Both the position numbers and the translations under genes were made by a program. From Rhodopirellula islandica (GTDB taxonomy: Bacteria; Planctomycetota; Planctomycetia; Pirellulales; Pirellulaceae), in assembly GCF_001027925.1 (NCBI RefSeq), contig NZ_LECT01000016.1, forward strand, positions 186,001-250,000: a stretch of DNA of 64,000 nt, in the 5' to 3' direction. The notes under the pieces are model-generated. The model worked only from the letters and a program-made list of their open reading frames with translations. It did no database searches and was not told where the DNA came from. This document shows, piece after piece, positions 1-64,000 of the stretch (positions are counted from its first letter, which is position 1; the number at the start of each line of letters is the position of its first letter).

Positions 1-290
1 AGTGAAAGGCTCGTACTTCAACGAAATGCCCTGGTGAGCTTGATGGTTGACTTGCAAGAAAGACGAGGAGCATGATTGTCTGGAAACGATCGACCATGAC
101 TGACGAGCGGTCTCAGGTCCCGGACGCTCCTTTCCGGCACTCAATTTACAGTACTCGCTCAACCACCGTTCATCAAAAAAGCACATCCACTCCTCCTGGC
201 AACCCGACGCGTCAGTCAGCCAGGCACGCGTGGCAGACCCGACGCCGGCCCCGTCCGGGGCGACCGTCTGTGGTCCGCGATCGGTCTCGG
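1..290. other. Left edge, no supported gene
   Basis: No convincing gene is seen between the window edge and the IS element. A short frame open from the edge ends at about position 37 and another at about 75; either could be the last codons of a gene that starts outside the window, but both are too short to judge. The longer open frames here run into the IS element antisense to the transposase and look like shadows. Confidence 0.4.
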
Positions 291-300
291 GGCTTCCGCC

Positions 301-320
301 GAATGGCACTTACTTTAGAT
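301..320 (+). repeat. IS left terminal inverted repeat
   Basis: Reads GAATGGCACTTACTTTAGAT and is the exact reverse complement of 1761-1780. Three further bases (298-300 and 1781-1783) also pair, but these may belong to the flanks. Confidence 0.9.
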
Positions 321-1683
321 CCGAGTCTTTCAGTTTTGACGGTGGTTTCTTTCGCTTTTCGAATTGCGCGTCTTTGGGCCGTTTGCGGTACGCCTCGCGT
401 CGGTATCTGCGTTTGCCTCGAATTGGCAACTTGTCTTTGCGGGCGATCGCCAGGGCGGTTCGGTAGGCCTCGCGCCACTGGCTAGGCTCGGTGTGCATGT
501 GTCGCAACAAAAAAGTCTGAAAGGTGGTCCACGTTCGCTTGAAACTCATTCGACGCGGCCGAACTTCCTCCATGGCGGCCGCTTCGATACGAAGCTGACT
601 GGTCAGGTTGTAAGCCACGACTGACGTGTAGAGTTCTTTCATGAATGTGTCGACACTCTTGGCACGGATATTCTCGGCATCCATCACCACCTTGAAGTTG
701 CAAATGTCAATTTCTACATCGTAGCGACGCTCAAATAATGCGGCCAACGTGAAAGCTTCGTCGGCCAGCGTGCTGACCAGATAAAGCGTCAGCGAGTCGG
801 TAACCTTGACCTCGTGCAGAAAAACATCGCACTGGCAATCCGCGGGCAACTCCGGTTGGGTCTGGCGATTCTTCTTCGTGGGTATCCACGTGTGTCGGTA
901 ACTTTTGTGATGTTCGGATTGCTCAATCAGCTCGGCATTCTTCTGCAGCGAATGAAAGTTAGCCTTCTTCATTCGCAGCAAAATGTCGTGCCCTGCATTG
1001 ATGGCTTCATACGCGACTCCAAAGATCCCAAAGCCCGCATCGGACATAATGATCGAGTGCTCGGGAAGCTGCTCAAAACCTTGGCGAGCAAGTTGCGTCT
1101 CGGAGACTGCCTCGGGCCCGTACATCGGTCCGACTTGCGGAAGCATTGCAGCGCCGCTGGCAAGTTCATGAAAGACGGTTAACAACGCGCATGGCCAGAT
1201 ACCTTCGCCGAGTTGGTTGCTTGCCGGTGGAAACGCTTGTTGGAGTTCTTTTTCCGGTGCAAGAGCCATCGTGGTTCCGTCAATCAGGAACACGCGTTGT
1301 TGGTTGAATGTAGGCTCGGTGGCCGAAATGATGCCGGAGCTGACTTCCTCGGCAAACCAACGAACGACTTCTAGAGGCAGTCGAGATCGCGCTCGGCTGT
1401 AGGCACCCGATGCGGTCGAGATCGTGTTTTCGTCGAGTCGTTTGTTCTCGGGAAGATAGCTCGGCCGAGTATCGATCAGGTGTTTCACCGCGTTTTCGAG
1501 TGAGGCATCGGGCTTGAGACGCTGGTAGACGAGCATCCAAAGGACAACGCAGGCGGTGTAGACAGTGTGAGCTCGCTGGGCAAAAAGCTCGTTCGCATCT
1601 TCGAAGTTGACAAGCTGATGCAGCAGTTCGAAGGAGCGGTCAAACTGCTGGTCGGCTTCCATGCTTCGCTCGGAATCGTTCAT
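310..1683 (-). CDS. IS4-family DDE transposase
   Basis: This 457-residue protein has the layout of an IS4-type transposase with an RNase H-like catalytic core. The first catalytic Asp lies in LIDGTTMALAP, the second in IIMSDAGFG, and the Glu in the C-terminal signature FERRYDVEIDICNFK. That signature fits the IS4 Y-x2-R-x3-E-x6-K pattern, with Phe replacing Tyr. The C-terminus is strongly basic, as expected for DNA binding. The ATG at 1683 gives a full-length protein, and the reading frame is uninterrupted, so the gene is probably functional. It is the only gene between the 20-bp inverted repeats. The family assignment rests on motifs; the exact IS subgroup was not determined. Confidence 0.9.
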   Translation of the reverse strand: MNDSERSMEADQQFDRSFELLHQLVNFEDANELFAQRAHTVYTACVVLWMLVYQRLKPDASLENAVKHLIDTRPSYLPENKRLDENTISTASGAYSRARSRLPLEVVRWFAEEVSSGIISATEPTFNQQRVFLIDGTTMALAPEKELQQAFPPASNQLGEGIWPCALLTVFHELASGAAMLPQVGPMYGPEAVSETQLARQGFEQLPEHSIIMSDAGFGIFGVAYEAINAGHDILLRMKKANFHSLQKNAELIEQSEHHKSYRHTWIPTKKNRQTQPELPADCQCDVFLHEVKVTDSLTLYLVSTLADEAFTLAALFERRYDVEIDICNFKVVMDAENIRAKSVDTFMKELYTSVVAYNLTSQLRIEAAAMEEVRPRRMSFKRTWTTFQTFLLRHMHTEPSQWREAYRTALAIARKDKLPIRGKRRYRREAYRKRPKDAQFEKRKKPPSKLKDSDLK

Positions 1684-1760
1684 GCCAAAATGGCTCCTTT
1701 TTGAGAAAGGAAGCCTGAATGCGCAAAAACTGTGCCAAGATTATCGCAGCTGAAGACTCA

Positions 1761-1780
1761 ATCTAAAGTAAGTGCCATTC
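1761..1780 (+). repeat. IS right terminal inverted repeat
   Basis: Reads ATCTAAAGTAAGTGCCATTC, a perfect 20-bp partner of 301-320. Confidence 0.9.
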
Positions 1781-1835
1781 GGCTAACGCCCAAACGGCTC
1801 ACATGGTTGTGCTTGATCATTCCTGCCGACCTGCT
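1781..1835 (+). repeat. Truncated copy (R1) of dispersed GCAGGTCGGCAGGA repeat
   Basis: This matches one half of the small repeats at 34964-35087 and 60219-60341, sharing the core CCCAAACGGCTCACATGGTT and the end CCTGCCGACCTGC. The match starts abruptly at the IS boundary, and the missing half is not seen on the other side of the IS at 300. This suggests IS insertion followed by deletion, or recombination between IS copies. Confidence 0.75.
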
Positions 1836-1863
1836 TAACGGTCGTCTTGCACCGCATTCGTTT

Positions 1864-1944
1864 GGCCACAAAGGCACAGAGGGCACAAATAAAGATCGAC
1901 TTTGTAGCCAAAACCTCTGTGCTCTTTGTGTCTCTGTGGCGAAA
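1864..1944. repeat. Imperfect inverted repeat upstream of the GxxExxY gene
   Basis: The left arm (about 1861-1888) pairs with the right arm (1917-1944) at about 22 of 28 positions. The right arm contains TTTGTGTCTCTGTGGCGAA. The same right-arm sequence returns in the inverted repeat after the gene (2437-2464), so the gene sits between two related hairpins. Confidence 0.7.
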
Positions 1945-1980
1945 CTGTTTATGCACCATGTTTTTGAATAGGCCTAGGAG

Positions 1981-2373
1981 ATGAGTGTCAATCAAGACTG
2001 GAGTGACGTGCGAGTCAAAGAGCTTTGCGATCGGGTTCGACAGATCGCTTACGATTTGCATGTCTATTTGGGCACCGGTTACCTCGAGAAGATTTACGAA
2101 AACGGATTGCTTCATCGTCTGGCTAAAGCGGGTATTCGCTGTGAAAAGCAGGTGCCGGTGCAGGTGCTTGATGACGACCAATTTTGTTTAGGCGAATACA
2201 AGTTAGACCTTGTCGTCGAAGAAATTCTGGTGGTTGAGATCAAAGCCGCTCGAGGAATCGATGACAAACATGTTGCACAAATCCTCGGCTATCCAAAAGC
2301 GACCACGCTGAGTCACGGGCTGCTCGTCAACTTCGGATCAGCGAAATTTCAAATCAGGAAATTTAAGATGTAG
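1981..2373 (+). CDS. GxxExxY family protein, PD-(D/E)XK nuclease-like
   Basis: This 130-residue protein carries the family signature G33-x2-E36-x2-Y39 (GYLEKIY). Its second half has a PD-(D/E)XK-like core: D76 in KLDLVV, then E86-I-K88 in VVEIKAA. This places it with the GxxExxY/PDDEXK_3 proteins, which often occur in several copies per genome and whose role is unsettled; a nuclease-type fold is inferred, not shown. AGGAG directly abuts the ATG, closer than a normal ribosome-binding site. The gene lies between the IS4 element and the metal island and is bracketed by two related inverted repeats, so it may move as a unit or be maintained as one. Confidence 0.8.
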   Translation: MSVNQDWSDVRVKELCDRVRQIAYDLHVYLGTGYLEKIYENGLLHRLAKAGIRCEKQVPVQVLDDDQFCLGEYKLDLVVEEILVVEIKAARGIDDKHVAQILGYPKATTLSHGLLVNFGSAKFQIRKFKM

Positions 2374-2381
2374 GATTTGGG

Positions 2382-2464
2382 TTTGCGGCAGAGACAAGGA
2401 GGGCACAGAGAGCTCGCTCGTTGGCGTTGCTGCGTTTTGTGCCCCTTTGTGTCTCTGTGGCGAA
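2382..2464. repeat. Imperfect inverted repeat downstream of the GxxExxY gene
   Basis: The left arm (about 2382-2407) pairs imperfectly with the right arm (2438-2464). The right arm shares TTTGTGTCTCTGTGGCGAA with the repeat upstream of the gene at about 1926-1944. The structure ends a few bases before the stop codon of the convergent CobW gene and could also act as a terminator. Confidence 0.7.
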
Positions 2465-2470
2465 TTACAA

Positions 2471-3733
2471 TCAGCTGGAAACGGTTTCTTCGTCATATTC
2501 CAGCTCGATGGGCGGCAATGGATCTTCCATGTTCGTCCAGGCTTCCGGGCCTTGAGCAAATTCAACGTCCGTCAGCAAGCAGTCATCGAGAATCTGGGTG
2601 ATTCGTTCTCGGCTCATCGCGTTTCCGATGAACACCAATTCTTGATGGCGATCGCCATGTTCGCCGACGAACTTGGATCGAATTTCTTCAATGGACTCGG
2701 AGTCGTCGGGCCATTCCTCTTCCGGTGCGGCTGCCCACCAGAAACCGGCTGGGTTCATCCGGATCGAGCACCCGGCTTGCGACCAGTCGTAGGCCCAGTC
2801 GTGTCGCGACGCGATCCACATCAATCCTTTGCTACGAAGCACTCCGGTGAACAAACCTTCTTCCATGTCGGCGTCGAGAGCGCTGGTCAAACGTTTGGGA
2901 TGAAATGGGCGTTGGGCTTGATAGACGAAGTTCGAGATGCCGTATTCTTCGGTCTCGGTTTCTTCTTCCCCACGCGGTACCTCCAACCATCCGGGTTGCT
3001 CCTCGGCTTCACTTAGAGAGTAGAGCCCGGTGCCCATGATTTCGGATAGCTCAATGCGGCTTTCTGTCGTGGTCAGGATTTTGGCCTCGGCGTTGAGTTG
3101 ACGTAGAATCTGTTTGAGCTGCTCCAGTTCATATGGTGAGATCAAGTCGGTTTTGTTGACGACGATGACATTGGCAAATTCAACTTGATCGACCAACAGA
3201 TCCACAATGTTGCGAGTGTCTTCTTCGCTCAGACCCAAACGTCGATCGGTGAGATCGTCCCACGAGCCAAAGTCCTTCATGAAGTTGCCTGCGTCGACAA
3301 CGGTCACCATCGTGTCCAGTTCAGCGACCAACGACAGGCTGTCGCCCTCTTCGTCTTCGAAGGTGAAGGTTTCTGCGACCGGCATCGGTTCGGAGATGCC
3401 GGTGGATTCGATCAGCAGGTAGTCGAAGCGGCCGTCGCGAGCGAGCCGGCGAACTTCAATCAGCAGGTCTTCGCGTAGCGTGCAACAGATGCAACCGTTG
3501 GACATCTCAACGAGCTGTTCTTCCGTTCGCGAAAGATTCGCGTCACCTGATTTGACCAACGCCGCGTCGATGTTGATTTCGCTCATGTCATTGACGATCA
3601 CCGCGACTCGTAGGCCTTCGCGGTTGGTCAGAATGTGGTTGAGCAGCGTCGTCTTGCCGGCTCCGAGAAATCCGGAAAGCACGGTGACAGGAAGACGTTC
3701 CGCCTGGGGCGTTGTTGGATCGGTTGGGTTCAT
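2471..3733 (-). CDS. COG0523/CobW-family GTPase, putative zinc chaperone 1
   Basis: This 420-residue G3E GTPase has Walker [10 protein letters not shown] at 21-29, the metal-binding CxCC motif (C81-I-C-C84), and the NKTD guanine-specificity motif in [11 protein letters not shown]-terminal CobW_C-type domain follows a long acidic segment. COG0523 proteins insert or deliver metals (zinc, cobalt), and many are induced under zinc starvation. I start at the ATG at 3733, where homology begins; a longer in-frame extension up to 3916 would read through the palindrome at 3766-3816 and has no domain. It follows the lipoprotein gene 3849-4313 on the same strand and probably shares its promoter, which carries the motif at 4388. 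A second COG0523 gene points the other way. Confidence 0.9.
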
Positions 3734-3765
3734 TGGATTTTCAAGAGGGTGGTTGGGATGGGTGC

Positions 3766-3816
3766 GGCATAGGCTTCCAGCCTGTGTTGGTCTTCCACAG
3801 GCTGGAAGCCTATGCC
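3766..3816. repeat. Perfect 21-bp palindrome, hairpin between lipoprotein and CobW genes
   Basis: Arms 3766-3786 and 3796-3816 are exact reverse complements around a 9-nt loop; the arm core is TAGGCTTCCAGCCTG. It lies between two minus-strand genes. There is no T-run, so it may be a REP-like element or an mRNA-processing or attenuating hairpin rather than a true terminator. Confidence 0.85.
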
Positions 3817-3848
3817 ACTTGGAGTTATCCGTTCGGTTCGATTGCTGC

Positions 3849-4313
3849 TTACTGCAACTTGGCCAACAGCGCACTCTTCTGCAGTTCTTGATTGCGACGC
3901 TGGGACGGTGAGGCAATGGGAATGACTTTCACGCCATGGTTTGCCAGACGCTCTCGATAGATGGCTTCGATGGGCAGTTCTTCGCTTGGGCAATAGAGGT
4001 AGCACTTCGCGTTGAGCAATCGAGCGATGGGTAAAGCCGGCACGGTCCGTTGAGCGTTGTCGTCGGCTAGGTTTTCTCGATCGAAGAGGCATTCTGCCGG
4101 AGCGTCGGTCCACGTCGCAATTCTGTCGAGCAAGCTCTTGTGAGCAACGACAAGAATCGGGCGATCTTCGTGCACCGACTCGCCGGTGCCATTCGCGGCG
4201 ATGTTGCTAGCGGTGTCAGTGGGCTGCTGCGGAGAGGGTTGGTCGGCCGCGGCGAGGGGCCCGCAACCAGCCAAGGCAACGACCAAGCAGAGTGTTCGGA
4301 ACTTGAGCAACAT
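3849..4313 (-). CDS. Small putative lipoprotein in the metal island
   Basis: The 154-residue product begins with a short basic and hydrophobic stretch ending in a lipobox (LAGC, Cys about 17), so it should be exported and lipid-anchored. The mature part starts with a Pro/Gln/Thr-rich linker, then a compact alpha/beta-looking region with a few Cys (ECLFD, KCYLYC). I do not recognise the family. It is the first gene after the divergent promoter that holds the TGCAA-N5-GTGCA motif at 4388 and is followed by a CobW gene, which suggests a metal-related periplasmic role by association only. Confidence 0.7.
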
Positions 4314-4387
4314 AGAAGAACCCTTCGTAGGAAAAGAAGCGATGAGTGCCGTCAGGACACGTTCAGTTTATGACAATACGACGCACA

Positions 4388-4402
4388 TGCAATACGTGTG
4401 CA
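4388..4402. promoter_or_regulatory. Putative metal-regulon operator (TGCAATACGTGTGCA)
   Basis: One copy of the shared motif TGCAA-N5-KTGCA, in the divergent intergenic region between the lipoprotein/CobW unit (start 4313) and the second CobW gene (start 4442), 39 bp before the latter. It could control both directions. Confidence 0.6.
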
Positions 4403-4441
4403 GAAAGGAAGTGTTCTTGGGGATCTGCTAAAGTATCCAAA

Positions 4442-5497
4442 ATGGATGCCAAACCTCAGCCAGTAAAACAGCCCCGTTCGAGTTCGATGATGCCGATCCC
4501 AACCAATTTGATCACGGGATTCCTTGGGTCAGGGAAGACCACGGCGATCAATCGCTTGCTTGAGCATCGACCGGATGGCGAACGATGGTCGATTTTCGTG
4601 AACGAGTACGGCATGGTGACCGTGGACGAGTTGCTGATCGACTCGGAGTGTCCGGAGGTCAACGTGCAGGAACTTGGCGGCGGTTGCCTGTGCTGTACCG
4701 TCGCGTTCGCTTTTGATGCGGTCTTCAGCCAATTCATTCGCCGCAGCAAGCCAGATCGGCTTCTGCTTGAACCCAGCGGCGCGGGGCATCCAGCGGCATT
4801 GGTTGACAAGTTGAGGGACGACAACTTTCGACGGGCAATTGATCTGCGGGCGACAATCTGTTTGATCGACCCTGAAGACTGGAGCAAGCCGCAATGGCGT
4901 GATTCCGAAGTCTTTCATGACCAGGTTCAAATGGCCGACGTCGTCGCCATCAACTTCACCGACAAACGAGACCCTGAGTTGACGCGGCAATGCCGTGAAT
5001 GGGTGGAATCATTTGACCCGCCCAAAATGCTGATTGCTGAAACGGACCACGGGCGAATTGATCCCGCGTGGCTCGATCTCCAGGGCACGGTCGTTCGCCC
5101 ACCGAAGTTTGGTGAAGCCCATGCCCACAATCATTCCCATGCCGCGGATCACGTGGATGCGGGCGGGCTGACCTCGATCGAAGTCCCGCCGATGTTGGGG
5201 AAGCCCAAGCGGATTGAAAACGAGGGCGACGGCCAGTGGGCGTGTGGCTGGATCTTTTCCGTCGACGAGGTTTTCGACCGAGACCAATTGCTCGACCTGC
5301 TTGGCTACCTGCAACCGGTCGTGCGGCTCAAAGGTGTGTTTCGCTGCCAGGATGATTGGTGGGTGATCAATCGTAGCAAGAATGAGACCTCGTTCAGCAC
5401 CACGGCGTATCGTCGCGATAGCCGCCTAGAAATCATCACCGACAGTCCAACCTCCGGCTGGGAGGAACTGGAGCAACTGCTACTGAAGTGCAAGTAG
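4442..5497 (+). CDS. COG0523/CobW-family GTPase, putative zinc chaperone 2
   Basis: This 351-residue G3E GTPase has the P-loop G26-F-L-G-S-G-K-T-T, the metal motif C82-L-C84-C85, and a His-rich linker (HAHNHSHAADH, about residues 225-236) before a CobW_C-type domain. His-rich loops of this kind are typical of COG0523 members that handle zinc. The ATG at 4442 is preferred over an upstream in-frame start at 4346, because the longer version would place the operator-like site 4388-4402 inside the gene and adds residues with no homology. It is divergent from the other CobW unit and convergent with the MerC-domain gene. Confidence 0.9.
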   Translation: MDAKPQPVKQPRSSSMMPIPTNLITGFLGSGKTTAINRLLEHRPDGERWSIFVNEYGMVTVDELLIDSECPEVNVQELGGGCLCCTVAFAFDAVFSQFIRRSKPDRLLLEPSGAGHPAALVDKLRDDNFRRAIDLRATICLIDPEDWSKPQWRDSEVFHDQVQMADVVAINFTDKRDPELTRQCREWVESFDPPKMLIAETDHGRIDPAWLDLQGTVVRPPKFGEAHAHNHSHAADHVDAGGLTSIEVPPMLGKPKRIENEGDGQWACGWIFSVDEVFDRDQLLDLLGYLQPVVRLKGVFRCQDDWWVINRSKNETSFSTTAYRRDSRLEIITDSPTSGWEELEQLLLKCK

Positions 5498-5529
5498 CGG
5501 ATGAAGGTCGTGCCTTGATGCCAGGCGGG

Positions 5530-6168
5530 TCACGCAGCTTGTGTGGCTGGTTCGCAGCACCCGCAGAGGCATCCGTATCGACGGTTCAGCAAGTGAGCGC
5601 AGACCAGCAGGAGTCCACCGATCGGTGTGATCCAAAGTGCGAAGGGAGCGACCAAAGCTTGCAGCCCGGAAACTTCAGGGGGGCCTCCGCTCGCGGCGAG
5701 GCTGCTCAGGTTGGCTTCCGACTCATCTGGACCGGCTTCTGCCTCTGCGGTGCAATGCTCGCAACATGCGTCGGTGCAAACGGCGGCATCGGTTGCCGCG
5801 ATGGTGGAAGTCTCGCAGGCCGCACAGCAGTCACCAGCCATGCCAAATGCCGCGCTGGTGATCAGAACCAAGCCCACGCTGGCGATTGCGATCGGTGTCA
5901 TCCGGCGATGCTTGCGGAAGCCAGGGACGAAAGCTGCGATCGCGATCAGGAAACAGGCCAGAGCCATCCACTGGTGAAACGATTCATCCGCCAGGAAGCT
6001 GAGTCCCAGTGCGGGCAAAAATGCGATCACAAACGGCATGGCCGCACAATGAATCGCACACCCGATCGAAGCAACGATCCCGACCCAGTCACGCCAGGTG
6101 GCAATTTTGGTGGGTTCGGGACTGCTGAGCGGTAGAGGACTGGCGGGTTGATACGGGACATCGCTCAT
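5530..6168 (-). CDS. MerC-domain membrane protein with Cys-rich loop
   Basis: The 212-residue protein has a MerC-like N-terminal part: transmembrane helices beginning WRDWVGIVASIGCAIHCAAMP with a CxxxC-type pair, then a helix followed by PGFRKHRR. A Cys-dense stretch follows (CCAAC, then CTDACCEHC around 115-145), then further hydrophobic segments and a Cys-rich C-terminus (YGCLCGCC). MerC proteins move or bind mercuric ions; chromosomal MerC-domain genes beside ZIP and COG0523 genes probably concern zinc instead. Two operator-like sites lie 108-172 bp upstream. The ZIP gene lies upstream on the same strand but is separated by 276 bp that hold these sites, so it likely has its own promoter. 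Confidence 0.85.
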   Translation of the reverse strand: MSDVPYQPASPLPLSSPEPTKIATWRDWVGIVASIGCAIHCAAMPFVIAFLPALGLSFLADESFHQWMALACFLIAIAAFVPGFRKHRRMTPIAIASVGLVLITSAAFGMAGDCCAACETSTIAATDAAVCTDACCEHCTAEAEAGPDESEANLSSLAASGGPPEVSGLQALVAPFALWITPIGGLLLVCAHLLNRRYGCLCGCCEPATQAA

Positions 6169-6275
6169 TGATCAGGCTCCATCAGGTCGTCGGGGACGCC
6201 CGATTTCAACGGTGGAAACGCGGCTGGCTTCCCTACGGCGATCCTACGAATCGCTCGTGACGGCCAGCACGCAAA

Positions 6276-6290
6276 TGCAAGTAGTGTGCA
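6276..6290. promoter_or_regulatory. Putative metal-regulon operator (TGCAAGTAGTGTGCA)
   Basis: Second copy of TGCAA-N5-KTGCA. It lies upstream of the MerC-domain gene, 50 bp (about five helical turns) from the copy at 6326, an arrangement suggesting cooperative binding. Confidence 0.6.
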
Positions 6291-6325
6291 TTAAAGAAGT
6301 CTGGGCTTTCCCTGTCAAGTGATAA

Positions 6326-6340
6326 TGCAATCGTTGTGCA
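6326..6340. promoter_or_regulatory. Putative metal-regulon operator (TGCAATCGTTGTGCA)
   Basis: Third copy of the motif, paired with the site at 6276 in the promoter region of the MerC-domain gene. Confidence 0.6.
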
Positions 6341-6444
6341 AAGACTGGGGAGGCGCAACGATTGGCGACTCTTGGAGCGGTTGGCCCCCGCCTCCAGGGG
6401 AAAACCACTGGGATCGTGCAGCAGCGATCGTCCTGCTTCCGATA

Positions 6445-7377
6445 TCAATGATCGTGATCGTGATCGTGGACGCTGTGGTCGTGGTCATGTCCGTGATCTT
6501 CGTGCCCGTGATCTTCGTGCCCGTGCTCAACCTGCCCACCAGCAGGATGGTGTTCGTGGCTGTGCCCGGGCAGGTTCTCGATACCGACTGCAATCGCGAC
6601 CCCAAAAAGGAACGCCATCGTCAGCTTGACGCGATCATGGTCGTGAAAGGCGACCTCAGGCAGGAGGTCCGCCAGGGCGATGCCCAGGAAGAAACCGGCT
6701 GAAATCGCGAGTCCCCAGCCAAGGAACGCATTGTTCGCGTCAAACTTCATCGCTCCGAAGTAAAACGCGGCGGCACCGATGGGACAGGCCAACGAGAACG
6801 CGGCGTTCGCGATGTTTTGGGCGGACACAGACCACTTTTGTTTGTTCATCACCGAGGTGATGGCAAAGGCGTCGAGCGGTTTGTGCAGCGCAACCGCCAG
6901 AAAGGTCCCCAGGCCAGCCAAGCCCAACCAGGCACCGTGCTCGGCATCAATCAGAACACTGCTGGCCAGGGCAACACCGTCGACCAACGTGTGAAGTGCA
7001 AGCCCGAAGAACAAGCCGAACCAACTGATGCCTTTCTCGGAATGATGGTGATCGTGACCATGGTCGCATTCGGAGTTGGTGCCGTCTGACTCGACCGGGA
7101 CTCCGTGGTCATGGGTGTGGAACAGGCGAATCGTCAGGAACATGACCAACAGGCCGATCAGTGCACCGCGGCAAGCTTTCGTTGGGGAATTCAACACTTC
7201 AGTGGCGTGCGGCAGTAAATGCAGCAACGCGATTCCCAGCATCAATCCCCCGACGCCGCTCATCAAGAGTTGCGTCCGCAGGTGTGTCATCCGCAGCAGG
7301 GACGAAAGTCGCCCGCCCGCCATCGACGCGGCCAAAACGAAAACACAATAGACAAGAAGGAGCCAGTGAGCAGGCAT
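6445..7377 (-). CDS. ZIP-family metal transporter with His-rich tail
   Basis: This 310-residue membrane protein has the ZIP architecture. A His-rich cytosolic loop (HTHDHG, CDHGHDHHHSEKG, about 95-135) is followed by the two conserved metal-site helices, ALHTLVDGVALASS (HxxxDG) and ALHKPLDAFAITS (HKPLD). The C-terminus is an exceptional run of His/Asp/Glu (about the last 40 residues). ZIP proteins bring zinc and other divalent cations into the cytosol. A variant operator site (CGCAA-N5-TTGCA) lies 43 bp before the start, consistent with induction by zinc shortage, the usual logic for an importer. Such a His-rich C-terminal tail is unusual in bacterial ZIPs and could buffer or sense zinc. Confidence 0.92.
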   Translation of the reverse strand: MPAHWLLLVYCVFVLAASMAGGRLSSLLRMTHLRTQLLMSGVGGLMLGIALLHLLPHATEVLNSPTKACRGALIGLLVMFLTIRLFHTHDHGVPVESDGTNSECDHGHDHHHSEKGISWFGLFFGLALHTLVDGVALASSVLIDAEHGAWLGLAGLGTFLAVALHKPLDAFAITSVMNKQKWSVSAQNIANAAFSLACPIGAAAFYFGAMKFDANNAFLGWGLAISAGFFLGIALADLLPEVAFHDHDRVKLTMAFLFGVAIAVGIENLPGHSHEHHPAGGQVEHGHEDHGHEDHGHDHDHSVHDHDHDH

Positions 7378-7419
7378 GACAGGAAGGTCTCAGCGGTCAA
7401 AACCCCAAGTGTACCTTGA

Positions 7420-7434
7420 CGCAAACTGCTTGCA
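7420..7434. promoter_or_regulatory. Putative metal-regulon operator (CGCAAACTGCTTGCA)
   Basis: Variant of TGCAA-N5-KTGCA with one mismatch (first base C), 43 bp upstream of the ZIP start codon. Confidence 0.5.
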
Positions 7435-7511
7435 CATGCGGTCGTTGCGTCATTGTTTTCGAACGGCACTTCACCAGATTGCCTCTCGTTTGAGTGTTAT
7501 CTCAAATGAGA

Positions 7512-8171
7512 TCACGCGGGACGTGTTCTCACGGAGACGGCTCGACGATGCCTGCGATGTGCACGAACCCCACCACCAATCAGGATGGCTGTTATCAGAG
7601 TGACGGTTGTTGGCTCGGGAACCGCCGCGACCGTCAAACTAACACGATCAGGGGTGAACGAAATGGGTTGGACGGAGTCATCGAAGAAGCTGGAACTGTC
7701 AAGGAGATCGATCGTGAAGTCTCCCGGACGCAATGCGGTCAGGTCGATTGTCGCCAACAGCCAATTTTGATCTTCGAGGTCTCGTGGGAACGCATCGCCA
7801 CGCTCGTCAACGCTGAGGTCTGTCACCGCAAGTCGTGACGGACCATCATTCGTCACGGCTGAAAGACCAAAGGATTCGGATCCGCTGCGATTGGCAAAGA
7901 CATAGCGTGAATCTTGGATGTGCGTCTCACGCTGCACCTCCGAAAAACGGAGTCCATCTCCCCCCGAAATTGCCAGCTCGATTGAAAACGAATCCAATTG
8001 ATCGTCGGAATTGGAAGTGATGAACACGTCAATCGTCGTTGCGGTTCCGGCGGCCAAGCTCGTCTCTGCCGGCACCAGCGAGGCGACGATCGCCGCGGAT
8101 GCTTCGGGCGGCGCGAACAACCATGTCAGGCCAATGAGCACGGGCGCCCAGCGGGTAGTGCGAAATTTCAT
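7512..8171 (-). CDS. PEP-CTERM exported protein (paralogue A)
   Basis: The 219-residue product has a signal peptide (ending near PEASA), a beta-rich cohesin-like body beginning IVASLVPAETSLAAGTATTI, and a C-terminal VPEP motif followed by a hydrophobic stretch and an Arg/His-rich end, the PEP-CTERM sorting layout. It resembles its neighbour 8230-8877 in length and pattern (LSFSIELAISGG-type segment and SSFFDD near the end), so the two look like old paralogues. The ATG at 8171 precedes the signal peptide directly; a longer frame to 8327 would overlap the neighbour. It is the last gene of the unit that starts with the giant surface protein. Confidence 0.8.
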   Translation of the reverse strand: MKFRTTRWAPVLIGLTWLFAPPEASAAIVASLVPAETSLAAGTATTIDVFITSNSDDQLDSFSIELAISGGDGLRFSEVQRETHIQDSRYVFANRSGSESFGLSAVTNDGPSRLAVTDLSVDERGDAFPRDLEDQNWLLATIDLTALRPGDFTIDLLDSSSFFDDSVQPISFTPDRVSLTVAAVPEPTTVTLITAILIGGGVRAHRRHRRAVSVRTRPA

Positions 8172-8229
8172 GAATGCACTGGCAGAGATGGTTGAGATGT
8201 GACTTGAGCGTCCAGTGTGCTGCAACATT

Positions 8230-8877
8230 TCACGCCCGCTGTGTCTTACCGCGACGACGCCATGCAAGTCCCCCTGCCACCCCAGCCATGGCGAGCAGGC
8301 TGGATGGCTCCGGCACGGCCGTGACACTGAGCGGAGTTGAGCTGAACGGGGTTAAATTGAAGCTCAAATCATTGAAAGATGATGTGGGATCGATCGCGAT
8401 TGAGAATGTTCCTGCACTGACCGCATCTACCGAAAACTGCCCAATCAGTTGTGAGTCCACGCCAAGAGTGAACGGGTCGGGCAATCCGACGTCAGGAGCA
8501 GCGCTCTGATCGTCCGAGAAATCCGCGATGCTCAAGGAACCGCCCGCCAAAGTCGTCGCCGGCAACCCCAACGCCACATTGCCGCTCCGGTCGAAAAACA
8601 CGTAGTCCGGGTTGGTTAAAAAGTCATCGCTTTGGGTAGCGGAAAAGGCAAGCCCCGGATCGCCAGAGATCGTGAATAGCATTGCAAAGAAATCCACTTC
8701 GTCGTCGTTGTCGCTCGTGCCAAAAACACTGTACGTCGCTGATTGACCGACTGTCAGTTCCTGAGGCCCGTCAATCGTTAGCGTCAGTGCCGCCCTTGCT
8801 TCGGTGCTGGCCAAGGAGGAAAGAGTCAGGCCGATCGCGAGCAAGGCAATCTTCATCGTCAAGTTTGTCATCTTCAT
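8230..8877 (-). CDS. PEP-CTERM exported protein (paralogue B)
   Basis: This 215-residue protein has a signal peptide (cleavage near STEARA), a beta-sandwich-like body of cohesin or immunoglobulin type starting LTLTIDGPQELTVGQS, and a classic PEP-CTERM end: VPEPSSLLAMAGVAGG followed by WRRRGK. It is related to 7512-8171. It starts 44 bp downstream of the giant surface-protein gene on the same strand, so co-transcription is likely and both PEP-CTERM proteins may work with that protein at the cell envelope. Which partner or ligand it binds cannot be read from the sequence. Confidence 0.85.
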   Translation of the reverse strand: MKMTNLTMKIALLAIGLTLSSLASTEARAALTLTIDGPQELTVGQSATYSVFGTSDNDDEVDFFAMLFTISGDPGLAFSATQSDDFLTNPDYVFFDRSGNVALGLPATTLAGGSLSIADFSDDQSAAPDVGLPDPFTLGVDSQLIGQFSVDAVSAGTFSIAIDPTSSFNDLSFNLTPFSSTPLSVTAVPEPSSLLAMAGVAGGLAWRRRGKTQRA

Positions 8878-8921
8878 GGTGGTGGTAACTCAAGTAGTAG
8901 GTTCAGTGATCCATTGTTTGT

Positions 8922-11900
8922 TTAGTCATCCCAGCCGAGACCGTCGGCCAATCGGCGATTCATTGCACGGGATGTCAGCACGAAGTCCAGACTGTTGACC
9001 ACGCCATCGCCGTTGACGTCGGCTTCGTCCGACTGCGAACTCAAGCCGCGTTGCACACGCAGACGGTCCAGGGCATCGACCCGGCCGTTGCCATCGGTAT
9101 CACCGAGCAAGCGGTAGAATTCCTGGAACACATCGGCCGTCCCGTCGCCATCCATGTCGATGCCGATGCGGTAGTGACCGTCACCCGCGTTGGAGTTGCG
9201 ATTGCCGCCAAGACCTTCGTCGCCAAAGTCCAGGCTCAAGCGGTTGCCGTCGACGCTGGCCGAGTAGTCCGAATCGTCCATCAAAACGCCGTTGTTGCCA
9301 TCCAAGTCATACTTGGTGATTTGAACCCGTCCGGCAGCCATCAGATCATCAAGGCCGTCATCCTGGCCAAACACCAGATCGACGTTGCCAACGTGCGAAC
9401 GCTGAGTTTCGCCATTTTCGACGTCCAGAGCCTCGACCGTGTTTCCGACTTGGAAGTAGTAAGTCACCGGGCCACTGTCGGTGGCGTGTCCGTCCGCATC
9501 GATGCCCGAGGCAATGAAGGTGACCGCGTACATCCCCATTTTGGTGAACGCGAAGTTCATGTGGTTGTGGCTGCCCGCTGGCACTTCGATTTGGTCCGTC
9601 TCGTCGACGCCATCGCTGGTCGCCATCTTGACGTCAGGAGTGCCAAACGTGCCGGTTTGCCACACCGAGAAATCGCCCGGCCCAGAGACCGCTGCCAGTT
9701 GAAGTGTTGCAGTATCGCCCTGCAGCACTCCCTCTTCGAGTTCTTCACCACCGATGCCCAAGAACAAAAGGTTTGGATTCTGGGTTTGTGGCAATACAAA
9801 CAGCGATTCACCAGCATCGACCCCCAGGAAGTCGAAACCAGTGGTTGCCGCGGGGAGTGTGATTTGGGCATCCATCCCCACGTACAACAATGCCTCACTC
9901 GGTTCGTATTCAAGGTCGCCCGCATCGTGTGCGTGGATGTGAAGATCCCACGAAGGTTCTTCCTCATCATGATCGTGGTCATGGTCGTGCTCACCGAAAG
10001 CCACACCGATGTCGGTGTCGCCTGTTGTGAGGACCGACTCGAAGTCACCCAGCACGGGAGCAGCCGTGATGCTCACCGTTGCGAAGGTGTCGGCAGTTCC
10101 ATCGCTGAGCATGTAGTTGAACGAATCTTCACCATCGAAACTGTCGTCGGGTGTGTAGGTGAAGGTGCCATTGGCGTTCAGCACCAAGCTGCCGTGTTCC
10201 GGAGCCGTGGATTCACTGATCACCGGCGTTGCTCCAGCGGCGACTGCGTCGTTGAGCAACACGTTGCCGCGAACTGTGTTTCCGGAGCCCACCATGTAGA
10301 CGTCCTCAGCAGCAATCGACATGTCGCCAATGATGAACGTCAGCGTCACCGCTTCGCTGGAAACCGGTGTTGAACCGTCTTGCAGGACCCCAGAGGTCTG
10401 CACGGTGACCCGATACGTTCCTTCTTGGGTGAAGCCCCAGTTGTAGTGGGCGTGTGTGCCTTCGGGCAGATCCACAACGTCGGCGTCGGTGATCCCATCG
10501 CTGCTGGCCAAGAGGACTTCGGGTGTGCCGAAAGCGTCTTGCTGCCACAGCGAGAATTCGCCAGGACCGTCGACCGCCACCAAGTGGAGAGAAAACTCGT
10601 TGCCCACGAACGTATCGACTTCGACCTCTTCCGAGTTCAAGCCCAGGAAGGGAAGTTCCGGCAAGTTCGCTTGAGGCAAGACATGCAAGGTCTCACCCGC
10701 TGCCGCACCGGTGAAGTCAAAGGCGGAATCCGCAGGCCGGGTGATCGCCGCCTCGGCACCGCCATAGATGATCACTTCATCCAGGTGCAAGCCTTCCCCG
10801 TGATCATGTTCGTCACCTTCGTCATGGTCATGATCATCGTCGTCCTCGTGGTCGTCGTGATCATCTCCTTCGTCATGCTCATCGTCGTGACCATGCTCAT
10901 GACCGTCTTCGCCGAGGACGGAGAAGTCCCAGTGGTCGCCGTGGTAGTTGATCAGGAAGTCCGCGTGTCCTTCGGCGATCACCTCGCCTTGAGGCAGAGC
11001 GGCCGCCGTAATGCTCACCGTTGCGAAGGTGTCGGCTGTTCCATCGCTGAGCATGTAGTTGAACGAATCTTCACCATCGAAACTGTCGTCGGGTGTGTAG
11101 GTGAAGGTGCCATTGGCGTTCAACACCAAGCTGCCGTGTTCCGGAGCCATGGATTCACTGATCACCGGCGTTGCTCCAGCGGCGACTGCGTCGTTGAGCA
11201 ACACGTTGCCGCGAACTGTGTTTCCGGAGCCCACCATGTAGACGTCCTCAGCAGCAATCGACATGTCGCCAATGATGAACGTCAGCGTCACCGCTTCGCT
11301 GGAAACCGGTGTTGAACCGTCTTGCAGGACCCCAGAGGTCTGCACGGTGACCCGATACGTTCCTTCTTGGGTGAAGCCCCAGTTGTAGTGGGCGTGTGTG
11401 CCTTCGGGCAGATCCACAACGTCGGCGTCGGTGATCCCATCGCTGCTGGCCAAGAGGACTTCGGGTGTGCCGAAAGCGTCTTGCTGCCACAGCGAGAATT
11501 CGCCAGGACCGTCGACCGCCACCAAGTGGAGAGAAAACTCGTTGCCCACGAACGTATCGACTTCGACCTCTTCCGAGTTCAAGCCCAGGAAGGGAAGTTC
11601 CGGCAAGTTCGCTTGAGGCAAGACATGCAAGGTCTCACCCGCTGCCGCACCGGTGAAGTCAAAGGCGGAATCCGCAGGCCGGGTGATCGCCGCCTCGGCA
11701 CCGCCATAGATGATCACTTCATCCAGGTGCAAGCCTTCCCCGTGATCATGTTCGTCACCTTCGTCATGGTCATGATCATCGTCGTCCTCGTGGTCGTCGT
11801 GATCATCTCCTTCGTCATGCTCATCGTCGTGACCATGCTCATGGCCGTCTTCGCCGAGGACGGAGAAGTCCCAGTGGTCGCCGTGGTAATTGATCAGGAA

Positions 11901-14900
11901 GTCCGCGTGTCCTTCGGCGATCACCTCGCCTTGTGGCAGAGCGGCGGCAGTGATGGTCACCGAAGCCATGGTGTCGGAGGTGCCATCGCTGAGCATGTAG
12001 CTGAACGAATCCGATCCGTCGAATCCAGACCCGGGCGTGTACACAAACGTGCCGTCGGAATTCAGTTCCAAGTTTCCTCGGAGTGGCCCCATGGTACTGG
12101 TGACCACCGGGGTGATTCCGGCGGCCAATGTGTCGTTGAGCAACACATTGCCGCGAACCGAATTTCCGGCACCCACCATGAAGGCATCATCGGCAGCCAA
12201 GGAGACATCGATGGTCGCTGTTGCGGTCGTGAAGCCACCGCGTTCGTTGGTGATTCGATAGTCGAAACTATCCTGACCAGCGAATCCTTCATTTGCCTCA
12301 TAGGTGAACGTGCCATCGGCATTCAGCGTCAGGATTCCATTGGCAGGCTCCGTTTCGACGGTCGCGACATAGTCGCCCATCGACTCATGCCATTCGTCGT
12401 TCACCGACACATCACCGTTCAGGGTTTCTCCTTCGAAGACCGTGAATGAATCCTCCACGGCACCCAGCGTGTCGACACCGAAGACCATGGTCTGGATGCC
12501 ACTTTCATAGTACGGATCCAAGCCTTCTTCGTAGGTCCCATTGGCGTTGACATCGAGGTAACCACTGAGGAATACGTCAACTTCGTAGATGCCCGGCTTC
12601 GAGAATCCAAGGTTGCGATGAAGGTGGCCGGAACTCCAGAGAACATCGTCGCTGGAGATGCCATCGCTGGTCGTCATGTAGACACGCGGTCCGGCACTCG
12701 GTGACGACCACATCGAGAACTCACCGCCACTACTGCTACGCATGTCCGTCATTTCATAGCGAAGGTACTGTCGCGGCGTGCTGGAGGTGATGCGTGGATC
12801 GTCGGGTACATAACTGGCAAAAAGATCACTCGGAACATCGCCGTTGGTGAAACCCAGGTAGGGTACGCCCGGCACTGAAGAGCTCGGCAGCACGTACAGT
12901 GATTCACCCGCACCGACACCGACGAAATCGTACGCGGCGTCATCCGATCGCTCGACAAGTGCGTTCGAGTCGGCGTAGGTGTAGAGCTGGTTGCTGGCGA
13001 TTTCACCGCCGGGGATCACGTCGTCCGTACCGTGGACCGCCAGCGTCATCTCACCGTCGTTCCAAACCGGACGGTAGTCCGCGTGCTCGTCCGTGTAGTA
13101 GTGCTCGATCGGATCGGGAGTTCCGCGTCGCAACGTGTACACTTCGCCGCCAAAGTAGCTGCGTGCCAGCGGATGCCCTCCGCCGTTGGTGATGCTCGCG
13201 TCGTCTTTGACACTCAGGGCAAGTGTCCCACTTCCAGTTCCGGTCAGGACGGTGACAACATAGGTCGCACCCGAACCGGTCACCGAAACAATCGTTGCAC
13301 CCGATAGGTCGCCCGCGTTCATCACGACTTCAAAATCGGCCGCGTCGACATCCATCACATCTTCGGAAAATTCAACTTCAAATTGAACGGAGTCAGCATC
13401 CGTGGGAGTTGTATCCACTCGCTTGATTCCGCTGACGAGAGCTCCGACCGCGTTGACGACCACGCCATCAAAAACGGTGTTCGGGAACTCAAGAACAGCT
13501 TCGCCCCCAATCGGATCGGTGAGCGTGCCACCATTGAGGTCAATGAGGTTGCTTGTTAGCTGAACGCCGTCCAAGTCCAGGTCAGTGTCTGCAACGGTGT
13601 ATCGGAAGTCCAGAAACGGAGTGCCTGAGCCCGAGACGTAGTCGGCATAAACGACGTTGTCACCGACCTGCAATGCAACCCGTGGGGTTCCTGTCACGTC
13701 AATCGGGAATCCGAAGTAGACTTGGAAGTCGATCGGATCTCCACTGATGCGAGTGCGTGCATCCGGCGGCAACAACACCATCGGGTTTTCGCCCGTTTTG
13801 TTAATAAAGACGCCGGTTGGTGCGAGCCGTGCCCCGCCAACGCCTCCCGCGTTGATGATGTCCGGGTAGGAATCGTTGTCGACGTCGGCTATGTGTAGTC
13901 CCCCATTGTTCACATCCGACGAAATGACAATCGCGTCGCCGAACACGCCGTCGCCTTGATTGGGCGACCAAACTAAACGGTAGCCGCCGTTCGAATACCC
14001 ATAACTAACGATGTCCGGCAGGCCGTCACCGTTCATGTCTGCCGCGACGTTCACCTGAGAATAGAGATAGCCTGGCGTCAGCGTGACTCGGTCGCCGAAG
14101 GTGCCATCTTCCAACTGTGGGTAGTAGCCGACGTGGCTATCCGCACCGCGATCGTAGACAACAAGATCGTTCCGGCCGTCGCCATTGAGGTCAATGACTT
14201 GATGAATGTAGGGGGAGGGGTTCGAGTTCACATCTTGAGGAGCATCAAATGTTCCGTCACCGTTCCCCGGAAAAATATGCAGGTAGGCCGTTGAAGTAAA
14301 CGTGCTGGAGTCGAAAACGCTTCCGGTCGAAACAATGTCGAGATGGCTATCACCATCGACATCCGCCATGAGCAATTCGCCGTAGTACTCATCCGTGAGA
14401 ACTGTTTTTTCGCCCAGCGTTCCATCGGTTTGCTGGAGCAGCACTGCCTTTTCTGCGGTGGTCACTCGCGTCTCAAAATCGTAGCGATTCGCACCATAAA
14501 CCACATCGGCACGGCCGTCACCGTTTAGATCGCCCGCATCTATCCAATAGCCGACTATCAATCCGTCAAACACGACTTCACGAGTGAAGTTTGCGTTGCC
14601 GTCGTTACGATACAGAGTGATCGTGCCTTCGCTCGCGCCTTCAGTCCGCGTGGCAGCGTTGTATTCGTAAACGAGCACATCGGTGTCACCATCGCCGTCG
14701 TAGTCAACGCTGGTCACGCCCTCGGAATAGACTCCGGAATCAGCATTCAATAACTGTTCCGGCTGGAATGTCCCGTCGCCGTTGCCCTGCATGTAGGTCA
14801 ACGCATTCTCGTCAGTTCCAGCAACGACTAAATCGACATTGCCATCGCCGTTGAAATCACCTGTCACTTGCCCCCAAGTTCCTTCCGCAAACTCACCACC

Positions 14901-17900
14901 GAAGTACTCCGGCAGCGCGAACGGAACCAATTGATTGGCCGGAATGAGATCGGCCGCGATGGTGTACGGCTGCGGTCCTTCCGCCGGATCGATGCTGAAG
15001 TAGTAGGTGACGATGCCGCTTTCGGTGTAGCGGTCGACGCCTTCGTCGTAGGTGCCATTGCCGTTTTGATCCGCGAAGCCGCTGGCGAACAGGTCGATCT
15101 CATAGATGCCGGGTTTCGTAAACGCCCAGTTGTAGTGGCCGTGACTGTTCGCAAAAGCGAAAACGGTGTCCTGGTCGTCGATGCCATCGCTGGACGCAAC
15201 CCACACGTTGGGCTCAGTTGCCCCGGACGAGTACAAACTGAATTGACCGCCTTCAGGCAATCGCACATCGACCACCTGCAACTCAACCCAGGAGCCGGTC
15301 GAATCGACTCGTGGATCATCATTGAAGTAACTGGCCATCGAGTCGGAATTGATCCCACCGGCACCAATCCCCAGATCTGGAATCGTCGCGGGCACATTCG
15401 ACTGCGGCAGAACGTAGATCTCGGAACCGGCCTCAGCGCCTAAGAAATCGTATGCGGTGTCGCTGGGGGCCGTCACCTTGCTGTCCGGACCTCCGACGAT
15501 CAAGACTTCGTCGGGCGCGAACTCGGTGTACAGATCGTCCACATACGCATGCAAATCCCACTGACCATCAGAGTATCCGACGCCGATATCACCATGCCCC
15601 TGGGTAAAGAAGTTCGTGATCTCACGCGCCGGGCGACGATTGAGAGTGAACACCTCGCCGCCGACAAAGCCCTCGCCAATCACGTTCGCTTCGGTGTCCG
15701 TGATCGTTGCCGTTTCCAGGACTTCCAATCCGATTGTGCCGCTACCGGTTCCTGTGGACACCGTGACAAAGTATTCGTCGCCCGAACCGCTGACGCCGGT
15801 CACCGATGCGTCGGTAACGCCGTTCAGGGTGACACCAAAGTCGGCCACGTCGACGCCGGAGACGGATTCGCTAAACGTCACCTGGAAAGTCACGTCATGG
15901 GCCGCCATCGGGTTGTCGGATGATCGCTCAACTGAATGCACAACCGGAGCCGATCCGTTGACTAGCACGCCGGACAGATCGACGGCCGGCAATGTCAAGT
16001 CGACGGGATCGCCGGTCGGGCCGATCAGCGACCCGCCGTTGAGGTCGATCGAAGTGCTGACCAACTCGATGCCGTCGTCGTCCGCATCGGTTTCCACGAC
16101 CATGTAGCGGAACAGCAATTCCGTTGTGCCGCCGCCTGAGACGTAGGTCGCTTCAACGGTTTCGTCCCCGACCTGCAGCGACACGCTCGGTGTCCCGGTT
16201 ACCTCAACTGGATAGCCGAAATGAATCGATAAATCCAAGTTCTGGCCGGCTGGATAGATCCGCGTCGCTGGTGGGCGAATCGTGGTGGCGAATTCACCGA
16301 GTCGGTTTGGAAGAACAACGACCTCGCCACGTATCAGATCAGCAGCCACCACGTCCGGATCGCCATCGCCATCGATGTCAGCGGTCGCGATGCCGTTGAC
16401 CTGTCCAACGTCACGGGTGATCTCAATCGAATCGCTGAAGTTGCCGCCGCCAAAGTTTTGCAGCCAGAAGACGGCGCCACCATACGATCCGATCAGGACA
16501 TCAAAGTCCCCGTCCTGGTCAAAGTCAGCCGAGGTGGCGGCGGCGGGCTTGCTCACGCTTGGCAATGCGGTGAATGCCCCGATCGTTCCGTCTGACTGCC
16601 CGGCGTGGAAACCAATCTCCAACGAGTCGAGACCGACCACCAGAAGATCGTCAATGCCATCCCCGTTCAGGTCGTCGGCAGCAAAAACCGACGATCCGGA
16701 TGTGGAAGCGACCGTTTGTTTCGCTCCAAACGTGCCGTCGCCGTTGTTGACGAAGTATGCGAGTTGGCTCGCCCCGTATTCGCCGGTGATGGCCTCGGGA
16801 CGACCGTCCCCGTTCAGGTCGCGGACGACGAATCCTGTCGCTTCGCTCAAGCCAGTGGCGATGACGTTGGCCGAGCCGAACACGCCGGCCCCTTCGTTGC
16901 GATACCAGTAGATATCGCCGCCCCAGTCTCTCGCGACGAGCACGTCCAATTTTCCGTCCCCGTCGACATCGGCCGATCGGATGAACGGCCCATACAGTCC
17001 CGTGTCGATCGATTGAGCCGGGCCGAAACTCTCGCCTAGATTTTCGTGCCAAACCAAATCGCCGAAGTAGCCACCGACGATAACGTCCTGATCGCCATCA
17101 GCATCCAGATCGGCGAGGTGAGCTTCCCATGGATAGCCCGCCTCAGCGGAAACAACCTGTTCTGGTCCGTAGGTTCCGTCGCCGAGGTTCTCGAACCAGA
17201 CCACTTTGTCTGCCGCGTATGACGCGGTCAGGATGTCCACGTGACCATCCCCATTGATGTCGGCCAGTTCCGGTTCAAAGACGTAATCCAAACCCGATCC
17301 AACCACCTCTGGCACACCAAATGGCACCAGGTGATCTGTCGCGGCAATCACTTGGAAACTCGCGTTGGTTTGCAAACCGTCACCGTCGGTCACGGTGATC
17401 GTGATCGTCGATGATCCGATTTGACCCGCCACGGAGTTCACCGAAATGGTGCGATCCGCTCCGCTTCCCCCGAGGGTGATGTTCGCGTTTGGAACGAGCG
17501 TCGTGTTGGACGAAGTTGCTGTGACGGCTAACGCTTCCGCTGCCGTCTCAGCGTCGCCGACGGTGAACGCCAACCCTCCAGTCGAGTCGCCTGCCTTCAC
17601 CACCTGATTGTCCAGTGTTGAGATGGTCGGAGGCGAGTTTGCCGGTTGATCGTTGTCCTGAATCGAGACGGTGGTGGATGTTACGGTGCCGAGCAGTCCG
17701 CCGGTGGCACCTTCGATTGTTTTGATGTAGCCATCAATGGTGTCCGGTGCTGCGTCCGACAATTCGATCGTGAACGATTCATTGGACTCCACTTCCGTGT
17801 CGTCGAGAATCGGGATGGTGATCGTGTTGACGGTCTGACCGTCTGCAAAATCAACGGTGCCGCTGGTCGCGGTGAAGTCCGCAGCAGTCGCGGTGCCGCT

Positions 17901-18878
17901 GGTCGTTGCGTAATCGACACTGATCCGCCCATCGCTGCCACCGACGCGGACCACATCGATCGAGGCCATTCCGGCGTCTTCGTCCACCGAAACACTAGAC
18001 GCGTCAAACTCCAGTTTTCCAACGCTTCCAACCGAAAAATGGACCGTGATCGGATCGCTTTCGCTGAAGCCGGTGGTGTTCGGTGTTGGCTGACCGTCGT
18101 CACCAAAGTGGGCCGAAAGCACGAGGTCGATCTCGTAGCGGCCTGGTTCGCTAAATCCGAAGTTATAGTGCGAATGATTGCCAGTGTTGATCCACATCGC
18201 GTCGTCGGTCGTGATGCCATCGGTCACGTCCAATCCGTTGCCGTTCGGATTGGAAACTCCATCGTCATAGGAAGCCATGGAGACGATTGGCACACCAAAC
18301 GAGTCCGATTGATACATCGAAAATTCGCCAGTCCCGCTGGTGCCATCGGGGTTGGTATGCCGCATGTCCGAGAGGGTTACTTTGGCCCATTGCGCCGGCG
18401 CCGAACCGATGCGTCCCTTCGATTCGAACGATGCGTCGTACCCGTCGACCGTGCTGTCGAGACCGTAGGCTGCGAAACCGGGCCACAGAATGTCCGTGTC
18501 CTGAGCTTGGGGTAGCAGGTGGAACGATTCACCTGCATCGACGCCAAGGAAATCATAGGCTGCCGATGCCGGCCCGGTGATTTCCGCCGGGGAACCCACG
18601 TACAGCACCGCCTGTTCATTGTCGTACTGAATCTGCCCACCGACTTCATCCGCGCGAACACCGAGACTCCACTCTCCGGATTCATGCTGAAGGTTCAGGT
18701 CGACATGCTGGTTGGTCAGGAAATTGTCCAGCTCAGCCGCCAGCAATTGCCGTCGCTCGAGCGTTTCCATTCGAAGGCCGCCGCGGCGGGTTGTGCGTGA
18801 TTTTCGACCACCTGGAATTCGGCGGGCACCTGAGATTCGACGGGCACCGGACAAACGATCAAGGCGGAATGGATTCAT
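8922..18878 (-). CDS. Giant surface protein with six choice-of-anchor-M-like domains and His-rich clusters
   Basis: About 3318 residues. The N-terminus is Arg-rich and ends METLERRQLLAAE, a LEPR-XLL-like planctomycete export region. Next come an anchor-M-like domain (about 50-270), a Calx-beta domain (290-415), an FG-GAP/VCBS repeat block (510-870), anchor-M domain 2 (1080-1310), FG-GAP block 2 (1330-1700), anchor-M domain 3 (1920-2130), cadherin-like VCBS repeats, then anchor-M domains 4 and 5 in two nearly identical 314-residue units, anchor-M domain 6, and a dockerin-like EF-hand end (about 3255-3318, DTDGNGRVDALD). Three His/Asp clusters (about 2339-2378, 2653-2692, 2958-2975) sit inside domains 4-6. 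Related anchored-repeat proteins in actinobacteria lie beside zinc/manganese ABC transporters. I start at the ATG at 18878; a longer frame to 18977 would swallow the operator motif at 18934. Confidence 0.85.
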   Translation of the reverse strand: MNPFRLDRLSGARRISGARRIPGGRKSRTTRRGGLRMETLERRQLLAAELDNFLTNQHVDLNLQHESGEWSLGVRADEVGGQIQYDNEQAVLYVGSPAEITGPASAAYDFLGVDAGESFHLLPQAQDTDILWPGFAAYGLDSTVDGYDASFESKGRIGSAPAQWAKVTLSDMRHTNPDGTSGTGEFSMYQSDSFGVPIVSMASYDDGVSNPNGNGLDVTDGITTDDAMWINTGNHSHYNFGFSEPGRYEIDLVLSAHFGDDGQPTPNTTGFSESDPITVHFSVGSVGKLEFDASSVSVDEDAGMASIDVVRVGGSDGRISVDYATTSGTATAADFTATSGTVDFADGQTVNTITIPILDDTEVESNESFTIELSDAAPDTIDGYIKTIEGATGGLLGTVTSTTVSIQDNDQPANSPPTISTLDNQVVKAGDSTGGLAFTVGDAETAAEALAVTATSSNTTLVPNANITLGGSGADRTISVNSVAGQIGSSTITITVTDGDGLQTNASFQVIAATDHLVPFGVPEVVGSGLDYVFEPELADINGDGHVDILTASYAADKVVWFENLGDGTYGPEQVVSAEAGYPWEAHLADLDADGDQDVIVGGYFGDLVWHENLGESFGPAQSIDTGLYGPFIRSADVDGDGKLDVLVARDWGGDIYWYRNEGAGVFGSANVIATGLSEATGFVVRDLNGDGRPEAITGEYGASQLAYFVNNGDGTFGAKQTVASTSGSSVFAADDLNGDGIDDLLVVGLDSLEIGFHAGQSDGTIGAFTALPSVSKPAAATSADFDQDGDFDVLIGSYGGAVFWLQNFGGGNFSDSIEITRDVGQVNGIATADIDGDGDPDVVAADLIRGEVVVLPNRLGEFATTIRPPATRIYPAGQNLDLSIHFGYPVEVTGTPSVSLQVGDETVEATYVSGGGTTELLFRYMVVETDADDDGIELVSTSIDLNGGSLIGPTGDPVDLTLPAVDLSGVLVNGSAPVVHSVERSSDNPMAAHDVTFQVTFSESVSGVDVADFGVTLNGVTDASVTGVSGSGDEYFVTVSTGTGSGTIGLEVLETATITDTEANVIGEGFVGGEVFTLNRRPAREITNFFTQGHGDIGVGYSDGQWDLHAYVDDLYTEFAPDEVLIVGGPDSKVTAPSDTAYDFLGAEAGSEIYVLPQSNVPATIPDLGIGAGGINSDSMASYFNDDPRVDSTGSWVELQVVDVRLPEGGQFSLYSSGATEPNVWVASSDGIDDQDTVFAFANSHGHYNWAFTKPGIYEIDLFASGFADQNGNGTYDEGVDRYTESGIVTYYFSIDPAEGPQPYTIAADLIPANQLVPFALPEYFGGEFAEGTWGQVTGDFNGDGNVDLVVAGTDENALTYMQGNGDGTFQPEQLLNADSGVYSEGVTSVDYDGDGDTDVLVYEYNAATRTEGASEGTITLYRNDGNANFTREVVFDGLIVGYWIDAGDLNGDGRADVVYGANRYDFETRVTTAEKAVLLQQTDGTLGEKTVLTDEYYGELLMADVDGDSHLDIVSTGSVFDSSTFTSTAYLHIFPGNGDGTFDAPQDVNSNPSPYIHQVIDLNGDGRNDLVVYDRGADSHVGYYPQLEDGTFGDRVTLTPGYLYSQVNVAADMNGDGLPDIVSYGYSNGGYRLVWSPNQGDGVFGDAIVISSDVNNGGLHIADVDNDSYPDIINAGGVGGARLAPTGVFINKTGENPMVLLPPDARTRISGDPIDFQVYFGFPIDVTGTPRVALQVGDNVVYADYVSGSGTPFLDFRYTVADTDLDLDGVQLTSNLIDLNGGTLTDPIGGEAVLEFPNTVFDGVVVNAVGALVSGIKRVDTTPTDADSVQFEVEFSEDVMDVDAADFEVVMNAGDLSGATIVSVTGSGATYVVTVLTGTGSGTLALSVKDDASITNGGGHPLARSYFGGEVYTLRRGTPDPIEHYYTDEHADYRPVWNDGEMTLAVHGTDDVIPGGEIASNQLYTYADSNALVERSDDAAYDFVGVGAGESLYVLPSSSVPGVPYLGFTNGDVPSDLFASYVPDDPRITSSTPRQYLRYEMTDMRSSSGGEFSMWSSPSAGPRVYMTTSDGISSDDVLWSSGHLHRNLGFSKPGIYEVDVFLSGYLDVNANGTYEEGLDPYYESGIQTMVFGVDTLGAVEDSFTVFEGETLNGDVSVNDEWHESMGDYVATVETEPANGILTLNADGTFTYEANEGFAGQDSFDYRITNERGGFTTATATIDVSLAADDAFMVGAGNSVRGNVLLNDTLAAGITPVVTSTMGPLRGNLELNSDGTFVYTPGSGFDGSDSFSYMLSDGTSDTMASVTITAAALPQGEVIAEGHADFLINYHGDHWDFSVLGEDGHEHGHDDEHDEGDDHDDHEDDDDHDHDEGDEHDHGEGLHLDEVIIYGGAEAAITRPADSAFDFTGAAAGETLHVLPQANLPELPFLGLNSEEVEVDTFVGNEFSLHLVAVDGPGEFSLWQQDAFGTPEVLLASSDGITDADVVDLPEGTHAHYNWGFTQEGTYRVTVQTSGVLQDGSTPVSSEAVTLTFIIGDMSIAAEDVYMVGSGNTVRGNVLLNDAVAAGATPVISESMAPEHGSLVLNANGTFTYTPDDSFDGEDSFNYMLSDGTADTFATVSITAAALPQGEVIAEGHADFLINYHGDHWDFSVLGEDGHEHGHDDEHDEGDDHDDHEDDDDHDHDEGDEHDHGEGLHLDEVIIYGGAEAAITRPADSAFDFTGAAAGETLHVLPQANLPELPFLGLNSEEVEVDTFVGNEFSLHLVAVDGPGEFSLWQQDAFGTPEVLLASSDGITDADVVDLPEGTHAHYNWGFTQEGTYRVTVQTSGVLQDGSTPVSSEAVTLTFIIGDMSIAAEDVYMVGSGNTVRGNVLLNDAVAAGATPVISESTAPEHGSLVLNANGTFTYTPDDSFDGEDSFNYMLSDGTADTFATVSITAAPVLGDFESVLTTGDTDIGVAFGEHDHDHDHDEEEPSWDLHIHAHDAGDLEYEPSEALLYVGMDAQITLPAATTGFDFLGVDAGESLFVLPQTQNPNLLFLGIGGEELEEGVLQGDTATLQLAAVSGPGDFSVWQTGTFGTPDVKMATSDGVDETDQIEVPAGSHNHMNFAFTKMGMYAVTFIASGIDADGHATDSGPVTYYFQVGNTVEALDVENGETQRSHVGNVDLVFGQDDGLDDLMAAGRVQITKYDLDGNNGVLMDDSDYSASVDGNRLSLDFGDEGLGGNRNSNAGDGHYRIGIDMDGDGTADVFQEFYRLLGDTDGNGRVDALDRLRVQRGLSSQSDEADVNGDGVVNSLDFVLTSRAMNRRLADGLGWDD
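10066..11949 (-). repeat. Tandem duplication, two ~942-bp units inside the giant gene
   Basis: Units 11008-11949 and 10066-11007 are almost identical, with only scattered single-base differences (for example near 10212/11154, 10901/11843 and 10949/11891). Each encodes 314 residues: one anchor-M-like domain with a His-rich cluster plus one cadherin-like repeat. The near identity implies a recent duplication or ongoing gene conversion. Confidence 0.9.
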
Positions 18879-18933
18879 CGAACAGGTAACTCCAGGCGGG
18901 GCGTCAACGAGGGAGATGCTTAACTCAAGCACA

Positions 18934-18948
18934 TGCAATGTAGTTGCA
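18934..18948. promoter_or_regulatory. Putative metal-regulon operator (TGCAATGTAGTTGCA)
   Basis: This is the most symmetric copy of the motif (TGCAA-N5-TTGCA), 55 bp upstream of the ATG of the giant His-rich surface protein. It links that protein to the ZIP and CobW genes by shared regulation. Confidence 0.65.
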
Positions 18949-19013
18949 AGAGTAAAAGCGTGTTGATAGTAGGTCAACTAGCCAATTTGACCTAACCCGC
19001 AAATTTTCGGCAG

Positions 19014-19484
19014 TCAGTCGAACTGGAACTCCACCGCGGTCAGCCATCCGCTGGTCGTGGGTGCCTCGCGGTAGTGATATTGCCCTTTCTCAACCTGCCC
19101 CACATGCGCGACGCCCCGCTCGCTAGCAAGCTCCGGGACGTCGTCCTCGGAAACTTCACAAGCTGCCAGCAGGTTCAGCAGTGCGGATGCAGGAAAACCG
19201 GTTCCTTTCGGACGTTTTGCTTGCTTGGGGCGACGCCTCGCCGCAGGTTGGTCTCCGACCGGAAGTGGCAGTGGTTCCGAGCTCGTGATCAAGCAAACGA
19301 TGGTCGATCCGGAAGGCCCTGAAGACTCCGATCCGCCGATCACCTTGCTCTCGCTGAGAAACGAAACTCCTAGAACCTGCTCCATTTTTTCAAGCTCTGG
19401 CGCAGGTGGGGGAGCAGCGTCGCAACCTAGCAGTGCGAGCGATGACAGCAGCAGGAGGTTTCGGTTGAAGAGCCGAATGTTCAT
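19014..19484 (-). CDS. Putative lipoprotein, last gene of the DUF1559 operon
   Basis: This 156-residue protein has a lipoprotein signal (LLLLSSLALLGC, lipobox LLGC) followed by a Pro/Ala linker. No domain is recognised; the central part has a short basic run (RRRPKQAKRPK). The ATG at 19484 overlaps the stop of the upstream DUF1559 gene by 4 bp (ATGA), which fixes the start and indicates translational coupling. Small lipoproteins commonly follow DUF1559 genes in planctomycetes; the function is unknown. Confidence 0.7.
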   Translation of the reverse strand: MNIRLFNRNLLLLSSLALLGCDAAPPPAPELEKMEQVLGVSFLSESKVIGGSESSGPSGSTIVCLITSSEPLPLPVGDQPAARRRPKQAKRPKGTGFPASALLNLLAACEVSEDDVPELASERGVAHVGQVEKGQYHYREAPTTSGWLTAVEFQFD

Positions 19485-20620
19485 TCGAGTTGCCCGTTCG
19501 CTTCGCCGCCATTGGCACTGCCCATCGCCCACCAAAGCTGCAGGTCAATTGACTCACTGCGGAAGCCAACGCTTCCATCAGCCATTAGCACGTGAACGCC
19601 ACCGGTGTGGTAACTTCCCGGCGTGACCAGATTGTTGCCCAGCCCTTCCCCGCCATAGACATGGCAGTTTCGCTCGCCGATCGGCATCACATGCATGTAG
19701 GTGTTTGCCGCGAAGGTCCAGCCGCTGATCCACGAATGGCCGTGTTTTTCGATGTAGCTGGGGTCACCGTGGGTCACTGATCCACAGTAGGGGACCCATT
19801 TTTCGAGCGACCGGGCGCTGATGGAACTTCCGCAGAACGACTGCATGTTCTCGTCGGTTTCGGGTGATACCGTGCGACCGCCCCACCAAGTGTCGACAAT
19901 GGTTGCGGCACTGATTTTTCGCTCGGCGACCGCGGCGGTATTAGACAGCCCGTCGGTGATGTCACGGAATTTGATATCGCGAACCTGCCAAGAGCCCGGC
20001 TGGGACGGATTGTGCAGCCCGAACACGCCGTTTTGTCGCTCCAACGGTTGGTCATGTCCCGGCCAGTGAGATCGCATCGGCCATCCTACGTTGGCGGCAT
20101 AATTTCCCGGTGCAAGTTGTTCGCCATCCTCGTGCAACTGCAAGGCACCTGCTGGATCGGAGGGGCAAAGGTACGTTCCAACCAAGGTGCGAGCCGCTTC
20201 GGCATTGGGATGGCTCGGGGCGATGCTGTAGTCCAGGTAGTCGCTGCTGAAGGAGTAGTTGCAGTGGTCGGAAAGAGCGACGTCGAAGTCAATCGAATCG
20301 TGCAGATTCTGTTGCTCGACATAAGGAAGGATCATGGCAAGCCAACTGTAGAACCCGCTTCCACAACTGGAGCCCGAAGTATCCGGTCCTGTCGAGGTCG
20401 TCGGAATGGAGCGAAAGGCCCCGTGGTAGTTGTGGACCGCCAAGCCAATTTGTTTCATGTTGTTACTGCATTGCATTCGTCTCGCCGCCTCGCGGGCTGC
20501 TTGGACCGCCGGCAAAAGGACGCCGACCAGGATGCCAATGATGGCGATGACAACGAGCAATTCGATCAAGGTGAATGCATCACGCAAGCGATGCAAACGT
20601 TTGGGGGTTATCGGAAGCAT
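19481..20620 (-). CDS. DUF1559 family protein with type IV pilin-like N-terminus
   Basis: 379 residues. The N-terminus has a prepilin-type methylation and cleavage signal (DAFTLIELLVVIAIIGIL) and then VLLPAVQAAREAARRMQCSNNMKQIGLAVHNY, the hallmark of planctomycete DUF1559 (SBP_bac_10-like) proteins. The remainder is the usual disulfide-containing beta-rich domain ending with a HTGGVHVLMADGSV-like signature. These proteins are exported like pseudopilins and occur in dozens of copies per planctomycete genome; their roles are largely unknown. The ATG at 20620 is preceded by AAGGAAA. It lies 10 bp after the spermidine-synthase-like gene and overlaps the following lipoprotein gene. Confidence 0.92.
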   Translation of the reverse strand: MLPITPKRLHRLRDAFTLIELLVVIAIIGILVGVLLPAVQAAREAARRMQCSNNMKQIGLAVHNYHGAFRSIPTTSTGPDTSGSSCGSGFYSWLAMILPYVEQQNLHDSIDFDVALSDHCNYSFSSDYLDYSIAPSHPNAEAARTLVGTYLCPSDPAGALQLHEDGEQLAPGNYAANVGWPMRSHWPGHDQPLERQNGVFGLHNPSQPGSWQVRDIKFRDITDGLSNTAAVAERKISAATIVDTWWGGRTVSPETDENMQSFCGSSISARSLEKWVPYCGSVTHGDPSYIEKHGHSWISGWTFAANTYMHVMPIGERNCHVYGGEGLGNNLVTPGSYHTGGVHVLMADGSVGFRSESIDLQLWWAMGSANGGEANGQLE

Positions 20621-20630
20621 CTTCGTTTCC

Positions 20631-23318
20631 TTACTTTTCTGCTGGGCGGGTCGTAACAAAATGTGGCGGTGTCGAACCGCCTGTCTCATCTGTGTCTGTC
20701 GTATTCAAGTCGTTCACCCATCGGATTCCTGGGGCACCTGGCCAGCGATCCCAGTCAGCCAAGTGGTCATCCCGGAGGCAACGCGGGATCGATCTCGCAA
20801 CACGCGAGCCGATTGAGTCTGCCAACTTGTTTCTGGTCCGGCGTGCATGATCCCATTCCAAAAGCCCAGTGGCGAGCAACGTCAGTTCCGCTTGTGATCC
20901 AGGTGCGGCAGGTGGTTCTCGGGCGATCCTTTTCTGACACTCGCGGCAGAACTCAATCCATCTCACTGGCTGGAAGTAGTGCTTGCCAGCATGGGCTGAA
21001 AGACGAACGGCGGCCGCGGAGTATTCCAGTGACGGGTCGGCAAGCGACACCAGCCGCGTTCGACCCCGCTCGTTCTTCCATGATCCAAGATGAAGCAGTC
21101 GGACGCCGGATTCGTGCCTGAGCAGGGGGGCATGAATCGCCTCCATTTCACGCAACTGATCGCAATGTTGGCCAACCTGTTTCCAGTCGAGGCACCCGAG
21201 ATCTTTTCCGCCCACCAATGCGATCATCGGAGACGCGACCCGAAAGTGGTTCATGAACAAGTGAGTTTCGTTGAACTCGCTCGAAAAGGTATCCGCGATC
21301 AGCTCGAATTGCTCCGGTGTCAGCTGGTACATCGGAAGCCATTGGCAAAAGATACCGCCTGGCTTCAAAGCATTCCGGACGGACGCGAAATGTTCCCGGC
21401 TATACAAACGCGAGGTACCAGACGCCCAAGGCAAAAACAGATCGCCGGTGATGACATCGAATTGCTCCGTCATGGACGCGAGATAGGTTCTTCCATCACC
21501 TACCACCACGGTTGCCAGATCGCTTTGACAGATGTCGTGATTGAATTCGCTGAAATGTCTCTCCGCTGCTCGTGCCACCAAGGGCGAGATTTCGATTGAA
21601 ACCACCGCGTCGACCGTCGGGATGGACAAGGACGCTCCCGGGGTAATGCCTGTCGCCAGTCCAATGCACGCAACCTTGGATGGTTGCTTGTGCAGCACCA
21701 GGGGCAAGAGCGTCTGGCGTTCTTGGTCGTAGCGAACCGCAGTCCCTCCAAGCAAATATTGATTCGCGACCAGGATCGAGCGTTCACCGCGCCGGTCTTC
21801 GATCACCGCAACCGTTCCCTCGCGACCGGACTGGACGTCAATCGGATCGATCCCTGGTGGCGGATTGATGACGGGAAGGAAGGTGTTCACGAACCCCAGT
21901 AGCAACACGATGCTGACGCACAGTGCTGCTGAGACGCGGGTGACGACCGAAGCATGCGGTGAACCGGAGAGAACCACACAGGGAAGCATTGAGAACAGGG
22001 CTGCAACCGTGGCGAATGCCATTCCAATGGCCGTCATCGTCCCATAGACGCCTAAAGTTGGCAGGAGCACTCGGTAGGTCAGCTCCGCTCCCAGCATGCC
22101 ACCAATTCCGTTGACCGACAAAAGCAAGCCGACCCGTTGGCCCGATTGAATGGGTGAGCACTGCCGGCCGGCACTGGCAATCGCGAAGGGGAATATCAAA
22201 CCAGCGATGACCCAGGCTGGGCCAACCGACAGCAGTGCCATTGCCCCTAGCTTCAATACGAAAAGGGCGACACTCGTATTTTCAGCAAACCAATTGGATT
22301 GCCGAGCAAATGCCATGAATACCTGAGGCGCCAAAACCACGAACACACTGCTGGTCGCAAGAACCAGAACAATGGTCCTTTGACTGGATGGGGAGACGAA
22401 CAGCGATTCAAAACGGGCAAACAAAGCCGCTGCAATGCCGAGAGAAGCGATGGCACAAAACAGAACGGCAGCCGGCGAAAACACCGAGATCGTTGCGACC
22501 AGCTGAAACATCTGAAAGGCTGCAACCTCGATCGCTAAAACCGCCGCGCCTGAAAAGAATGCCAGCCAGAGCGCTCTGCTGAATGCGATGGTCAACGCAG
22601 CTTCTTCTGCTCTGGAGATGATCGCTTTCTCAGGTGCAGTCCTACGAGGAGGCAGGGTTGGGAAAGCTTTCGCGCAAATCAAGAGTGCGATGCCGATCGC
22701 CCCGTCGACGCTCGCCGCCAAAACCATTGATGCAAAGTTCCCCCATTGAGGAATCGCCACCATGATTGTGAACAGCACTCCCATCGCTCCACCGATCGTA
22801 TTGACCGCGTAAAGGTTGATGCCGGATCGCCCCAGACGACCTCCATTCGATCTCAACAGTCCGGCAACAATCAGGGGAAACGACAGTCCCATGATGGCCG
22901 CAGGCGGGAGCACGAAGCCGAGAGTCAGCAGTGATCGAATGGCAAAACCATTGGATCCGTGCGTCGCGTCCGCACCGACCAGAGGCCAAATCCAATCGGT
23001 CAGCTGGGACAAGTAGAGGACCGGAACGACCAGAAACGGAATGCTTAGTTGTGCCAGGCCAGCAAGTCTTAGCGGGTTTCGAGTGCGTCCAACCAACAAC
23101 GCGGCGATTGCTGATCCAATCGAGAGCCCCAGAAAGAAGGTGCCGAAGACACGCGCCGTCGATTCACCACTGGCACCCAGCAGATCGGCCAGCCGCCGAG
23201 TCCACAGCAACTGATGCCCCAACGCAGCCATCCCACTCAGGAACGTAAGTGCCCCCAGAAGAACTCCGGGCAGAGCTTCAAGTCGATGTTCAATTCGAGG
23301 AGGGGTGTTGTTGCTCAT
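20631..23318 (-). CDS. Membrane-fused spermidine synthase-like protein
   Basis: 895 residues. The N-terminal two-thirds is a polytopic membrane region, starting with ALTFLSGMAALGHQLLWTRRLADLLG, typical of the fused MFS/spermidine-synthase family. The C-terminal third is a Rossmann-type methyltransferase-like domain, with CIGLATGITPGASLS at the ligand-binding loop and FDVITGDLFLPWASGTSRLYSREHF as in spermidine synthases. Such fusions are widespread in planctomycetes; whether they make polyamines is not established. It is the first gene of an operon with the DUF1559 protein and a lipoprotein, so a role tied to envelope assembly is possible. The ATG at 23318 follows a 220-bp gap from the upstream gene. 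Confidence 0.85.
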   Translation of the reverse strand: MSNNTPPRIEHRLEALPGVLLGALTFLSGMAALGHQLLWTRRLADLLGASGESTARVFGTFFLGLSIGSAIAALLVGRTRNPLRLAGLAQLSIPFLVVPVLYLSQLTDWIWPLVGADATHGSNGFAIRSLLTLGFVLPPAAIMGLSFPLIVAGLLRSNGGRLGRSGINLYAVNTIGGAMGVLFTIMVAIPQWGNFASMVLAASVDGAIGIALLICAKAFPTLPPRRTAPEKAIISRAEEAALTIAFSRALWLAFFSGAAVLAIEVAAFQMFQLVATISVFSPAAVLFCAIASLGIAAALFARFESLFVSPSSQRTIVLVLATSSVFVVLAPQVFMAFARQSNWFAENTSVALFVLKLGAMALLSVGPAWVIAGLIFPFAIASAGRQCSPIQSGQRVGLLLSVNGIGGMLGAELTYRVLLPTLGVYGTMTAIGMAFATVAALFSMLPCVVLSGSPHASVVTRVSAALCVSIVLLLGFVNTFLPVINPPPGIDPIDVQSGREGTVAVIEDRRGERSILVANQYLLGGTAVRYDQERQTLLPLVLHKQPSKVACIGLATGITPGASLSIPTVDAVVSIEISPLVARAAERHFSEFNHDICQSDLATVVVGDGRTYLASMTEQFDVITGDLFLPWASGTSRLYSREHFASVRNALKPGGIFCQWLPMYQLTPEQFELIADTFSSEFNETHLFMNHFRVASPMIALVGGKDLGCLDWKQVGQHCDQLREMEAIHAPLLRHESGVRLLHLGSWKNERGRTRLVSLADPSLEYSAAAVRLSAHAGKHYFQPVRWIEFCRECQKRIAREPPAAPGSQAELTLLATGLLEWDHARRTRNKLADSIGSRVARSIPRCLRDDHLADWDRWPGAPGIRWVNDLNTTDTDETGGSTPPHFVTTRPAEK

Positions 23319-23538
23319 CTCTACGTAGAGTCGTGCCTGCTATTCGGAAGGCAGGTGCTTTTTTGCCGCTCATGCATGCGTCTCAGCCGTTTGCCCTGGG
23401 ATCATTCACGGTCGTCGCCGAACTCACATGGGTTTGAATCGAGACTGGATTTTCTAAAGTCTTGCAACATTCGGCTACATTCAAATCTCACTTGTTTTCG
23501 GTTCGGTCCTTGGTCGCTGCGTGCCAAGCCGACGCAGC

Positions 23539-24363
23539 CTATTTCAGTTGAGGGCGACGGCGACGTCGCACCAGCATTCCGGCAATGCCCAAAGATGCCA
23601 GCACGGCCAAACTGCCCGGCTCCGGAACAGCAGTTACGGCGGTTGAATTTCCAACAGCGAACAAAAAGGTCTCAGTGTCGGATTTGAAACCGTCATTGAT
23701 GTGAGTGCCACTTGCTTCAAGTGTCACCTCATACAATCCTTGCTCGGTGAAGCCCCAAACAAAGTGGTCGTGCCCATTTGGCGCCATTTCAACCTCATCG
23801 GAGGAATCAAATCCGTTTAGCGAATCCATGTTCACATCGAACCCACCAGTCGAACCCGGTTGGTAGACCGAGAAATAGCCCTGTCCGGCGACACCGTCGC
23901 CCTGCGGTGTGAACTGAACGTCCGTCAGGCGAAACGACAGGTTGTTGTCCCAGTCGGCCGAATTCAGCTCCCCAGTACCAAACCCAAGGAACGGCACGCC
24001 GGCCGTAGTGACCTGAGGGAGCACCCAGAAATCGATCGCCGGGGTGCCATCTGGGTTCATGCCTGTAAACTCCAGTCCAGACGGTACCGACGTGAAGCTG
24101 GCGCTCGACGTGTTGGGGACCCGAACGTAAACGCCATCGTTCGTCGGGTTGAATTCGGCTTCGGCTGCTAACGCTACCCCATTGAGCACGGCTCCTCCGC
24201 CAAAGTGGTAGTGGAGATTGAGTTCTCCATCTTCGTACGCGAGGCCAATGTCGGCGTGGCCCGACGAATATTCTGTCAGCGTTGCCGCTGACACGTTTTC
24301 GGTTTGTAGGCACAGCATGCCGATACAACAAACAAGTGCAAAGTTCTTTACAAGGAAGCTCAT
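23539..24363 (-). CDS. Anchor-M-like domain protein with PEP-CTERM sorting signal
   Basis: 274 residues: a signal peptide, one choice-of-anchor-M-like domain and a PEP-CTERM end (VPEPGSLAVLASLGIAG, then VRRRRR). The domain begins SGHADIGLAYEDGELNLHYH and shares with the giant protein the pattern of a His-x-Asp start, a WVLPQ/HVLPQ segment, PFLGFGTGEL, and GHDHFVWGFTEQGLYEVTL near the end. It is therefore a single-domain paralogue with a different anchor. ATG 24363 has GGAG 7 bp upstream and replaces a weaker TTG four codons earlier. The promoter has a degenerate site (TGCAACTGCA at 24424) but no full operator copy. The conserved His residues could bind metal. Confidence 0.85.
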   Translation of the reverse strand: MSFLVKNFALVCCIGMLCLQTENVSAATLTEYSSGHADIGLAYEDGELNLHYHFGGGAVLNGVALAAEAEFNPTNDGVYVRVPNTSSASFTSVPSGLEFTGMNPDGTPAIDFWVLPQVTTAGVPFLGFGTGELNSADWDNNLSFRLTDVQFTPQGDGVAGQGYFSVYQPGSTGGFDVNMDSLNGFDSSDEVEMAPNGHDHFVWGFTEQGLYEVTLEASGTHINDGFKSDTETFLFAVGNSTAVTAVPEPGSLAVLASLGIAGMLVRRRRRPQLK

Positions 24364-24576
24364 CACGATCTCCAAAGGGGGCTAAATCGAAGGTTCGAAA
24401 CTGGTCGCAAAAACCGTTGTCGATGCAACTGCAATCAATCGCAGGGCAAAGACAACAGGGAAGCTCATTCGCGGGCACGAATGGCATGAAGAGAACTGCC
24501 ACAAGGACGCCCAACATCGTTTTGCAATGATGCGGCGAGAACTCTTATGAAGCAGAAATGCGTGAGCGATGAGCGC

Positions 24577-25005
24577 TCACGCGGAGTGCGACGGCGGACC
24601 TCGCAAGCGAACGACCACCCACGACGATGCCGTGGGGGCACAGGGGACCTCCGGTTTCCAAGCAACCAACCGCCCAGTGCAGACAGGCGGCAAGACACGC
24701 GGCCAAGACGCCCCTGCAGGCGCATTGAGCGAGTGGCAGATCACGCAAGAATCAGGGCACTCACCATGGTTGCGATGCCCCTTCCCCTGATCTTCGCTCG
24801 CCGAGTCTCCGCATTGATTGGACGCGACACGCTGGCTTGAAGCACAACAGCATGCGCAATGCCCGACCGCGCCGGGTTGGTCCGTGCTTGTGATTTCGGT
24901 TCCAGAACAAGCCTGCTGGGCCACATGCAACCATGCTGGTGCATGACCGATGCAGGCGAACCCACACAGCAATGCGACGACAACAGGATGCAACGGAGAG
25001 GTCAT
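24577..25005 (-). CDS. Exported Cys/His-rich protein, function unknown
   Basis: 142 residues. A hydrophobic N-terminus (HPVVVALLCGFACIGHAPAWL) looks like a signal peptide. The mature part holds a CACCC run near 50 and an HGECPDSCVICHSL motif around 85, resembling the small DUF2946-like metal-associated proteins often found beside copper and zinc genes. The exact family is not certain. Composition is Cys- and His-rich, as for a periplasmic metal binder. An operator-like site lies about 80 bp upstream (25084), so it probably belongs to the same regulon as the ZIP and CobW genes. Confidence 0.65.
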   Translation of the reverse strand: MTSPLHPVVVALLCGFACIGHAPAWLHVAQQACSGTEITSTDQPGAVGHCACCCASSQRVASNQCGDSASEDQGKGHRNHGECPDSCVICHSLNAPAGASWPRVLPPVCTGRLVAWKPEVPCAPTASSWVVVRLRGPPSHSA

Positions 25006-25083
25006 GGAGGGCGTTCAGAAGATTGAAATGGAGGCAACAAGTTCCCTGCGTCGGCTCCAAGGATAACGCCCTGTCCTGCAATG

Positions 25084-25098
25084 TGCAACTGAAGTGCA
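25084..25098. promoter_or_regulatory. Putative metal-regulon operator (TGCAACTGAAGTGCA)
   Basis: A copy of TGCAA-N5-KTGCA embedded in a cluster of four TGCA words (25077-25104). It lies upstream of the Cys/His-rich exported protein (start 25005, minus strand). A degenerate version, TGCATTTTCGATGCG, is at 25221. Confidence 0.6.
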
Positions 25099-25251
25099 TC
25101 TGCATTGAAAGGTTGTTCTGTCTCAGGATTGTGCCGTCTCCGCCGTGAGCTGATGTTCATCTGTGGAAACAGCAGTGCTCACAACCGCGCCCCCCGCTGT
25201 GACAACGCAATTCGCTGCACTGCATTTTCGATGCGATCCGGGGCTTTCCAA

Positions 25252-25294
25252 TTGACAAACCATGACAAAGTTGTACACTTGCAGAGTTGTGCAA
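25252..25294 (+). promoter_or_regulatory. Promoter and autoregulatory operator of the SmtB-type gene
   Basis: TTGACA (25252-25257) and TACACT (25274-25279) are separated by 16 bp, a good sigma-70-like promoter. A palindrome TTGCA-N6-TGCAA (25279-25294) starts at the -10 and covers the likely start site, as expected for an ArsR/SmtB repressor blocking its own transcription. This palindrome has the opposite arm order to the TGCAA-N5-TTGCA sites. Confidence 0.6.
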
Positions 25295-25308
25295 CTGTAG
25301 GGAGAGAG

Positions 25309-25677
25309 ATGGCAAAGACAAAAACATCAAAAACGAATGAAACCGATGAGCCGAGCTGCGACGGGCGCGATCATCGAGGTCTGCCGGTCACGATCGATGC
25401 GGAAGCTTGCGAGCGAGCGGCGGCGATTTTCCGAGCGTTGGGTGACCCCCAGCGACTGAGATTGCTGATGCTGCTCGAAGCGTCCGAGCGATGCGTTTCG
25501 GAGGTTTGTGAGTTGCTTGATGAGTCGATGCCAGCGATTTCGCAGCGGTTGCGGTTGCTCAAAAGCGAGCGGATTGTCCGTTCGCGACGCGATGGCAAGC
25601 ATGTTTTTTACTCGCTCGCCGACGACCACATCTCCCGTTTGGTGACCAATGGCGTCATGCATGCGATGGAGAAATGA
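25309..25677 (+). CDS. SmtB/ArsR-family zinc-responsive repressor
   Basis: This 122-residue winged-helix repressor has the recognition helix region around CVSEVCELLDESMPAISQRLRLL (about 62-84) and a wing at RSRRDGKHVFYSL. The C-terminal helix contains D105-x-H107-x10-H118-x2-E121, which is exactly the alpha-5 zinc-site spacing of SmtB, ZiaR and CzrA. That strongly suggests a zinc (or cobalt) sensor that releases DNA when metal is plentiful. The alpha-3 CxCxxC arsenic or cadmium site is absent. ATG 25309 is preceded by GGGAGAGAG at good spacing. It is followed 31 bp later by a His-rich gene, probably in the same operon, and by a Fur-family gene. Confidence 0.9.
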   Translation: MAKTKTSKTNETDEPSCDGRDHRGLPVTIDAEACERAAAIFRALGDPQRLRLLMLLEASERCVSEVCELLDESMPAISQRLRLLKSERIVRSRRDGKHVFYSLADDHISRLVTNGVMHAMEK

Positions 25678-25708
25678 CCCTTTTTTCTGTCTTCAAAGGA
25701 CTCTCGAA

Positions 25709-26056
25709 ATGTCTCACGTTCACGCCAACCACGATCACCAACATGGCCCGGATTGCGAGCACACCGGTGTTCAGCACGGCGACCACGTCGATTACCTGCA
25801 CGATGGACACCTTCACCATGTCCGCGAAGACGGCCAGGTCGAAGAGCACAAGCTGGAAGTGACGTCGACCAACCCGAGTGAGTGCACCTCGGGGCACCAG
25901 TGCAGCGGGCACGACGCTGGCCATGTGCATGGTCCTGGTTGTGGACACGAAGCGGTTCCCCATGGTGACCACATCGATTATCTGGTTGACGGCCATTTGC
26001 ATCATCCGCACGGTGATCACTGCGACGATCACGGTCCCCTGTCGGTCGTCAGCTGA
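25709..26056 (+). CDS. His-rich two-repeat protein, putative zinc buffer or chaperone
   Basis: 115 residues, of which about 26 are His; there is no signal peptide, so it should be cytosolic. It has two related units: about 13-46 (GPDCEHTGVQHGDHVDYLHD...) and 75-108 (GPGCGHEAVPHGDHIDYLVD...), each with CxH, HGDHxDYL and GHLHH elements, joined by a linker with a Cys pair (SECTSGHQC). Very similar small His-rich proteins occur in other bacteria, but I do not know a named family. Co-transcription with the SmtB-type sensor suggests production when zinc is high, hence zinc storage or delivery. The ATG at 25709 has AAAGGA 8 bp upstream; an earlier in-frame start overlaps the repressor gene. Confidence 0.8.
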   Translation: MSHVHANHDHQHGPDCEHTGVQHGDHVDYLHDGHLHHVREDGQVEEHKLEVTSTNPSECTSGHQCSGHDAGHVHGPGCGHEAVPHGDHIDYLVDGHLHHPHGDHCDDHGPLSVVS

Positions 26057-26079
26057 ACACCGGATGCCGGTCAAACATT

Positions 26080-26094
26080 TGCAAACGGGTTGCA
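26080..26094. promoter_or_regulatory. Putative metal-regulon operator (TGCAAACGGGTTGCA)
   Basis: Symmetric copy of TGCAA-N5-TTGCA between the His-rich gene and the Fur-family gene, 63 bp before the GTG start of the latter. It fits autoregulation by that regulator. Confidence 0.6.
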
Positions 26095-26157
26095 GCTTGT
26101 TATGATGTCAATCCGTTGTGGAATCCTGGTCAGGTTCATTTCTTTTGGGTCACCTCT

Positions 26158-26589
26158 GTGAGTAAGTCGTCTGAGTCGATTGAGGCAATCAAGCAGGCTA
26201 TTCGTGATGCGGGGTTGCGGGCAACACCCGCGCGAATCGCGACACTGATGATGCTCCGGGACTCAAACTCTCCGTTGACTCATGCCAATGTCGCGGACCA
26301 ACTCGCCGCCAATGGGGTGGATAAAGCGACAGCGTTTCGCAACTTGAATGACATGGCTGATGCCGGTTTGCTACGCCGGACGGAACTGGGCGATCATGTT
26401 TGGCGATTCGAAGCGATCGCGGAGGGAGAGCATGACCAATCGGCTCATCCGCACTTTCTGTGCGTCGATTGCGGTACCGTGTCCTGCTTGGATGATGTGA
26501 AATTGACCGCTGGCAGTCAACGGGAAAGCGGCAAGTTCGGCGAGGTGACGGAAATCTTGCTTCGCGGACACTGCAACGACTGCCGATAG
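26158..26589 (+). CDS. zur: Fur-family regulator, probably Zur
   Basis: 143 residues from the GTG at 26158. It has an N-terminal winged helix (LRATPARIATLMML..., recognition helix near VDKATAFRNLNDMADAGLL) and a C-terminal dimerisation and metal domain with HPHFLCVDCGTVSC and GHCNDC, two CxxC pairs forming the structural zinc site of the Fur/Zur family. Neighbouring ZIP, COG0523, SmtB and His-rich genes point to zinc, so I favour Zur, a repressor that loses DNA binding when zinc is scarce. A symmetric copy of the shared motif lies in its own promoter. An upstream TTG start at 26116 is possible but adds residues with no similarity. The metal specificity is inferred. Confidence 0.8.
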   Translation: MSKSSESIEAIKQAIRDAGLRATPARIATLMMLRDSNSPLTHANVADQLAANGVDKATAFRNLNDMADAGLLRRTELGDHVWRFEAIAEGEHDQSAHPHFLCVDCGTVSCLDDVKLTAGSQRESGKFGEVTEILLRGHCNDCR

Positions 26590-26636
26590 CGAAGCCCTTC
26601 GCCGAAATCGCACGAGTTTACGGCTCGGATCGACTT

Positions 26637-28073
26637 TCACCAGATTCCTGCGATCAACTTCCAAAACGGATGGTGGAGCATGGCGGCGGCCAGTAGGATC
26701 GCGGTTGGTTGAAGAAGTCGATGCTGTGCTCCGCTGACATTGAAGTGGCGAATCGCTAGCAATGATGCAACAAAGATTGCAGCGATGGTGACGGTCGCCT
26801 GCCAGCCAAGCGAAACGCCAATCAGCGTCAAAGCAAGCGGCAGAGCTTGACTTCTTTTGCCGAGTTGGCTGACTCGCTGGATTGCGATCCCCAGTCCAGC
26901 TCCTGTGACGGCACCGACCAGGATGGTTGATACACGCCAGAAAGCATCTGGGACGGATGATGGAAGTGCCAGTGTGAAGGGTTGCAATTGGCTTGCAATC
27001 ATCGGCAGCCCGGCGAAAACGATCACTGACGTCCATCTAAACCAACCTGGAAGGCGTCGCCGATCCAGGTCGGTCAGTGCCAGCGTCAACAGAGTGCACA
27101 TCAAAGCAGCGTGGTACAAAACGATTCCAACGACGGGCCACTTGGTATACAGGATGATCCACAGGATTCCCGTGTGAGCATAATGCTGGAAGCCAGGAAC
27201 ATTGGCCGCTCCCGTGACAAGTTCGACCAGGAACAGCGACGCGAAGATTCCTGCGGCGACCAGTTCCACGATCAGGTATCGCACGGGAATCGCCACACCG
27301 CAGTCGCGACATCGTCCACCGAGATTCAGGTAGCTGAAGATGGGCAGGTTATCGAGTCGACGGATCGGAACGCCGCACTTTGGGCACGCCGATGACCGCA
27401 GCGTGATCGACTCGCTGCGTGGAATGCTATACGCGACCACATTCAAGAAACTGCCCCAGCATGCGCCGACGTAGGTGAAGATTGCAAAGATCGCGAATTT
27501 GGCACTGCGAATTCGCAGGCTCTCCCCAATCGTTAGCTCGGTGATCGTGTAGTTCGCAGGGCGGTCACGGAAAAGCTCGAGGACTGCACTCACCGATGGA
27601 ACCACGATCATATAGACAATTGCAATCAGCAACCCGATCGCGATTCCAAGCGTGCGATAGGACCGAAGAGAACTTCGCGAAGATCGTTGTTGAAAGTTGT
27701 GCACGACTGCAAACAAATCCCGAACCGTAAGAAACCCAAGCGATGCCACAGCAACCGCTGGTGAGAAGAAGACGATCGGTGACCACCAAGCGAGGGGAGT
27801 TTCCGATCGAGCTGTGAACCAAGAGACCAGCAGGGCAGCGGTTGCCAGGATCGTCAGCCGCAGGGTTCCTGCCGGACGTGCGGAAATGAGGCTCGCGAGA
27901 ACAATCGCGTTGCCAATCACCATTGCGATGGCACTCGGATCCACTGCCATTCGGAGCACCGCTGCAACTGCCGAGCAACCAGCGGTGCCAACCAGCAGCA
28001 TCCGTGCGTACTCGCCAAAAAGCGAGCGGTTGAGCGGTTCGGCGGCGGATGTGAAAGCGGAGTCGGTATTCAC
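26637..28073 (-). CDS. Prepilin peptidase-like (A24) membrane protein, second Asp not seen
   Basis: 478 residues with many transmembrane segments. The middle carries the A24 N-terminal domain: SFLNVVAYSIPRSESI followed by a zinc-ribbon-like CPKCGVP...CRDCG pair and FSYLNLGGRC. The C-terminal peptidase half has the first Asp site (LALTDLDRRRLP), but where GxGD normally stands the sequence reads KRSQALPLALTLIGVSLGWQ, so the second catalytic Asp seems missing. About 190 extra residues precede the A24 domain. The start is a GTG at 28073, with an ATG at 28001 as an alternative. It faces the secretin operon, suggesting a link to Tad/type IV pilus-like secretion, perhaps as a methylase only or a pseudo-enzyme. 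Confidence 0.75.
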   Translation of the reverse strand: MNTDSAFTSAAEPLNRSLFGEYARMLLVGTAGCSAVAAVLRMAVDPSAIAMVIGNAIVLASLISARPAGTLRLTILATAALLVSWFTARSETPLAWWSPIVFFSPAVAVASLGFLTVRDLFAVVHNFQQRSSRSSLRSYRTLGIAIGLLIAIVYMIVVPSVSAVLELFRDRPANYTITELTIGESLRIRSAKFAIFAIFTYVGACWGSFLNVVAYSIPRSESITLRSSACPKCGVPIRRLDNLPIFSYLNLGGRCRDCGVAIPVRYLIVELVAAGIFASLFLVELVTGAANVPGFQHYAHTGILWIILYTKWPVVGIVLYHAALMCTLLTLALTDLDRRRLPGWFRWTSVIVFAGLPMIASQLQPFTLALPSSVPDAFWRVSTILVGAVTGAGLGIAIQRVSQLGKRSQALPLALTLIGVSLGWQATVTIAAIFVASLLAIRHFNVSGAQHRLLQPTAILLAAAMLHHPFWKLIAGIW

Positions 28074-28520
28074 TGGCAGTGTGTCAGATGTGTTGTGGAT
28101 CCACTGCGCCGACCCGCGAGTGACAATGGAATCAAACTGTTTTTATCTTGATTGATATGCATGCTGTGTGCAAGTGCGAGCGAGTTGCGTATCTGGTTCT
28201 GGTCGCAGGCATGGCTTACGAGATGAGCTTCTTCTTTTGAAAGCTCGGCTCTGCGATCATTGAGCGGTCCTCGTCGGGGGAAGGAAGCCAGATCTCAGCA
28301 GCAAGCTTGCCCTAAAGACCGAAGCGTTGGTTTTCACTCAGCTATCACGTCGGGTTCGAACAACCTGCCGACGCAGCGACTGCCAGCGCGGCTCAAGTTG
28401 TCTTCCGATTGTGCCGATTGAGAGGATTGTCCTGTGGTCGGACCCCTCCTGCTGATGCTACGTCGATTGAGGCAAGGTTTCACGCGGGTTTTCACACTGT
28501 CCATTCACGGAAGACCTTCC
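28074..28520. promoter_or_regulatory. Divergent intergenic region with a weak operator-like site
   Basis: This region should hold the promoters for the A24-like gene (minus) and the secretin operon (plus). One weaker motif copy, TGCATGCTGTGTGCA at 28158-28172, keeps the TGCA-N7-TGCA spacing but not the fifth base A; it may be chance. Nothing else is recognised. Confidence 0.35.
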
Positions 28521-30554
28521 ATGACGTCAAAGTCGGCAATGCCGCTGAATTCGCCGCTTTGTCGCGTTGTGGTGACCCTGCTCATGGGGTGGATCGCGAT
28601 GCCTGCGTTCGCGCAAGAACACGGTCCGGTCCGGTTGCCGGAAACCAATCTGCAACCCGGTGAGCCTCGACCGATCCGCTCGGGCTTGGAACTTCCAAGC
28701 GACGATCGCGTTGTTCCGTGGCAACCAATCCCGGATGTCGGACCTTCACGGATTCAATCCGGGTTGCCCACGGAGTTGATCTTGCCGCCGCCCAGTGACG
28801 CTGCCAAGCAGCGGGCGAGTCGCTTTGTCGAATCGGAAATCGATCCTGAGATTCCACTTTCGCTGGTCCTCGGTCGTCCGAAAATTCTTCGACTGGCTGA
28901 TACTCCGGCACGAATTTATGTCCCCGATGAGGACACGATTCGCACCGAAATCATTGACCAAGAGAGTGGGCGTGAACTGGCCGTCACAGGGATTCGGCCG
29001 GGAACGACAACGCTGATGCTGTGGTTCCAAGACAGGGATGCGCCGAGCGGGCAAAGCGTCGTCAGCTACTTGGTACGTGTTTACGAAGATCCCATTCTGG
29101 CCAAGCCGGTCGGGGACCTCGAGTCGGAACTGAACGAGAAGTTTCCCAATAGCTTTGTCGAACTCGATGAGATCGCTGATCGATTGATTGTTCGAGGGCA
29201 AGCTCCGGACGCGATTGAGATGTCGCAGATCTTGCAAATTCTCGCGGGTGCCCGTGGGGTTCGAGCAGGTTTGACCAGGCCGGCAAATCCGGTCACGGTT
29301 GCGGCGGCCTATGACTTCGTCGGTGCGGTGGATGCACTTTCCAGCGAGGAAGCCGCCGCGGAGCGACGTCGAAACCTGGATCCAGTTGCACTGGCTCAGG
29401 CGGGGATCATCAACCAGATGAAGATCGTCGGCGAGCAACAGGTGATGTTGAAAGTCACCGTTGCGGAAGTCAATCGAAGTGCCGCTCGCAGCATTGGGTT
29501 GAACTTTGGCGTCGACAATGACAATGGACTGACGGTTTTTCAATCGTTGACCGGCAACCTGGCCAGCACTCAAAACCAATCGAGCGCGAACATCCTTGCA
29601 TCGTTGGACATGGGCCAGGTCCGCTTGGCCATTGAAGCACTTCGGCGAATGAATCTTTCTCGAACGTTGGCGGAGCCGAACTTGGTCGCGATGAACGGCC
29701 AGCCTGCGGATTTTCAAGCTGGTGGGCAGTTCCCGATTCCGATCATCAGCAGCGGTGGCACCGGGGGGAACAACCTCCAGGGCGTCTCGTTTGTTCCCTT
29801 TGGCGTTCAGTTGCAGTTCACGCCGTTCATTCAAGATCGCGATGTGATCCGGTTGCAGATGAATGCGGAAGTCAGCACGCGAGACGAGTCGTTGGGGACC
29901 AGCATTGGCGGCGGAGGCGGCGGGACTCAGGTCTCGGGGCTGAACAGCCGCAACTTTTCCACGACGGTGCAACTCCGAAGCGGCCAAACAATCGCTGTCG
30001 CCGGACTACTGCAAACCAACTACGGAGCCAGTTCTGATCGAACTCCGTTCTGGGGCGATTTGCCGATCATCGGGGCGACGGGCGGCGTCAACCGCAGCAG
30101 CAGCGGCGAACAAGAGCTTGTCATTCTGGTCACACCGCATTTGGTCGCTCCGATCGACGCCTGCGAAACCCCTGCCCTTCCCGGCAGCGACGTTCACGAG
30201 CCCAGTGACATTGAGTTCTACATCGCGAATCGTTTGGAGAGTCGACGGTCCAAAGACCATCGCTCATCCGTTCGCACCGACTACGCCCGGCAAAAACGAG
30301 CCGAGCACTGTTGCCCGGAGCTCTTCATGATCGGCGACGTTGGTCCGACGGATCGTTGTTGTCCACGACCATCGCCGGTGCCGCACACGGCCATTCGATC
30401 CAGTCAGCAACCGTTGAATTATCAACCGACCACTCCCAGCATCGACAGCGGTTCGATGGAGCCGTTCCCTGACGTGAAGCCGTTCCAGCCAGACGCTGCC
30501 GGGGATGGTTCGTCGCTACGTGAAATGATTCAGCGAGGCAATCATGCTCAATAA
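28521..30554 (+). CDS. Secretin, CpaC/RcpA-like (type II/III secretion family)
   Basis: 677 residues. After a signal peptide (ending near MPAFA), an N-terminal CpaC-type domain precedes a BON/POTRA-like region (about 195-270). The secretin core follows: MLKVTVAEVNRSAARSIGLNFGV, then NGQPADFQAGGQFPIPI, and VQLRSGQTIAVAGLL...DLPIIG...ELVILVTPHLVAPI at about 470-560. This forms an outer-membrane channel for Tad/Flp-type pili or secretion. About 100 further residues after the core form an unusual Pro/Arg-rich tail. I start at the ATG 28521, directly before the signal peptide, with GGAAG upstream. The next lipoprotein gene overlaps by 11 bp. Confidence 0.9.
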   Translation: MTSKSAMPLNSPLCRVVVTLLMGWIAMPAFAQEHGPVRLPETNLQPGEPRPIRSGLELPSDDRVVPWQPIPDVGPSRIQSGLPTELILPPPSDAAKQRASRFVESEIDPEIPLSLVLGRPKILRLADTPARIYVPDEDTIRTEIIDQESGRELAVTGIRPGTTTLMLWFQDRDAPSGQSVVSYLVRVYEDPILAKPVGDLESELNEKFPNSFVELDEIADRLIVRGQAPDAIEMSQILQILAGARGVRAGLTRPANPVTVAAAYDFVGAVDALSSEEAAAERRRNLDPVALAQAGIINQMKIVGEQQVMLKVTVAEVNRSAARSIGLNFGVDNDNGLTVFQSLTGNLASTQNQSSANILASLDMGQVRLAIEALRRMNLSRTLAEPNLVAMNGQPADFQAGGQFPIPIISSGGTGGNNLQGVSFVPFGVQLQFTPFIQDRDVIRLQMNAEVSTRDESLGTSIGGGGGGTQVSGLNSRNFSTTVQLRSGQTIAVAGLLQTNYGASSDRTPFWGDLPIIGATGGVNRSSSGEQELVILVTPHLVAPIDACETPALPGSDVHEPSDIEFYIANRLESRRSKDHRSSVRTDYARQKRAEHCCPELFMIGDVGPTDRCCPRPSPVPHTAIRSSQQPLNYQPTTPSIDSGSMEPFPDVKPFQPDAAGDGSSLREMIQRGNHAQ

Positions 30555-31119
30555 ACGGAAGATGATCGGACTCGCCACAATTGGATTGGCAGCCGCTTCG
30601 CTCACCACACTGGGATGCACGTCTCGCGGTGGGGTCCTGGGCGTCGATCGCTGTGCGGATATTCCCGCTGGCGCGATTCCCGAACCCGCTGGATCGAAGG
30701 TATGCAATTGGCAGTCCGCGCAGGTCACCGGTGCGGTCGCTGATCAAACGGTGCTTTACCATGCCGATTTCGTTGGAACGAGTGCGGAGCTTTCCCCTGG
30801 TGCGATCGAGCGAATGGCTCGCAATGCCAACAGTGGGCTCGCTGGCATCCAGCCATCCTTCGTTGAGCCCTCGGGCAGCAACGAATTGGACGCAGCGCGA
30901 GTCAACGCGGTCACCGTGCAGCTTGCGTCGTTCGGGATCCCGTCCCCGGTGGTCGAAGTCGCTTCACCTGCCGCACTCGGGTTGCGTGGTCCACAGGCGG
31001 AGCGTGTTGCCAGCGGATTTGGGACCATTCGCAATTCATCCTCGGGCACTGGTGCACCGATTTCGCAGCCTTCTGGTCTGGGTGGTCAATCCAATGGCTT
31101 CTCCGGAGGGATCTTTTGA
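30544..31119 (+). CDS. Lipoprotein, possible CpaD analogue of the Tad-like system
   Basis: 191 residues with a lipoprotein signal (LAAASLTTLGC). The middle region (AARVNAVTVQLASFGIPSPVVEVASPAA) resembles the pattern of OmpA-like or CpaD proteins, in which numbering residues and a short alpha/beta unit act on the outer membrane or peptidoglycan; the similarity is weak. It starts inside the end of the secretin gene (11-bp overlap) and ends 1 bp into the next gene, so it belongs to that operon and probably helps the secretin assemble. Assignment as CpaD rests mainly on position. Confidence 0.65.
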   Translation: MLNKRKMIGLATIGLAAASLTTLGCTSRGGVLGVDRCADIPAGAIPEPAGSKVCNWQSAQVTGAVADQTVLYHADFVGTSAELSPGAIERMARNANSGLAGIQPSFVEPSGSNELDAARVNAVTVQLASFGIPSPVVEVASPAALGLRGPQAERVASGFGTIRNSSSGTGAPISQPSGLGGQSNGFSGGIF

Positions 31120-31844
31120 TGAGCATGGGCATCATTCAGTGGCGACCATTGCGTGTTCTGCTTTGGTCGTTGTTGCCGTTGGCAGTGGGGTGCAACAGCA
31201 TTGAGAAGGATCATGGGGCTGACTTTTTAAAGCCGTTTGCTTCGGTGGAGTCAATGGATGCCCAGGCAAAACGTCAACCAATTCCCGACGAACGTTCGCT
31301 GTGCATCGAAACGGCCAAGACGGTGGCAACGAAAGGGCACGCCGAAGAAGCAATCAAGCTTTTTGAGCGAGCCGAAGAACTGGATCCCAACGCCTCGACG
31401 CTCGATCGCAACCTTGCGCCCCTGTACGCCGAAGTCGGCAATCACGCCGCCGCCATTGAGAGATACAAGCTGATTCTGCAAGCAACGCCGGACGACGCCG
31501 ATTTGATCAACAATTACGCTTGGACACTGATGGAAGCAGGTCGTTTTGATCAAGCGATCGAGGAAGCGATGAAAGGGTTGCAGAAATCGCCGGAGAACAA
31601 GCGGCTGCGGTCGACCCTCGCGATGACTTACTATCGACAGGGCGACCACGGGAATGCCTTCCAACAGTGGGAAATGGCGGTGGGGAAAACGGCCGCGCTC
31701 CACAATCTCGCGTTGCTCGACATTGAAGCCGGTGAGATTGATTCCGCTCGGAAGAACCTGCAGCGAGCCAAGCAGGATCCGAACCTGGATGACCAGACCA
31801 ATGCCCTGGTGGCAGCTCTCGAGACGTCAACACAGCAGCGCTAG
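31119..31844 (+). CDS. TPR-repeat lipoprotein of the secretin operon
   Basis: 241 residues. A lipoprotein signal (LLPLAVGC, Cys 25) precedes about four or five tetratricopeptide repeats (for example GHAEEAIKLFERAEELDPNAS and GRFDQAIEEAMKGLQKSPEN). TPR lipoproteins of the PilF/TadD type sit at the end of many Tad and type IV pilus operons and help the secretin assemble. The ATG at 31119 shares one base with the preceding stop (TGATG), with GGAGGG about 10 bp upstream, so the three genes are translationally linked. TadD-like function is inferred from the family and context. Confidence 0.85.
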   Translation: MSMGIIQWRPLRVLLWSLLPLAVGCNSIEKDHGADFLKPFASVESMDAQAKRQPIPDERSLCIETAKTVATKGHAEEAIKLFERAEELDPNASTLDRNLAPLYAEVGNHAAAIERYKLILQATPDDADLINNYAWTLMEAGRFDQAIEEAMKGLQKSPENKRLRSTLAMTYYRQGDHGNAFQQWEMAVGKTAALHNLALLDIEAGEIDSARKNLQRAKQDPNLDDQTNALVAALETSTQQR

Positions 31845-31944
31845 CCGGGTTCGGCCACCCACGGAGTTACCAAGCGACCGCGGGACGAACCGCGAACGCG
31901 AAGCCGATTTGCAGCCAACCATTCACTTGGTTTGCGATGGTTTT

Positions 31945-33273
31945 TCATCCGGAGGCTGATTTGCCGGGTTGCGAAATGAGTTGGACCGGTTGTTCACCCG
32001 TGATGATGCGATTGCTGCGGTTGAAGGTGACGTAGCTCCACGCCCATTGGACCAAGATCAACATCCGGTTTTGAAACTGGACGATCAGCATCAAGTGAAC
32101 AAACAGCCAAAGCAGCCAAGCGAATAGCCCGTAGAAGCGACGCTTGCCAATCAGAGCCACCGCAGCGGCGCGACCGATCGTTGCCATCGTTCCTCGGTCG
32201 GTGTACTGAAACGTTTCGTCGATGGATTCTCCGCTTGTCAGTTGCGGAATCGCCTTGGCAACATAGCGTCCCTGTTGGATCGCGACGGAGGCCAGTCCCG
32301 GCAGAGATTTGCCATCGGAATCCGTAAACGAAGCGATGTCACCGATTGCGAAGATGCGGTCTTGGCCGGCGAGTTGGCAGGATTGATTGACTGGCAAGCG
32401 GCCGCCTCGATCGACTTCGATCCCCAATGCCAACGCGAGCTTCTTCCCTAACGGGTTGGCTTGCACGCCGGCGCCCCACAACACGGTTTCGGTGGCCACA
32501 ATCGTCTCGCCATTGGGGCCGGACAGGTGAACCGCATCGGCGTTGATCGCGGTGACTTTTGTGTGGGTGTGAACTTCGATTCCAAACGAGCGGATTTTTT
32601 CAGCGGCTCGTTCGCAGAGGTCCTCGGGGTAGTGGGCAAGCACATGGGGTGCTGCCTCGACGATCATGATCCGAGCATCCTGGGGTTGGATGTGACGGAA
32701 GTCATGTTTGAGGGTGTGTTGAGCGATCTCTGACAGTGCCCCCGCGAGTTCCACGCCGGTGGGGCCGCCGCCGACGATGACAAACGTCAGTTTGGCCTGG
32801 CGCCGTTCTGGATCCGTTTCTCGCTCAGCGGCTTCAAAGGCCAAGTAGATGCGACGTCGGATTTCGGCTGCGTCGCCGATTGTTTTCAGGCCGGGGGCAA
32901 ACTTCGCCCATTCATCGTGGCCGAAATAGCTGTGGGTGGCTCCGGCAGCGAGCACCAGGTAGTCATAGTTCAGTTCGCCGTCGGCGAGCATCAGTCGTTG
33001 ATGAGCGACGTCGAAGTCGGTGACTTCCGCCATCAGCACTTCGCAGTTGGCTTGTTTGCGAACAATCGATCGCAGTGGAGTGGCGATGTTGGCGGGCGAC
33101 AGTCCACCGGTGGCGACTTGATACAGAAGAGGTTGGAACAGGTGGTAGTTGTGTCGATCCACGATTGTCACGCGAACATTCGATTTACGAAGGCGTTGAG
33201 CTGTTTCGAGACCGCCAAAACCGCCGCCGACAATGACGACGTGAGGAAGTCTGGTTGAGGGAGTGGAGTTCAT
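31945..33273 (-). CDS. ndh: Type II NADH dehydrogenase (NDH-2)
   Basis: 442 residues. It has two Rossmann folds: FAD binding at VVIVGGGFGGLETAQRL (about 12-28) and NADH binding at FVIVGGGPTGVELAGALSEIA (about 165-185), plus the third FAD motif in RIFAIGDIASF. The end has a hydrophobic stretch (FYGLFAWLLWLFVHLMLIVQF), typical for membrane attachment. It transfers electrons from NADH to quinone without pumping protons. The ATG 33273 begins directly before the FAD domain; longer frames upstream have no homology. It stands alone, convergent with the TPR gene. Confidence 0.92.
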   Translation of the reverse strand: MNSTPSTRLPHVVIVGGGFGGLETAQRLRKSNVRVTIVDRHNYHLFQPLLYQVATGGLSPANIATPLRSIVRKQANCEVLMAEVTDFDVAHQRLMLADGELNYDYLVLAAGATHSYFGHDEWAKFAPGLKTIGDAAEIRRRIYLAFEAAERETDPERRQAKLTFVIVGGGPTGVELAGALSEIAQHTLKHDFRHIQPQDARIMIVEAAPHVLAHYPEDLCERAAEKIRSFGIEVHTHTKVTAINADAVHLSGPNGETIVATETVLWGAGVQANPLGKKLALALGIEVDRGGRLPVNQSCQLAGQDRIFAIGDIASFTDSDGKSLPGLASVAIQQGRYVAKAIPQLTSGESIDETFQYTDRGTMATIGRAAAVALIGKRRFYGLFAWLLWLFVHLMLIVQFQNRMLILVQWAWSYVTFNRSNRIITGEQPVQLISQPGKSASG

Positions 33274-33518
33274 GGAGGAGCGTTCTCGTCGTTGGGTGGA
33301 GGACGTGCTGTCAGCATCGGGGCGGCAGATCGCATTCATTGCGAGAAGGAGTCTGAGTTCACCTTTCGGCCCCTGGTTCCAATGGGATTGGGAAGGGAGT
33401 GATCGGGGGCGTCCGCCATGTGCAGTATCCAGGCAAACACGAAACGCACACAATGGGCGGAGGGTGATCTCGTCGTCATCAACACCATCAAATTTGCTTT
33501 GAAATCGCCAGTTGCCGC

Positions 33519-33968
33519 ATGACTTTCTCCGATACCTTGATTCCAACGCTCGCCGCGGTCCTGCTTGGTGGAGCAATCGGTTTGGAACGCCAAACACGTG
33601 GGCACGCGGCAGGACTGCGCACTCATATCCTGGTTTCCTTGGCTGCATCGATCTTCATCCTTGCGAGCCGTGAAATGACCAGCCATTCCGGAGGCGACAT
33701 GACGCGAGTGGTTCAGGGAATTGCAGCGGGGGTCGGATTCATCGGGGCCGGAGCGATTCTGAAGATGAGTCAGGAACACGAGGTGATTGGACTCACTTCC
33801 GCCAGCACCATCTGGCTGGCCGCAGCGGTTGGAACCGCGTGCGGACTGCGAGAGTATCCGTTGGCCGTGACCAGCGTGGTGACGACGGTGGTGGTGTTGG
33901 TGATCCTGCAACCGATCGAGGCCCACTTTGACCGGAAGCAAAAGCCACCCAACGATCAAAAAGGTTGA
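33519..33968 (+). CDS. MgtC/SapB family membrane protein
   Basis: 149 residues with about four transmembrane helices and the MgtC/SapB signature [29 protein letters not shown] near the N-terminus, followed by [15 protein letters not shown] and [14 protein letters not shown]. It lacks the C-terminal cytosolic extension of MgtC itself, so it is the short SapB/YhiD type. MgtC-like proteins affect magnesium homeostasis and ATP synthase activity in some bacteria; here the role is unknown. It is a single gene between ndh and the DUF502 gene. Confidence 0.88.
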
Positions 33969-34008
33969 CTTCCACTCCGCGAATCGAAGACGCCGGGTTT
34001 GGCGGCCT

Positions 34009-34701
34009 TTATGTCGGTCCCGGTTTCTGTTTTGGAAGGACAACTCCGGGTGGAACCACGGTCGACGTCATCACGCCCAGCGAAAAATAGACCTGCATCA
34101 AATCGTCAACGCCCATGTCCACAACGGTGACATGATCGACCGGAATGAACATGTTGAAGCCGGTCATCGGCATCGGGGCGGACGGCAGGTAAATGACGTG
34201 GCATTCTTTGTCTTGGAATCGATAGGTGTCGGTGCTGGGAAGCAACCCCAGAAAGCCCGCTGACTCGTCATCGCCGACGTAGCAGTGCACGACTTTCATT
34301 CCGGTCATCGCGGACTCGTCTTGCTTGGAGAACATCTCAACGACTTGCTTCACAGGTCCGTAGACGCTCTTGACCACGGGGATCTTTTTGAAGCTGCCAT
34401 CGAACCATTCTTGCCAGCGGAAACGAGCGGTGCTGGAGACGAGCAGGCCGACCAACCAAATCGCGGCCACCACAAACACCCAACCGATTGCGGTGGCGAG
34501 CCATTGGTTGGCGGCAAAGTGCAATCCAATCGAACGCAATCCTTGGCCCAACAAGCTCTCTGCGCCGACAAACCCGCGGAGGATTCCGGCGACCCAGTTC
34601 ATGATCCAAATCGTGATCACCAGTGGCAGCAATGCAAACAGGCCCGTCAAGAAGGTGCCGATGAACCCGCGTTGCCAAAGGGTCAGAAGGAAAGCACGCA
34701 T
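34009..34701 (-). CDS. DUF502 family membrane protein
   Basis: 230 residues. Two N-terminal transmembrane segments (FLTGLFALLPLVITIWIMNWV and AIGWVFVVAAIWLVGLLVSS) are followed by the conserved DUF502 core: IPVVKSVYGPVKQVVEMFSK, then CYVGDDESAGFLGLLPST and VIYLPSAPMPMTGFNMFIPVDHV. The function of the family is not settled; members are common in bacteria and plants. The ATG at 34701 is close to the end of a 386-bp gap that includes a dispersed repeat. It is convergent with the MgtC-like gene. Confidence 0.9.
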   Translation of the reverse strand: MRAFLLTLWQRGFIGTFLTGLFALLPLVITIWIMNWVAGILRGFVGAESLLGQGLRSIGLHFAANQWLATAIGWVFVVAAIWLVGLLVSSTARFRWQEWFDGSFKKIPVVKSVYGPVKQVVEMFSKQDESAMTGMKVVHCYVGDDESAGFLGLLPSTDTYRFQDKECHVIYLPSAPMPMTGFNMFIPVDHVTVVDMGVDDLMQVYFSLGVMTSTVVPPGVVLPKQKPGPT

Positions 34702-34963
34702 GTTGAATGATCCAAGTTGTTAGCGGGAGAGGCTGCGTCGGAACACGCCCTGCCGCTACCTCGAAACGATTGCACTCGCGAGGCCAGGTGGAAAGCCAAA
34801 GAGGTGCGCAAAGTCAGCGGACAGCATGCGCCCTTGTTCGGGAAGGTGGGTGAAGGACCAGCCTGTGCGAAATGCCAAAACAACGATGATCGCTGCAACG
34901 ATGAACCCGTGGTAGGGTGTTGCCGATCCAGCGATCGCCAAGCCAAGGCGTTGGGAAGACCTA
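34702..34963. other. Intergenic stretch with hydrophobic coding remnant
   Basis: No confident gene. The minus strand has an open frame reading HGFIVAAIIVVLAFRTGW with its downstream part up to about 34756, but its only start lies in the repeat R2, so it is either a decayed gene or chance. Confidence 0.3.
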
Positions 34964-35087
34964 AGCAGGTCGGCAGGAATGATCGGGCATAGCCATGTGA
35001 GCCGTTCGGGCGTTAGCCCCGGTTGTACGTGGAAACAACCACGCTTGCCAAGATATTTCAAATGCCGAAAGACTCCTGCCGACCTGC
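34964..35087. repeat. Dispersed MITE-like repeat, copy R2
   Basis: About 124 bp with terminal inverted repeats GCAGGTCGGCAGGA/TCCTGCCGACCTGC. It matches the copy at 60219-60341 through its length and the truncated copy at 1781-1835. It ends exactly at the stop codon of the deacetylase gene. No coding capacity. Confidence 0.8.
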
Positions 35088-35921
35088 CTATTCCATTTCA
35101 ATCGCGGCGGTTGGTGCGGCCGCTTGCTTTGATTTCACCCAAGCGGCAGCCTCCTGGAAAGTTGCGACCCAAACCGAATCGTCGTTCTGCAGGAATCGAA
35201 GGATCTCTTTGTGGTCGTCCGCGCTGATTGCCAGATGGTCGCCTCCCACACCATGGAACATGATCACGAGCCAGCCCTGTTTCTCTCGTGCGTTGGTGAC
35301 CTGTTCGAGTTGATACGCCAAGTCACGTTCGTGGCCCGCGACGGTTTTGACTTCAAACAGATCGGTGTTGCCTTGGCTGGGGATCTCAAAACCAAACTGG
35401 GTGCCACGCGCGGCGAAGAATCGCTCTTTGACCAACGGGACATAGCTGTGATTGTCTTCCCCGATGGATGTGTTTCCGCACGGGTAAGCGAATGTCGCAA
35501 GTTCCCGCTTGACGCCGTTGTTGATGAGGTTGGCTAGGTTTTCATCGAGTTCTTTCGCCATCCGAGCATCGTCGTAATCTTCCGAGGCGTCGCCCGGTTT
35601 CACCCAGTCGTTCTTGCGAGCGCAGGGGTGAAGGATGGTGTGCCCCGCCAACTCGTGGCCCTGCTCGCGAACCTGGTCGAGGTCTTCCTGTGACCAACGA
35701 TAGGTGACGCCACCCGCCGAAAAAAACGTGCCCTTGAGGTTCGCAGCCTTCAACTGTGGCAAGGCGTGAACGATCTGACTCGGAATGCCGTCGTCATAGG
35801 TCAGCGTGACGCAATAGGTTTTGCCGTCTGGCCAGTAACCCTCTTCGGCGACGCCCGTCGATGGAAAAGCGATGGAAACGGCAAGCAGCAAAAGCCAATT
35901 GGGTTGGGTTGAGCGAAACAT
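35088..35921 (-). CDS. Exported polysaccharide deacetylase (NodB family)
   Basis: 277 residues with a signal peptide (NWLLLLAVSIAFPSTGVA). The NodB-type motifs are visible: TLTYDDGIPS (catalytic and metal Asp pair), then HELAGHTILHPC (His pair for metal binding), and FAYPCGNT. The family removes acetyl groups from N-acetylated sugars, such as peptidoglycan or chitin; the exact substrate is unknown. ATG 35921 sits directly before the signal peptide; an ATG 20 codons upstream is less likely. The stop codon abuts repeat R2, so the last residues may have been altered by the repeat's insertion. Confidence 0.85.
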   Translation of the reverse strand: MFRSTQPNWLLLLAVSIAFPSTGVAEEGYWPDGKTYCVTLTYDDGIPSQIVHALPQLKAANLKGTFFSAGGVTYRWSQEDLDQVREQGHELAGHTILHPCARKNDWVKPGDASEDYDDARMAKELDENLANLINNGVKRELATFAYPCGNTSIGEDNHSYVPLVKERFFAARGTQFGFEIPSQGNTDLFEVKTVAGHERDLAYQLEQVTNAREKQGWLVIMFHGVGGDHLAISADDHKEILRFLQNDDSVWVATFQEAAAWVKSKQAAAPTAAIEME

Positions 35922-36155
35922 GGAACGAACTGGACCCAATTGAATGAGATGGACAGAATCAATGTCGGTCAAAAACGACACCCGCCACAGCGATGCAGCG
36001 CACCTATGTTAGTGCGGATGCGAACGGAAGTCGATCAAATCAGGGCAAGTTGCAGTGCGATTCACCTGGGCTGGGTAAGGTGTGATATTGCCGTACTGAT
36101 AGCGGATGCAACTTTTCGTCCGGCATCTGCCTTTCTTGATCCCGGTAGGGATGTC

Positions 36156-36316
36156 GGAGGGTAGCCGGGGGTTGCTGCGTAGCAGCCCACCCCCGGGAAG
36201 CGAGCCCTAAGAAACACTCCATCCCGCCGTGGCGTCCGGCCACGGCGGGATGGAGTGTGGCGACGTGGGGTCACGTGTCCGTCGGTGGCGCGATCGCTTA
36301 CCGATGGCTACCCTCC
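36156..36316. repeat. Nested palindromic structure
   Basis: Outer arms GGAGGGTAGCC (36156-36166) and GGCTACCCTCC (36306-36316) enclose a perfect 20-bp palindrome (36214-36233 and 36239-36258, ACACTCCATCCCGCCGTGGC). There is also a CCGGGGG/CCCCCGG pair near 36165-36196. It has no coding capacity and is next to repeat R3. Confidence 0.8.
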
Positions 36317-36322
36317 TATGTA

Positions 36323-36522
36323 AGCAGGTCGGCAGGAATGATCGGGTAGAACCTCACGCAGGCGAGTCTCTTTGAGACTCGCAAATGACAGCGTCTCGGA
36401 GAGACGCCGCTACGTGATCAAGCCCAATGACTCCCGCTCACGTGCTTAGCCACGGCTGCAATTGGGAGCAGTGGCGGTTGCCATCACAGTTCAAATGCCG
36501 AAAGACTTCTGCCGACCTGCTT
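36323..36522. repeat. Dispersed MITE-like repeat, long copy R3
   Basis: It has the same ends as R2 and R4 (AGCAGGTCGGCAGGAATGAT at the left; TCAAATGCCGAAAGACTTCT then GCCGACCTGC at the right), but a different 130-bp interior with its own small palindromes (GAGTCTCTTTGAGACTC, GCGTCTCGGAGAGACGC). It looks like a composite or a different family member mobilised by the same ends. Confidence 0.75.
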
Positions 36523-36675
36523 AGTAGAGGCACGATCAATTTGTCGTTCTTGGATGAGTCGGATCCATTCGATCTGAATTGATGTTTGGGGATCCCCCAG
36601 GTTGCGTTACAGTAACGCTCGATATCACGTTCTCGCACTTAGCAAGAGACAAACGCAACTTAAAAGGATTGAACA

Positions 36676-37035
36676 ATGCATCTGCAGTGCGGTGCCCTGT
36701 TGCTGGGTTTGATGTTGGCGGGAATGGCAGTGACAACCAATTCGCAAGTGTCGGCGGATGCGGCGGATGGAGAGGTCCTGGTCGATCCAGGAACAACCTT
36801 TGTCAAGGTCTATCGGCTTCATGATTTGCCGGCGTGGTCCAAAGACGGGGCCTTTCGACCTGCCTTGATCATGCAAACAGTGCAAGATCAGGTCTTGCCA
36901 AAGCACTGGGAAGCTCGTGGTGGAACCGCCACGATGGCTCCCTATCCTCAGGACGGCGCATTGGTTATTGCGGCACCAGAGAAAATGCATGAAAGAATCC
37001 AAGCCTTTCTCGACAAACAGCGTCCGGACAAATGA
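36676..37035 (+). CDS. Small exported protein, unknown
   Basis: 119 residues with a signal peptide (ALLLGLMLAGMAVTTNSQVSA). The mature part reads VKVYRLHDLPAW, then ALIMQTVQDQVLPKHWEARGGTATMAPYPQDGALVIAAPEKMHERIQAFLDK. The spacing of hydrophobic residues and the ending are like the N-terminal N0/N1 modules of planctomycete secretin-related proteins, but here the module stands alone without a secretin core. No other motif is recognised. The gene is preceded by a long palindrome-rich gap and followed by another; it appears monocistronic. Function unknown; the suggested relation to secretin N-domains is tentative. Confidence 0.65.
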   Translation: MHLQCGALLLGLMLAGMAVTTNSQVSADAADGEVLVDPGTTFVKVYRLHDLPAWSKDGAFRPALIMQTVQDQVLPKHWEARGGTATMAPYPQDGALVIAAPEKMHERIQAFLDKQRPDK

Positions 37036-37177
37036 TGGTTGGATCCTCGCCGTCAAAGACTGAGGTGCTAGCAGACTGTTGATCGAAAGCGTTTCCCAGA
37101 TCGAAGGATCTGCCGACGGATGCTAGCCCACGGTTACCGGACGCGAACGCGTTCCGGCTGACCAAAGCAACAGGTTG

Positions 37178-37308
37178 CTAGTGGTCTGTCACGACTTGTT
37201 TTTAGGGTAGTGGACGAGGCGACGAGTCCTGAACTGGCGTCAAATCCAAGGACTCGTCGCCTCGTCCACTACGATCAACCCTCACTTTTAGCTTTGACAG
37301 ACCACTAG
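37178..37308. repeat. Nested inverted repeat, GTGGACGAGGCGACGAG type
   Basis: Outer arms (37178-37191 and 37295-37308, CTAGTGGTCTGTCA) and inner perfect 24-bp arms (37207-37230 and 37249-37272) form a 131-bp nested palindrome. The inner arm resembles the repeat block at 62194-62314, which shares the words GGACGAGGC and ACGAGTCC. Confidence 0.85.
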
Positions 37309-37416
37309 TGATGGCTGGCCGATTTCATTGAGAAATTGGTGTCGGTTGCTGTGAACGGTTAAACTCGTTGAGCTTCTCTTGGGCAGTCGCCCATCCTTCT
37401 CTCAGCGAGTGATCCG

Positions 37417-38322
37417 ATGAAACGAAATGCGTGGAAACTCACCGGCCCGAAACCGGAGTCGTCGTCCAGAGGCGGATCGGCTGCGATGCGAACCAGTTGG
37501 TTTGATGCGGTGACTTCGTTTTTGATGGCGGTCTTGCTGATGCTGACCAGCATGGTCGGTGTCTTGTTTCTGCTCTGGGTGCTGCTGCCGGAAGACGATG
37601 TTGTGTTGACCGAGCCGGTGGCGGAGATCACACGCGTTTCGGTTGGAGGCAGCGCGATCGTTGATTCGACGTTTGTTGTTCCGACAGATCAAGAAACGGT
37701 GGCGTTTCGCACCACCGATTTGAAAGCGTCCGTTCGGTCACTTGTGTCGGCCGCCGAACAAATTGCGATGACCGAACCCAAAATGGATTCCATGGATCCA
37801 TCGGCAGACGATGGCTCCGGAACAACCGGCAGAAGCGGTTTGGACGAAACCGGAGATGCCGATGCCGATATCATTCCAAGATTCAAACGATGGCAGATTG
37901 ATTGGAGGGCCAACGATTTGAAGGAATATGCCAGGCAGTTGGACCACCTCGGGATCGAATTGGGCGTTGTCGGCGGAACGCGACCAGGAGTCGACTTGGT
38001 GAATCAGTTTTCATCAAATCCTCAGGCTCGCTATCTGGACGATTCCAGCGAAGAGAAGCGACTGTACTTCCTTTGGACTCGCCCCAGTCCACTGCAGCGA
38101 TTTGAAGAACGTTTGCTGATCCAGGCCGGCGTATCCACTCGTGATCGTCAGATCCTCAAGTTGATTCCAGGGGAGTTGGAAGTGCAGCTGGCAACGCTGG
38201 AGCTTCGCCATGCGGTCAAGGCAGGGCACGATTCGGTGGATGAGATTGCAAACACGGTCTTCGAGTGTGTTTCAAAGAGCGGTGGGTTTGAGTTGCGTGT
38301 CGTCTCGCAGCGTTATCGCTGA
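37417..38322 (+). CDS. Single-TM membrane-anchored protein, unknown
   Basis: 301 residues. A short cytosolic N-terminus is followed by one long hydrophobic segment (about 30-57, SFLMAVLLMLTSMVGVLFLLWVLL), then an acidic linker with many Asp/Ser (about 110-150) and a C-terminal alpha/beta region. The pattern of one TM near the N-terminus with a large soluble domain resembles ExbD- or MotB-like topology, but none of the ExbD signatures is seen. No family recognised. The start ATG at 37417 lies just after CTCAGCGAG. The gene is separated from its neighbours by 380 bp of repeats on one side and 141 bp on the other. Confidence 0.7.
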   Translation: MKRNAWKLTGPKPESSSRGGSAAMRTSWFDAVTSFLMAVLLMLTSMVGVLFLLWVLLPEDDVVLTEPVAEITRVSVGGSAIVDSTFVVPTDQETVAFRTTDLKASVRSLVSAAEQIAMTEPKMDSMDPSADDGSGTTGRSGLDETGDADADIIPRFKRWQIDWRANDLKEYARQLDHLGIELGVVGGTRPGVDLVNQFSSNPQARYLDDSSEEKRLYFLWTRPSPLQRFEERLLIQAGVSTRDRQILKLIPGELEVQLATLELRHAVKAGHDSVDEIANTVFECVSKSGGFELRVVSQRYR

Positions 38323-38463
38323 TTGGACCTCGCCAACTATCTCTCGATCTTCACCTGAAGAATCCTGCATGCCTGCTCAGTCGACTTCGCATTCGGTTTC
38401 GGAACGTTCTTTGCACGCGATGTGCTTCACGCAACCAGTCCGCTTTTCCAGAGGAACCATGTC

Positions 38464-39153
38464 ATGTTGATTTCCACCGAGACCATCTTGGGCACAGAAT
38501 TGCTCGGATCCGATCGAAGTGTCGGAACGATCTGTGACCTGTTGTTTGATGACGAGACTTGGGTCGTCAGGCACCTGGTCGTTGACACAGGGCATTGGCT
38601 GCCTGGGCGTCAGGTCTTGTTGCCACCGGGCGTTGTTGAGAACGCGGACTGGAGTGCTGCGAGTGCTGCCGTCCCATTGACCAGTCAACAGGTCAGCGAC
38701 AGCCCTTCGGTTGAGTCCGATCGCCCGGTATCGCGTCAGATGGAGATCGAGCTGTACCAGCATTTTGATGTGCCGTACTACTGGGGACCCGCGGGGGCAA
38801 CGTTGGCCGGCAGCGGTTACACGCCGATGCCGTTGGCGGCAGGTTTGCTGCCGATGGACCAAGTCGAAACGGATGACATCCAGCGGAATCACCTCCGCAG
38901 TGCGAACGAAGTTTCAGGCTACAACATCCAGGGCCGCGATGAGCATGTCGGGCACGTTCAAGGATTGTTGATCGATGATGTGAACTGGTCCCTTCAAAAA
39001 TTGATCGTGGACACTCGGAATTGGTGGCCAGGCAAAAAAGTGCTGATCAGCCGCGAGCTGATTCGAGAGATTTCGTGGGCGGAAGCGACCGTCACAGTGG
39101 GTTTGACGCAAGAGCAGATCAAGGGTTCGCCTCTCTATGAGCCGGCCTCGTGA
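38464..39153 (+). CDS. PRC-barrel domain protein, two repeats
   Basis: 229 residues comprising two PRC-barrel-like halves: TILGTELLGSDRSVGTICDLLFDDETWVVRHLVVDTGHWLPGRQVLL (about 5-55) and EVSGYNIQGRDEHVGHVQGLLIDDVNWSLQKLIVDTRNWWPGKKVLI (about 153-200), each ending with a W-x-PG(K/R)-x-VL signature. PRC-barrel proteins occur in photosynthetic reaction centre H subunits and RimM and are common stress-associated proteins. The middle contains YYWGPAG. I start at ATG 38464; an earlier start at 38422 adds unrelated residues. Function unknown. Confidence 0.85.
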   Translation: MLISTETILGTELLGSDRSVGTICDLLFDDETWVVRHLVVDTGHWLPGRQVLLPPGVVENADWSAASAAVPLTSQQVSDSPSVESDRPVSRQMEIELYQHFDVPYYWGPAGATLAGSGYTPMPLAAGLLPMDQVETDDIQRNHLRSANEVSGYNIQGRDEHVGHVQGLLIDDVNWSLQKLIVDTRNWWPGKKVLISRELIREISWAEATVTVGLTQEQIKGSPLYEPAS

Positions 39154-39385
39154 GCGAATTCTGAACGCTGCCAGGTTGTCGCAATTCATTCCGCGGTTGT
39201 CGCATTCGCTGGGGAAGCGTTTTTGGGCTGCGAGTTTGTGCTTCCATTCCGAGAAGGTGCATCCGTTCTTTGGTAGTTTGAGGGGCCACGCGGGGTCTCA
39301 CGAGAAGCTTTCTGCATCAGAATGCTTCGTGTCTAGAATGTGCGATCCCCCTTTTTCCTTCCCCACTCTGATTGATTGGCTACTG

Positions 39386-40930
39386 ATGAATTGGTTGCGA
39401 TGGTTTGTTGTTTCCGCGGTTGTTGCTGTTCCCTGTCTGATGGATGTGGAGGCGACGCAGGTTCGTGCCGACGATTCTACGGCTCGTCCAAATATCATTC
39501 TGGTGATGGCGGATGACTTGGGGATCGGCGATGTCTCGCCGACCAATCCGGAATGCAAGATCAAGACGCCGCGTCTGCAGCAGATGGCGGATGAAGGGCT
39601 GACATTCTTGGATGCTCACACGCCCAGTTCGGTGTGCACCCCAACACGGTACGGGCTGTTGACCGGTCGTTACAACTGGCGTTCGCGATTGGCCAAGGGC
39701 GTTTTGAGTGGAACCAGCGAGCACTTGATCCCAGGTGACCGAGCGACTTTGGGGCATCTGCTTCAAGGTGCCGGGTATCACACGGCGATGATCGGCAAGT
39801 GGCACCTCGGTTGGGATTGGCACAAGGACGGCAAAGAAATTGACTTTTCAAAGCCGGTTTTTAACGGTCCCGACAGCAACGGTTTCGACCAGTACTACGC
39901 TCACTGTGGATCACTGGACATGCCTCCGTACGTCTGGGTGGACACTGGCAAGCCAACTTCTGTGCCGACTCGAAAAGAGGGAGTGACGAAGAAGGAGAAT
40001 CCCTACGGTTGGTATCGCAACGGACCGATCGGAGATGACTTTGAGATCGAACAGGTGTTGCCGCATTTGTTTGACAAGTCGATCGCCTATGTCGAAGAAC
40101 GCGTGAAGGAGGACAAGCCGTTCTTCTTGTATCTGCCGCTTCCTGCCCCGCACACGCCGATCGTTCCGGTGCCGCCGTTCAAAGACGCCAGTGGGATGAA
40201 CCCTTACGCGGACTTTGTGATGCAGATGGATCACCACATGGGGCAATTGCTCGATGCGGTTGCCAAGGCGGGCATCGAAGAGAACACATTGGTGATCTTC
40301 ACCAGCGACAATGGTTGTTCACCGGAAGCCAATTTTGGTGCGCTCGCCAAGTATGAACATGATCCGAGTGCAGGCTACCGAGGGCACAAAGCAGACATCT
40401 ACGAAGGCGGTCACCGTGTTCCCTTCATCGCGCGATGGCCAGGGAAAGTTGTGGCGGGCAAGACGACCAATGCGGTCGCTTGTTTGACCGATGTGTACAC
40501 GACCTTGCAGTCGATCACGGATCAACCGCGGGAAGCGACAGGCGGTGAAGATGGGTTTGATTTGACCGGCGTGTTTGGTGGTGACGAAGCATCGGAACGC
40601 GAAGCGTTGGTCAGCCACAGCATCGGCGGTTCGTTCGCGATTCGTCGCGGCAAATGGAAGCTCTGCCTGTCGCGTGGCAGTGGCGGCTGGAGCGACCCGC
40701 GTGAGCCCAAAGCCAAGCAGCAGGGACTTCCGCCGATGCAATTGTTTGATTTGCAAGCGGACCCCTCAGAGAGATCCAATGTCGCGAAGCAGAATCCTGA
40801 AGTCGTCGATTCGTTGTTGCGCTTACTCAACGATTACGTTGACTCAGGCCGCAGCACCGAGGGACCCAAGGTCGCGAACGATCGCGAGATCACGTTCTTG
40901 CCAGCGGGCGTGTCCTTCCCAAGTCCTTGA
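39386..40930 (+). CDS. Arylsulfatase-type sulfatase (formylglycine class)
   Basis: 514 residues with a signal peptide (WFVVSAVVAVPCL). The sulfatase signature C84-T-P-T-R88 (SSVCTPTRYGLLTGRY) gives the Cys converted to formylglycine; metal residues are in NIILVMADDLGIGD near the start and ITSDNGCS in the second half. It hydrolyses sulfate esters and is probably periplasmic. Planctomycetes have many such genes for sulfated algal polysaccharides. The start ATG 39386 precedes the signal peptide; upstream in-frame extension overlaps the PRC gene. A strong terminator follows at 41077. Confidence 0.92.
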   Translation: MNWLRWFVVSAVVAVPCLMDVEATQVRADDSTARPNIILVMADDLGIGDVSPTNPECKIKTPRLQQMADEGLTFLDAHTPSSVCTPTRYGLLTGRYNWRSRLAKGVLSGTSEHLIPGDRATLGHLLQGAGYHTAMIGKWHLGWDWHKDGKEIDFSKPVFNGPDSNGFDQYYAHCGSLDMPPYVWVDTGKPTSVPTRKEGVTKKENPYGWYRNGPIGDDFEIEQVLPHLFDKSIAYVEERVKEDKPFFLYLPLPAPHTPIVPVPPFKDASGMNPYADFVMQMDHHMGQLLDAVAKAGIEENTLVIFTSDNGCSPEANFGALAKYEHDPSAGYRGHKADIYEGGHRVPFIARWPGKVVAGKTTNAVACLTDVYTTLQSITDQPREATGGEDGFDLTGVFGGDEASEREALVSHSIGGSFAIRRGKWKLCLSRGSGGWSDPREPKAKQQGLPPMQLFDLQADPSERSNVAKQNPEVVDSLLRLLNDYVDSGRSTEGPKVANDREITFLPAGVSFPSP

Positions 40931-41076
40931 TGGGCGAATCGAAAGTGGCAGAATCGTTCCCGTCGGCGGTTGCGGTTGGCTCGGGAGCAGCTGATTCTTC
41001 AGCTGCAGGGGCGGACCGGTTGCTGCCCCAAGACAAAGGCGAGGGACGCAGATAAGATCGATGCGGTGTGAGTTTC

Positions 41077-41110
41077 GGGGGACGGGGCGTTGAACCGTCC
41101 CCCTTTTTTT
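41077..41110 (+). terminator. Rho-independent terminator
   Basis: Stem GGGGGACGG (41077-41085) and CCGTCCCCC (41095-41103) around a 9-nt loop, followed by seven T. It closes the sulfatase transcript and lies immediately before the next gene, which argues against a TTG start at 41109 for that gene. Confidence 0.9.
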
Positions 41111-41126
41111 GTCATTGACCTTGCGA

Positions 41127-43217
41127 ATGGCCGCGAAAGCATCGATGAATCGAACCGTTGACCCGATCACAGATCCATTGAGGCTGAAAGCTCTGCGAAG
41201 TCTGTCGTTGGTGGACAGTCCCGCTGACGAGTCGTTTGATCGGATCACTCGTTTGGCCGCCCGTTTGCTGCGATGCCCTGCCTCGGTGGTCACGCTGATC
41301 GAGGAGGATCGGCAATTCTTCAAGAGTTGCGTTGGTTTGCCGGAGCCTCTCGCAACCCTGCGTGGTTCACCGCTGAGTCACTCGTTTTGCAAACTGACGG
41401 TACGTGCGGGAGAGCGTTTCCTGATAGAAGATGCCCGCGTGGATCCTCGAGTGGAGTCGCATCCTGCCATCAAAGAGTACGGGATCGTTTCTTACGCTGG
41501 CTTTCCCATCCGAACACGATCGGGTGAAGTGCTCGGTACGCTTTGCGTTGTCGACGTTGTTCCGCGTGAATGGACGGAAGACGAACTCGAAACGTTGCGT
41601 GAACTGTCGGCGTCGGTTGAGTCAGAGATCGAACTGATCGCTGCGGCCGAACGGGAACGCGACCAAGCACGCATGTTTCAAACAATGATCCAAGCGTCGC
41701 CGCTGTCGGTCATTGTCATCGATTGTGACGGACGCGTGAAGCTTTGGAACGACGCCTCCGAAGCCATCTTTGGCTGGACCAGCGCCGAGGTGCTGGGGTA
41801 TCCCTTGCCGATCATTCCCGATCGGAGGCTTGACGAGTGCCAGCGAATCCGTGATGCGGTGGGCGACGGAAGCGTGTTCCGCTGCGTGGATACCTACTGT
41901 GCCAAGGGCGAGGATGCCGATGGGCAAAAGCGAACTGTGCACGTCAACGTTTCGGCGGTTTCCTTGCACCGATATGACGGGCATTCAGATCAGATTTTAC
42001 TGATCATCGATGACGTCTCGCAGTCGCACGAAAACACACTCGAACGCGAGCGGTTGTTTCGCGAATTGAAGAATGAGAAGGCGTTGCTCAGTGAGATGGA
42101 TGAACGCAAGAATCGCTTTCTCGCATTGTTAGCACACGAATTACGCAACCCACTGACACCGATTGGCAACGCTGTTGACCTGCTTCGTTTCGCGGCGAAG
42201 GACCCTGGTCAGGTCAATGAGATCAGCACCGTTTTGGAAAACCAAGTCCGCCAGTTGGTGCGATTGATCGATGATCTGATGGACGTTTCACGCATCACGC
42301 GTGGGCGGATTGATTTGCAGCGAGAGACGGTGTCGATTCACGAAGTTGTTGCAAATTCTTGTCGAGCGGTGGAGTCACTTTGCAACGAGATGGGCCATCA
42401 GCTGATTCGTCGAGCAGATCCGGAAGAAGCTCTGCATGTGCATGGCGACGACGTCCGGCTGACGCAGGTGGTGACCAATCTGCTCAACAATGCATGCAAG
42501 TACACACCGCCAAATGGTCGCATCGAAGTCTCCTGCGGCCGATCCAATGGGCAGGTGGAGATCACAGTCAAGGACAATGGAGTTGGTATCCCACCGGAGC
42601 ATCGGAGGGCCATCTTCGAAATGTTCACGCAGGTGGAAGGCACATTGAAGGACAGTCGCGGCGGGCTCGGCATCGGCTTGACGTTGGTCAAGCAGTTGGT
42701 CGAACTGCACGGTGGAGAGGTCCTGTTGATGGACAGTGACGAGACGTCGAGCGGGAGTGAGTTTCGGATTCATTTGCCGCGTTTGGATGCCCCGCCCGGT
42801 GAGCTGAATCCGGGCGTCCAAGTGGAGGAGCCGAGGAAACGTTTCCGGGTGTTGGTGGTGGACGACGTCCCCGCGATCGCAAAAATGTTCACGATGTTGG
42901 TCGGCGCGATGGGGCACGAGGTGAGTTCAGCACCCAGTGCTCCCATTGGCATTGAGCGGGCTCGTGAGCTGCAGCCTGACATCGTCTTTTCAGACATCTG
43001 CATGCCGGACATGGATGGCTACGAGCTCGCGAGACAATTCCGTAGCTTGTCGGAATTAGATTCCAGCATGCTGATCGCGATGACCGGCAATGGGCAACCC
43101 GAAGACATTCGGATGGCAATGGAGGCCGGTTTTGACAGGCACATCACCAAACCCGCTTCGGTTCAACGCCTGCGAGAAATCTTTCTGGAATTGGAAGTGC
43201 GTCGCGGACTGAGGTGA
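41127..43217 (+). CDS. Hybrid sensor histidine kinase, GAF-PAS-HisKA-HATPase-REC
   Basis: 696 residues. In order: an N-terminal GAF domain (about 30-170, with SFCKLTVRAGERFLIEDARVD), a PAS domain (about 185-300), HisKA with H337 in LLAHELRNPLTPI, HATPase_c with N-box NLLNNACKYTP and G-boxes NGVGIPPEHR and GGLGIGLTLVK, then a receiver domain with phosphoacceptor D623 (DIVFSDICMPDMDG). It is soluble, with no transmembrane segment. A hybrid kinase that phosphorylates its own receiver; output probably passes to another phosphotransfer protein. The ATG 41127 is chosen because the earlier TTG lies in the terminator; 41145 is an alternative. No partner gene is adjacent. Confidence 0.93.
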   Translation: MAAKASMNRTVDPITDPLRLKALRSLSLVDSPADESFDRITRLAARLLRCPASVVTLIEEDRQFFKSCVGLPEPLATLRGSPLSHSFCKLTVRAGERFLIEDARVDPRVESHPAIKEYGIVSYAGFPIRTRSGEVLGTLCVVDVVPREWTEDELETLRELSASVESEIELIAAAERERDQARMFQTMIQASPLSVIVIDCDGRVKLWNDASEAIFGWTSAEVLGYPLPIIPDRRLDECQRIRDAVGDGSVFRCVDTYCAKGEDADGQKRTVHVNVSAVSLHRYDGHSDQILLIIDDVSQSHENTLERERLFRELKNEKALLSEMDERKNRFLALLAHELRNPLTPIGNAVDLLRFAAKDPGQVNEISTVLENQVRQLVRLIDDLMDVSRITRGRIDLQRETVSIHEVVANSCRAVESLCNEMGHQLIRRADPEEALHVHGDDVRLTQVVTNLLNNACKYTPPNGRIEVSCGRSNGQVEITVKDNGVGIPPEHRRAIFEMFTQVEGTLKDSRGGLGIGLTLVKQLVELHGGEVLLMDSDETSSGSEFRIHLPRLDAPPGELNPGVQVEEPRKRFRVLVVDDVPAIAKMFTMLVGAMGHEVSSAPSAPIGIERARELQPDIVFSDICMPDMDGYELARQFRSLSELDSSMLIAMTGNGQPEDIRMAMEAGFDRHITKPASVQRLREIFLELEVRRGLR

Positions 43218-43352
43218 CCGCTCGACCCGATCACCGGTCGTTCAGCCCACGATGGTCTTCTTCGCTGCAAGCCACCCCATCGAACAACTCACCGCCACGG
43301 TTCCTGGGTGAGAACCGTGGCGAACCTCAGGCCGCCAGAACATTCTTGCGAA

Positions 43353-44768
43353 TCAAGCGGTCATTGAGCTCTCAGCCGTCGATTCAGCGTCCAGGGTTTC
43401 GTCGTCCTGAATGTAGGTTTTACCCCGGTAAATCAGAGCGACGAAGATGAACAGGCAGGCCGCCACCAACATCAATCCAGCGAAGAACCAGTAGTAGGTT
43501 GCACCAGGGAGTTTGGAAGTGCCATCGGCGTTGGAGATGATCGCGTTGACACCAGCGGCGATGAAGTTGCCCAGAGCGACGGACAGCAGGTAAAAGCTCA
43601 TGATGATGCTCTTGATGCTGTTTGGCGCTTGGGTGTAGCTGAATTCCAGACAGGTGATCGAGACCATGACTTCTGCGGCCGTCAGGATTGTGTAGGCCAG
43701 CACTTGCCAAGTGATCGAGGGTGTCCCGCCATCTTGAATGTTTTGTTCGATCAAAGCGATGATCGCGAACGAGGACACGGTCAGGAACATGCCCATGGAG
43801 ATCTTTCGCAAGGGCGTCAGAGTGAACACACGGTTGATCGCCGGGTACAGCACGTAGCTGAACAGCGGCACGAAAATGAGGATCAAGAATGGGTTCGCCG
43901 CCTGGATTTGGCTGGACAGCAACTCAAAGCCAAAGACATTTCGATCCATGCTCTCGGCTTGGATCACCCATGAAGTGGCGGTTTGATCGAACAGGCTCCA
44001 GAACACAGCGACCAAGAGGTAGACGGGGATCAGGTTCAGCAGCGCCAGTCCACCGATTCCGGTGAAGGCGTCTTTGAAGACGCTTGGTCCTCGGGCGGGG
44101 ATGTGGATGAACTTGTTGCGCCCCATCCAAAACAACAGGGTGGCGATTGCCATCAGCACGCCGGGGACCCCGAAGGCGACTTGCGATCCGTACTTGTCGA
44201 GCAGCCACGGCGTCAGCAGCGTCGAGAAGAAGGAGCCCAGGTTGATGGCGACGTAGAACCATCCGAAGACCTTGGCGAGGAGGTGTGAATTCTTGGTTCC
44301 AAATTGGTCACCGACGTGGGCGGAGACGCATGGTTTGATCGCACCGGTGCCAAGGGCGATCAGCCCCAGGCCGACCGCCAGCCCGAATCGGGTTTCGTTC
44401 ATCGCGAGTGCCAGGTGACCGAGGCAATACAGGACGGACAGGTACAAGATGGTTCGGTACTTGCCCAACAACCAGTCGGCCAGGAACGCGCCCAGCAGCG
44501 GCGTGAAGTAGGCGGCCATGATGAACGTGTGCCCCCAGAACTTCGCGTCTTCGTCGCTCATCGGATCCAGTTCACCACTGGCGTTGAGCAGGTACGTTGT
44601 CATGAAGACCGTGAGGATCGACCGCATCCCGTAGAAGCTGAATCGCTCTGCCGCTTCGTTGCCGATGATGTAGGGGATGCCGGCTGGCATGCCCGTTGTG
44701 GCTTCGGGCTGATCGCGATACTTGGGGCTGGCTGGTTGGTCGGGTGGGGTGGAATCGGATGTCGACAT
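43353..44768 (-). CDS. POT/PTR2 family proton-coupled peptide transporter
   Basis: 471 residues with about 12-14 transmembrane helices. The N-terminus has the POT signature ERFSFYGMRSILTVFMTTYLL (ExxERFxYYG type), later LGAFLADWLLGKYRTI and FGWFYVAINLGSF (POT motif 2), and an internal CLEFSYTQAPNSIKSI segment of the PTR2 family. These carriers take up di- and tripeptides with protons. ATG 44768 fits; a TTG one codon upstream is unlikely. Standing alone on the minus strand, it is separated from the upstream H1-like gene by a terminator at 45028-45070. Confidence 0.9.
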   Translation of the reverse strand: MSTSDSTPPDQPASPKYRDQPEATTGMPAGIPYIIGNEAAERFSFYGMRSILTVFMTTYLLNASGELDPMSDEDAKFWGHTFIMAAYFTPLLGAFLADWLLGKYRTILYLSVLYCLGHLALAMNETRFGLAVGLGLIALGTGAIKPCVSAHVGDQFGTKNSHLLAKVFGWFYVAINLGSFFSTLLTPWLLDKYGSQVAFGVPGVLMAIATLLFWMGRNKFIHIPARGPSVFKDAFTGIGGLALLNLIPVYLLVAVFWSLFDQTATSWVIQAESMDRNVFGFELLSSQIQAANPFLILIFVPLFSYVLYPAINRVFTLTPLRKISMGMFLTVSSFAIIALIEQNIQDGGTPSITWQVLAYTILTAAEVMVSITCLEFSYTQAPNSIKSIIMSFYLLSVALGNFIAAGVNAIISNADGTSKLPGATYYWFFAGLMLVAACLFIFVALIYRGKTYIQDDETLDAESTAESSMTA

Positions 44769-45027
44769 CAAGCAGGTTCCGTTGGGTTGGCACGGACGGG
44801 CGACGGGGCCCAGTGGAAGTCAGCAAAGAAGGGGGTGATGGAGGAGCTGACAGAGGCCAAATTAAGCCGCTCGCCGCGGCCAAACCAGTCCCCGCGGCGA
44901 TTTAATGGGCTGGGAAAGCAACGTTTGAGACAACGCGAAAATTTGGGGCTGGATTGCTCGCCGCGCTTGGCCACACGGTGGTTGGTGGCGCCCTCTGATG
45001 CCGAGCTCCCTCGATTGAGCTGGGGCA
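44769..45027. other. Intergenic leader upstream of the POT gene
   Basis: It presumably holds the promoter and leader for the POT gene. No gene, repeat or riboswitch recognised beyond a CCGCGG-rich patch near 44870-44900. Confidence 0.3.
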
Positions 45028-45069
45028 TAAAAAAAGCCACGTTCTCCAACTTGGAGCTCAACGTGGCTT
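45028..45069 (-). terminator. Terminator of the H1-like gene
   Basis: Arms AAGCCACGTT (45034-45043) and AACGTGGCTT (45060-45069) form a stem. On the minus strand it is followed by a run of T (complement of 45028-45035). It lies 58 bp after the stop codon of the H1-like gene. Confidence 0.85.
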
Positions 45070-45127
45070 GTCAAATTTGAATCGCGAATGATTGGCGAAC
45101 CGGGTTGGGTCGCCGAATCAGTCAAGC

Positions 45128-45388
45128 TTAGCGTCGCTTCTTCTTGGCAACTTTCTTCTTGACTGCCTTCTTCTTGGCAACCTTCTTCTTGGCTGCCTTC
45201 TTGACGGCTTTCTTCTTCACAGCCTTCTTCTTGGTCGCCTTGCGAGCGGTTTTCTTGACGCCCTTCTTCACGGCTTTCTTTTTGACGGCTTTCTTCTTGA
45301 CTGCTTTACGAGCGGTCTTCTTGACAGCCTTCACGCTCTTTTTAGCAGCGCGCTTGACGGTCTTCTTGGTTGCTTTTTTCTTGGCCAC
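45128..45388 (-). CDS. Histone H1-like Lys/Ala-rich protein
   Basis: 86 residues, almost entirely Lys, Ala, Val, Thr and Arg in repeats such as AVKKKAVKKK and AKKKVAKKK, ending in KKKRR. Such H1- or AlgP-like tails bind DNA nonspecifically and condense the nucleoid. I start at the GTG at 45388, because GGAGGAAG stands 6 bp upstream on the minus strand; a longer frame up to an ATG at 45460 would add 24 non-basic residues. A terminator follows. The gene is compact, highly repetitive and should be prone to length change. The ~700 bp upstream of it have an unusual base composition. Confidence 0.85.
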   Translation of the reverse strand: MAKKKATKKTVKRAAKKSVKAVKKTARKAVKKKAVKKKAVKKGVKKTARKATKKKAVKKKAVKKAAKKKVAKKKAVKKKVAKKKRR

Positions 45389-45460
45389 GTTCTTCCTCCG
45401 CGAGAAAGGAACTGTTGTCGAGTCATTGTGACTTGCGAGCTGTGACATCGATTTAGTCAA

Positions 45461-46186
45461 CGCGATTGCGTCGACGTCCTCGTTGTCAAAGTTGATTGCA
45501 AGTCACCGGCCACGGCTCAACAACAATCGATGGTGATCGATTTCATCCGCTTCGATGATCCTCATCGACCTTGCAAACAAAAACGATCGTTAGTACGTGC
45601 GCGTAACTGTACGCGCTTCGCTGGATTCCGCAACATGTTTTCGTGAAAAAACCGCTTGCGTCGCCAACAAAATTTGCTACGGCAAACGCATTTTTTGCAT
45701 GTTGTTTCGCTTCGTCGTTGATGCGCCGTGTGGCTTGTTTGCATCAACGTTCCAGTCGACGTTGTTGCGTTGCTTGCGAACAAGTGCAGTAACGCTTGGC
45801 TTTTTCAATGTTTTTGCAACAACACGCGCGCAACGTGTTGTTATCGCCACGTCCACGTGTTGTCTGCATGGCATGCATGCGCGTCGTTGGAACAGGCAAC
45901 GAACAAGCGTTTCAACGTCGCAAAAAAAGTTTGAAAAAAACACGTCGTTGAACACGCGAAACGGTCGTTGAACGTGGCGTGGATGACAAACGTTGCGCGT
46001 TTCAACGTGTGATGCATCATCCACATCGGCTTGTTTGCTTGTCACTGCAAACGCGGCGAAGTGTGTTCGATGGCAGCTTTGCAGAACCGGCTTGTCACGT
46101 GACGTGATGCAGACGCGATCGTTGATTGGATGTCCTCGATGGCAGGCAACGAGGCACCCATGAAGCAGTCCACCGCGACGTGCACG
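45461..46186. other. Long compositionally anomalous intergenic region
   Basis: About 725 bp with no convincing gene. From about 45550 to 46080 it is full of CGTT/AACG and CGTTG/CAACG words (for example GTCGTTGAACACGCGAAACG, TTTCAACGTGTG, GACGTTGTTGCGTTGC), unlike both neighbours. Overlapping open frames on both strands (45597-45971, 45677-46045) have no protein-like features. It could be a regulatory or nucleoid-protein-binding region, a structured RNA, or foreign DNA. Confidence 0.45.
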
Positions 46187-46987
46187 CTAGTAACGCGCCG
46201 ATCCTTGCATCATTTGGTAGTTGCCCACCGCCAACGATAAAAAGAGGATGCCCAAGAACATGTTCCCGGATGAGAAACCGTACATCGTGCAGGCACCACC
46301 GATGATCATGCTGATCCACAACCAGGTGTCGGTTTGGCCGCCTCCCATCATCACCAACGAACGCATGATTCGTCCGCCATCGAGCGGGAAGACAGGGATC
46401 AAATTCAGGACTGCCCAGAGCACGCTGGGCCAGACGTAGAACGTGACCAACGCGATCATGCCGACACTGTCAAAATCGTTCCCCTCGAGGACGCCGGGAA
46501 GCGAATCGAGTGGATAGGGCATCAAAGCGAACGCGGTGATCCGAAACCCCATCGCTTTGACAGCGGCAACGACCACTGCAGCGGATGCCAACTGCGCCAG
46601 CGGCCCCGCCAGAGCGATCCAGAGTTCGGCACCATGGCTGAGCCGCGGAGGCGAGAACGACGAGGCAAAACCGCCGTAATTGTGCGTGGATCGCGGCACG
46701 GCGAGCCCGCCAAAGTGGTACAGAACCAGCGATGATTCGATGCCAAATTGGCGAAAAGCAAACGCGTGACCGAGCTCGTGAATCAGGATCGAAAAGAGCA
46801 TGCAGAGAGCCCACAGCAGCAGCAATGGCAGGCGGCCAGGGCTGCCTTCCATCGAATCAAACAGCTGGACCAAACCCCATCCAAACACGGCCGCGCCCAG
46901 CCAAAACGTCCACGCGATTCGGATCGGAAATCCGAACAACTGGAAGTTCAGGTCGTAGGGTGATTCTTGGGGTTGTTGCAGCAGCAT
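46187..46987 (-). CDS. Site-2 protease family membrane metalloprotease (M50)
   Basis: 266 residues, strongly hydrophobic, with zinc motif H70-E-L-G-H74 (LIHELGHAFAFRQFG) and a second motif NLIPVFPLDGGRIMRSL near 200 that supplies the third ligand. This is the M50B-like subgroup. Such enzymes cut substrates within the membrane, often to release regulators. The ATG at 46987 begins MLLQQPQES; no signal peptide is expected. No substrate or anti-sigma neighbour is visible; it lies downstream of the prolyl oligopeptidase gene on the same strand with a 172-bp gap. Confidence 0.9.
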   Translation of the reverse strand: MLLQQPQESPYDLNFQLFGFPIRIAWTFWLGAAVFGWGLVQLFDSMEGSPGRLPLLLLWALCMLFSILIHELGHAFAFRQFGIESSLVLYHFGGLAVPRSTHNYGGFASSFSPPRLSHGAELWIALAGPLAQLASAAVVVAAVKAMGFRITAFALMPYPLDSLPGVLEGNDFDSVGMIALVTFYVWPSVLWAVLNLIPVFPLDGGRIMRSLVMMGGGQTDTWLWISMIIGGACTMYGFSSGNMFLGILFLSLAVGNYQMMQGSARY

Positions 46988-47159
46988 TGGACAGGTGGAC
47001 AGGAGAGTTTGTGGGGGGGTGTTTGCGGCGACGAAACCATCTCCGCAGCGGGACAGGCCAGCTTGCGGGAGATGTTTCAGTGATTCCGTGAACGGATCGC
47101 TCGAAGCGAGTGCATTCAGGCAGCGTTCATCATCGGAGGAGGCTGCTGAACAACCAAGC

Positions 47160-49385
47160 TCACTTCAAGTTTTCGAGCAAGAAAGCCCAGAGGTCGGCGT
47201 ACTCGTCGATCTTCTTGCTGGTCGGTGTGCCAGCCCCGTGCCCGGCTCGCGTTTCGATCCGAATCAACGTTGGGTTGTCGCACGACTGAGCCGCTTGCAA
47301 CGCGGCAGCGAACTTGAAGCTGTGACCGGGCACGACTCGGTCGTCCCGGTCCGCTGTGGTCACCATCGTGGCGGGGTAACACGTTCCAGGTTTCAAATTG
47401 TGCAGCGGGCTGTACGACAACAGGTTGTCGATTTGAGTTTCATCGTCGCTGCTTCCAAACTCGCTGACCCAAGCCCAACCGATCGTGAACTTGTGGTAAC
47501 GCAGCATGTCCATCACGCCGACGGCAGGTAAACAGGCACCGAACAAATCAGGTCTCTGAGTCATCACGGCACCGATCAGCAATCCACCGTTGCTGCCACC
47601 GCGGACCCCCAAGCGTTCACGCCGCGTGAGGCCCATGTCAATCAAGTGTTCCGCAGCGGCAATGAAGTCGTCAAAGACGTTTTGTTTCTTCAGTTGCATG
47701 CCGGCTTCGTGCCATTCGCGACCGTACTCCCCGCCACCCCGAAGGTTCGCGACGGCGTACACACCACCGGCGTCCAACCAACCGGCGATGCCAGGCGAAT
47801 AGGACGGCGTCAGCGAAATGTTGAATCCACCGTAGGCGTACAGCAGCGTGCGGTTGCTGCCGTCCAGCGGGGCGTCCTTGTGACGTGTGATCAGGATCGG
47901 CACCTGGGTGCCGTCTTTGCTAGTGCAGAAGACTTGTTCGGTGGTGTACTGGCTGACGTCAAAGGCGACTTCGGGCATGATCGCCAGCTCCGATTCGCCC
48001 GTGGCCACATCAACGCGGTGGATGCTCGGTGGCGTGACGTAATTGGTGAACGAGAAGAACGTCTCGGTGGCGTCCTGGCGGCCTCCCAGGCCCCCCACGG
48101 AGCCTTTGCCGGGCAATTCCAGCGGTCCCATTGGGGATCCGTCCAACGCGTAGCGTTCGACTTGGTTGAGCGCGTCGGCCAAGTAGTTGGCGAAGAACAC
48201 TCCGCTGAGCAGCGAGACATGCTCCAGAACGTGTTCGCTCTGTGGGATGACCTCTTCCCAGCCCGCTCGATCGGCGGGTTCATCGACGTTGTCGTCAGTT
48301 CGCCCGGCATGTTCGGCCACGTCCAAGCTGATCACGCGGCGACGGGGAGCCTCGTGGTCGGTCAGGAAGAACATCGTCGATCCTTCTGAGCCGACGAAGT
48401 TGTAGTCGGCGTCAAAACCCATGATCAATCCGCGAACGGGCGCGTCTTCCTTCGTCAGGTCTTGAATGAAGACCTGCGTCTTCGGTTCGGTGCCCATCCA
48501 ATTGGAAATCACCAGGTAGCGACCGTCATCGGTGACCGTCCCACCGAAGCCCCACTTGGGATGGTCGGGGCGTTTCATGACCAGTTTGTCTTCCGACTGA
48601 GGCGTGCCCAGTTGGTGCAAGTACATCATTTGGTTGTCATTGGTCCCGGTCAGTTCTTCGCCTTCAGCCGGTTCGGCGTAACGCGAGTAGTAGAACCCGT
48701 CGCCATCCGGTGTCCACGCGATGCCGCTGAACTTGGACCACTGGATCAAATCGTCCGTGTCTTTGCCCGTGGCCACTTCACGCACTCGCCAGGTCCGCCA
48801 GTCACTGCCGCCATCGGCGATGGCATAGGCGAGGTACTTGCCATCTTCGCTGGGAACCCATGACGCGAGCGACATGGTTCCGTCTTCGCTCAGGTTGTTC
48901 GGGTCCAGCAGAACTTCGCGGTTGGCTTCCCACTGCGAGGGTGGTGCATCGACGGGGGTGCGATACAGAACGCTTTGGTTCTGCAGTCCATCGTTGAAGG
49001 TGTAGAAGTACGTGTCGCCTCGTTTGGCGGGCAAACCGGTGCGAGAGTAGTCCCACAACGCTTCCAGCCGTGCGCGCATCGGTTCGCGTTGCGGCAGAGA
49101 CTGCAAGTAACTCTGCGTGACCTCGTTTTGTGCCTCGACCCAGGCGGCTGTTTCGTCGCTCTCTACGTCTTCCAACCAACGGTACGGGTCAGCCACTTCG
49201 CGGCCGTGGTAGTTGTCAACGACCTCGTCAAGACGACTGACGGGATACTCGAACTTCATGCGGGTACTCGAATCGGTGGGTTCTTCCGCCGTGGCGACGG
49301 GTTGGGAAAAAGAGCTGATGCAAAAGCCGGCAAGGAACGTCGCCAGTGTCTTTCGAAGGCGGGCGTTGCGTCGGAAAACGGTCAT
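47160..49385 (-). CDS. Prolyl oligopeptidase family serine peptidase (S9A)
   Basis: 741 residues. A signal peptide (TLATFLAGFCISSFSQPVATA) suggests export. The N-terminal beta-propeller includes HGREVADPYRWLED, the S9A start signature. The alpha/beta-hydrolase domain has the nucleophile Ser598 in GVRGGSNGGLLIG, Asp in TADRDDRVVPGHS and His in TRAGHGAG. It cleaves short proline-containing peptides. ATG 49385 gives the signal peptide. It follows the ExbBD-like set on the same strand, 60 bp away, so a link to peptide uptake is possible but not proven. Confidence 0.93.
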   Translation of the reverse strand: MTVFRRNARLRKTLATFLAGFCISSFSQPVATAEEPTDSSTRMKFEYPVSRLDEVVDNYHGREVADPYRWLEDVESDETAAWVEAQNEVTQSYLQSLPQREPMRARLEALWDYSRTGLPAKRGDTYFYTFNDGLQNQSVLYRTPVDAPPSQWEANREVLLDPNNLSEDGTMSLASWVPSEDGKYLAYAIADGGSDWRTWRVREVATGKDTDDLIQWSKFSGIAWTPDGDGFYYSRYAEPAEGEELTGTNDNQMMYLHQLGTPQSEDKLVMKRPDHPKWGFGGTVTDDGRYLVISNWMGTEPKTQVFIQDLTKEDAPVRGLIMGFDADYNFVGSEGSTMFFLTDHEAPRRRVISLDVAEHAGRTDDNVDEPADRAGWEEVIPQSEHVLEHVSLLSGVFFANYLADALNQVERYALDGSPMGPLELPGKGSVGGLGGRQDATETFFSFTNYVTPPSIHRVDVATGESELAIMPEVAFDVSQYTTEQVFCTSKDGTQVPILITRHKDAPLDGSNRTLLYAYGGFNISLTPSYSPGIAGWLDAGGVYAVANLRGGGEYGREWHEAGMQLKKQNVFDDFIAAAEHLIDMGLTRRERLGVRGGSNGGLLIGAVMTQRPDLFGACLPAVGVMDMLRYHKFTIGWAWVSEFGSSDDETQIDNLLSYSPLHNLKPGTCYPATMVTTADRDDRVVPGHSFKFAAALQAAQSCDNPTLIRIETRAGHGAGTPTSKKIDEYADLWAFLLENLK

Positions 49386-49445
49386 GTTGTCATTCTCGTC
49401 GTGCTTCGTGGAATGCGGCGGTACAAAAACAATTGCCGAAATGCG

Positions 49446-50021
49446 TCACCGCGTTTCGGCGGACGGGGATGTTTCGTTGGAAGGAACCAATGGGCTTGGT
49501 TCGGTTGTGTCGCTGATGGCTTCATCAAGCGGCAGTTCAACCAGCTGACGACGTCGATCAATTTCGTCTTCGTCCAAGCCGGATTGCCGAAGCTGTTCGA
49601 GCAGGAACTCTTCGGCCATGGCGATTGCCGACGGTGTGCGACTGATTCGAACCTTGATGCCGCTGGCATCACCGGGGGCGGCGTCGACTGCTGAAAGCAA
49701 GGCCTCGAGTGCCAACGCGTTGCGTTGTTCCGGTTGATTCGCATTGGTGATCACGAGGTAGCTTTCCCCGTCGATCAAAACGTCGACGATCTCAGGTGTG
49801 ATCAGCGGCAGCGGTGATTCGGATGCGGGTTCCGTTGGTGCTTCTTCAGGGCTGTCTTCTTCCGAAGCGACAATCGCATCCAGGATGGCGGATGAGCCAT
49901 CGGGGCTGGTTGAAACAGACGGGGCTTCGCCGCTTTGGAAACCCAGTCCGAAGTCCAAGAATTGGCTGGCGATCAACAGTGCGATTCCACCACCCACCGC
50001 TAACGGGATTCGTTTACGCAT
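49446..50021 (-). CDS. Small membrane-anchored protein of the ExbBD-like operon
   Basis: 191 residues with one N-terminal transmembrane segment (IPLAVGGGIALLIASQFLDFGLGF), an acidic Glu/Pro/Ser linker (about 30-75), and a soluble C-terminal half. Topology fits the third component of an ExbB/ExbD-type complex (ExbD- or TonB-like), but no TonB C-terminal signature is seen. Start ATG 50021 overlaps the ExbD-like gene end by 8 bp, so it is in the same operon; a longer upstream frame would overlap that gene further. Function unknown, likely accessory to the motor complex. Confidence 0.65.
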   Translation of the reverse strand: MRKRIPLAVGGGIALLIASQFLDFGLGFQSGEAPSVSTSPDGSSAILDAIVASEEDSPEEAPTEPASESPLPLITPEIVDVLIDGESYLVITNANQPEQRNALALEALLSAVDAAPGDASGIKVRISRTPSAIAMAEEFLLEQLRQSGLDEDEIDRRRQLVELPLDEAISDTTEPSPLVPSNETSPSAETR

Positions 50022-50895
50022 CGTCTGGTTTTCCCTGAAGTGGGGTGAGGTTTTCGGTTTCAGTGGACGGTTCTGCAGCGTCCATGTCATTGGACTGTTC
50101 GGGGGCCTGAGCCGCACCGAGAACGGTGTATTCGAAACGGCTGGTCGGCGTGTCCGCTCGCAATCGTTCCAGTGTTGCGGGCATGGCATCGATCAACGGT
50201 TGATACACCCCGGCGACGCTTCGCGGGGCGTAGGAAACGAGCACCACGATGAGACCCTTGGGTTGCGGGGTCTGTTTGTAGGCGGCGAACAGTCGGTCGG
50301 CGATTTCTTGGGTGCGTTGTGATTGCCGTTGGCTTTCCAAGCGAAAGGTTTCGGTGTGTCCCGAAGCCTCAAAAACAACGTCGCCGGTTTCGCGAGCGTG
50401 AACGGTCCAGACTTCCGCTCGCTTGAGCAGTTCGTCGTGGCCGACCAAAAAGCGGATCAGCGTGTTGGGGTCGGCGGAGGCAAGCTGCCGCGAGCGTTCG
50501 ATGGCGCGTGCGATGACGTCCTGCGAATCGATGCCGGGACGCAGGATGGTTGCTTTGGATTCATCCGTGTCAAGGTTCAGCCAGCCACGCAGCATCTCGA
50601 TGGCGCGGCCGACGTCTTGGGCACTGGATTGCTGAGTCGCGAGAGCCATGTTGCGTTCGGCGACCGCACGGTCTCGCTCGGATCGCCACATCGCTTGCTC
50701 CTCCAGCAATGCTTGACGCTCTTGCGAGATCTCCCGTGTTTGTTCTTGGGAGGTTTCGCGCATCTCCATGAACTGAGCGAAGACGATGATCAGCAACAGA
50801 TCCATCAACGGTGTCAATTGGAACCGAATTCGCCGATGGCCAACGCGGGAGGCGTGGAAATCGGTTTCGCTGGCAGGAGACGCCGATTCGTTCAC
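50014..50895 (-). CDS. ExbD/MotB-like single-TM protein with long coiled coil
   Basis: 293 residues. A transmembrane segment near the N-terminus, RFQLTPLMDLLLIIVFAQFMEM, follows the ExbD pattern (PLxDxxxxLLIFFM). A long coiled-coil segment (REISQERQALLEEQAMWRSERDRAVAERNM, about 55-95) and a C-terminal domain follow. The Asp in PLMDLL corresponds to the proton-carrying residue of ExbD. It starts with GTG, fixed by the 4-bp GTGA overlap with the ExbB-like gene, and works with it as a proton-driven motor. It is longer than typical ExbD (~140 residues). Confidence 0.78.
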   Translation of the reverse strand: MNESASPASETDFHASRVGHRRIRFQLTPLMDLLLIIVFAQFMEMRETSQEQTREISQERQALLEEQAMWRSERDRAVAERNMALATQQSSAQDVGRAIEMLRGWLNLDTDESKATILRPGIDSQDVIARAIERSRQLASADPNTLIRFLVGHDELLKRAEVWTVHARETGDVVFEASGHTETFRLESQRQSQRTQEIADRLFAAYKQTPQPKGLIVVLVSYAPRSVAGVYQPLIDAMPATLERLRADTPTSRFEYTVLGAAQAPEQSNDMDAAEPSTETENLTPLQGKPDDA

Positions 50896-51560
50896 GTCGT
50901 CGCTTCCATGGCGGGCGTGGTTGGCATCACGTTGGGATCCACGCGATCCGCAGGGCCGAGTTCACGCTTGGCTTTGGACGCGGTTTCGCGCACGTGCAAA
51001 CGGTTCTCTGAAAGCTTGGCAAACCCGGGTTCGACAAAACTGTTGATCAACATCAGCGTGATCGCCGAAGCGAGTCCCGCGAAGGTCGACCAGATGGCGT
51101 CACCAAAGCGTGTCACGATCACGCCCACGGAGGCTTGGTCGTCAGAAGCGAGCGCCGCGCCGATGGCGAGGATCGTTCCCAGCACACCCGCCAGCGGGTA
51201 GGCCTCGATCATGGTCCGGGCAACATTCCATGCCGTGTCGAACCGAAGCGAATGCAGGTAGTCACGCCGTTCGTCCAGGATTCGCATTCGTTGGCTGAGT
51301 GCCACGCGATGAGACGATCCCGGTGGCTCCACCAAGACGTCTTGGATGTCCGCCAGGCAAGCCTCGATTTGGTCGGAGGGGTGGGCGTCATGATCCATCC
51401 GACTGCGATTGGGAAGCGAATCCGTGAACCGCTGCAGCGTTTGCACGATCTTCTTGCGATCTCCCCGTGCCCACAGGGCCAGCACGAAGAAAAAGAACAC
51501 GTGTGCCAACGCGGCAACCACGATGGCAACAGTGGAGTAAGACGAGATCAGCTCTAGCAT
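50892..51560 (-). CDS. MotA/TolQ/ExbB-family proton channel protein
   Basis: 222 residues with a first transmembrane segment at 10-32 (VAIVVAALAHVFFFFVLALW), a cytosolic domain, then two more in the conserved MotA/TolQ/ExbB core: YPLAGVLGTILAIGAAL and IVTRFGDAIWSTFAGLASAITLMLINSF. This is the stator protein of a proton-driven motor, partnered with the ExbD-like gene that overlaps its end by 4 bp. It starts 10 bp after the GH13 gene. Whether it energises outer-membrane uptake, gliding or another process cannot be told from the sequence. Confidence 0.85.
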   Translation of the reverse strand: MLELISSYSTVAIVVAALAHVFFFFVLALWARGDRKKIVQTLQRFTDSLPNRSRMDHDAHPSDQIEACLADIQDVLVEPPGSSHRVALSQRMRILDERRDYLHSLRFDTAWNVARTMIEAYPLAGVLGTILAIGAALASDDQASVGVIVTRFGDAIWSTFAGLASAITLMLINSFVEPGFAKLSENRLHVRETASKAKRELGPADRVDPNVMPTTPAMEATT

Positions 51561-51570
51561 GGCCAGTTGT

Positions 51571-53286
51571 TCAAGCGGTGGAAGATGTCTTCAACCAGCG
51601 TACCTGATACGGCGCCATCGCGATGGGGGCGTTCTGATCAAGCGACTCATCCGCCAGGGCGTCGAAGGTGAAATCGCCGGTGAGGTTCGCTGGCTCGATC
51701 TGGCGAGTTTCGCTGGATAGGTTGGCCAGCACGCACAGCGGAGATTCGTCATCGTGCTGCCGTACAAACCCGAGGAGACCATCGGCCGGAAGTTTCAAAA
51801 CCTCCTGCGAAGCGTTGGGGTGAAACGCGGTTTGCCTTTTTCGAACGCTCAATAAATGACGGTAACCGTCTGAGACGAGTTGTTGCAGTGAACCGGCATC
51901 GGCAAGAGCCGACTCCAGTTCGGATCGATCGTACTTGTGGCGATTGATGCGGCGGGGAATGTCCGATGCTTCCACGCCAGCAATGTCGTTGGGCGATCCG
52001 ACCAAGGAATGGAAGTAAACCGCCGGCACGCCGCGCATCGACAACATGATCGCCTGCGTGGCCAAGAAACGTTTGGCGTGTTCCGTCGCGGGAACGGTAG
52101 TGCGATCGGCCACCGCATCCAGGTAAGTGACGTTCAGTTCGTACGGGCTTTGCGAGCCATCGGGTTGGGTACGCATTCCGATGCGACCACCATGAGCTTT
52201 CGCAATCTCAACGAGTGCGTCGACTCGCTCGGGTGGCAAGATGCCTTCCACGGGCCGAACCCCGATGCCGTCATGGGATGCCGTGAAGTTGAAATACGTG
52301 ACTTGGTCGGTGGGTAAAACCAGCGACCGCATCCAGTTTTGCAGCACGCCGGTGTCACCGCTGTGAATGGCATCGAGCAACAGCGGCGGCAGGCTGAACT
52401 GATACACCATGTGGGCTTCATCGGTGCCGTCGCCGAAGTAGGAGATGTTCTCGGCGTGAGGCACATTGGTTTCCGTCAGCACGATGGTTCCCGGTGCGGC
52501 AACATCGAGCACGTGACGCATCAAACGGACCGCGGCGTGAGTTTGTGGCAGGTGCAAGCATGACGTGCCGATCTCTTTCCATAGAAACGCGATCGCGTCG
52601 AGGCGAATGATGCGGGCCCCTCGGCGCGCGTATTCAACCAACGTTTCCAGCATCGCCAACATGACACGCGGGTTGGCGTAGTTCAGGTCGACTTGATCGG
52701 CGCTGAATGTGGTCCAGACGTAACGCTTGCCCGATGCGGAATCGAACTCCGTCAGCAGTGGCAAGCTGCGTGGTCGGACGACTTGGGAGAGATCTTCCGA
52801 TGGATCGGCGGTGGAATAGAAGTCCTTGTATTCCGGTTCGTCGTTCAGGAAGCCTTGGAACCAACGGTGTTGTTGCGACGAATGGTTGAGCACCAAGTCG
52901 TACATCAAATCAAAGCGTTCTCCCAACCGCTCGATGTCGTCCCAGTCGCCGGATTCAGGATCCACGGCCAAATAATCCGCGACGGAAAACCCATCGTCGC
53001 TGGTCGAAGGACAAAACGGCAGCAAGTGAACGCAGCGGATCAATTCATCGAGGTTGTGATCCAGCAGGAATTGCCGTTGGGCGTCGAGTGGCGACTTGCC
53101 CGGTTCACGAATTTGATCGGCGTAGGTGATCATCACCACATCGCGATGATCCCACAGTTCGTCGGGAGAGGAGGGATGGTTGGATTGATCAAAGCACCGT
53201 TGCAAACCTTCGGCGAGCACGTCGGGAACGTGCCCGTACACATCGGTGATCCGTGACCGAGTGGCATCGTCGATGGTTGAGCTCAC
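51571..53286 (-). CDS. GH13_18-type glycoside phosphorylase (sucrose/glucosylglycerate type)
   Basis: 571 residues of the alpha-amylase superfamily. The N-terminal barrel signature [10 protein letters not shown] and [18 protein letters not shown] are typical for GH13 subfamily 18 phosphorylases; [15 protein letters not shown] (region I), [14 protein letters not shown] (nucleophile Asp region) and VLTETNVPH (acid/base Glu) follow, with [12 protein letters not shown] later. Members phosphorolyse sucrose, sucrose-6F-phosphate or glucosylglycerate. Neighbours (GT4 and HAD) favour a glycosylglycerate or glycosyl-phosphate cycle, not certain. GTG start fixed by the 4-bp GTGA overlap with the GT4 gene. 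Confidence 0.88.
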
Positions 53287-54548
53287 AAGTTGTCCTGTCC
53301 GGTGAAGTTGGTCACGAGGGCTCGCAGTTTGCGCCGCAGCACCCCGTAGGAAAAGAAAGCACGGCCGATCTCATAATTGAAGTCGACCATCTCATCTCGG
53401 AACGCTTTGTCGCGAATGATCCGCTCCACCTTCGACACAACGTCCTTGGTCAGGTAGCCATCCATGGAGATGACCTTGGCCCCTTTGGGTTCGATGTCGG
53501 CGACGTAAATCGAATAACGATTCACCAACAACGGTTTACGATAATAGAACGCTTCCAACAAAGCGTTTCCGAACCCTTCGTAGATACTTGGGTAGGTGAT
53601 GAAGTCGGCTTGCGCGTATGCATCGCCCAACGTGTAGATGCGATTGCCGTCCGCATCGATCGCGCGTTTGTCGCCGACTTGATGATCACACAACCGCAGG
53701 TCGACGCCACTGCTCTCGGCCAAGTCCATCAGGACTTGGAGGTACTCGTTGCCTTCGTCACCGCTGGCGTGAGAGATCACCAGTTTGCACTTGTCGTTCT
53801 TGAGCGCCGCGACCAACGCGATGGCGTGCTCGATGCCTTTGCGAGGCACCACGCGGGTGGGCTGCAGGAACAGGATGTCGTCTTCTTCCAACCCGATGTC
53901 TTCGCGGAAGTGCGACGAGTACTCATCGGCTTGCGGTGGTTCGTTTTCGAAGTCCAGCACGTTGGGCACCAAGATCGACGAGACACCCCGGCGGTGCGAC
54001 AGGTCTTCTTGTGCGAACGAGTTGATCGTCACGTTTTGAATTTGTGGCAGCGCGGGCGGGAACGCCATCCACAGCATGTCGGTCACGGCTGAGACGCTGA
54101 ACCGATCCCGTTCCCAGTAGAAATCGTGGTGGTGCGCGATCGTGGGAAAACCGGTTTCGGCGATGAAGTTGGTCAGCGCGACGCCGAGCGGCAAGTTCAT
54201 CGGGATGCACAGCGCGTTTTGGACGATCAGCAGATCCAAATCGAATCGACGCGTGAATTCGTACAGCGTTTTCTTCAGGTAGTCCGCCAGCGTGTAGATC
54301 CGCTGGGTCACATCGGGCGTTCGTGTGCGAGTGCCAAACGCGCGGCGGTTGATCCATTCGATGTCAGGGTGGCCGAAGTAAGCGTGGGGAACGACCATCG
54401 AGGTCGCTTTGTCACGGTCGCTCTGGCCCGAGTACCAGTGGCTCACATGGCCATTGTCCCAGAGAACCTGGGCCCATTTCGCGCTTTCAAGCGACACCCC
54501 GTCGGTGCCGGCGAAACGTGTTCCCACAAAGCCGATTTGGACGCCCAT
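53283..54548 (-). CDS. GT4-family glycosyltransferase, possibly glycosylglycerate-related
   Basis: 421 residues with a GT-B fold. The N-terminus [20 protein letters not shown] is characteristic of a GT4 branch that includes mannosylglucosylglycerate synthases; the C-terminal half has [18 protein letters not shown] and [26 protein letters not shown] (the EX7E-type donor site). It transfers a sugar from a nucleotide donor; the acceptor is not certain. I start at ATG 54548; a GTG four codons upstream is possible. It ends in a 4-bp overlap with the GH13 gene and follows the HAD gene by 57 bp. Confidence 0.82.
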
Positions 54549-54605
54549 CGTAGCTGTCACTCTTGCGTGTTTCGTCTGGCGGCAGAACGTCGCGGAAACG
54601 TTCTC

Positions 54606-55580
54606 TCACAAACACTCTACTATCTGATCCCAGTGTGTCAGCACCATGTCAGGCAAACATTTCTCGCAGCGAGCATCCTCGGTCCGCAATCGCAAGCTGC
54701 GACCGTCCCCCGCGAACAGTGCTGTCTGCAGTCCGAACTGCTTCGCCGCCCAGACATCGTTGAGCATGTCGTTGCCGATGTAGAGAACCTGTTCCGGCAG
54801 AATCCCAGTGCCACGGAGCTGCGAGATTGCACGCTCAAACAGCAAGGGCCCCGGTTTGGCGGCTCGATAGCGATAGGAAAAATGGCACGCGTTGAGATCG
54901 AACACGGATGACAGATCTCCCGCAATCGTTCTTTCAACCGAATCGCTTGACTCGCCTCGTTTCGTGTCCTGGGAACGCTTGGCAATCAAATTTTGAACGA
55001 TCAACGGAGTGTAAAACTGAGCGTTGCTGACGATTCCTAAACGGCGGCCTTTGGCTTGCATCGCCATCAATGCGTCGTGAGCCCCCGGCATCGGCCAAAC
55101 CGGATTGGAGCGGCCTTCGACGCCACAAATCCAGGCCGCCAAAATTTTTGGATTCGTTGCCAAATCCTCGCGTCCGTTGGCCTGCAGCACCCGCCGCCAG
55201 ATCTCCAGGATGTCGACTTCTGGCTTGGGGTTCGCTTCCGAGCGAGCGGCCTCGTTCGTGGCCACGATTTGGTTTCGCAGTTGGTCGGACGTTGGAATGC
55301 CGGTCAGATCCTGGACACCGGCTTCCGTGGCGGCGTCACGAATCCAGCGGTTGGCGGCGTCGTGTTTCGCATCGTCAGCGGTTCCGACGTCGCCGCTGCC
55401 GCTGATGACCAGTGTTCCGTAGACGTCCAGCAAGATGACCTGGATCTCACCGAGGTCAATCAACTTGGGCTGAGTCAGCGGGGCGAGTTCCGGGGGCACG
55501 GCAACCGGATTCGGCAGAAGTGGCTCGGAAGAAAAAAGGAAATTTGTCAGGGAAGCGTCGCGGTCGTTGGATGAGTTCAC
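54606..55580 (-). CDS. HAD-superfamily hydrolase, putative sugar phosphatase
   Basis: 324 residues. Motif I is DVYGTL (VILLDVYGTLVISG), followed later by motif II/III residues (GIVSNAQFY and AKPGPLLFERAI) and motif IV in VLYIGNDMLNDVWAAKQFGL. It is a Mg-dependent phosphatase of the HAD family with an N-terminal extension of about 45 residues. Genomic position next to a GT4 and a GH13_18 gene suggests a phosphatase acting on a sugar or glycosyl phosphate, such as a glycosyl-3-phosphoglycerate; this is inferred. GTG start fixed by 4-bp GTGA overlap with the FxsA gene. Confidence 0.82.
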   Translation of the reverse strand: MNSSNDRDASLTNFLFSSEPLLPNPVAVPPELAPLTQPKLIDLGEIQVILLDVYGTLVISGSGDVGTADDAKHDAANRWIRDAATEAGVQDLTGIPTSDQLRNQIVATNEAARSEANPKPEVDILEIWRRVLQANGREDLATNPKILAAWICGVEGRSNPVWPMPGAHDALMAMQAKGRRLGIVSNAQFYTPLIVQNLIAKRSQDTKRGESSDSVERTIAGDLSSVFDLNACHFSYRYRAAKPGPLLFERAISQLRGTGILPEQVLYIGNDMLNDVWAAKQFGLQTALFAGDGRSLRLRTEDARCEKCLPDMVLTHWDQIVECL

Positions 55581-56119
55581 GGCGAAGGCGATTGTTTGGG
55601 TTCGAAGTGAGGCGAGTCAATCGTATCGCCCGCACCGCCAAAACGCTGCCCCGAGGCATTCGATCTGCGTGGGTCATACCCTCGCGGATCAAAGCGTTCG
55701 TCCTCGGCGGGATTGCTGGTCGAACCGGGTTGGCCGCCACCGCCGAAGGTTCGCATCTGAAAACTTCCCGCGAAACGACGTCGCAACCACCCGCCGATCA
55801 GCCGACGTCCAGGTGGCGTCAACAAAGTGAACCCGAACGCGTCGGTCAACAAACCCGGGGTCAACAACAACACCGCTGCCAACGCGATCATCAACCCATC
55901 CTGGATTTCGCGGCTCGGCATTTTCCCCTGCGCCATGGCGGACTGGAAACGAAACCAGGTTGCCAGTCCTTCGCGGCGAGCCAGGTAGGAACCGATGATC
56001 CCGGTGATGATGACAATCATCAGGGTGGTCAACCAACTGGTTTCGTCTGCCAAACGCAGCAGCAGAACCAGTTCGATGAACGGGACAACGATCAAGAGAG
56101 CGAGAAGTCGAAAGAACAT
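55577..56119 (-). CDS. fxsA: FxsA family membrane protein
   Basis: 180 residues. The N-terminal FxsA core has about three to four transmembrane segments: LLALLIVVPFIELVLLLRLAD, LMIVIITGIIGSYLARREGL, then DGLMIALAAVLLLTPGLLTDAFGFTLLTPPGRR. The C-terminus is a Gly/Pro/Arg/Asp-rich cytosolic tail of about 65 residues, longer than in Escherichia coli. FxsA relieves phage T7 exclusion in E. coli when overproduced; the wider role is unknown. The ATG 56119 replaces a weaker upstream TTG. Translationally coupled to the HAD gene, it is the first gene of the operon. Confidence 0.88.
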   Translation of the reverse strand: MFFRLLALLIVVPFIELVLLLRLADETSWLTTLMIVIITGIIGSYLARREGLATWFRFQSAMAQGKMPSREIQDGLMIALAAVLLLTPGLLTDAFGFTLLTPPGRRLIGGWLRRRFAGSFQMRTFGGGGQPGSTSNPAEDERFDPRGYDPRRSNASGQRFGGAGDTIDSPHFEPKQSPSP

Positions 56120-56266
56120 CAATTCGGGCTCGAACGAAGGAATGAATTCACTGCCAACTTGGCAAGGGAATCGGTTAAGATTTTAGAGGATACGACTCCA
56201 TTGCGATTCTCGTTCCGCAAACGGGTGTCGCCTGCCTCGATTCCCTCCGTCTCTCCCGCTTTTTCG

Positions 56267-59200
56267 ATGCGTTTTATGAATTCTCTCGCGTTTTCGCGGT
56301 CTCAATCCAGCTGCGGGGCCAAGTCAGTTCCGACCGGGTGGTCGGCTTCTTGCAAGGCTCAAACGACACCGAAGTTGGTCGTGCTGCTGTTGGGTTTTAG
56401 CACCTTTTTTCTGACGTTGGCCGGGACGAACGTCTCCGCCATGGATCCGTCGAAGCTGCCTGCCAAAACGCGTTTGGCTTTCGTGGGCAACGGGACAGCA
56501 CAACGCATGAGCCTGTACGGGCACTTGGAAACCATGCTGCATTTGCGAACCAGCAAAAACCCGCTGGTGGTTCGCAACTTTGGCTGGCCGACCGACGAAG
56601 TTTCCACGCAACAACGGCCGGGAAACTACACGGTGATCGACGACCCGTTCCAGGTCTTCGCACCGCAAGCGTTCCTGTGCTTCTTTGGCATGAACGAATC
56701 GTTCGCTGGAGACGACGCCGAACACATCGCGAAATTTGAGGCCGATTACCACGCCTACCTGGATGGATTGTCGCAGCAATTTTCCAGTGATGGACGCCCG
56801 GTTCAGTTCGCTTTGGTCACGCCGATTGCGTTTGAACCCAGCGAAAACCCGTTGCAGCCGGATGGCTTGCTGCACAATCGTTACTTGGCCGCCTACACCG
56901 ATGCCGTGAAGCGAGTCGGCAAGCAACGTGAGTTGACGGTCATCGATGTGTTCACGCCCACCGCTGAGTTGTTCCAGCAGCAACCCGGTTGCCAATACAC
57001 CACCAACGGATTGCACCTGAACGAAGCGGGAGACGAAGCGGTTTCGTTGTTGATCGATGCCGGTTTGTTCGCTGGCGCGGGACCCGCCGTGGGGGCGGAA
57101 CGCTTTGAAGCGATGCGGCAAGTCGTCAACGACAAGGCTTGGTTGCACCAACAAGATTATCGCATGCTGAACGGTTGGTATGTCTACGGTGGACGTCGCA
57201 CGTGGGACACGGAAACCTTCCCCGGCGAGTTTCAAAAGATTCGCAAAATGGTCACCGTTCGCGATCAGTACCTGTGGGACATGGCCGCGGGCCGCGATGT
57301 GCCGGAAGAGGTCGATGATTCGAAGACCGGCGAAGTCTTCATTCCCGAAACCATGTTTGGTTCTCGCGATGATGGCTTTCGCGAAATGCGCGAGCCCAAG
57401 ACGCTGGAATACCCCACGCCAGAGCAGTCCATTTCGCAGATGGAGATTCCTGACGGTTTTGAGGTGGAGTGTTTCGCCAGTGAAAAAGACTTCCCTGAAC
57501 TGGCCAACCCGACGCAAATCGCTTTCGATCAACGCGGCCGATTGTGGGTGTCGTGCATGGTCAACTACCCACAGTGGTTGCCCGGCAGCAGCCGTCCCAG
57601 CGACCGGTTGCTGATCTTGGAAGACACCGATGGCGATGGAAAAGCCGATGTGTGCAAACCGTTCTACGACAAGCTGATTTGTCCGACCGGTTTTGAGTTC
57701 TACCAAGACGGTGTGTTGGTGATCGACGAGCCACACATCCTGTTTTTGCGAGACACCGATGGCGATGACGTGGCCGATGAAGTCACACATGTGTTGGACG
57801 GGATCGGCACCGATGACACGCACCACGCGATGGGAGCTTGGGAATATTCCAACGGCGGTCGACTGCACATGCAGGAGGGCATCGCGATGTCGACGACCGT
57901 GGAAACCCCTTGGGGCCCCGTTCGAGAAGCGGGGGCTTCGGGCAGCTACGTGTGGGATTTGGACAGTCTGCGTTTGACGCACTTCCGAACTCCCGGGCAG
58001 TACAACCCGTGGTGTCTGGTCTTTGATCAATATGGCAACGGCATCATTGGGGACGGGACCAACGCCCAACACCACTGGACCAACGCCTTGTCAGGCGGCG
58101 AAGTCCCTTCGAGAAAAACGCTGGAGCCAATTTTTAACAACCATGGGATTCGCCCCGCCGCTGGAAATGAAATCCTGCATTCGCGTCAGTTCCCCGAGGA
58201 GTTTCGCAATCGGTTGGTCTATGCGTGCGTGATCAACATGCACGGGATGCCCTCGTTCGAACTTCGCGACCAAGAAGACGAGGCGGGTTTGACCGGCGAA
58301 CGATCCGATGACTTGCTGGTCAGCACGGACATGTTCTTCCGTCCCGTTGATCCCAAGATTGGTCCCGATGGAGCGTTGTGGTTTGGCGATTGGTGCAACG
58401 CTCTGATCGGACACATGCAGTACTCCCAGCGCGACCCGAACCGCGACCATGAACACGGCCGCATCTATCGGCTGCGTCACAAGGAACGGCCGTTGTTGGA
58501 TGTGGTGACGCAGGCGGATTTGCCGACCATCGAGGTCATGGATCAATTGCTGGCGTACGAAACTCGCACTCGATACCGCGCCCGTCGTGCTCTGCGTGGT
58601 CGTCCGGTGGAGGAAGTGGTTGCGGCAACCAAGCAATGGTTGCAAGACAACCCAACCCCCGAAGCCGCTCTCGAAATCCTCTGGGTTCAAGAGTCGTTCC
58701 ACCACGTGGACTTGGATCTTGCAAAGCGAGTTCTTGCGGAAGGCAATTTCCAGCAGCGTGCCGCTGCGACTCATGTGGTTGGCAACGAATGGCGTTTCTT
58801 GTCCGGAAACGAACAAGCCAACTCCGGCGATCAGATTGAATTGTCGGTGGACTTGCCCTTCGTTCAGTTCTTGCTGGAAGCCGGCCGAGACAAGCATGCA
58901 CGCGTCCGACTGGAATCGTTGCGAGCCGCCAGTCTGATGGATCATCCCGTTGGCGTTCGAGTGGCCCTGGCCGGTGTGGATCGGCCCGCTGACAAATGGA
59001 TTCAGTATGTTTTGGAACACACCATGTCAGCGCTTTCGACGCACTGGGACGGGGAGTCGACGGAGATCCAAGAGCTGATCGCTTCCTTGCCACCCAAGGC
59101 GGCGGAGTACCTGAAGGAATACAAGATCGCGACCGGTCCCGGCGCGGAGGTGTATCGGCCTTTGAAGGTGTTGGCGGATGTGGATGCCAAGCCAGAAGAC

Positions 59201-60124
59201 CAAACGGTTGCACTGCAAAAGGTGGTTGCTGCGTCTCGCGGGAACGCTCAAACCGGTGCCAAGGTGTTTGAACGTGTTTGTTCCGCGTGTCACTTGCACG
59301 GGAAAATTGGCAAGGAGTTTGGTCCGGAGTTGACCACGATCGGCGAACGGATGACGAAGGAACACATCATCCGATCGATCGTTTGGCCCAACGAGGAAAT
59401 CGCCAAGGGTTACGAGACCGTCATGATTTTGACGTACGACGGGGAGGCCATTGGCGGGTTCATCTTGAAGGAAGACGACGAAACGATCTCGCTCGGAATC
59501 GCCGATGGCAAGATCAAAGTCATCGACAAGGAAGAGATCGAGATACGCAAACCGATGAAGGCCAGCAGCATGCCCGAAGGTTTGACCGAAACGGTTGCAC
59601 CGGGTGAGTTCCTGGATCTGTTGGCGTTCTTGGGTGGCAACTGGATCGCGACCAATCCCAACACGGATTACCCGCTTCGCAAGGACGGCGATCTGATCGA
59701 GGTGACACGTGATTCAATGATCAGTGTGCCCGGCGATTGGCCTGCCGTATGGAACCGCGAAGCCCAGCATCTGTTCAGCGGGGAAGGCGTTCGCCAAGAT
59801 CGCTTTGCGGTGCACTCGAAACAACCCGCAACGGATCCAGCCGTGATTCTGCGGTTGGCAAAGCCAGCGGAATTGGTTCGCGGCACCATCACGAACCGTC
59901 GCGACGAGGAGTTCCACGACCGAGCGGAAGGCTTGGCCATGTGGACGTCGAACGACGGCAAAGAATGGACCCGAGTTTGGAAGAGCGAGTCGCCGCAGGC
60001 TGAGTGGGAGGTGGAGCTTCCCGAAGGAACGGTGGCCAGCTACATCAAAATCGGATTGGAAGGAACAGGGATCTTCCACATCGATCGAGCGGTCTTCTTT
60101 GGACGCCCCGTGAAGGGTGAGTAG
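56267..60124 (+). CDS. PVC-type CxxCH haem protein with N-terminal SGNH-like domain
   Basis: 1285 residues. A signal anchor (KLVVLLLGFSTFFLTLAGTNVSA) is followed by an SGNH/GDSL-like region (about 65-270, LAFVGNGTAQRM, FFGMNESFAG, NGLHLNEAGDEA), then a PVC membrane-bound-dehydrogenase-type beta-propeller (about 400-760, EIPDGFEVECFASEKDFPELANPTQIAFD), a HEAT-like helical part (about 770-950), the haem-binding domain with C1005-S-A-C1008-H1009 and FGPELTTIGERM, and a C-terminal beta-sandwich (about 1150-1280). Proteins of this family are common only in Planctomycetes/Verrucomicrobia and are thought to bind one haem and oxidise carbohydrates or related substrates. ATG 56267 is chosen (56276 also possible). 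Divergent from fxsA. Confidence 0.88.
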   Translation: MRFMNSLAFSRSQSSCGAKSVPTGWSASCKAQTTPKLVVLLLGFSTFFLTLAGTNVSAMDPSKLPAKTRLAFVGNGTAQRMSLYGHLETMLHLRTSKNPLVVRNFGWPTDEVSTQQRPGNYTVIDDPFQVFAPQAFLCFFGMNESFAGDDAEHIAKFEADYHAYLDGLSQQFSSDGRPVQFALVTPIAFEPSENPLQPDGLLHNRYLAAYTDAVKRVGKQRELTVIDVFTPTAELFQQQPGCQYTTNGLHLNEAGDEAVSLLIDAGLFAGAGPAVGAERFEAMRQVVNDKAWLHQQDYRMLNGWYVYGGRRTWDTETFPGEFQKIRKMVTVRDQYLWDMAAGRDVPEEVDDSKTGEVFIPETMFGSRDDGFREMREPKTLEYPTPEQSISQMEIPDGFEVECFASEKDFPELANPTQIAFDQRGRLWVSCMVNYPQWLPGSSRPSDRLLILEDTDGDGKADVCKPFYDKLICPTGFEFYQDGVLVIDEPHILFLRDTDGDDVADEVTHVLDGIGTDDTHHAMGAWEYSNGGRLHMQEGIAMSTTVETPWGPVREAGASGSYVWDLDSLRLTHFRTPGQYNPWCLVFDQYGNGIIGDGTNAQHHWTNALSGGEVPSRKTLEPIFNNHGIRPAAGNEILHSRQFPEEFRNRLVYACVINMHGMPSFELRDQEDEAGLTGERSDDLLVSTDMFFRPVDPKIGPDGALWFGDWCNALIGHMQYSQRDPNRDHEHGRIYRLRHKERPLLDVVTQADLPTIEVMDQLLAYETRTRYRARRALRGRPVEEVVAATKQWLQDNPTPEAALEILWVQESFHHVDLDLAKRVLAEGNFQQRAAATHVVGNEWRFLSGNEQANSGDQIELSVDLPFVQFLLEAGRDKHARVRLESLRAASLMDHPVGVRVALAGVDRPADKWIQYVLEHTMSALSTHWDGESTEIQELIASLPPKAAEYLKEYKIATGPGAEVYRPLKVLADVDAKPEDQTVALQKVVAASRGNAQTGAKVFERVCSACHLHGKIGKEFGPELTTIGERMTKEHIIRSIVWPNEEIAKGYETVMILTYDGEAIGGFILKEDDETISLGIADGKIKVIDKEEIEIRKPMKASSMPEGLTETVAPGEFLDLLAFLGGNWIATNPNTDYPLRKDGDLIEVTRDSMISVPGDWPAVWNREAQHLFSGEGVRQDRFAVHSKQPATDPAVILRLAKPAELVRGTITNRRDEEFHDRAEGLAMWTSNDGKEWTRVWKSESPQAEWEVELPEGTVASYIKIGLEGTGIFHIDRAVFFGRPVKGE

Positions 60125-60166
60125 CCCACCCGCCAACGTCGCAGCATCGCGGTGAGGAAACGAAAT

Positions 60167-60208
60167 CAGGCCCGGTTGAAATCAGCAACTGGTTTTCAGA
60201 CGGGCCTG
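60167..60208 (+). terminator. Putative transcription terminator after the haem protein gene
   Basis: Arms CAGGCCCG (60167-60174) and CGGGCCTG (60201-60208) can pair, with a 26-nt loop. T-run is short, so activity is uncertain. Confidence 0.5.
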
Positions 60209-60218
60209 GTTGCTATGA

Positions 60219-60341
60219 AGCAGTTCGGCAGGAGTCTTTCGGCATTTGAACTGTTTGGGCAAGCGCCACTATTCCGACGTACAACCGGGGCTAGCGCCCA
60301 AACGGCTCACATGGTTGTGCCTGATCATTCCTGCCGACCTG
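60219..60341. repeat. Dispersed MITE-like repeat, copy R4
   Basis: About 123 bp, in the opposite orientation to R2 (34964-35087), with which it aligns over its length: left end AGCAGTTCGGCAGGAGTCTT, right end TCCTGCCGACCTGG. A short open frame inside gives a hypothetical peptide and is not a gene. Confidence 0.8.
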
Positions 60342-60353
60342 GATCGGGGCGGG

Positions 60354-60653
60354 TCAGTCCTCTTTGGGGACGCCAATCTCTCGGATCCGCAAGCCAAACT
60401 TGTCGCCAATTTTGACTGTCTCGCCGATGGCGATGGGGTGCCCACCCGCACGCAGTTCCAGCGGTCGGTCGCAGTGCACGTCGAAGGTCAGCATCGAGCC
60501 GGGGACCAGCGATAGAATCTTGCGAAGCGATTCCTTCTTCTCCGCCAGCGTGACGTTGACGGTGGTGCGGATCTTCAGAACCTTCTCCTGATACATCGAG
60601 GATGTCGGAGGCTTTGGTTCGCTCGGCTTGTCTTTGGTTGCGTTCTCGCTCAT
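60354..60653 (-). CDS. FliN/SpoA-domain protein (flagellar switch or type III secretion family)
   Basis: 99 residues with a Pro/Lys-rich N-terminus (about 1-22) and a SpoA (FliM/FliN C-terminal) domain: TVNVTLAEKKESLRKILSLVPGSMLTFDVHCDRPLELRAGGHPIAIGETVKIGDKFGLRIREI. In FliN-like proteins this fold forms the rotor C-ring or the sorting platform of type III secretion. No other flagellar gene is seen in the window, so it may act with a switch encoded elsewhere. The start ATG 60653 has AAGAAAGAATG context. Convergent to the haem gene across repeat R4. Confidence 0.85.
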   Translation of the reverse strand: MSENATKDKPSEPKPPTSSMYQEKVLKIRTTVNVTLAEKKESLRKILSLVPGSMLTFDVHCDRPLELRAGGHPIAIGETVKIGDKFGLRIREIGVPKED

Positions 60654-60696
60654 TCTTTCTTGATCCTGACACCTCGTTTATCGACCGGAAGCCACC

Positions 60697-61035
60697 ATGA
60701 AATCAACTGTATTGTTCCTCTCCGGCGATTTGATTTTTGCCTCCCGTGTCCGCGCGGCCTGTGAAACGGCCGGGTTGACGTTTTCGCTGGCAGGACGATT
60801 GCCCGAAGAAGCCAACGAGGACGTGGGGTGGGTGATCGTCGACCTGTCGACTCGCAATGGAGTCGTCGCAGAATTGATGCCCACGGTTTCACGCGTGTGT
60901 CCCGAGGCTCGCGTGGTGGCCTATGGGCCGCACGTTCAAGTGGCTCGGTTGAAGGGGGCGCGAGAAGCGGGCGTGCCGACCGTGCTGACGCGGGGCCAAT
61001 TCGACGCCGGGTTGTCGTCGATGTTCAGCCCCTGA
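60697..61035 (+). CDS. Small receiver-like (pseudo-REC) protein
   Basis: 112 residues. The alternating hydrophobic strands and helices (TVLFLSGDLIFASRVRAAC, WVIVDLSTRNG, ARVVAYGPHVQVARLKGAREAGV, TVLTRGQF) follow the CheY fold, with Asp 49 in VIVDLS in the phosphoacceptor place. But only one acidic residue is at the N-terminal pocket (SGDL) and the conserved Lys is replaced by Arg (LTRGQF), so it may not be phosphorylated in the usual way. It may be a stand-alone degenerate receiver. Divergent from the FliN-like gene, 43 bp between starts, so they may be co-regulated. Confidence 0.6.
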   Translation: MKSTVLFLSGDLIFASRVRAACETAGLTFSLAGRLPEEANEDVGWVIVDLSTRNGVVAELMPTVSRVCPEARVVAYGPHVQVARLKGAREAGVPTVLTRGQFDAGLSSMFSP

Positions 61036-61179
61036 GAGCACAGCAGACGATCCTAGCTGGCTGGCGGAGTCGTCGCACGCGGGTACACTGCGGGCCCGCC
61101 TGCCGGATCTGAAGTCGCCCTGATCAAGGCCGATTCGCGGGCATGGACGAGTCTGTTTCTCTCACCTTGGTTGAATTTG

Positions 61180-62175
61180 ATGACGCACGATGTTTACGCC
61201 GTTGGCAACGCTCTCGTTGACATTCAGACGATGGTTGCCGATGACCTGCTGTCGGAACTGCAACTCGACAAAGGCATCATGACGCTGGTCGACGACCAGA
61301 AACAAGCGAGCGTGCTGAGCCGATTTGATCTTCCATCGTTGTCTCGTTGTGCGGGTGGTTCGGCCGCCAACACCATCGCCGCCGTCGCGGACTTTGGTGG
61401 CAAGGCCGCCTTTGTCGGGAAGATCGGCGACGACGAAACCGGGCAGTTCTTTCTAAAAGACTTGCGAGCCCTTGGTGTCACCATCGACGTGGATCCTCAG
61501 CCCGAGGCACCGACCGGAACCTGTGCCGTGCTGATCACGGAAGACGCTCAGCGAACCATGCTGACGAACTTGGCCGCTTCCACCGCCCTGTCCGAAGCGG
61601 ACATCGACGAAGACGTGATCGCAGCGAGCAAATACATTTACATCGAAGGCTACTTGTTCACCGGCGAGCAAACCAAAGCGGCCGCTTACAAAGCGATCGA
61701 ATTCGCGAAAAAGAAAAATGTCAAAGTCGCGTTCACTGCGTCGGATCCATTCCTCGTCAACATGATGAAGGACGAGATGTGGGACCTGATCCGCGGTCCA
61801 GTCGATTTGTTTTTCTGCAACGAAGAAGAAGCCAAGAGCCTCACCGGATTGGCTGATCCGATTGCATGTGCGAACAAGATTCACGAGTCGGCCGAGAACG
61901 TCGCGATGACTTTGGGGCCCAACGGTTCGATCTTGATGCACGGTGGCGAAGCGATTCCTGTCGAAGGTGTGAAGGTCAAGGCGATCGACACGACCGGTGC
62001 GGGCGACATGTACGCTGGCGGCATTTTGTACGGCATCACCAATGGGTTGGATTGGCGTCAGTCCGGGCACTTGGCCTCGCACGCCGCCGCTCGTGTGGTC
62101 GCCCAAATGGGAGCTCGCTTGGCCACTCCATTCACAGCAGACGAAGTCAAGCAGTTGACTGATTTGAGCGTCTGA
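61180..62175 (+). CDS. PfkB-family carbohydrate/adenosine kinase
   Basis: 331 residues of the ribokinase fold. The N-terminal substrate motif is [32 protein letters not shown] (about 56-88) and the C-terminal ATP and catalytic motif [18 protein letters not shown] (about 268-285), with Asp in DTTGAGD as base. The sequence resembles adenosine kinase-like members more than fructokinase, especially the N-terminal [13 protein letters not shown]. The exact sugar or nucleoside is uncertain. ATG 61180 is chosen; an upstream TTG three codons earlier is weaker. Monocistronic; a palindromic repeat block follows. Confidence 0.88.
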
Positions 62176-62193
62176 GCGGAATCATAATGGCCG

Positions 62194-62314
62194 TGGTGGA
62201 CGAGGCAACGAGTCCCTGATAATCAGCGTAGAGACGAGGCAACGAGTCCCTAGCAATCAGCGTGGTGGACGAGGCAACGAATCCTTGAGTGGGACTCGTC
62301 GCCTCGTCCACCAC
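62194..62314. repeat. GGACGAGGCAACGAGTCC repeat block with inverted end
   Basis: Three direct copies of ACGAGGCAACGAGTCC-like words (about 62199-62215, 62233-62250, 62269-62285, the third with one change) followed by an inverted copy GGACTCGTCGCCTCGTCC (about 62292-62309). It resembles the inner arm of the palindrome at 37207-37272. Probably a MITE-like or REP element; no gene content. Confidence 0.75.
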
Positions 62315-62369
62315 CAAAATTCAGGACCGATTGGTCACCTGATGCTTCGCTGAGTCGGATGGGCGTTTG

Positions 62370-63098
62370 CTACTGAATTTTTTTCACGGCAGCGATCACG
62401 TCGGCGGGTTCGGCCCGTTTCTTGTAGTCGGCGTCCACGAATGCGTAGCTGATCTTGCCATTGGTATCGATCACGTAGGTCGCCGCCAGCGGCAGTTCCA
62501 TCGCTTCGTTGTCGTTTCGTTCGGCGAGCTGAAACTTGTCGCGGTAGACGGGGAGAATCGACTCGGGCAAGTCGAACATGATGCCGTACTTCCGCGCGAC
62601 TTCGCTTTTCTGGTCATACAAAACGAGCATTTCCAAGTCGTTGGACTCGGCCGTTTCTTTGGCTTTCTCGGGGATCTCGGGAGTCAGCACGATCAGCTTT
62701 GCACCGGCACCTTCGATGGCCGAGAGTTGTTCCTGCATGGCTCGCAATTGAAGGTTGCAGTACGGGCACCATCCGCCGCGGTACCACATCAAGATGACCG
62801 GGGTTTCGGACCACACGTCGCTGAGCGTGACTTGATTTTCGTCCCAGCCAGACAGGGTCGCGTCGATGGCGTCGTCGCCGACTTGCTTGGCGGATTCCTC
62901 GATGCCGGTCGCACGGACTTGGCCCACCGCATTTTGAAACGTCTTCAGGACTTGAGCTGGGTATCGCTTCGTCGAATTGACCTCCATTTCCTTCAGTTGG
63001 GAGGAAAGGTTGGTTCCCGCGGGTTCGTCTGCACGGGCTTGAGTGGACAGGACCATGGCCGGCAGAAATGCGGCACAAAAGAAGAGACGGAATCGCAT
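62370..63098 (-). CDS. Exported peroxiredoxin-like (AhpC/TSA) protein
   Basis: 242 residues with a signal peptide (RLFFCAAFLPAMVLSTQARA). The thioredoxin-like domain has WYRGGWCPYC (Cys pair CxxC at the active site) in the second third, after an N-terminal region of about 80 residues. It resembles the AhpC/TSA family reducing peroxides or thiol-disulfide exchange proteins in the periplasm. ATG 63098 gives the signal peptide. Neighbours: PfkB kinase convergent, helicase upstream on the same strand. The substrate is unknown. Confidence 0.85.
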   Translation of the reverse strand: MRFRLFFCAAFLPAMVLSTQARADEPAGTNLSSQLKEMEVNSTKRYPAQVLKTFQNAVGQVRATGIEESAKQVGDDAIDATLSGWDENQVTLSDVWSETPVILMWYRGGWCPYCNLQLRAMQEQLSAIEGAGAKLIVLTPEIPEKAKETAESNDLEMLVLYDQKSEVARKYGIMFDLPESILPVYRDKFQLAERNDNEAMELPLAATYVIDTNGKISYAFVDADYKKRAEPADVIAAVKKIQ

Positions 63099-63234
63099 GA
63101 GTTCACAACGTTGGATTCAGAAGGAAGAGAAGAACGGCAACAGCTTGGCAATGTCTGCTGCCGAGTGGGATCCGCCAAATCCAAGCTGGATGAGCGGCCC
63201 CCAAACGTCGCGAATCCTTGGCCGGATGGGCGAG

Positions 63235-64000
63235 CTACCGCTCCACCAACTCGATTTTGGCGAACGCCAGACGGAAGGTTTCTTCGGTTTCTTCGAATTG
63301 AATTTTGGCGGTTCGTTTGGGGCCTTTGCCTGTCAACGCGATGATCGTTCCCTCGCCATATTCATCGTGGCGAACCGTGCTGCCTTCGCGGTACGCACCC
63401 AGGGGTGTCGCCCCGGATTGCAGCAGATCGCTGGCCGTTTTCAGCTCGGCTTGGATTGAAACCTTGGGCTTCTTTTTCTTCGGCGGCGGAACGTCGTCGT
63501 GATACACGTCCGGGATCGCGGATTGGTCCGTCATCGGGATGATGCGAGGTCCGTCGGCGACTTCTGTTTGTCCGGCGGGGCCGGTGTCGGTGACCGCAGC
63601 GGGTTCTTGAACCAGGTCCCACGAGTCCGGGTATTCATCGTCGTAGGCGTCGTCAAAGAAGTTCCGGCTGCCTTTGACTTCGACCACCTGCATTTCATCG
63701 CGAGGCAATTCGCCCAAGAACATGCTGGGGATCGCCGGTTGGTTTTCGCCACGGAAACTTCGCAGTTTTGCATAGCTGATCTGCAGCCACTGCTCGGCTC
63801 GCGTGACACCCACAAACAACAGTCGACGTTCCTCTTCGAGTTGGGTCTCGTCTTCTTTGCTGCGGCGATGAGGCAGCAGGTTGTCCTCGACTGCGATGAT
63901 GAACACGCGAGGAAATTCCAGGCCTTTGGCGGCATGCATGGTCATCAGGGTCACGCGGTTGTTGGAATCTTCAAACGCGTCGGTGTCCGAGACCAGTGCG
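63235..64000 (-). CDS. UvrD/PcrA-type DNA helicase, C-terminal part (cut by window end)
   Basis: The frame is open to the right edge of the window, so this is the last ~255 residues of a longer protein (usually about 720-750). It includes the SF1A helicase motif V/VI region TLMTMHAAKGLEFPRVFIIAVEDNLLPH and LLFVGVTRAEQWLQISY, then an acidic/Pro linker and a C-terminal Tudor-like domain (STVRHDEYGEGTIIALTGKGPKRTAKIQF), as in PcrA/UvrD. Helicase of nucleotide excision repair, mismatch repair and fork maintenance, moving 3' to 5'. The N-terminal Walker A is outside the window. Confidence 0.92.
   Translation of the reverse strand, partial: ALVSDTDAFEDSNNRVTLMTMHAAKGLEFPRVFIIAVEDNLLPHRRSKEDETQLEEERRLLFVGVTRAEQWLQISYAKLRSFRGENQPAIPSMFLGELPRDEMQVVEVKGSRNFFDDAYDDEYPDSWDLVQEPAAVTDTGPAGQTEVADGPRIIPMTDQSAIPDVYHDDVPPPKKKKPKVSIQAELKTASDLLQSGATPLGAYREGSTVRHDEYGEGTIIALTGKGPKRTAKIQFEETEETFRLAFAKIELVER

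Follow-up and report, generated by a model that had tools for sequence, protein, structure and literature searches.

Surface proteins with paired HxD and HxH motifs have been described in Corynebacterium, where ZnuE, ZnuF, ZnuG, CmrA, and CmrA2 are extracytoplasmic, proteins carrying the motif are zinc-regulated, and the in vitro zinc-binding role of the motif was not conclusive (PMC12445094). These proteins carry from one to at most three motif copies each, with HxD and HxH about 150 residues apart; they belong to a Gram-positive organism, in which they are attached by sortase or linked to the membrane, and the Znu proteins adjoin an ABC transporter (PMC12445094). Streptococcal Pht surface proteins, as described in the same source, carry repeated H-x-x-H-x-H motifs, are proposed to hand zinc over to a transporter, and feed an ABC-type binding protein (PMC12445094). 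An ABC transporter and a binding protein also stand alongside the anchored repeat/actinobacterial surface proteins of the TIGR03770–TIGR03773 system. ZepA, a zinc exoprotein of Anabaena with homologs in the PVC superphylum, is secreted, Zur-regulated, and of PEP-CTERM type, and ZepA-type genes lie near ZupT, COG0523, and Fur-family genes and PEP-CTERM proteins (PMC10957091).

In a 64,000-nucleotide stretch of the Rhodopirellula islandica genome (contig NZ_LECT01000016.1; hereafter the window), a giant gene on the minus strand encodes a protein comparable to these systems. Its open reading frame was called at 8922–18977, and from the ATG at 18878 the gene (8922–18878) runs for 3318 aa without an internal stop, confirming the gene that an earlier sequence-only reading of the window had proposed without naming a strand. 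The six anchor-M domains claimed in that reading were likewise recovered, as six stretches matching NCBIfam NF038134 (choice_anch_M; 551.7 bits, cut-off 55). The protein further contains Calx-beta, FG-GAP repeats, tandem-95/Big_9 repeats, and a C-terminal dockerin type I domain (8964–9107, minus strand; PF00404, 35.8 bits vs. 22.9). It scores above the cut-offs for the TIGR03769 repeat (188.6 bits vs. 30.9) and TIGR03773 (344 vs. 190.3), two models of the actinobacterial system, and below that for the TIGR03772 substrate-binding protein (200.1 vs. 350.45). Neither a classical signal peptide nor a known anchor was seen on reading the giant, PEP-CTERM is absent from it, and a scan of 18850–19050 returned no promoter-like match. 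The giant is probably exported and would be located at the surface. A search of plasmid records with two of the anchor-M domains found no relatives.

Both motifs, HxD and HxH, are intact in five of the six anchor-M domains, all of which are read on the minus strand: domain 1 (18084–18719; HVD/HSH), domain 2 (15078–15605; HGD/HGH), domain 3 (12561–13097; HAD/HLH), domain 4 (11274–11918; HAD/HAH), and domain 5 (10332–10976), a copy of domain 4. Domain 6 (9447–9959) has DTD in place of the first-His motif, just upstream of the match, and keeps HNH. Across 28 aligned anchor-M domains, six of them from the window, HxH is invariant (28/28) and HxD is conserved in at least 90%, and a second alignment of 22 domains, including the same six window domains, repeated this conservation. 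The AlphaFold2 model covering domain 2 (15042–15641) had a mean pLDDT of 91.9. Comparison of anchor-M with solved folds by sequence profile gave nothing convincing (best E 0.066) and Foldseek gave nothing at E ≤ 0.001; the best VIA-align match reached Z 4.8 with an rmsd of 3.5 over 100 residues. Likened to the corynebacterial proteins by motif and description, the giant shares the HxD-to-HxH spacing (150–177 residues in its domains) and the occurrence of several motif copies per protein, but differs in having six copies, 3318 aa, a dockerin, and a nearby ZIP gene (PMC12445094). The anchor-M module is likely to be zinc-binding. The Calx-beta, FG-GAP, tandem-95, and dockerin domains, together with the DUF1559 pseudopilins that adjoin the giant, could also belong to an adhesin or matrix protein that attaches through its large repeats, FG-GAP, and dockerin, with anchor-M acting as a structural fold and nothing more; given the HxH motif in all 28 domains and the operator-like box that is common to metal genes (described below), we regard this as very improbable.

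Three dense His/Asp clusters had also been claimed, and a rule of at least 7 His per 25 residues finds three, compared with one at most in 500 shuffles of the protein: cluster 1 (11763–11846), cluster 2 (10821–10904), and cluster 3 (9915–10001), all on the minus strand. Domain 4 carries a His/Asp cluster insert, and cluster 2 is a copy of cluster 1. Two of the three clusters are copies from a recent tandem duplication, of which copy A (10057–11020) and copy B (10999–11962; no strand assigned) are offset by 942 bp and identical at 950 of 964 bases. Such clusters are uncommon in anchor-M proteins and not a conserved feature: in other genomes, 6 of the 43 long anchor-M proteins and 2 of the 44 short ones have them, compared with 16 of 628 other ORFs of at least 300 aa, eight of these 16 being ZIP proteins.

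Downstream of the giant lie a PEP-CTERM protein (8230–8877, minus) and a small protein without a family match (7512–8327, minus), so the PEP-CTERM companions of the sequence-only reading hold by family match for the first and, for the second, come down to a VPEP-type tail seen by inspection. The ZIP and CobW companions were borne out: a ZIP transporter (6445–7377, minus; PF02535, 68 bits vs. 35.1) with His-rich segments by inspection, a ZigA-type CobW/COG0523 GTPase (2471–3916, minus; NF038288, 609.2 bits vs. a cut-off of 600), and a second CobW-family GTPase, CobW2 (4346–5497, plus; likely ATG at 4442), with a His-rich stretch by inspection. Between them are a MerC-family membrane protein (5530–6168, minus; 77.3 bits vs. 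27.6) and, upstream of ZigA, a 154-aa ORF without a family match (3849–4313, minus). On the other side, a small protein with a lipobox-like LLGC by inspection (19014–19535, minus), which has relatives in three other anchor-M loci, is followed by a DUF1559 pseudopilin-like protein (19481–20689, minus) of an anchor-M-associated clade, a spermidine-synthase-like protein (20631–23318, minus) whose relatives were found at 8 of 77 other loci with anchor-M genes, and a second anchor-M protein (23539–24375, minus; single domain, PEP-CTERM, NF038134 74.9 bits), the sole further anchor-M protein found in the genome and part of the same island. Beyond these are a Cys-rich small protein (24577–25005, minus; two to three of these 77 loci have a relative), an ArsR/SmtB-family metalloregulator (25309–25677, plus; NF033788, 81.9 vs. 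55), a small His/Asp/Cys-rich protein without a family match (25709–26056, plus), and a Fur-family regulator (26158–26589, plus). The Fur protein (PF01475, 47.2 vs. 23.1) is a Zur-like candidate with HPHFxCxxC and CxxC motifs, the paired CxxC being CVDC and CNDC; its best PDB matches were three Fur proteins, followed by the zinc-uptake regulator FurB (2o03), and all metal-specific NCBIfam models fell below cut-off.

This gene context resembles that of ZepA in its ZupT/ZIP-type, COG0523, Fur-family, and PEP-CTERM genes (PMC10957091). Compared by motif and description, ZepA is about 300 aa long and carries H-X2-9-H-F/Y-H, a motif that both window anchor-M proteins lack; the short one has H-x14-HYH by inspection, and outside this genome 4 of the 44 short anchor-M proteins carry the motif itself (in loci L063, L064, L102, and L129). 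The main text of the ZepA paper contains no word beginning with “anchor” (PMC10957091). Extracellular zinc proteins whose genes lie close to ZupT, COG0523, and Fur genes are thus already on record, which makes the giant's arrangement, earlier proposed as new, a variant (PMC10957091).

A palindrome, TGCAA-N5-(T/G)TGCA, precedes the giant, MerC, CobW2, ZIP (in a weaker form), ArsR, and the Fur-family gene. The operator-like site claimed at the giant is thus one of several shared boxes; it lies at 18934–18948, reads TGCAACTACATTGCA on the minus strand, and is 56 bp ahead of the ATG. The others are at 4388–4402 (40 bp ahead of the CobW2 ATG at 4442 and 75 bp ahead of the 154-aa ORF), 6276–6290 and 6326–6340 (108 and 158 bp ahead of MerC), 7420–7434 (43 bp ahead of ZIP; a half-site with one mismatch, score 15.1), 25084–25098 (between the Cys-rich ORF on the minus strand and ArsR on the plus strand), and 26080–26094 (64 bp ahead of the Fur-family gene). 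The short anchor-M gene of the window has no site of its own scoring at least 14, and window sites of at least 14 at 5478, 28158, and 45804 are not ahead of island genes. The window holds 9 copies of TGCA-N7-TGCA where 1.44 would be expected, and none of 100 shuffles reached 9. Across this genome, scored against the longest ORFs with ATG, GTG, or TTG starts, the strict box falls inside an ORF at 31 of 35 non-island and 5 of 7 island places, two of the latter five having overlaps of no more than 29 and 42 bp; for ATG-only ORFs the figures are 27 of 35 and 2 of 7, the two island boxes being those at 4388 (by 18 bp) and 26983 (by about 1 kb). As gene starts were chosen by the analyst, the island count of boxes before genes is support rather than proof, and the count in the own genome is partly circular because the motif was first spotted by eye in the window.

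The box meets the operator consensus of the Streptomyces nickel regulator Nur, tTGCaa-N5-ttGCAA (PMC3919588); the operator is the same, but Nur answers nickel whereas the island genes belong to zinc-linked families. The same regulon might therefore sense nickel, cobalt, or another divalent ion, with the giant binding that metal. The lack of a match between the Fur protein and any metal-specific model would allow this, as would the genome's Ni-SOD gene. Strict zinc specificity is not a trait of the ZIP, CobW, and MerC families. The Ni-SOD gene, however, has no box (best site 8.8), the ZigA model was passed, if narrowly, and the corynebacterial proteins that share the HxD/HxH motif are regulated by zinc (PMC12445094), so that we consider another metal distinctly unlikely. 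Zinc as the metal would be favored by this ZigA match above cut-off together with the corynebacterial motif proteins (PMC12445094).

The ArsR protein contains D-x-H-x10-H-x2-E by inspection, which we take to resemble the pattern of SmtB-type zinc sensors, and one box is situated in the gap that separates ArsR from the Cys-rich gene; members of the ArsR/SmtB family often answer metal excess. The box could accordingly be owned by ArsR/SmtB instead of Fur, with metal excess inducing the island for tolerance. Against this, the box recurs ahead of Fur orthologs in other genomes (11 of 29 loci with an upstream site of at least 15, gene starts being approximated), no more than 3 of the 77 anchor-M loci have ArsR relatives, compared with 7 of 77 for Fur relatives, and the box resembles a Fur-family operator (PMC3919588); ownership by ArsR/SmtB seems quite improbable.

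On balance, we somewhat favor the explanation that the giant is an exported zinc gatherer under Zur-like control, with import by the co-regulated ZIP transporter and onward handling by the CobW/COG0523 GTPases. When cytoplasmic zinc is low, the Fur-family repressor of the island would leave the TGCAA-N5-TTGCA box and, because of this proposed release, the giant would be made; its six anchor-M modules and His/Asp-rich loops would concentrate zinc at the cell envelope, the ZIP transporter would import it, and the two GTPases may pass it on inside the cell. A zinc-collecting role of the giant is likely. The gene, its domains and clusters, the conserved HxD/HxH motif, and the box with its recurrence in other genomes are observed, whereas zinc as the metal, binding of the box by the Fur protein, export of the giant and its place on the surface, and delivery of its metal to ZIP are inferences. 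The His/Asp clusters would also fit a surface metal buffer or sink that holds zinc outside the cell, for protection or as a store, and does not feed import, and the island's ArsR/SmtB gene belongs to a family that is often excess-responsive. In Corynebacterium, ZnuF and ZnuG reduced low-zinc growth when the transporter was missing, as if sequestering surface zinc, and a storage role was offered for these proteins (PMC12445094). Yet a common box links the giant to ZIP, CobW, and the Fur-family regulator, and Zur-controlled COG0523 genes are tied to zinc limitation (PMC2770081); we judge a buffer without import unlikely.

The absence of a metal ABC transporter, as claimed earlier, is true of the window, which has no ABC-3 permease and neither the transporter nor the binding protein of the TIGR03770–TIGR03773 system beside the giant, but not of the genome, in which one ABC-3 system was found some 106 kb past the Fur gene of the same contig. 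Since the permease of this sole ABC-3 transporter is a fusion with a DtxR-type domain and the system lacks a box, the ZIP route appears plausible. A better-scoring ZIP without a box sits on another contig. Searches of the genome for a TonB-dependent receptor barrel gave zero matches, and the favored zinc-gathering role is relevant to the question of how scarce zinc is acquired when such receptors are missing.

The proposed feeding of a ZIP importer does not reflect a conserved pairing. Among the 77 other anchor-M loci, a sample in which several contigs fall short of 20 kb, a single one had ZIP in the stretch that was fetched (up to 20 kb); one more genome, G105, has a box-preceded ZIP slightly outside that stretch, at a distance of about 11 kb from its anchor-M gene. 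The placement of the giant in a metal island stands with respect to the operator common to ZIP, CobW, MerC, and Fur genes, but not with respect to ZIP as a regular partner. Both the box (at least 16) and the tested metal genes were absent from 46 of the 77 loci, which goes part of the way toward the orthologs without metal genes that the sequence-only reading had named as evidence against its proposal. The commonest conserved neighbor of anchor-M is the DUF1559 pseudopilin-like protein rather than a transporter. These neighbors mostly form two dedicated clades with extra His/Cys, 5 of 45 anchor-M-neighbor rows (four branches) falling outside them in a rapidly built tree that drew long-branch warnings and was sampled with 29 of 30 proteins fetched from the 70 own-genome matches, of which that of the window is one. 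We tentatively raise the idea, which we hold to be doubtful, of an undescribed extracellular zinc-gathering system of planctomycetes in which anchor-M proteins, whether short PEP-CTERM forms or multi-domain giants, would act with dedicated DUF1559 pseudopilins that have gained His/Cys metal ligands of their own. A Zur-like repressor with a Nur-type operator would switch both in part of the lineage and, together with ZIP in the inner membrane, the pair would replace the receptor plus ABC route where TonB-dependent receptors are missing. Through the box, giant proteins and DUF1559 pseudopilins, so far unexplained, become candidates for a common, measurable function.

The box would offer a directly testable operator for planctomycete metal uptake; a targeted open-access literature search, the results of which were partly surveyed, found no published one. 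Its recurrence in other genomes was assessed with a position weight matrix trained on six window sites only, in tests that are more independent than the own-genome count, with p values that are rough because the compared genomes are mutually related. Of the 130 genes that belong to eight regulon families, 26 have a site of at least 14 upstream, compared with 37 of 1166 others (p = 1.6e-11), six “other” genes that share a site with a regulon gene being set aside; for ZIP genes the count is 6 of 8, and for anchor-M genes alone 9 of 83 (p = 0.0024). Twenty of the 77 anchor-M loci hold 27 sites of at least 18, compared with a mean of 0.5 and a maximum of 3 in 60 permuted matrices, and a site of at least 16 occurs in 22 of 77 loci vs. 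none of 20 control loci from 19 genomes (p = 0.0029). From this sample L221 was dropped as overlapping, own-genome loci and L257, L258, and L263 were unused, and small overlaps of L062 with L209 and L069 with L210 were kept. A de novo dyad search upstream of anchor-M and adjacent pilin-like genes ranked TGCA-N7-TGCA first of 2560 dyads, with p = 3.1e-4 before correction against a background drawn from the same loci, and this is therefore not significant alone; in anchor-M loci without the box, no alternative dyad stood out (best p = 1.5e-4, uncorrected). In related genomes the box precedes ZIP, CobW, MerC, Fur, and some anchor-M operons. One of these loci, L261, repeats much of the window gene set, in the order Fur, box, DUF1559, long anchor-M, weak MerC, SpeE-like, box, short anchor-M, and Fur.

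The giant gene, whose longest open reading frame spans 8922..18977 on the minus strand, encodes a protein of 3318 amino acids when read from the ATG at 18878. The sequence-only reading had assigned it six choice-of-anchor M (anchor-M) domains and three dense His/Asp clusters, and both assignments hold: the anchor-M model matches in six stretches with a score of 551.7 bits (cut-off 55), and three His-dense clusters were counted, with one at most in 500 shuffles of the protein. Two of the three are twins from a tandem repeat, a 964-bp stretch whose two copies start 942 bp apart and agree at 950 bases. This repeat (10057-11962) is a recent, in-frame duplication whose unit is one anchor-M domain together with its His cluster. 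The protein also contains four tandem-95, four Big_9, one Calx-beta and nine FG-GAP_3 stretches, with a type I dockerin at the C-terminus, and its composition includes 82 His, 369 Asp, 188 Glu and no Cys.

Across 28 anchor-M domains, including six from the window, an HxH pair is found in every one, and at least 90% have HxD. Five of the six domains of the giant keep both, and in the sixth Asp replaces the first His of HxD. The motif is shared with the zinc-regulated corynebacterial proteins ZnuE, ZnuF, ZnuG, CmrA and CmrA2 of Peng and colleagues; in that study its His residues were important for growth and their role in zinc binding in vitro stayed unclear (PMC12445094). An AlphaFold2 model of one giant domain has a mean pLDDT of 91.9, and no clear match to it was found among solved structures.

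The giant belongs to a run of ten minus-strand genes, from 25005 down to 5530, which encode, in order, a Cys-rich protein, a short anchor-M protein, a spermidine-synthase-like protein, a DUF1559 protein, a small lipobox-bearing protein, the giant, two small PEP-CTERM or PEP-CTERM-like companions, a ZIP transporter and MerC. The short anchor-M protein (23539-24375, minus strand) has a single domain and a PEP-CTERM signal, and the seven anchor-M matches found in the whole 7.43-Mb genome all fall within it and the giant. The plus strand, diverging from this run, encodes an ArsR/SmtB regulator, a small protein rich in His, Asp and Cys, and a Fur-family regulator (26158..26589). At the opposite end of the island lie a ZigA-type CobW GTPase (2471..3916; 609.2 bits, cut-off 600) and a second CobW GTPase. 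The left border carries an IS4-family transposase (310-1683) and a PDDEXK_3 protein (1981-2373). After the Fur gene come an A24 prepilin-peptidase N-domain protein (26637-28073), a protein of the GspD/PilQ secretin kind with scores under the cut-offs (28434-30554), and a TPR-like protein recognized by reading (31116-31844).

The operator-like site claimed near the giant is present upstream of it, and its core, TGCA-N7-TGCA, is found nine times in the window, where 1.44 occurrences would be expected. The stricter palindrome TGCAA-N5-(T/G)TGCA (the box) equals the Streptomyces Nur consensus, tTGCaa-N5-ttGCAA (PMC3919588). It occupies 42 distinct places genome-wide, seven of them within 22.6 kb (4388 to 26997), although such own-genome counts are partly circular because the box was first spotted by eye in the window. 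Six of the seven precede gene starts that we chose ourselves, at distances of 40 to 211 bp: those of CobW2 and the ORF before ZigA, MerC (two boxes), the giant, the Cys-rich protein and ArsR, and Fur; ZIP is preceded by a weaker box, 43 bp upstream. With ATG-started ORFs of at least 70 amino acids, two of the seven island boxes fall inside ORFs, compared with 27/35 elsewhere in the genome, but when GTG and TTG starts are also allowed (5/7 versus 31/35) the two groups are not separated. The strict box at 26983 sits within the ORF 26637-28073, and three window sites scoring at least 14 in weight-matrix units are placed elsewhere than before island genes, at 5478, 28158 and 45804.

A weight matrix built on six window sites was then scanned over other genomes, which are kin, so that the p values are rough. 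There, sites of at least 14 precede 26/130 genes of eight regulon families versus 37/1166 other genes (p 1.6e-11), including 6/8 ZIP genes, and they precede 9/83 anchor-M genes (p 0.0024). His-rich proteins with an upstream box at two loci (L209 and L223) are ZIP by Pfam, and 11 of 29 Fur-orthologue loci have an upstream site of at least 15. The 77 anchor-M loci from other genomes hold 27 sites of at least 18, spread over 20 loci (60 permuted matrices: mean 0.5, maximum 3), and 20 control stretches, taken from 19 of these genomes, contained no site of at least 16 and no tested metal gene. In a metagenome-assembled planctomycete contig (L261) much of the island is repeated, with boxes ahead of DUF1559 and a long anchor-M protein and ahead of a short anchor-M protein. 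One genome (G585) has four separate anchor-M loci (L081, L082, L083, L084), and at L083 the ZIP, ArsR, HDH and Fur proteins are 69-83% identical to their window counterparts. A contig labelled Alphaproteobacteria (L260), possibly a mislabelled planctomycete-like bin, carries two anchor-M proteins, a pilin-like protein, MerC and a Fur-like gene.

The proposal of a surface zinc scavenger feeding a ZIP importer finds partial support in the giant's own island, but the pairing with ZIP is not conserved among the anchor-M loci of other genomes: only 1/77 has ZIP within the fetched stretch, and 46/77 have neither a box of at least 16 nor a tested metal gene. In one further genome (G105) a ZIP with a box is located some 11 kb away from the anchor-M gene, slightly beyond the fetched stretch. 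His clusters were found in 6/43 long and 2/44 short anchor-M proteins of other genomes, and in 16/628 other ORFs of at least 300 amino acids, half of these 16 being ZIP. Anchor-M is patchily distributed (60/397 sampled genomes of the class; 13/392 in a phylum sample), and relatives of the island Fur protein occur in 118/297 genomes of the class. Boxes stand ahead of CobW, MerC and ZIP in one genome (G594) and ahead of MerC in another (G494), both without a match in the anchor-M search; the regulon is thus also found where there is no giant, and the giant looks like an accessory joined to it.

A more regular neighbor is DUF1559, found near anchor-M at 60/77 loci versus 4/20 controls (p 2.9e-6), with a median gap of 113 bp in the main cluster (47 loci and the window). 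A quick tree places 40 of the 45 anchor-M neighbors in two clades, one of 21 rows (support 99) and one of 19 (support 100), and none of the 29 other own-genome DUF1559 proteins used belongs to either. The clades show His and Cys positions that are seldom or never seen in these 29; for example, every one of the 19 rows of the smaller clade has two His separated by a single column. By correlation only, the two clades and their specific His/Cys positions suggest a dedicated, possibly metal-binding pseudopilin partner. The window member of the group lies at 19481-20689. A literature search pairing DUF1559 with zinc returned no paper, and one pairing choice-of-anchor M with zinc returned one, on skin bacteria.

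The arrangement had also been suggested to be new. The general idea is known from the corynebacterial proteins and from ZepA of Anabaena, a zinc exoprotein under Zur control whose PVC homologs have ZupT, COG0523 and Fur genes in their vicinity (PMC10957091), much as the giant lies near ZIP, CobW and Fur genes. Unusual features are the size, with six modules and His/Asp inserts, the presence of ZIP in the setting, an operator that related genomes share, and the clades of DUF1559 partners.

Most likely, a zinc-loaded Fur-family protein represses the island via the box; under zinc shortage the giant would be made and exported and would hold zinc at the envelope, for use by ZIP and the CobW GTPases. 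Export, surface position, zinc as the metal, regulator binding and transfer to ZIP are all putative steps of this most likely scheme. No TonB-dependent receptor barrel was matched in the genome, so by that test the receptor route discussed by the ZepA authors is not at hand. A second ZIP elsewhere in the genome has no box, nor has the genome's one ABC-3 system, whose permease carries a fused DtxR-type metal-binding domain. This ABC-3 permease with its DtxR-type metal-binding/dimerisation domain (L207:4977-6311, a fetched locus of the same genome) adjoins a ZnuA-family binding protein.
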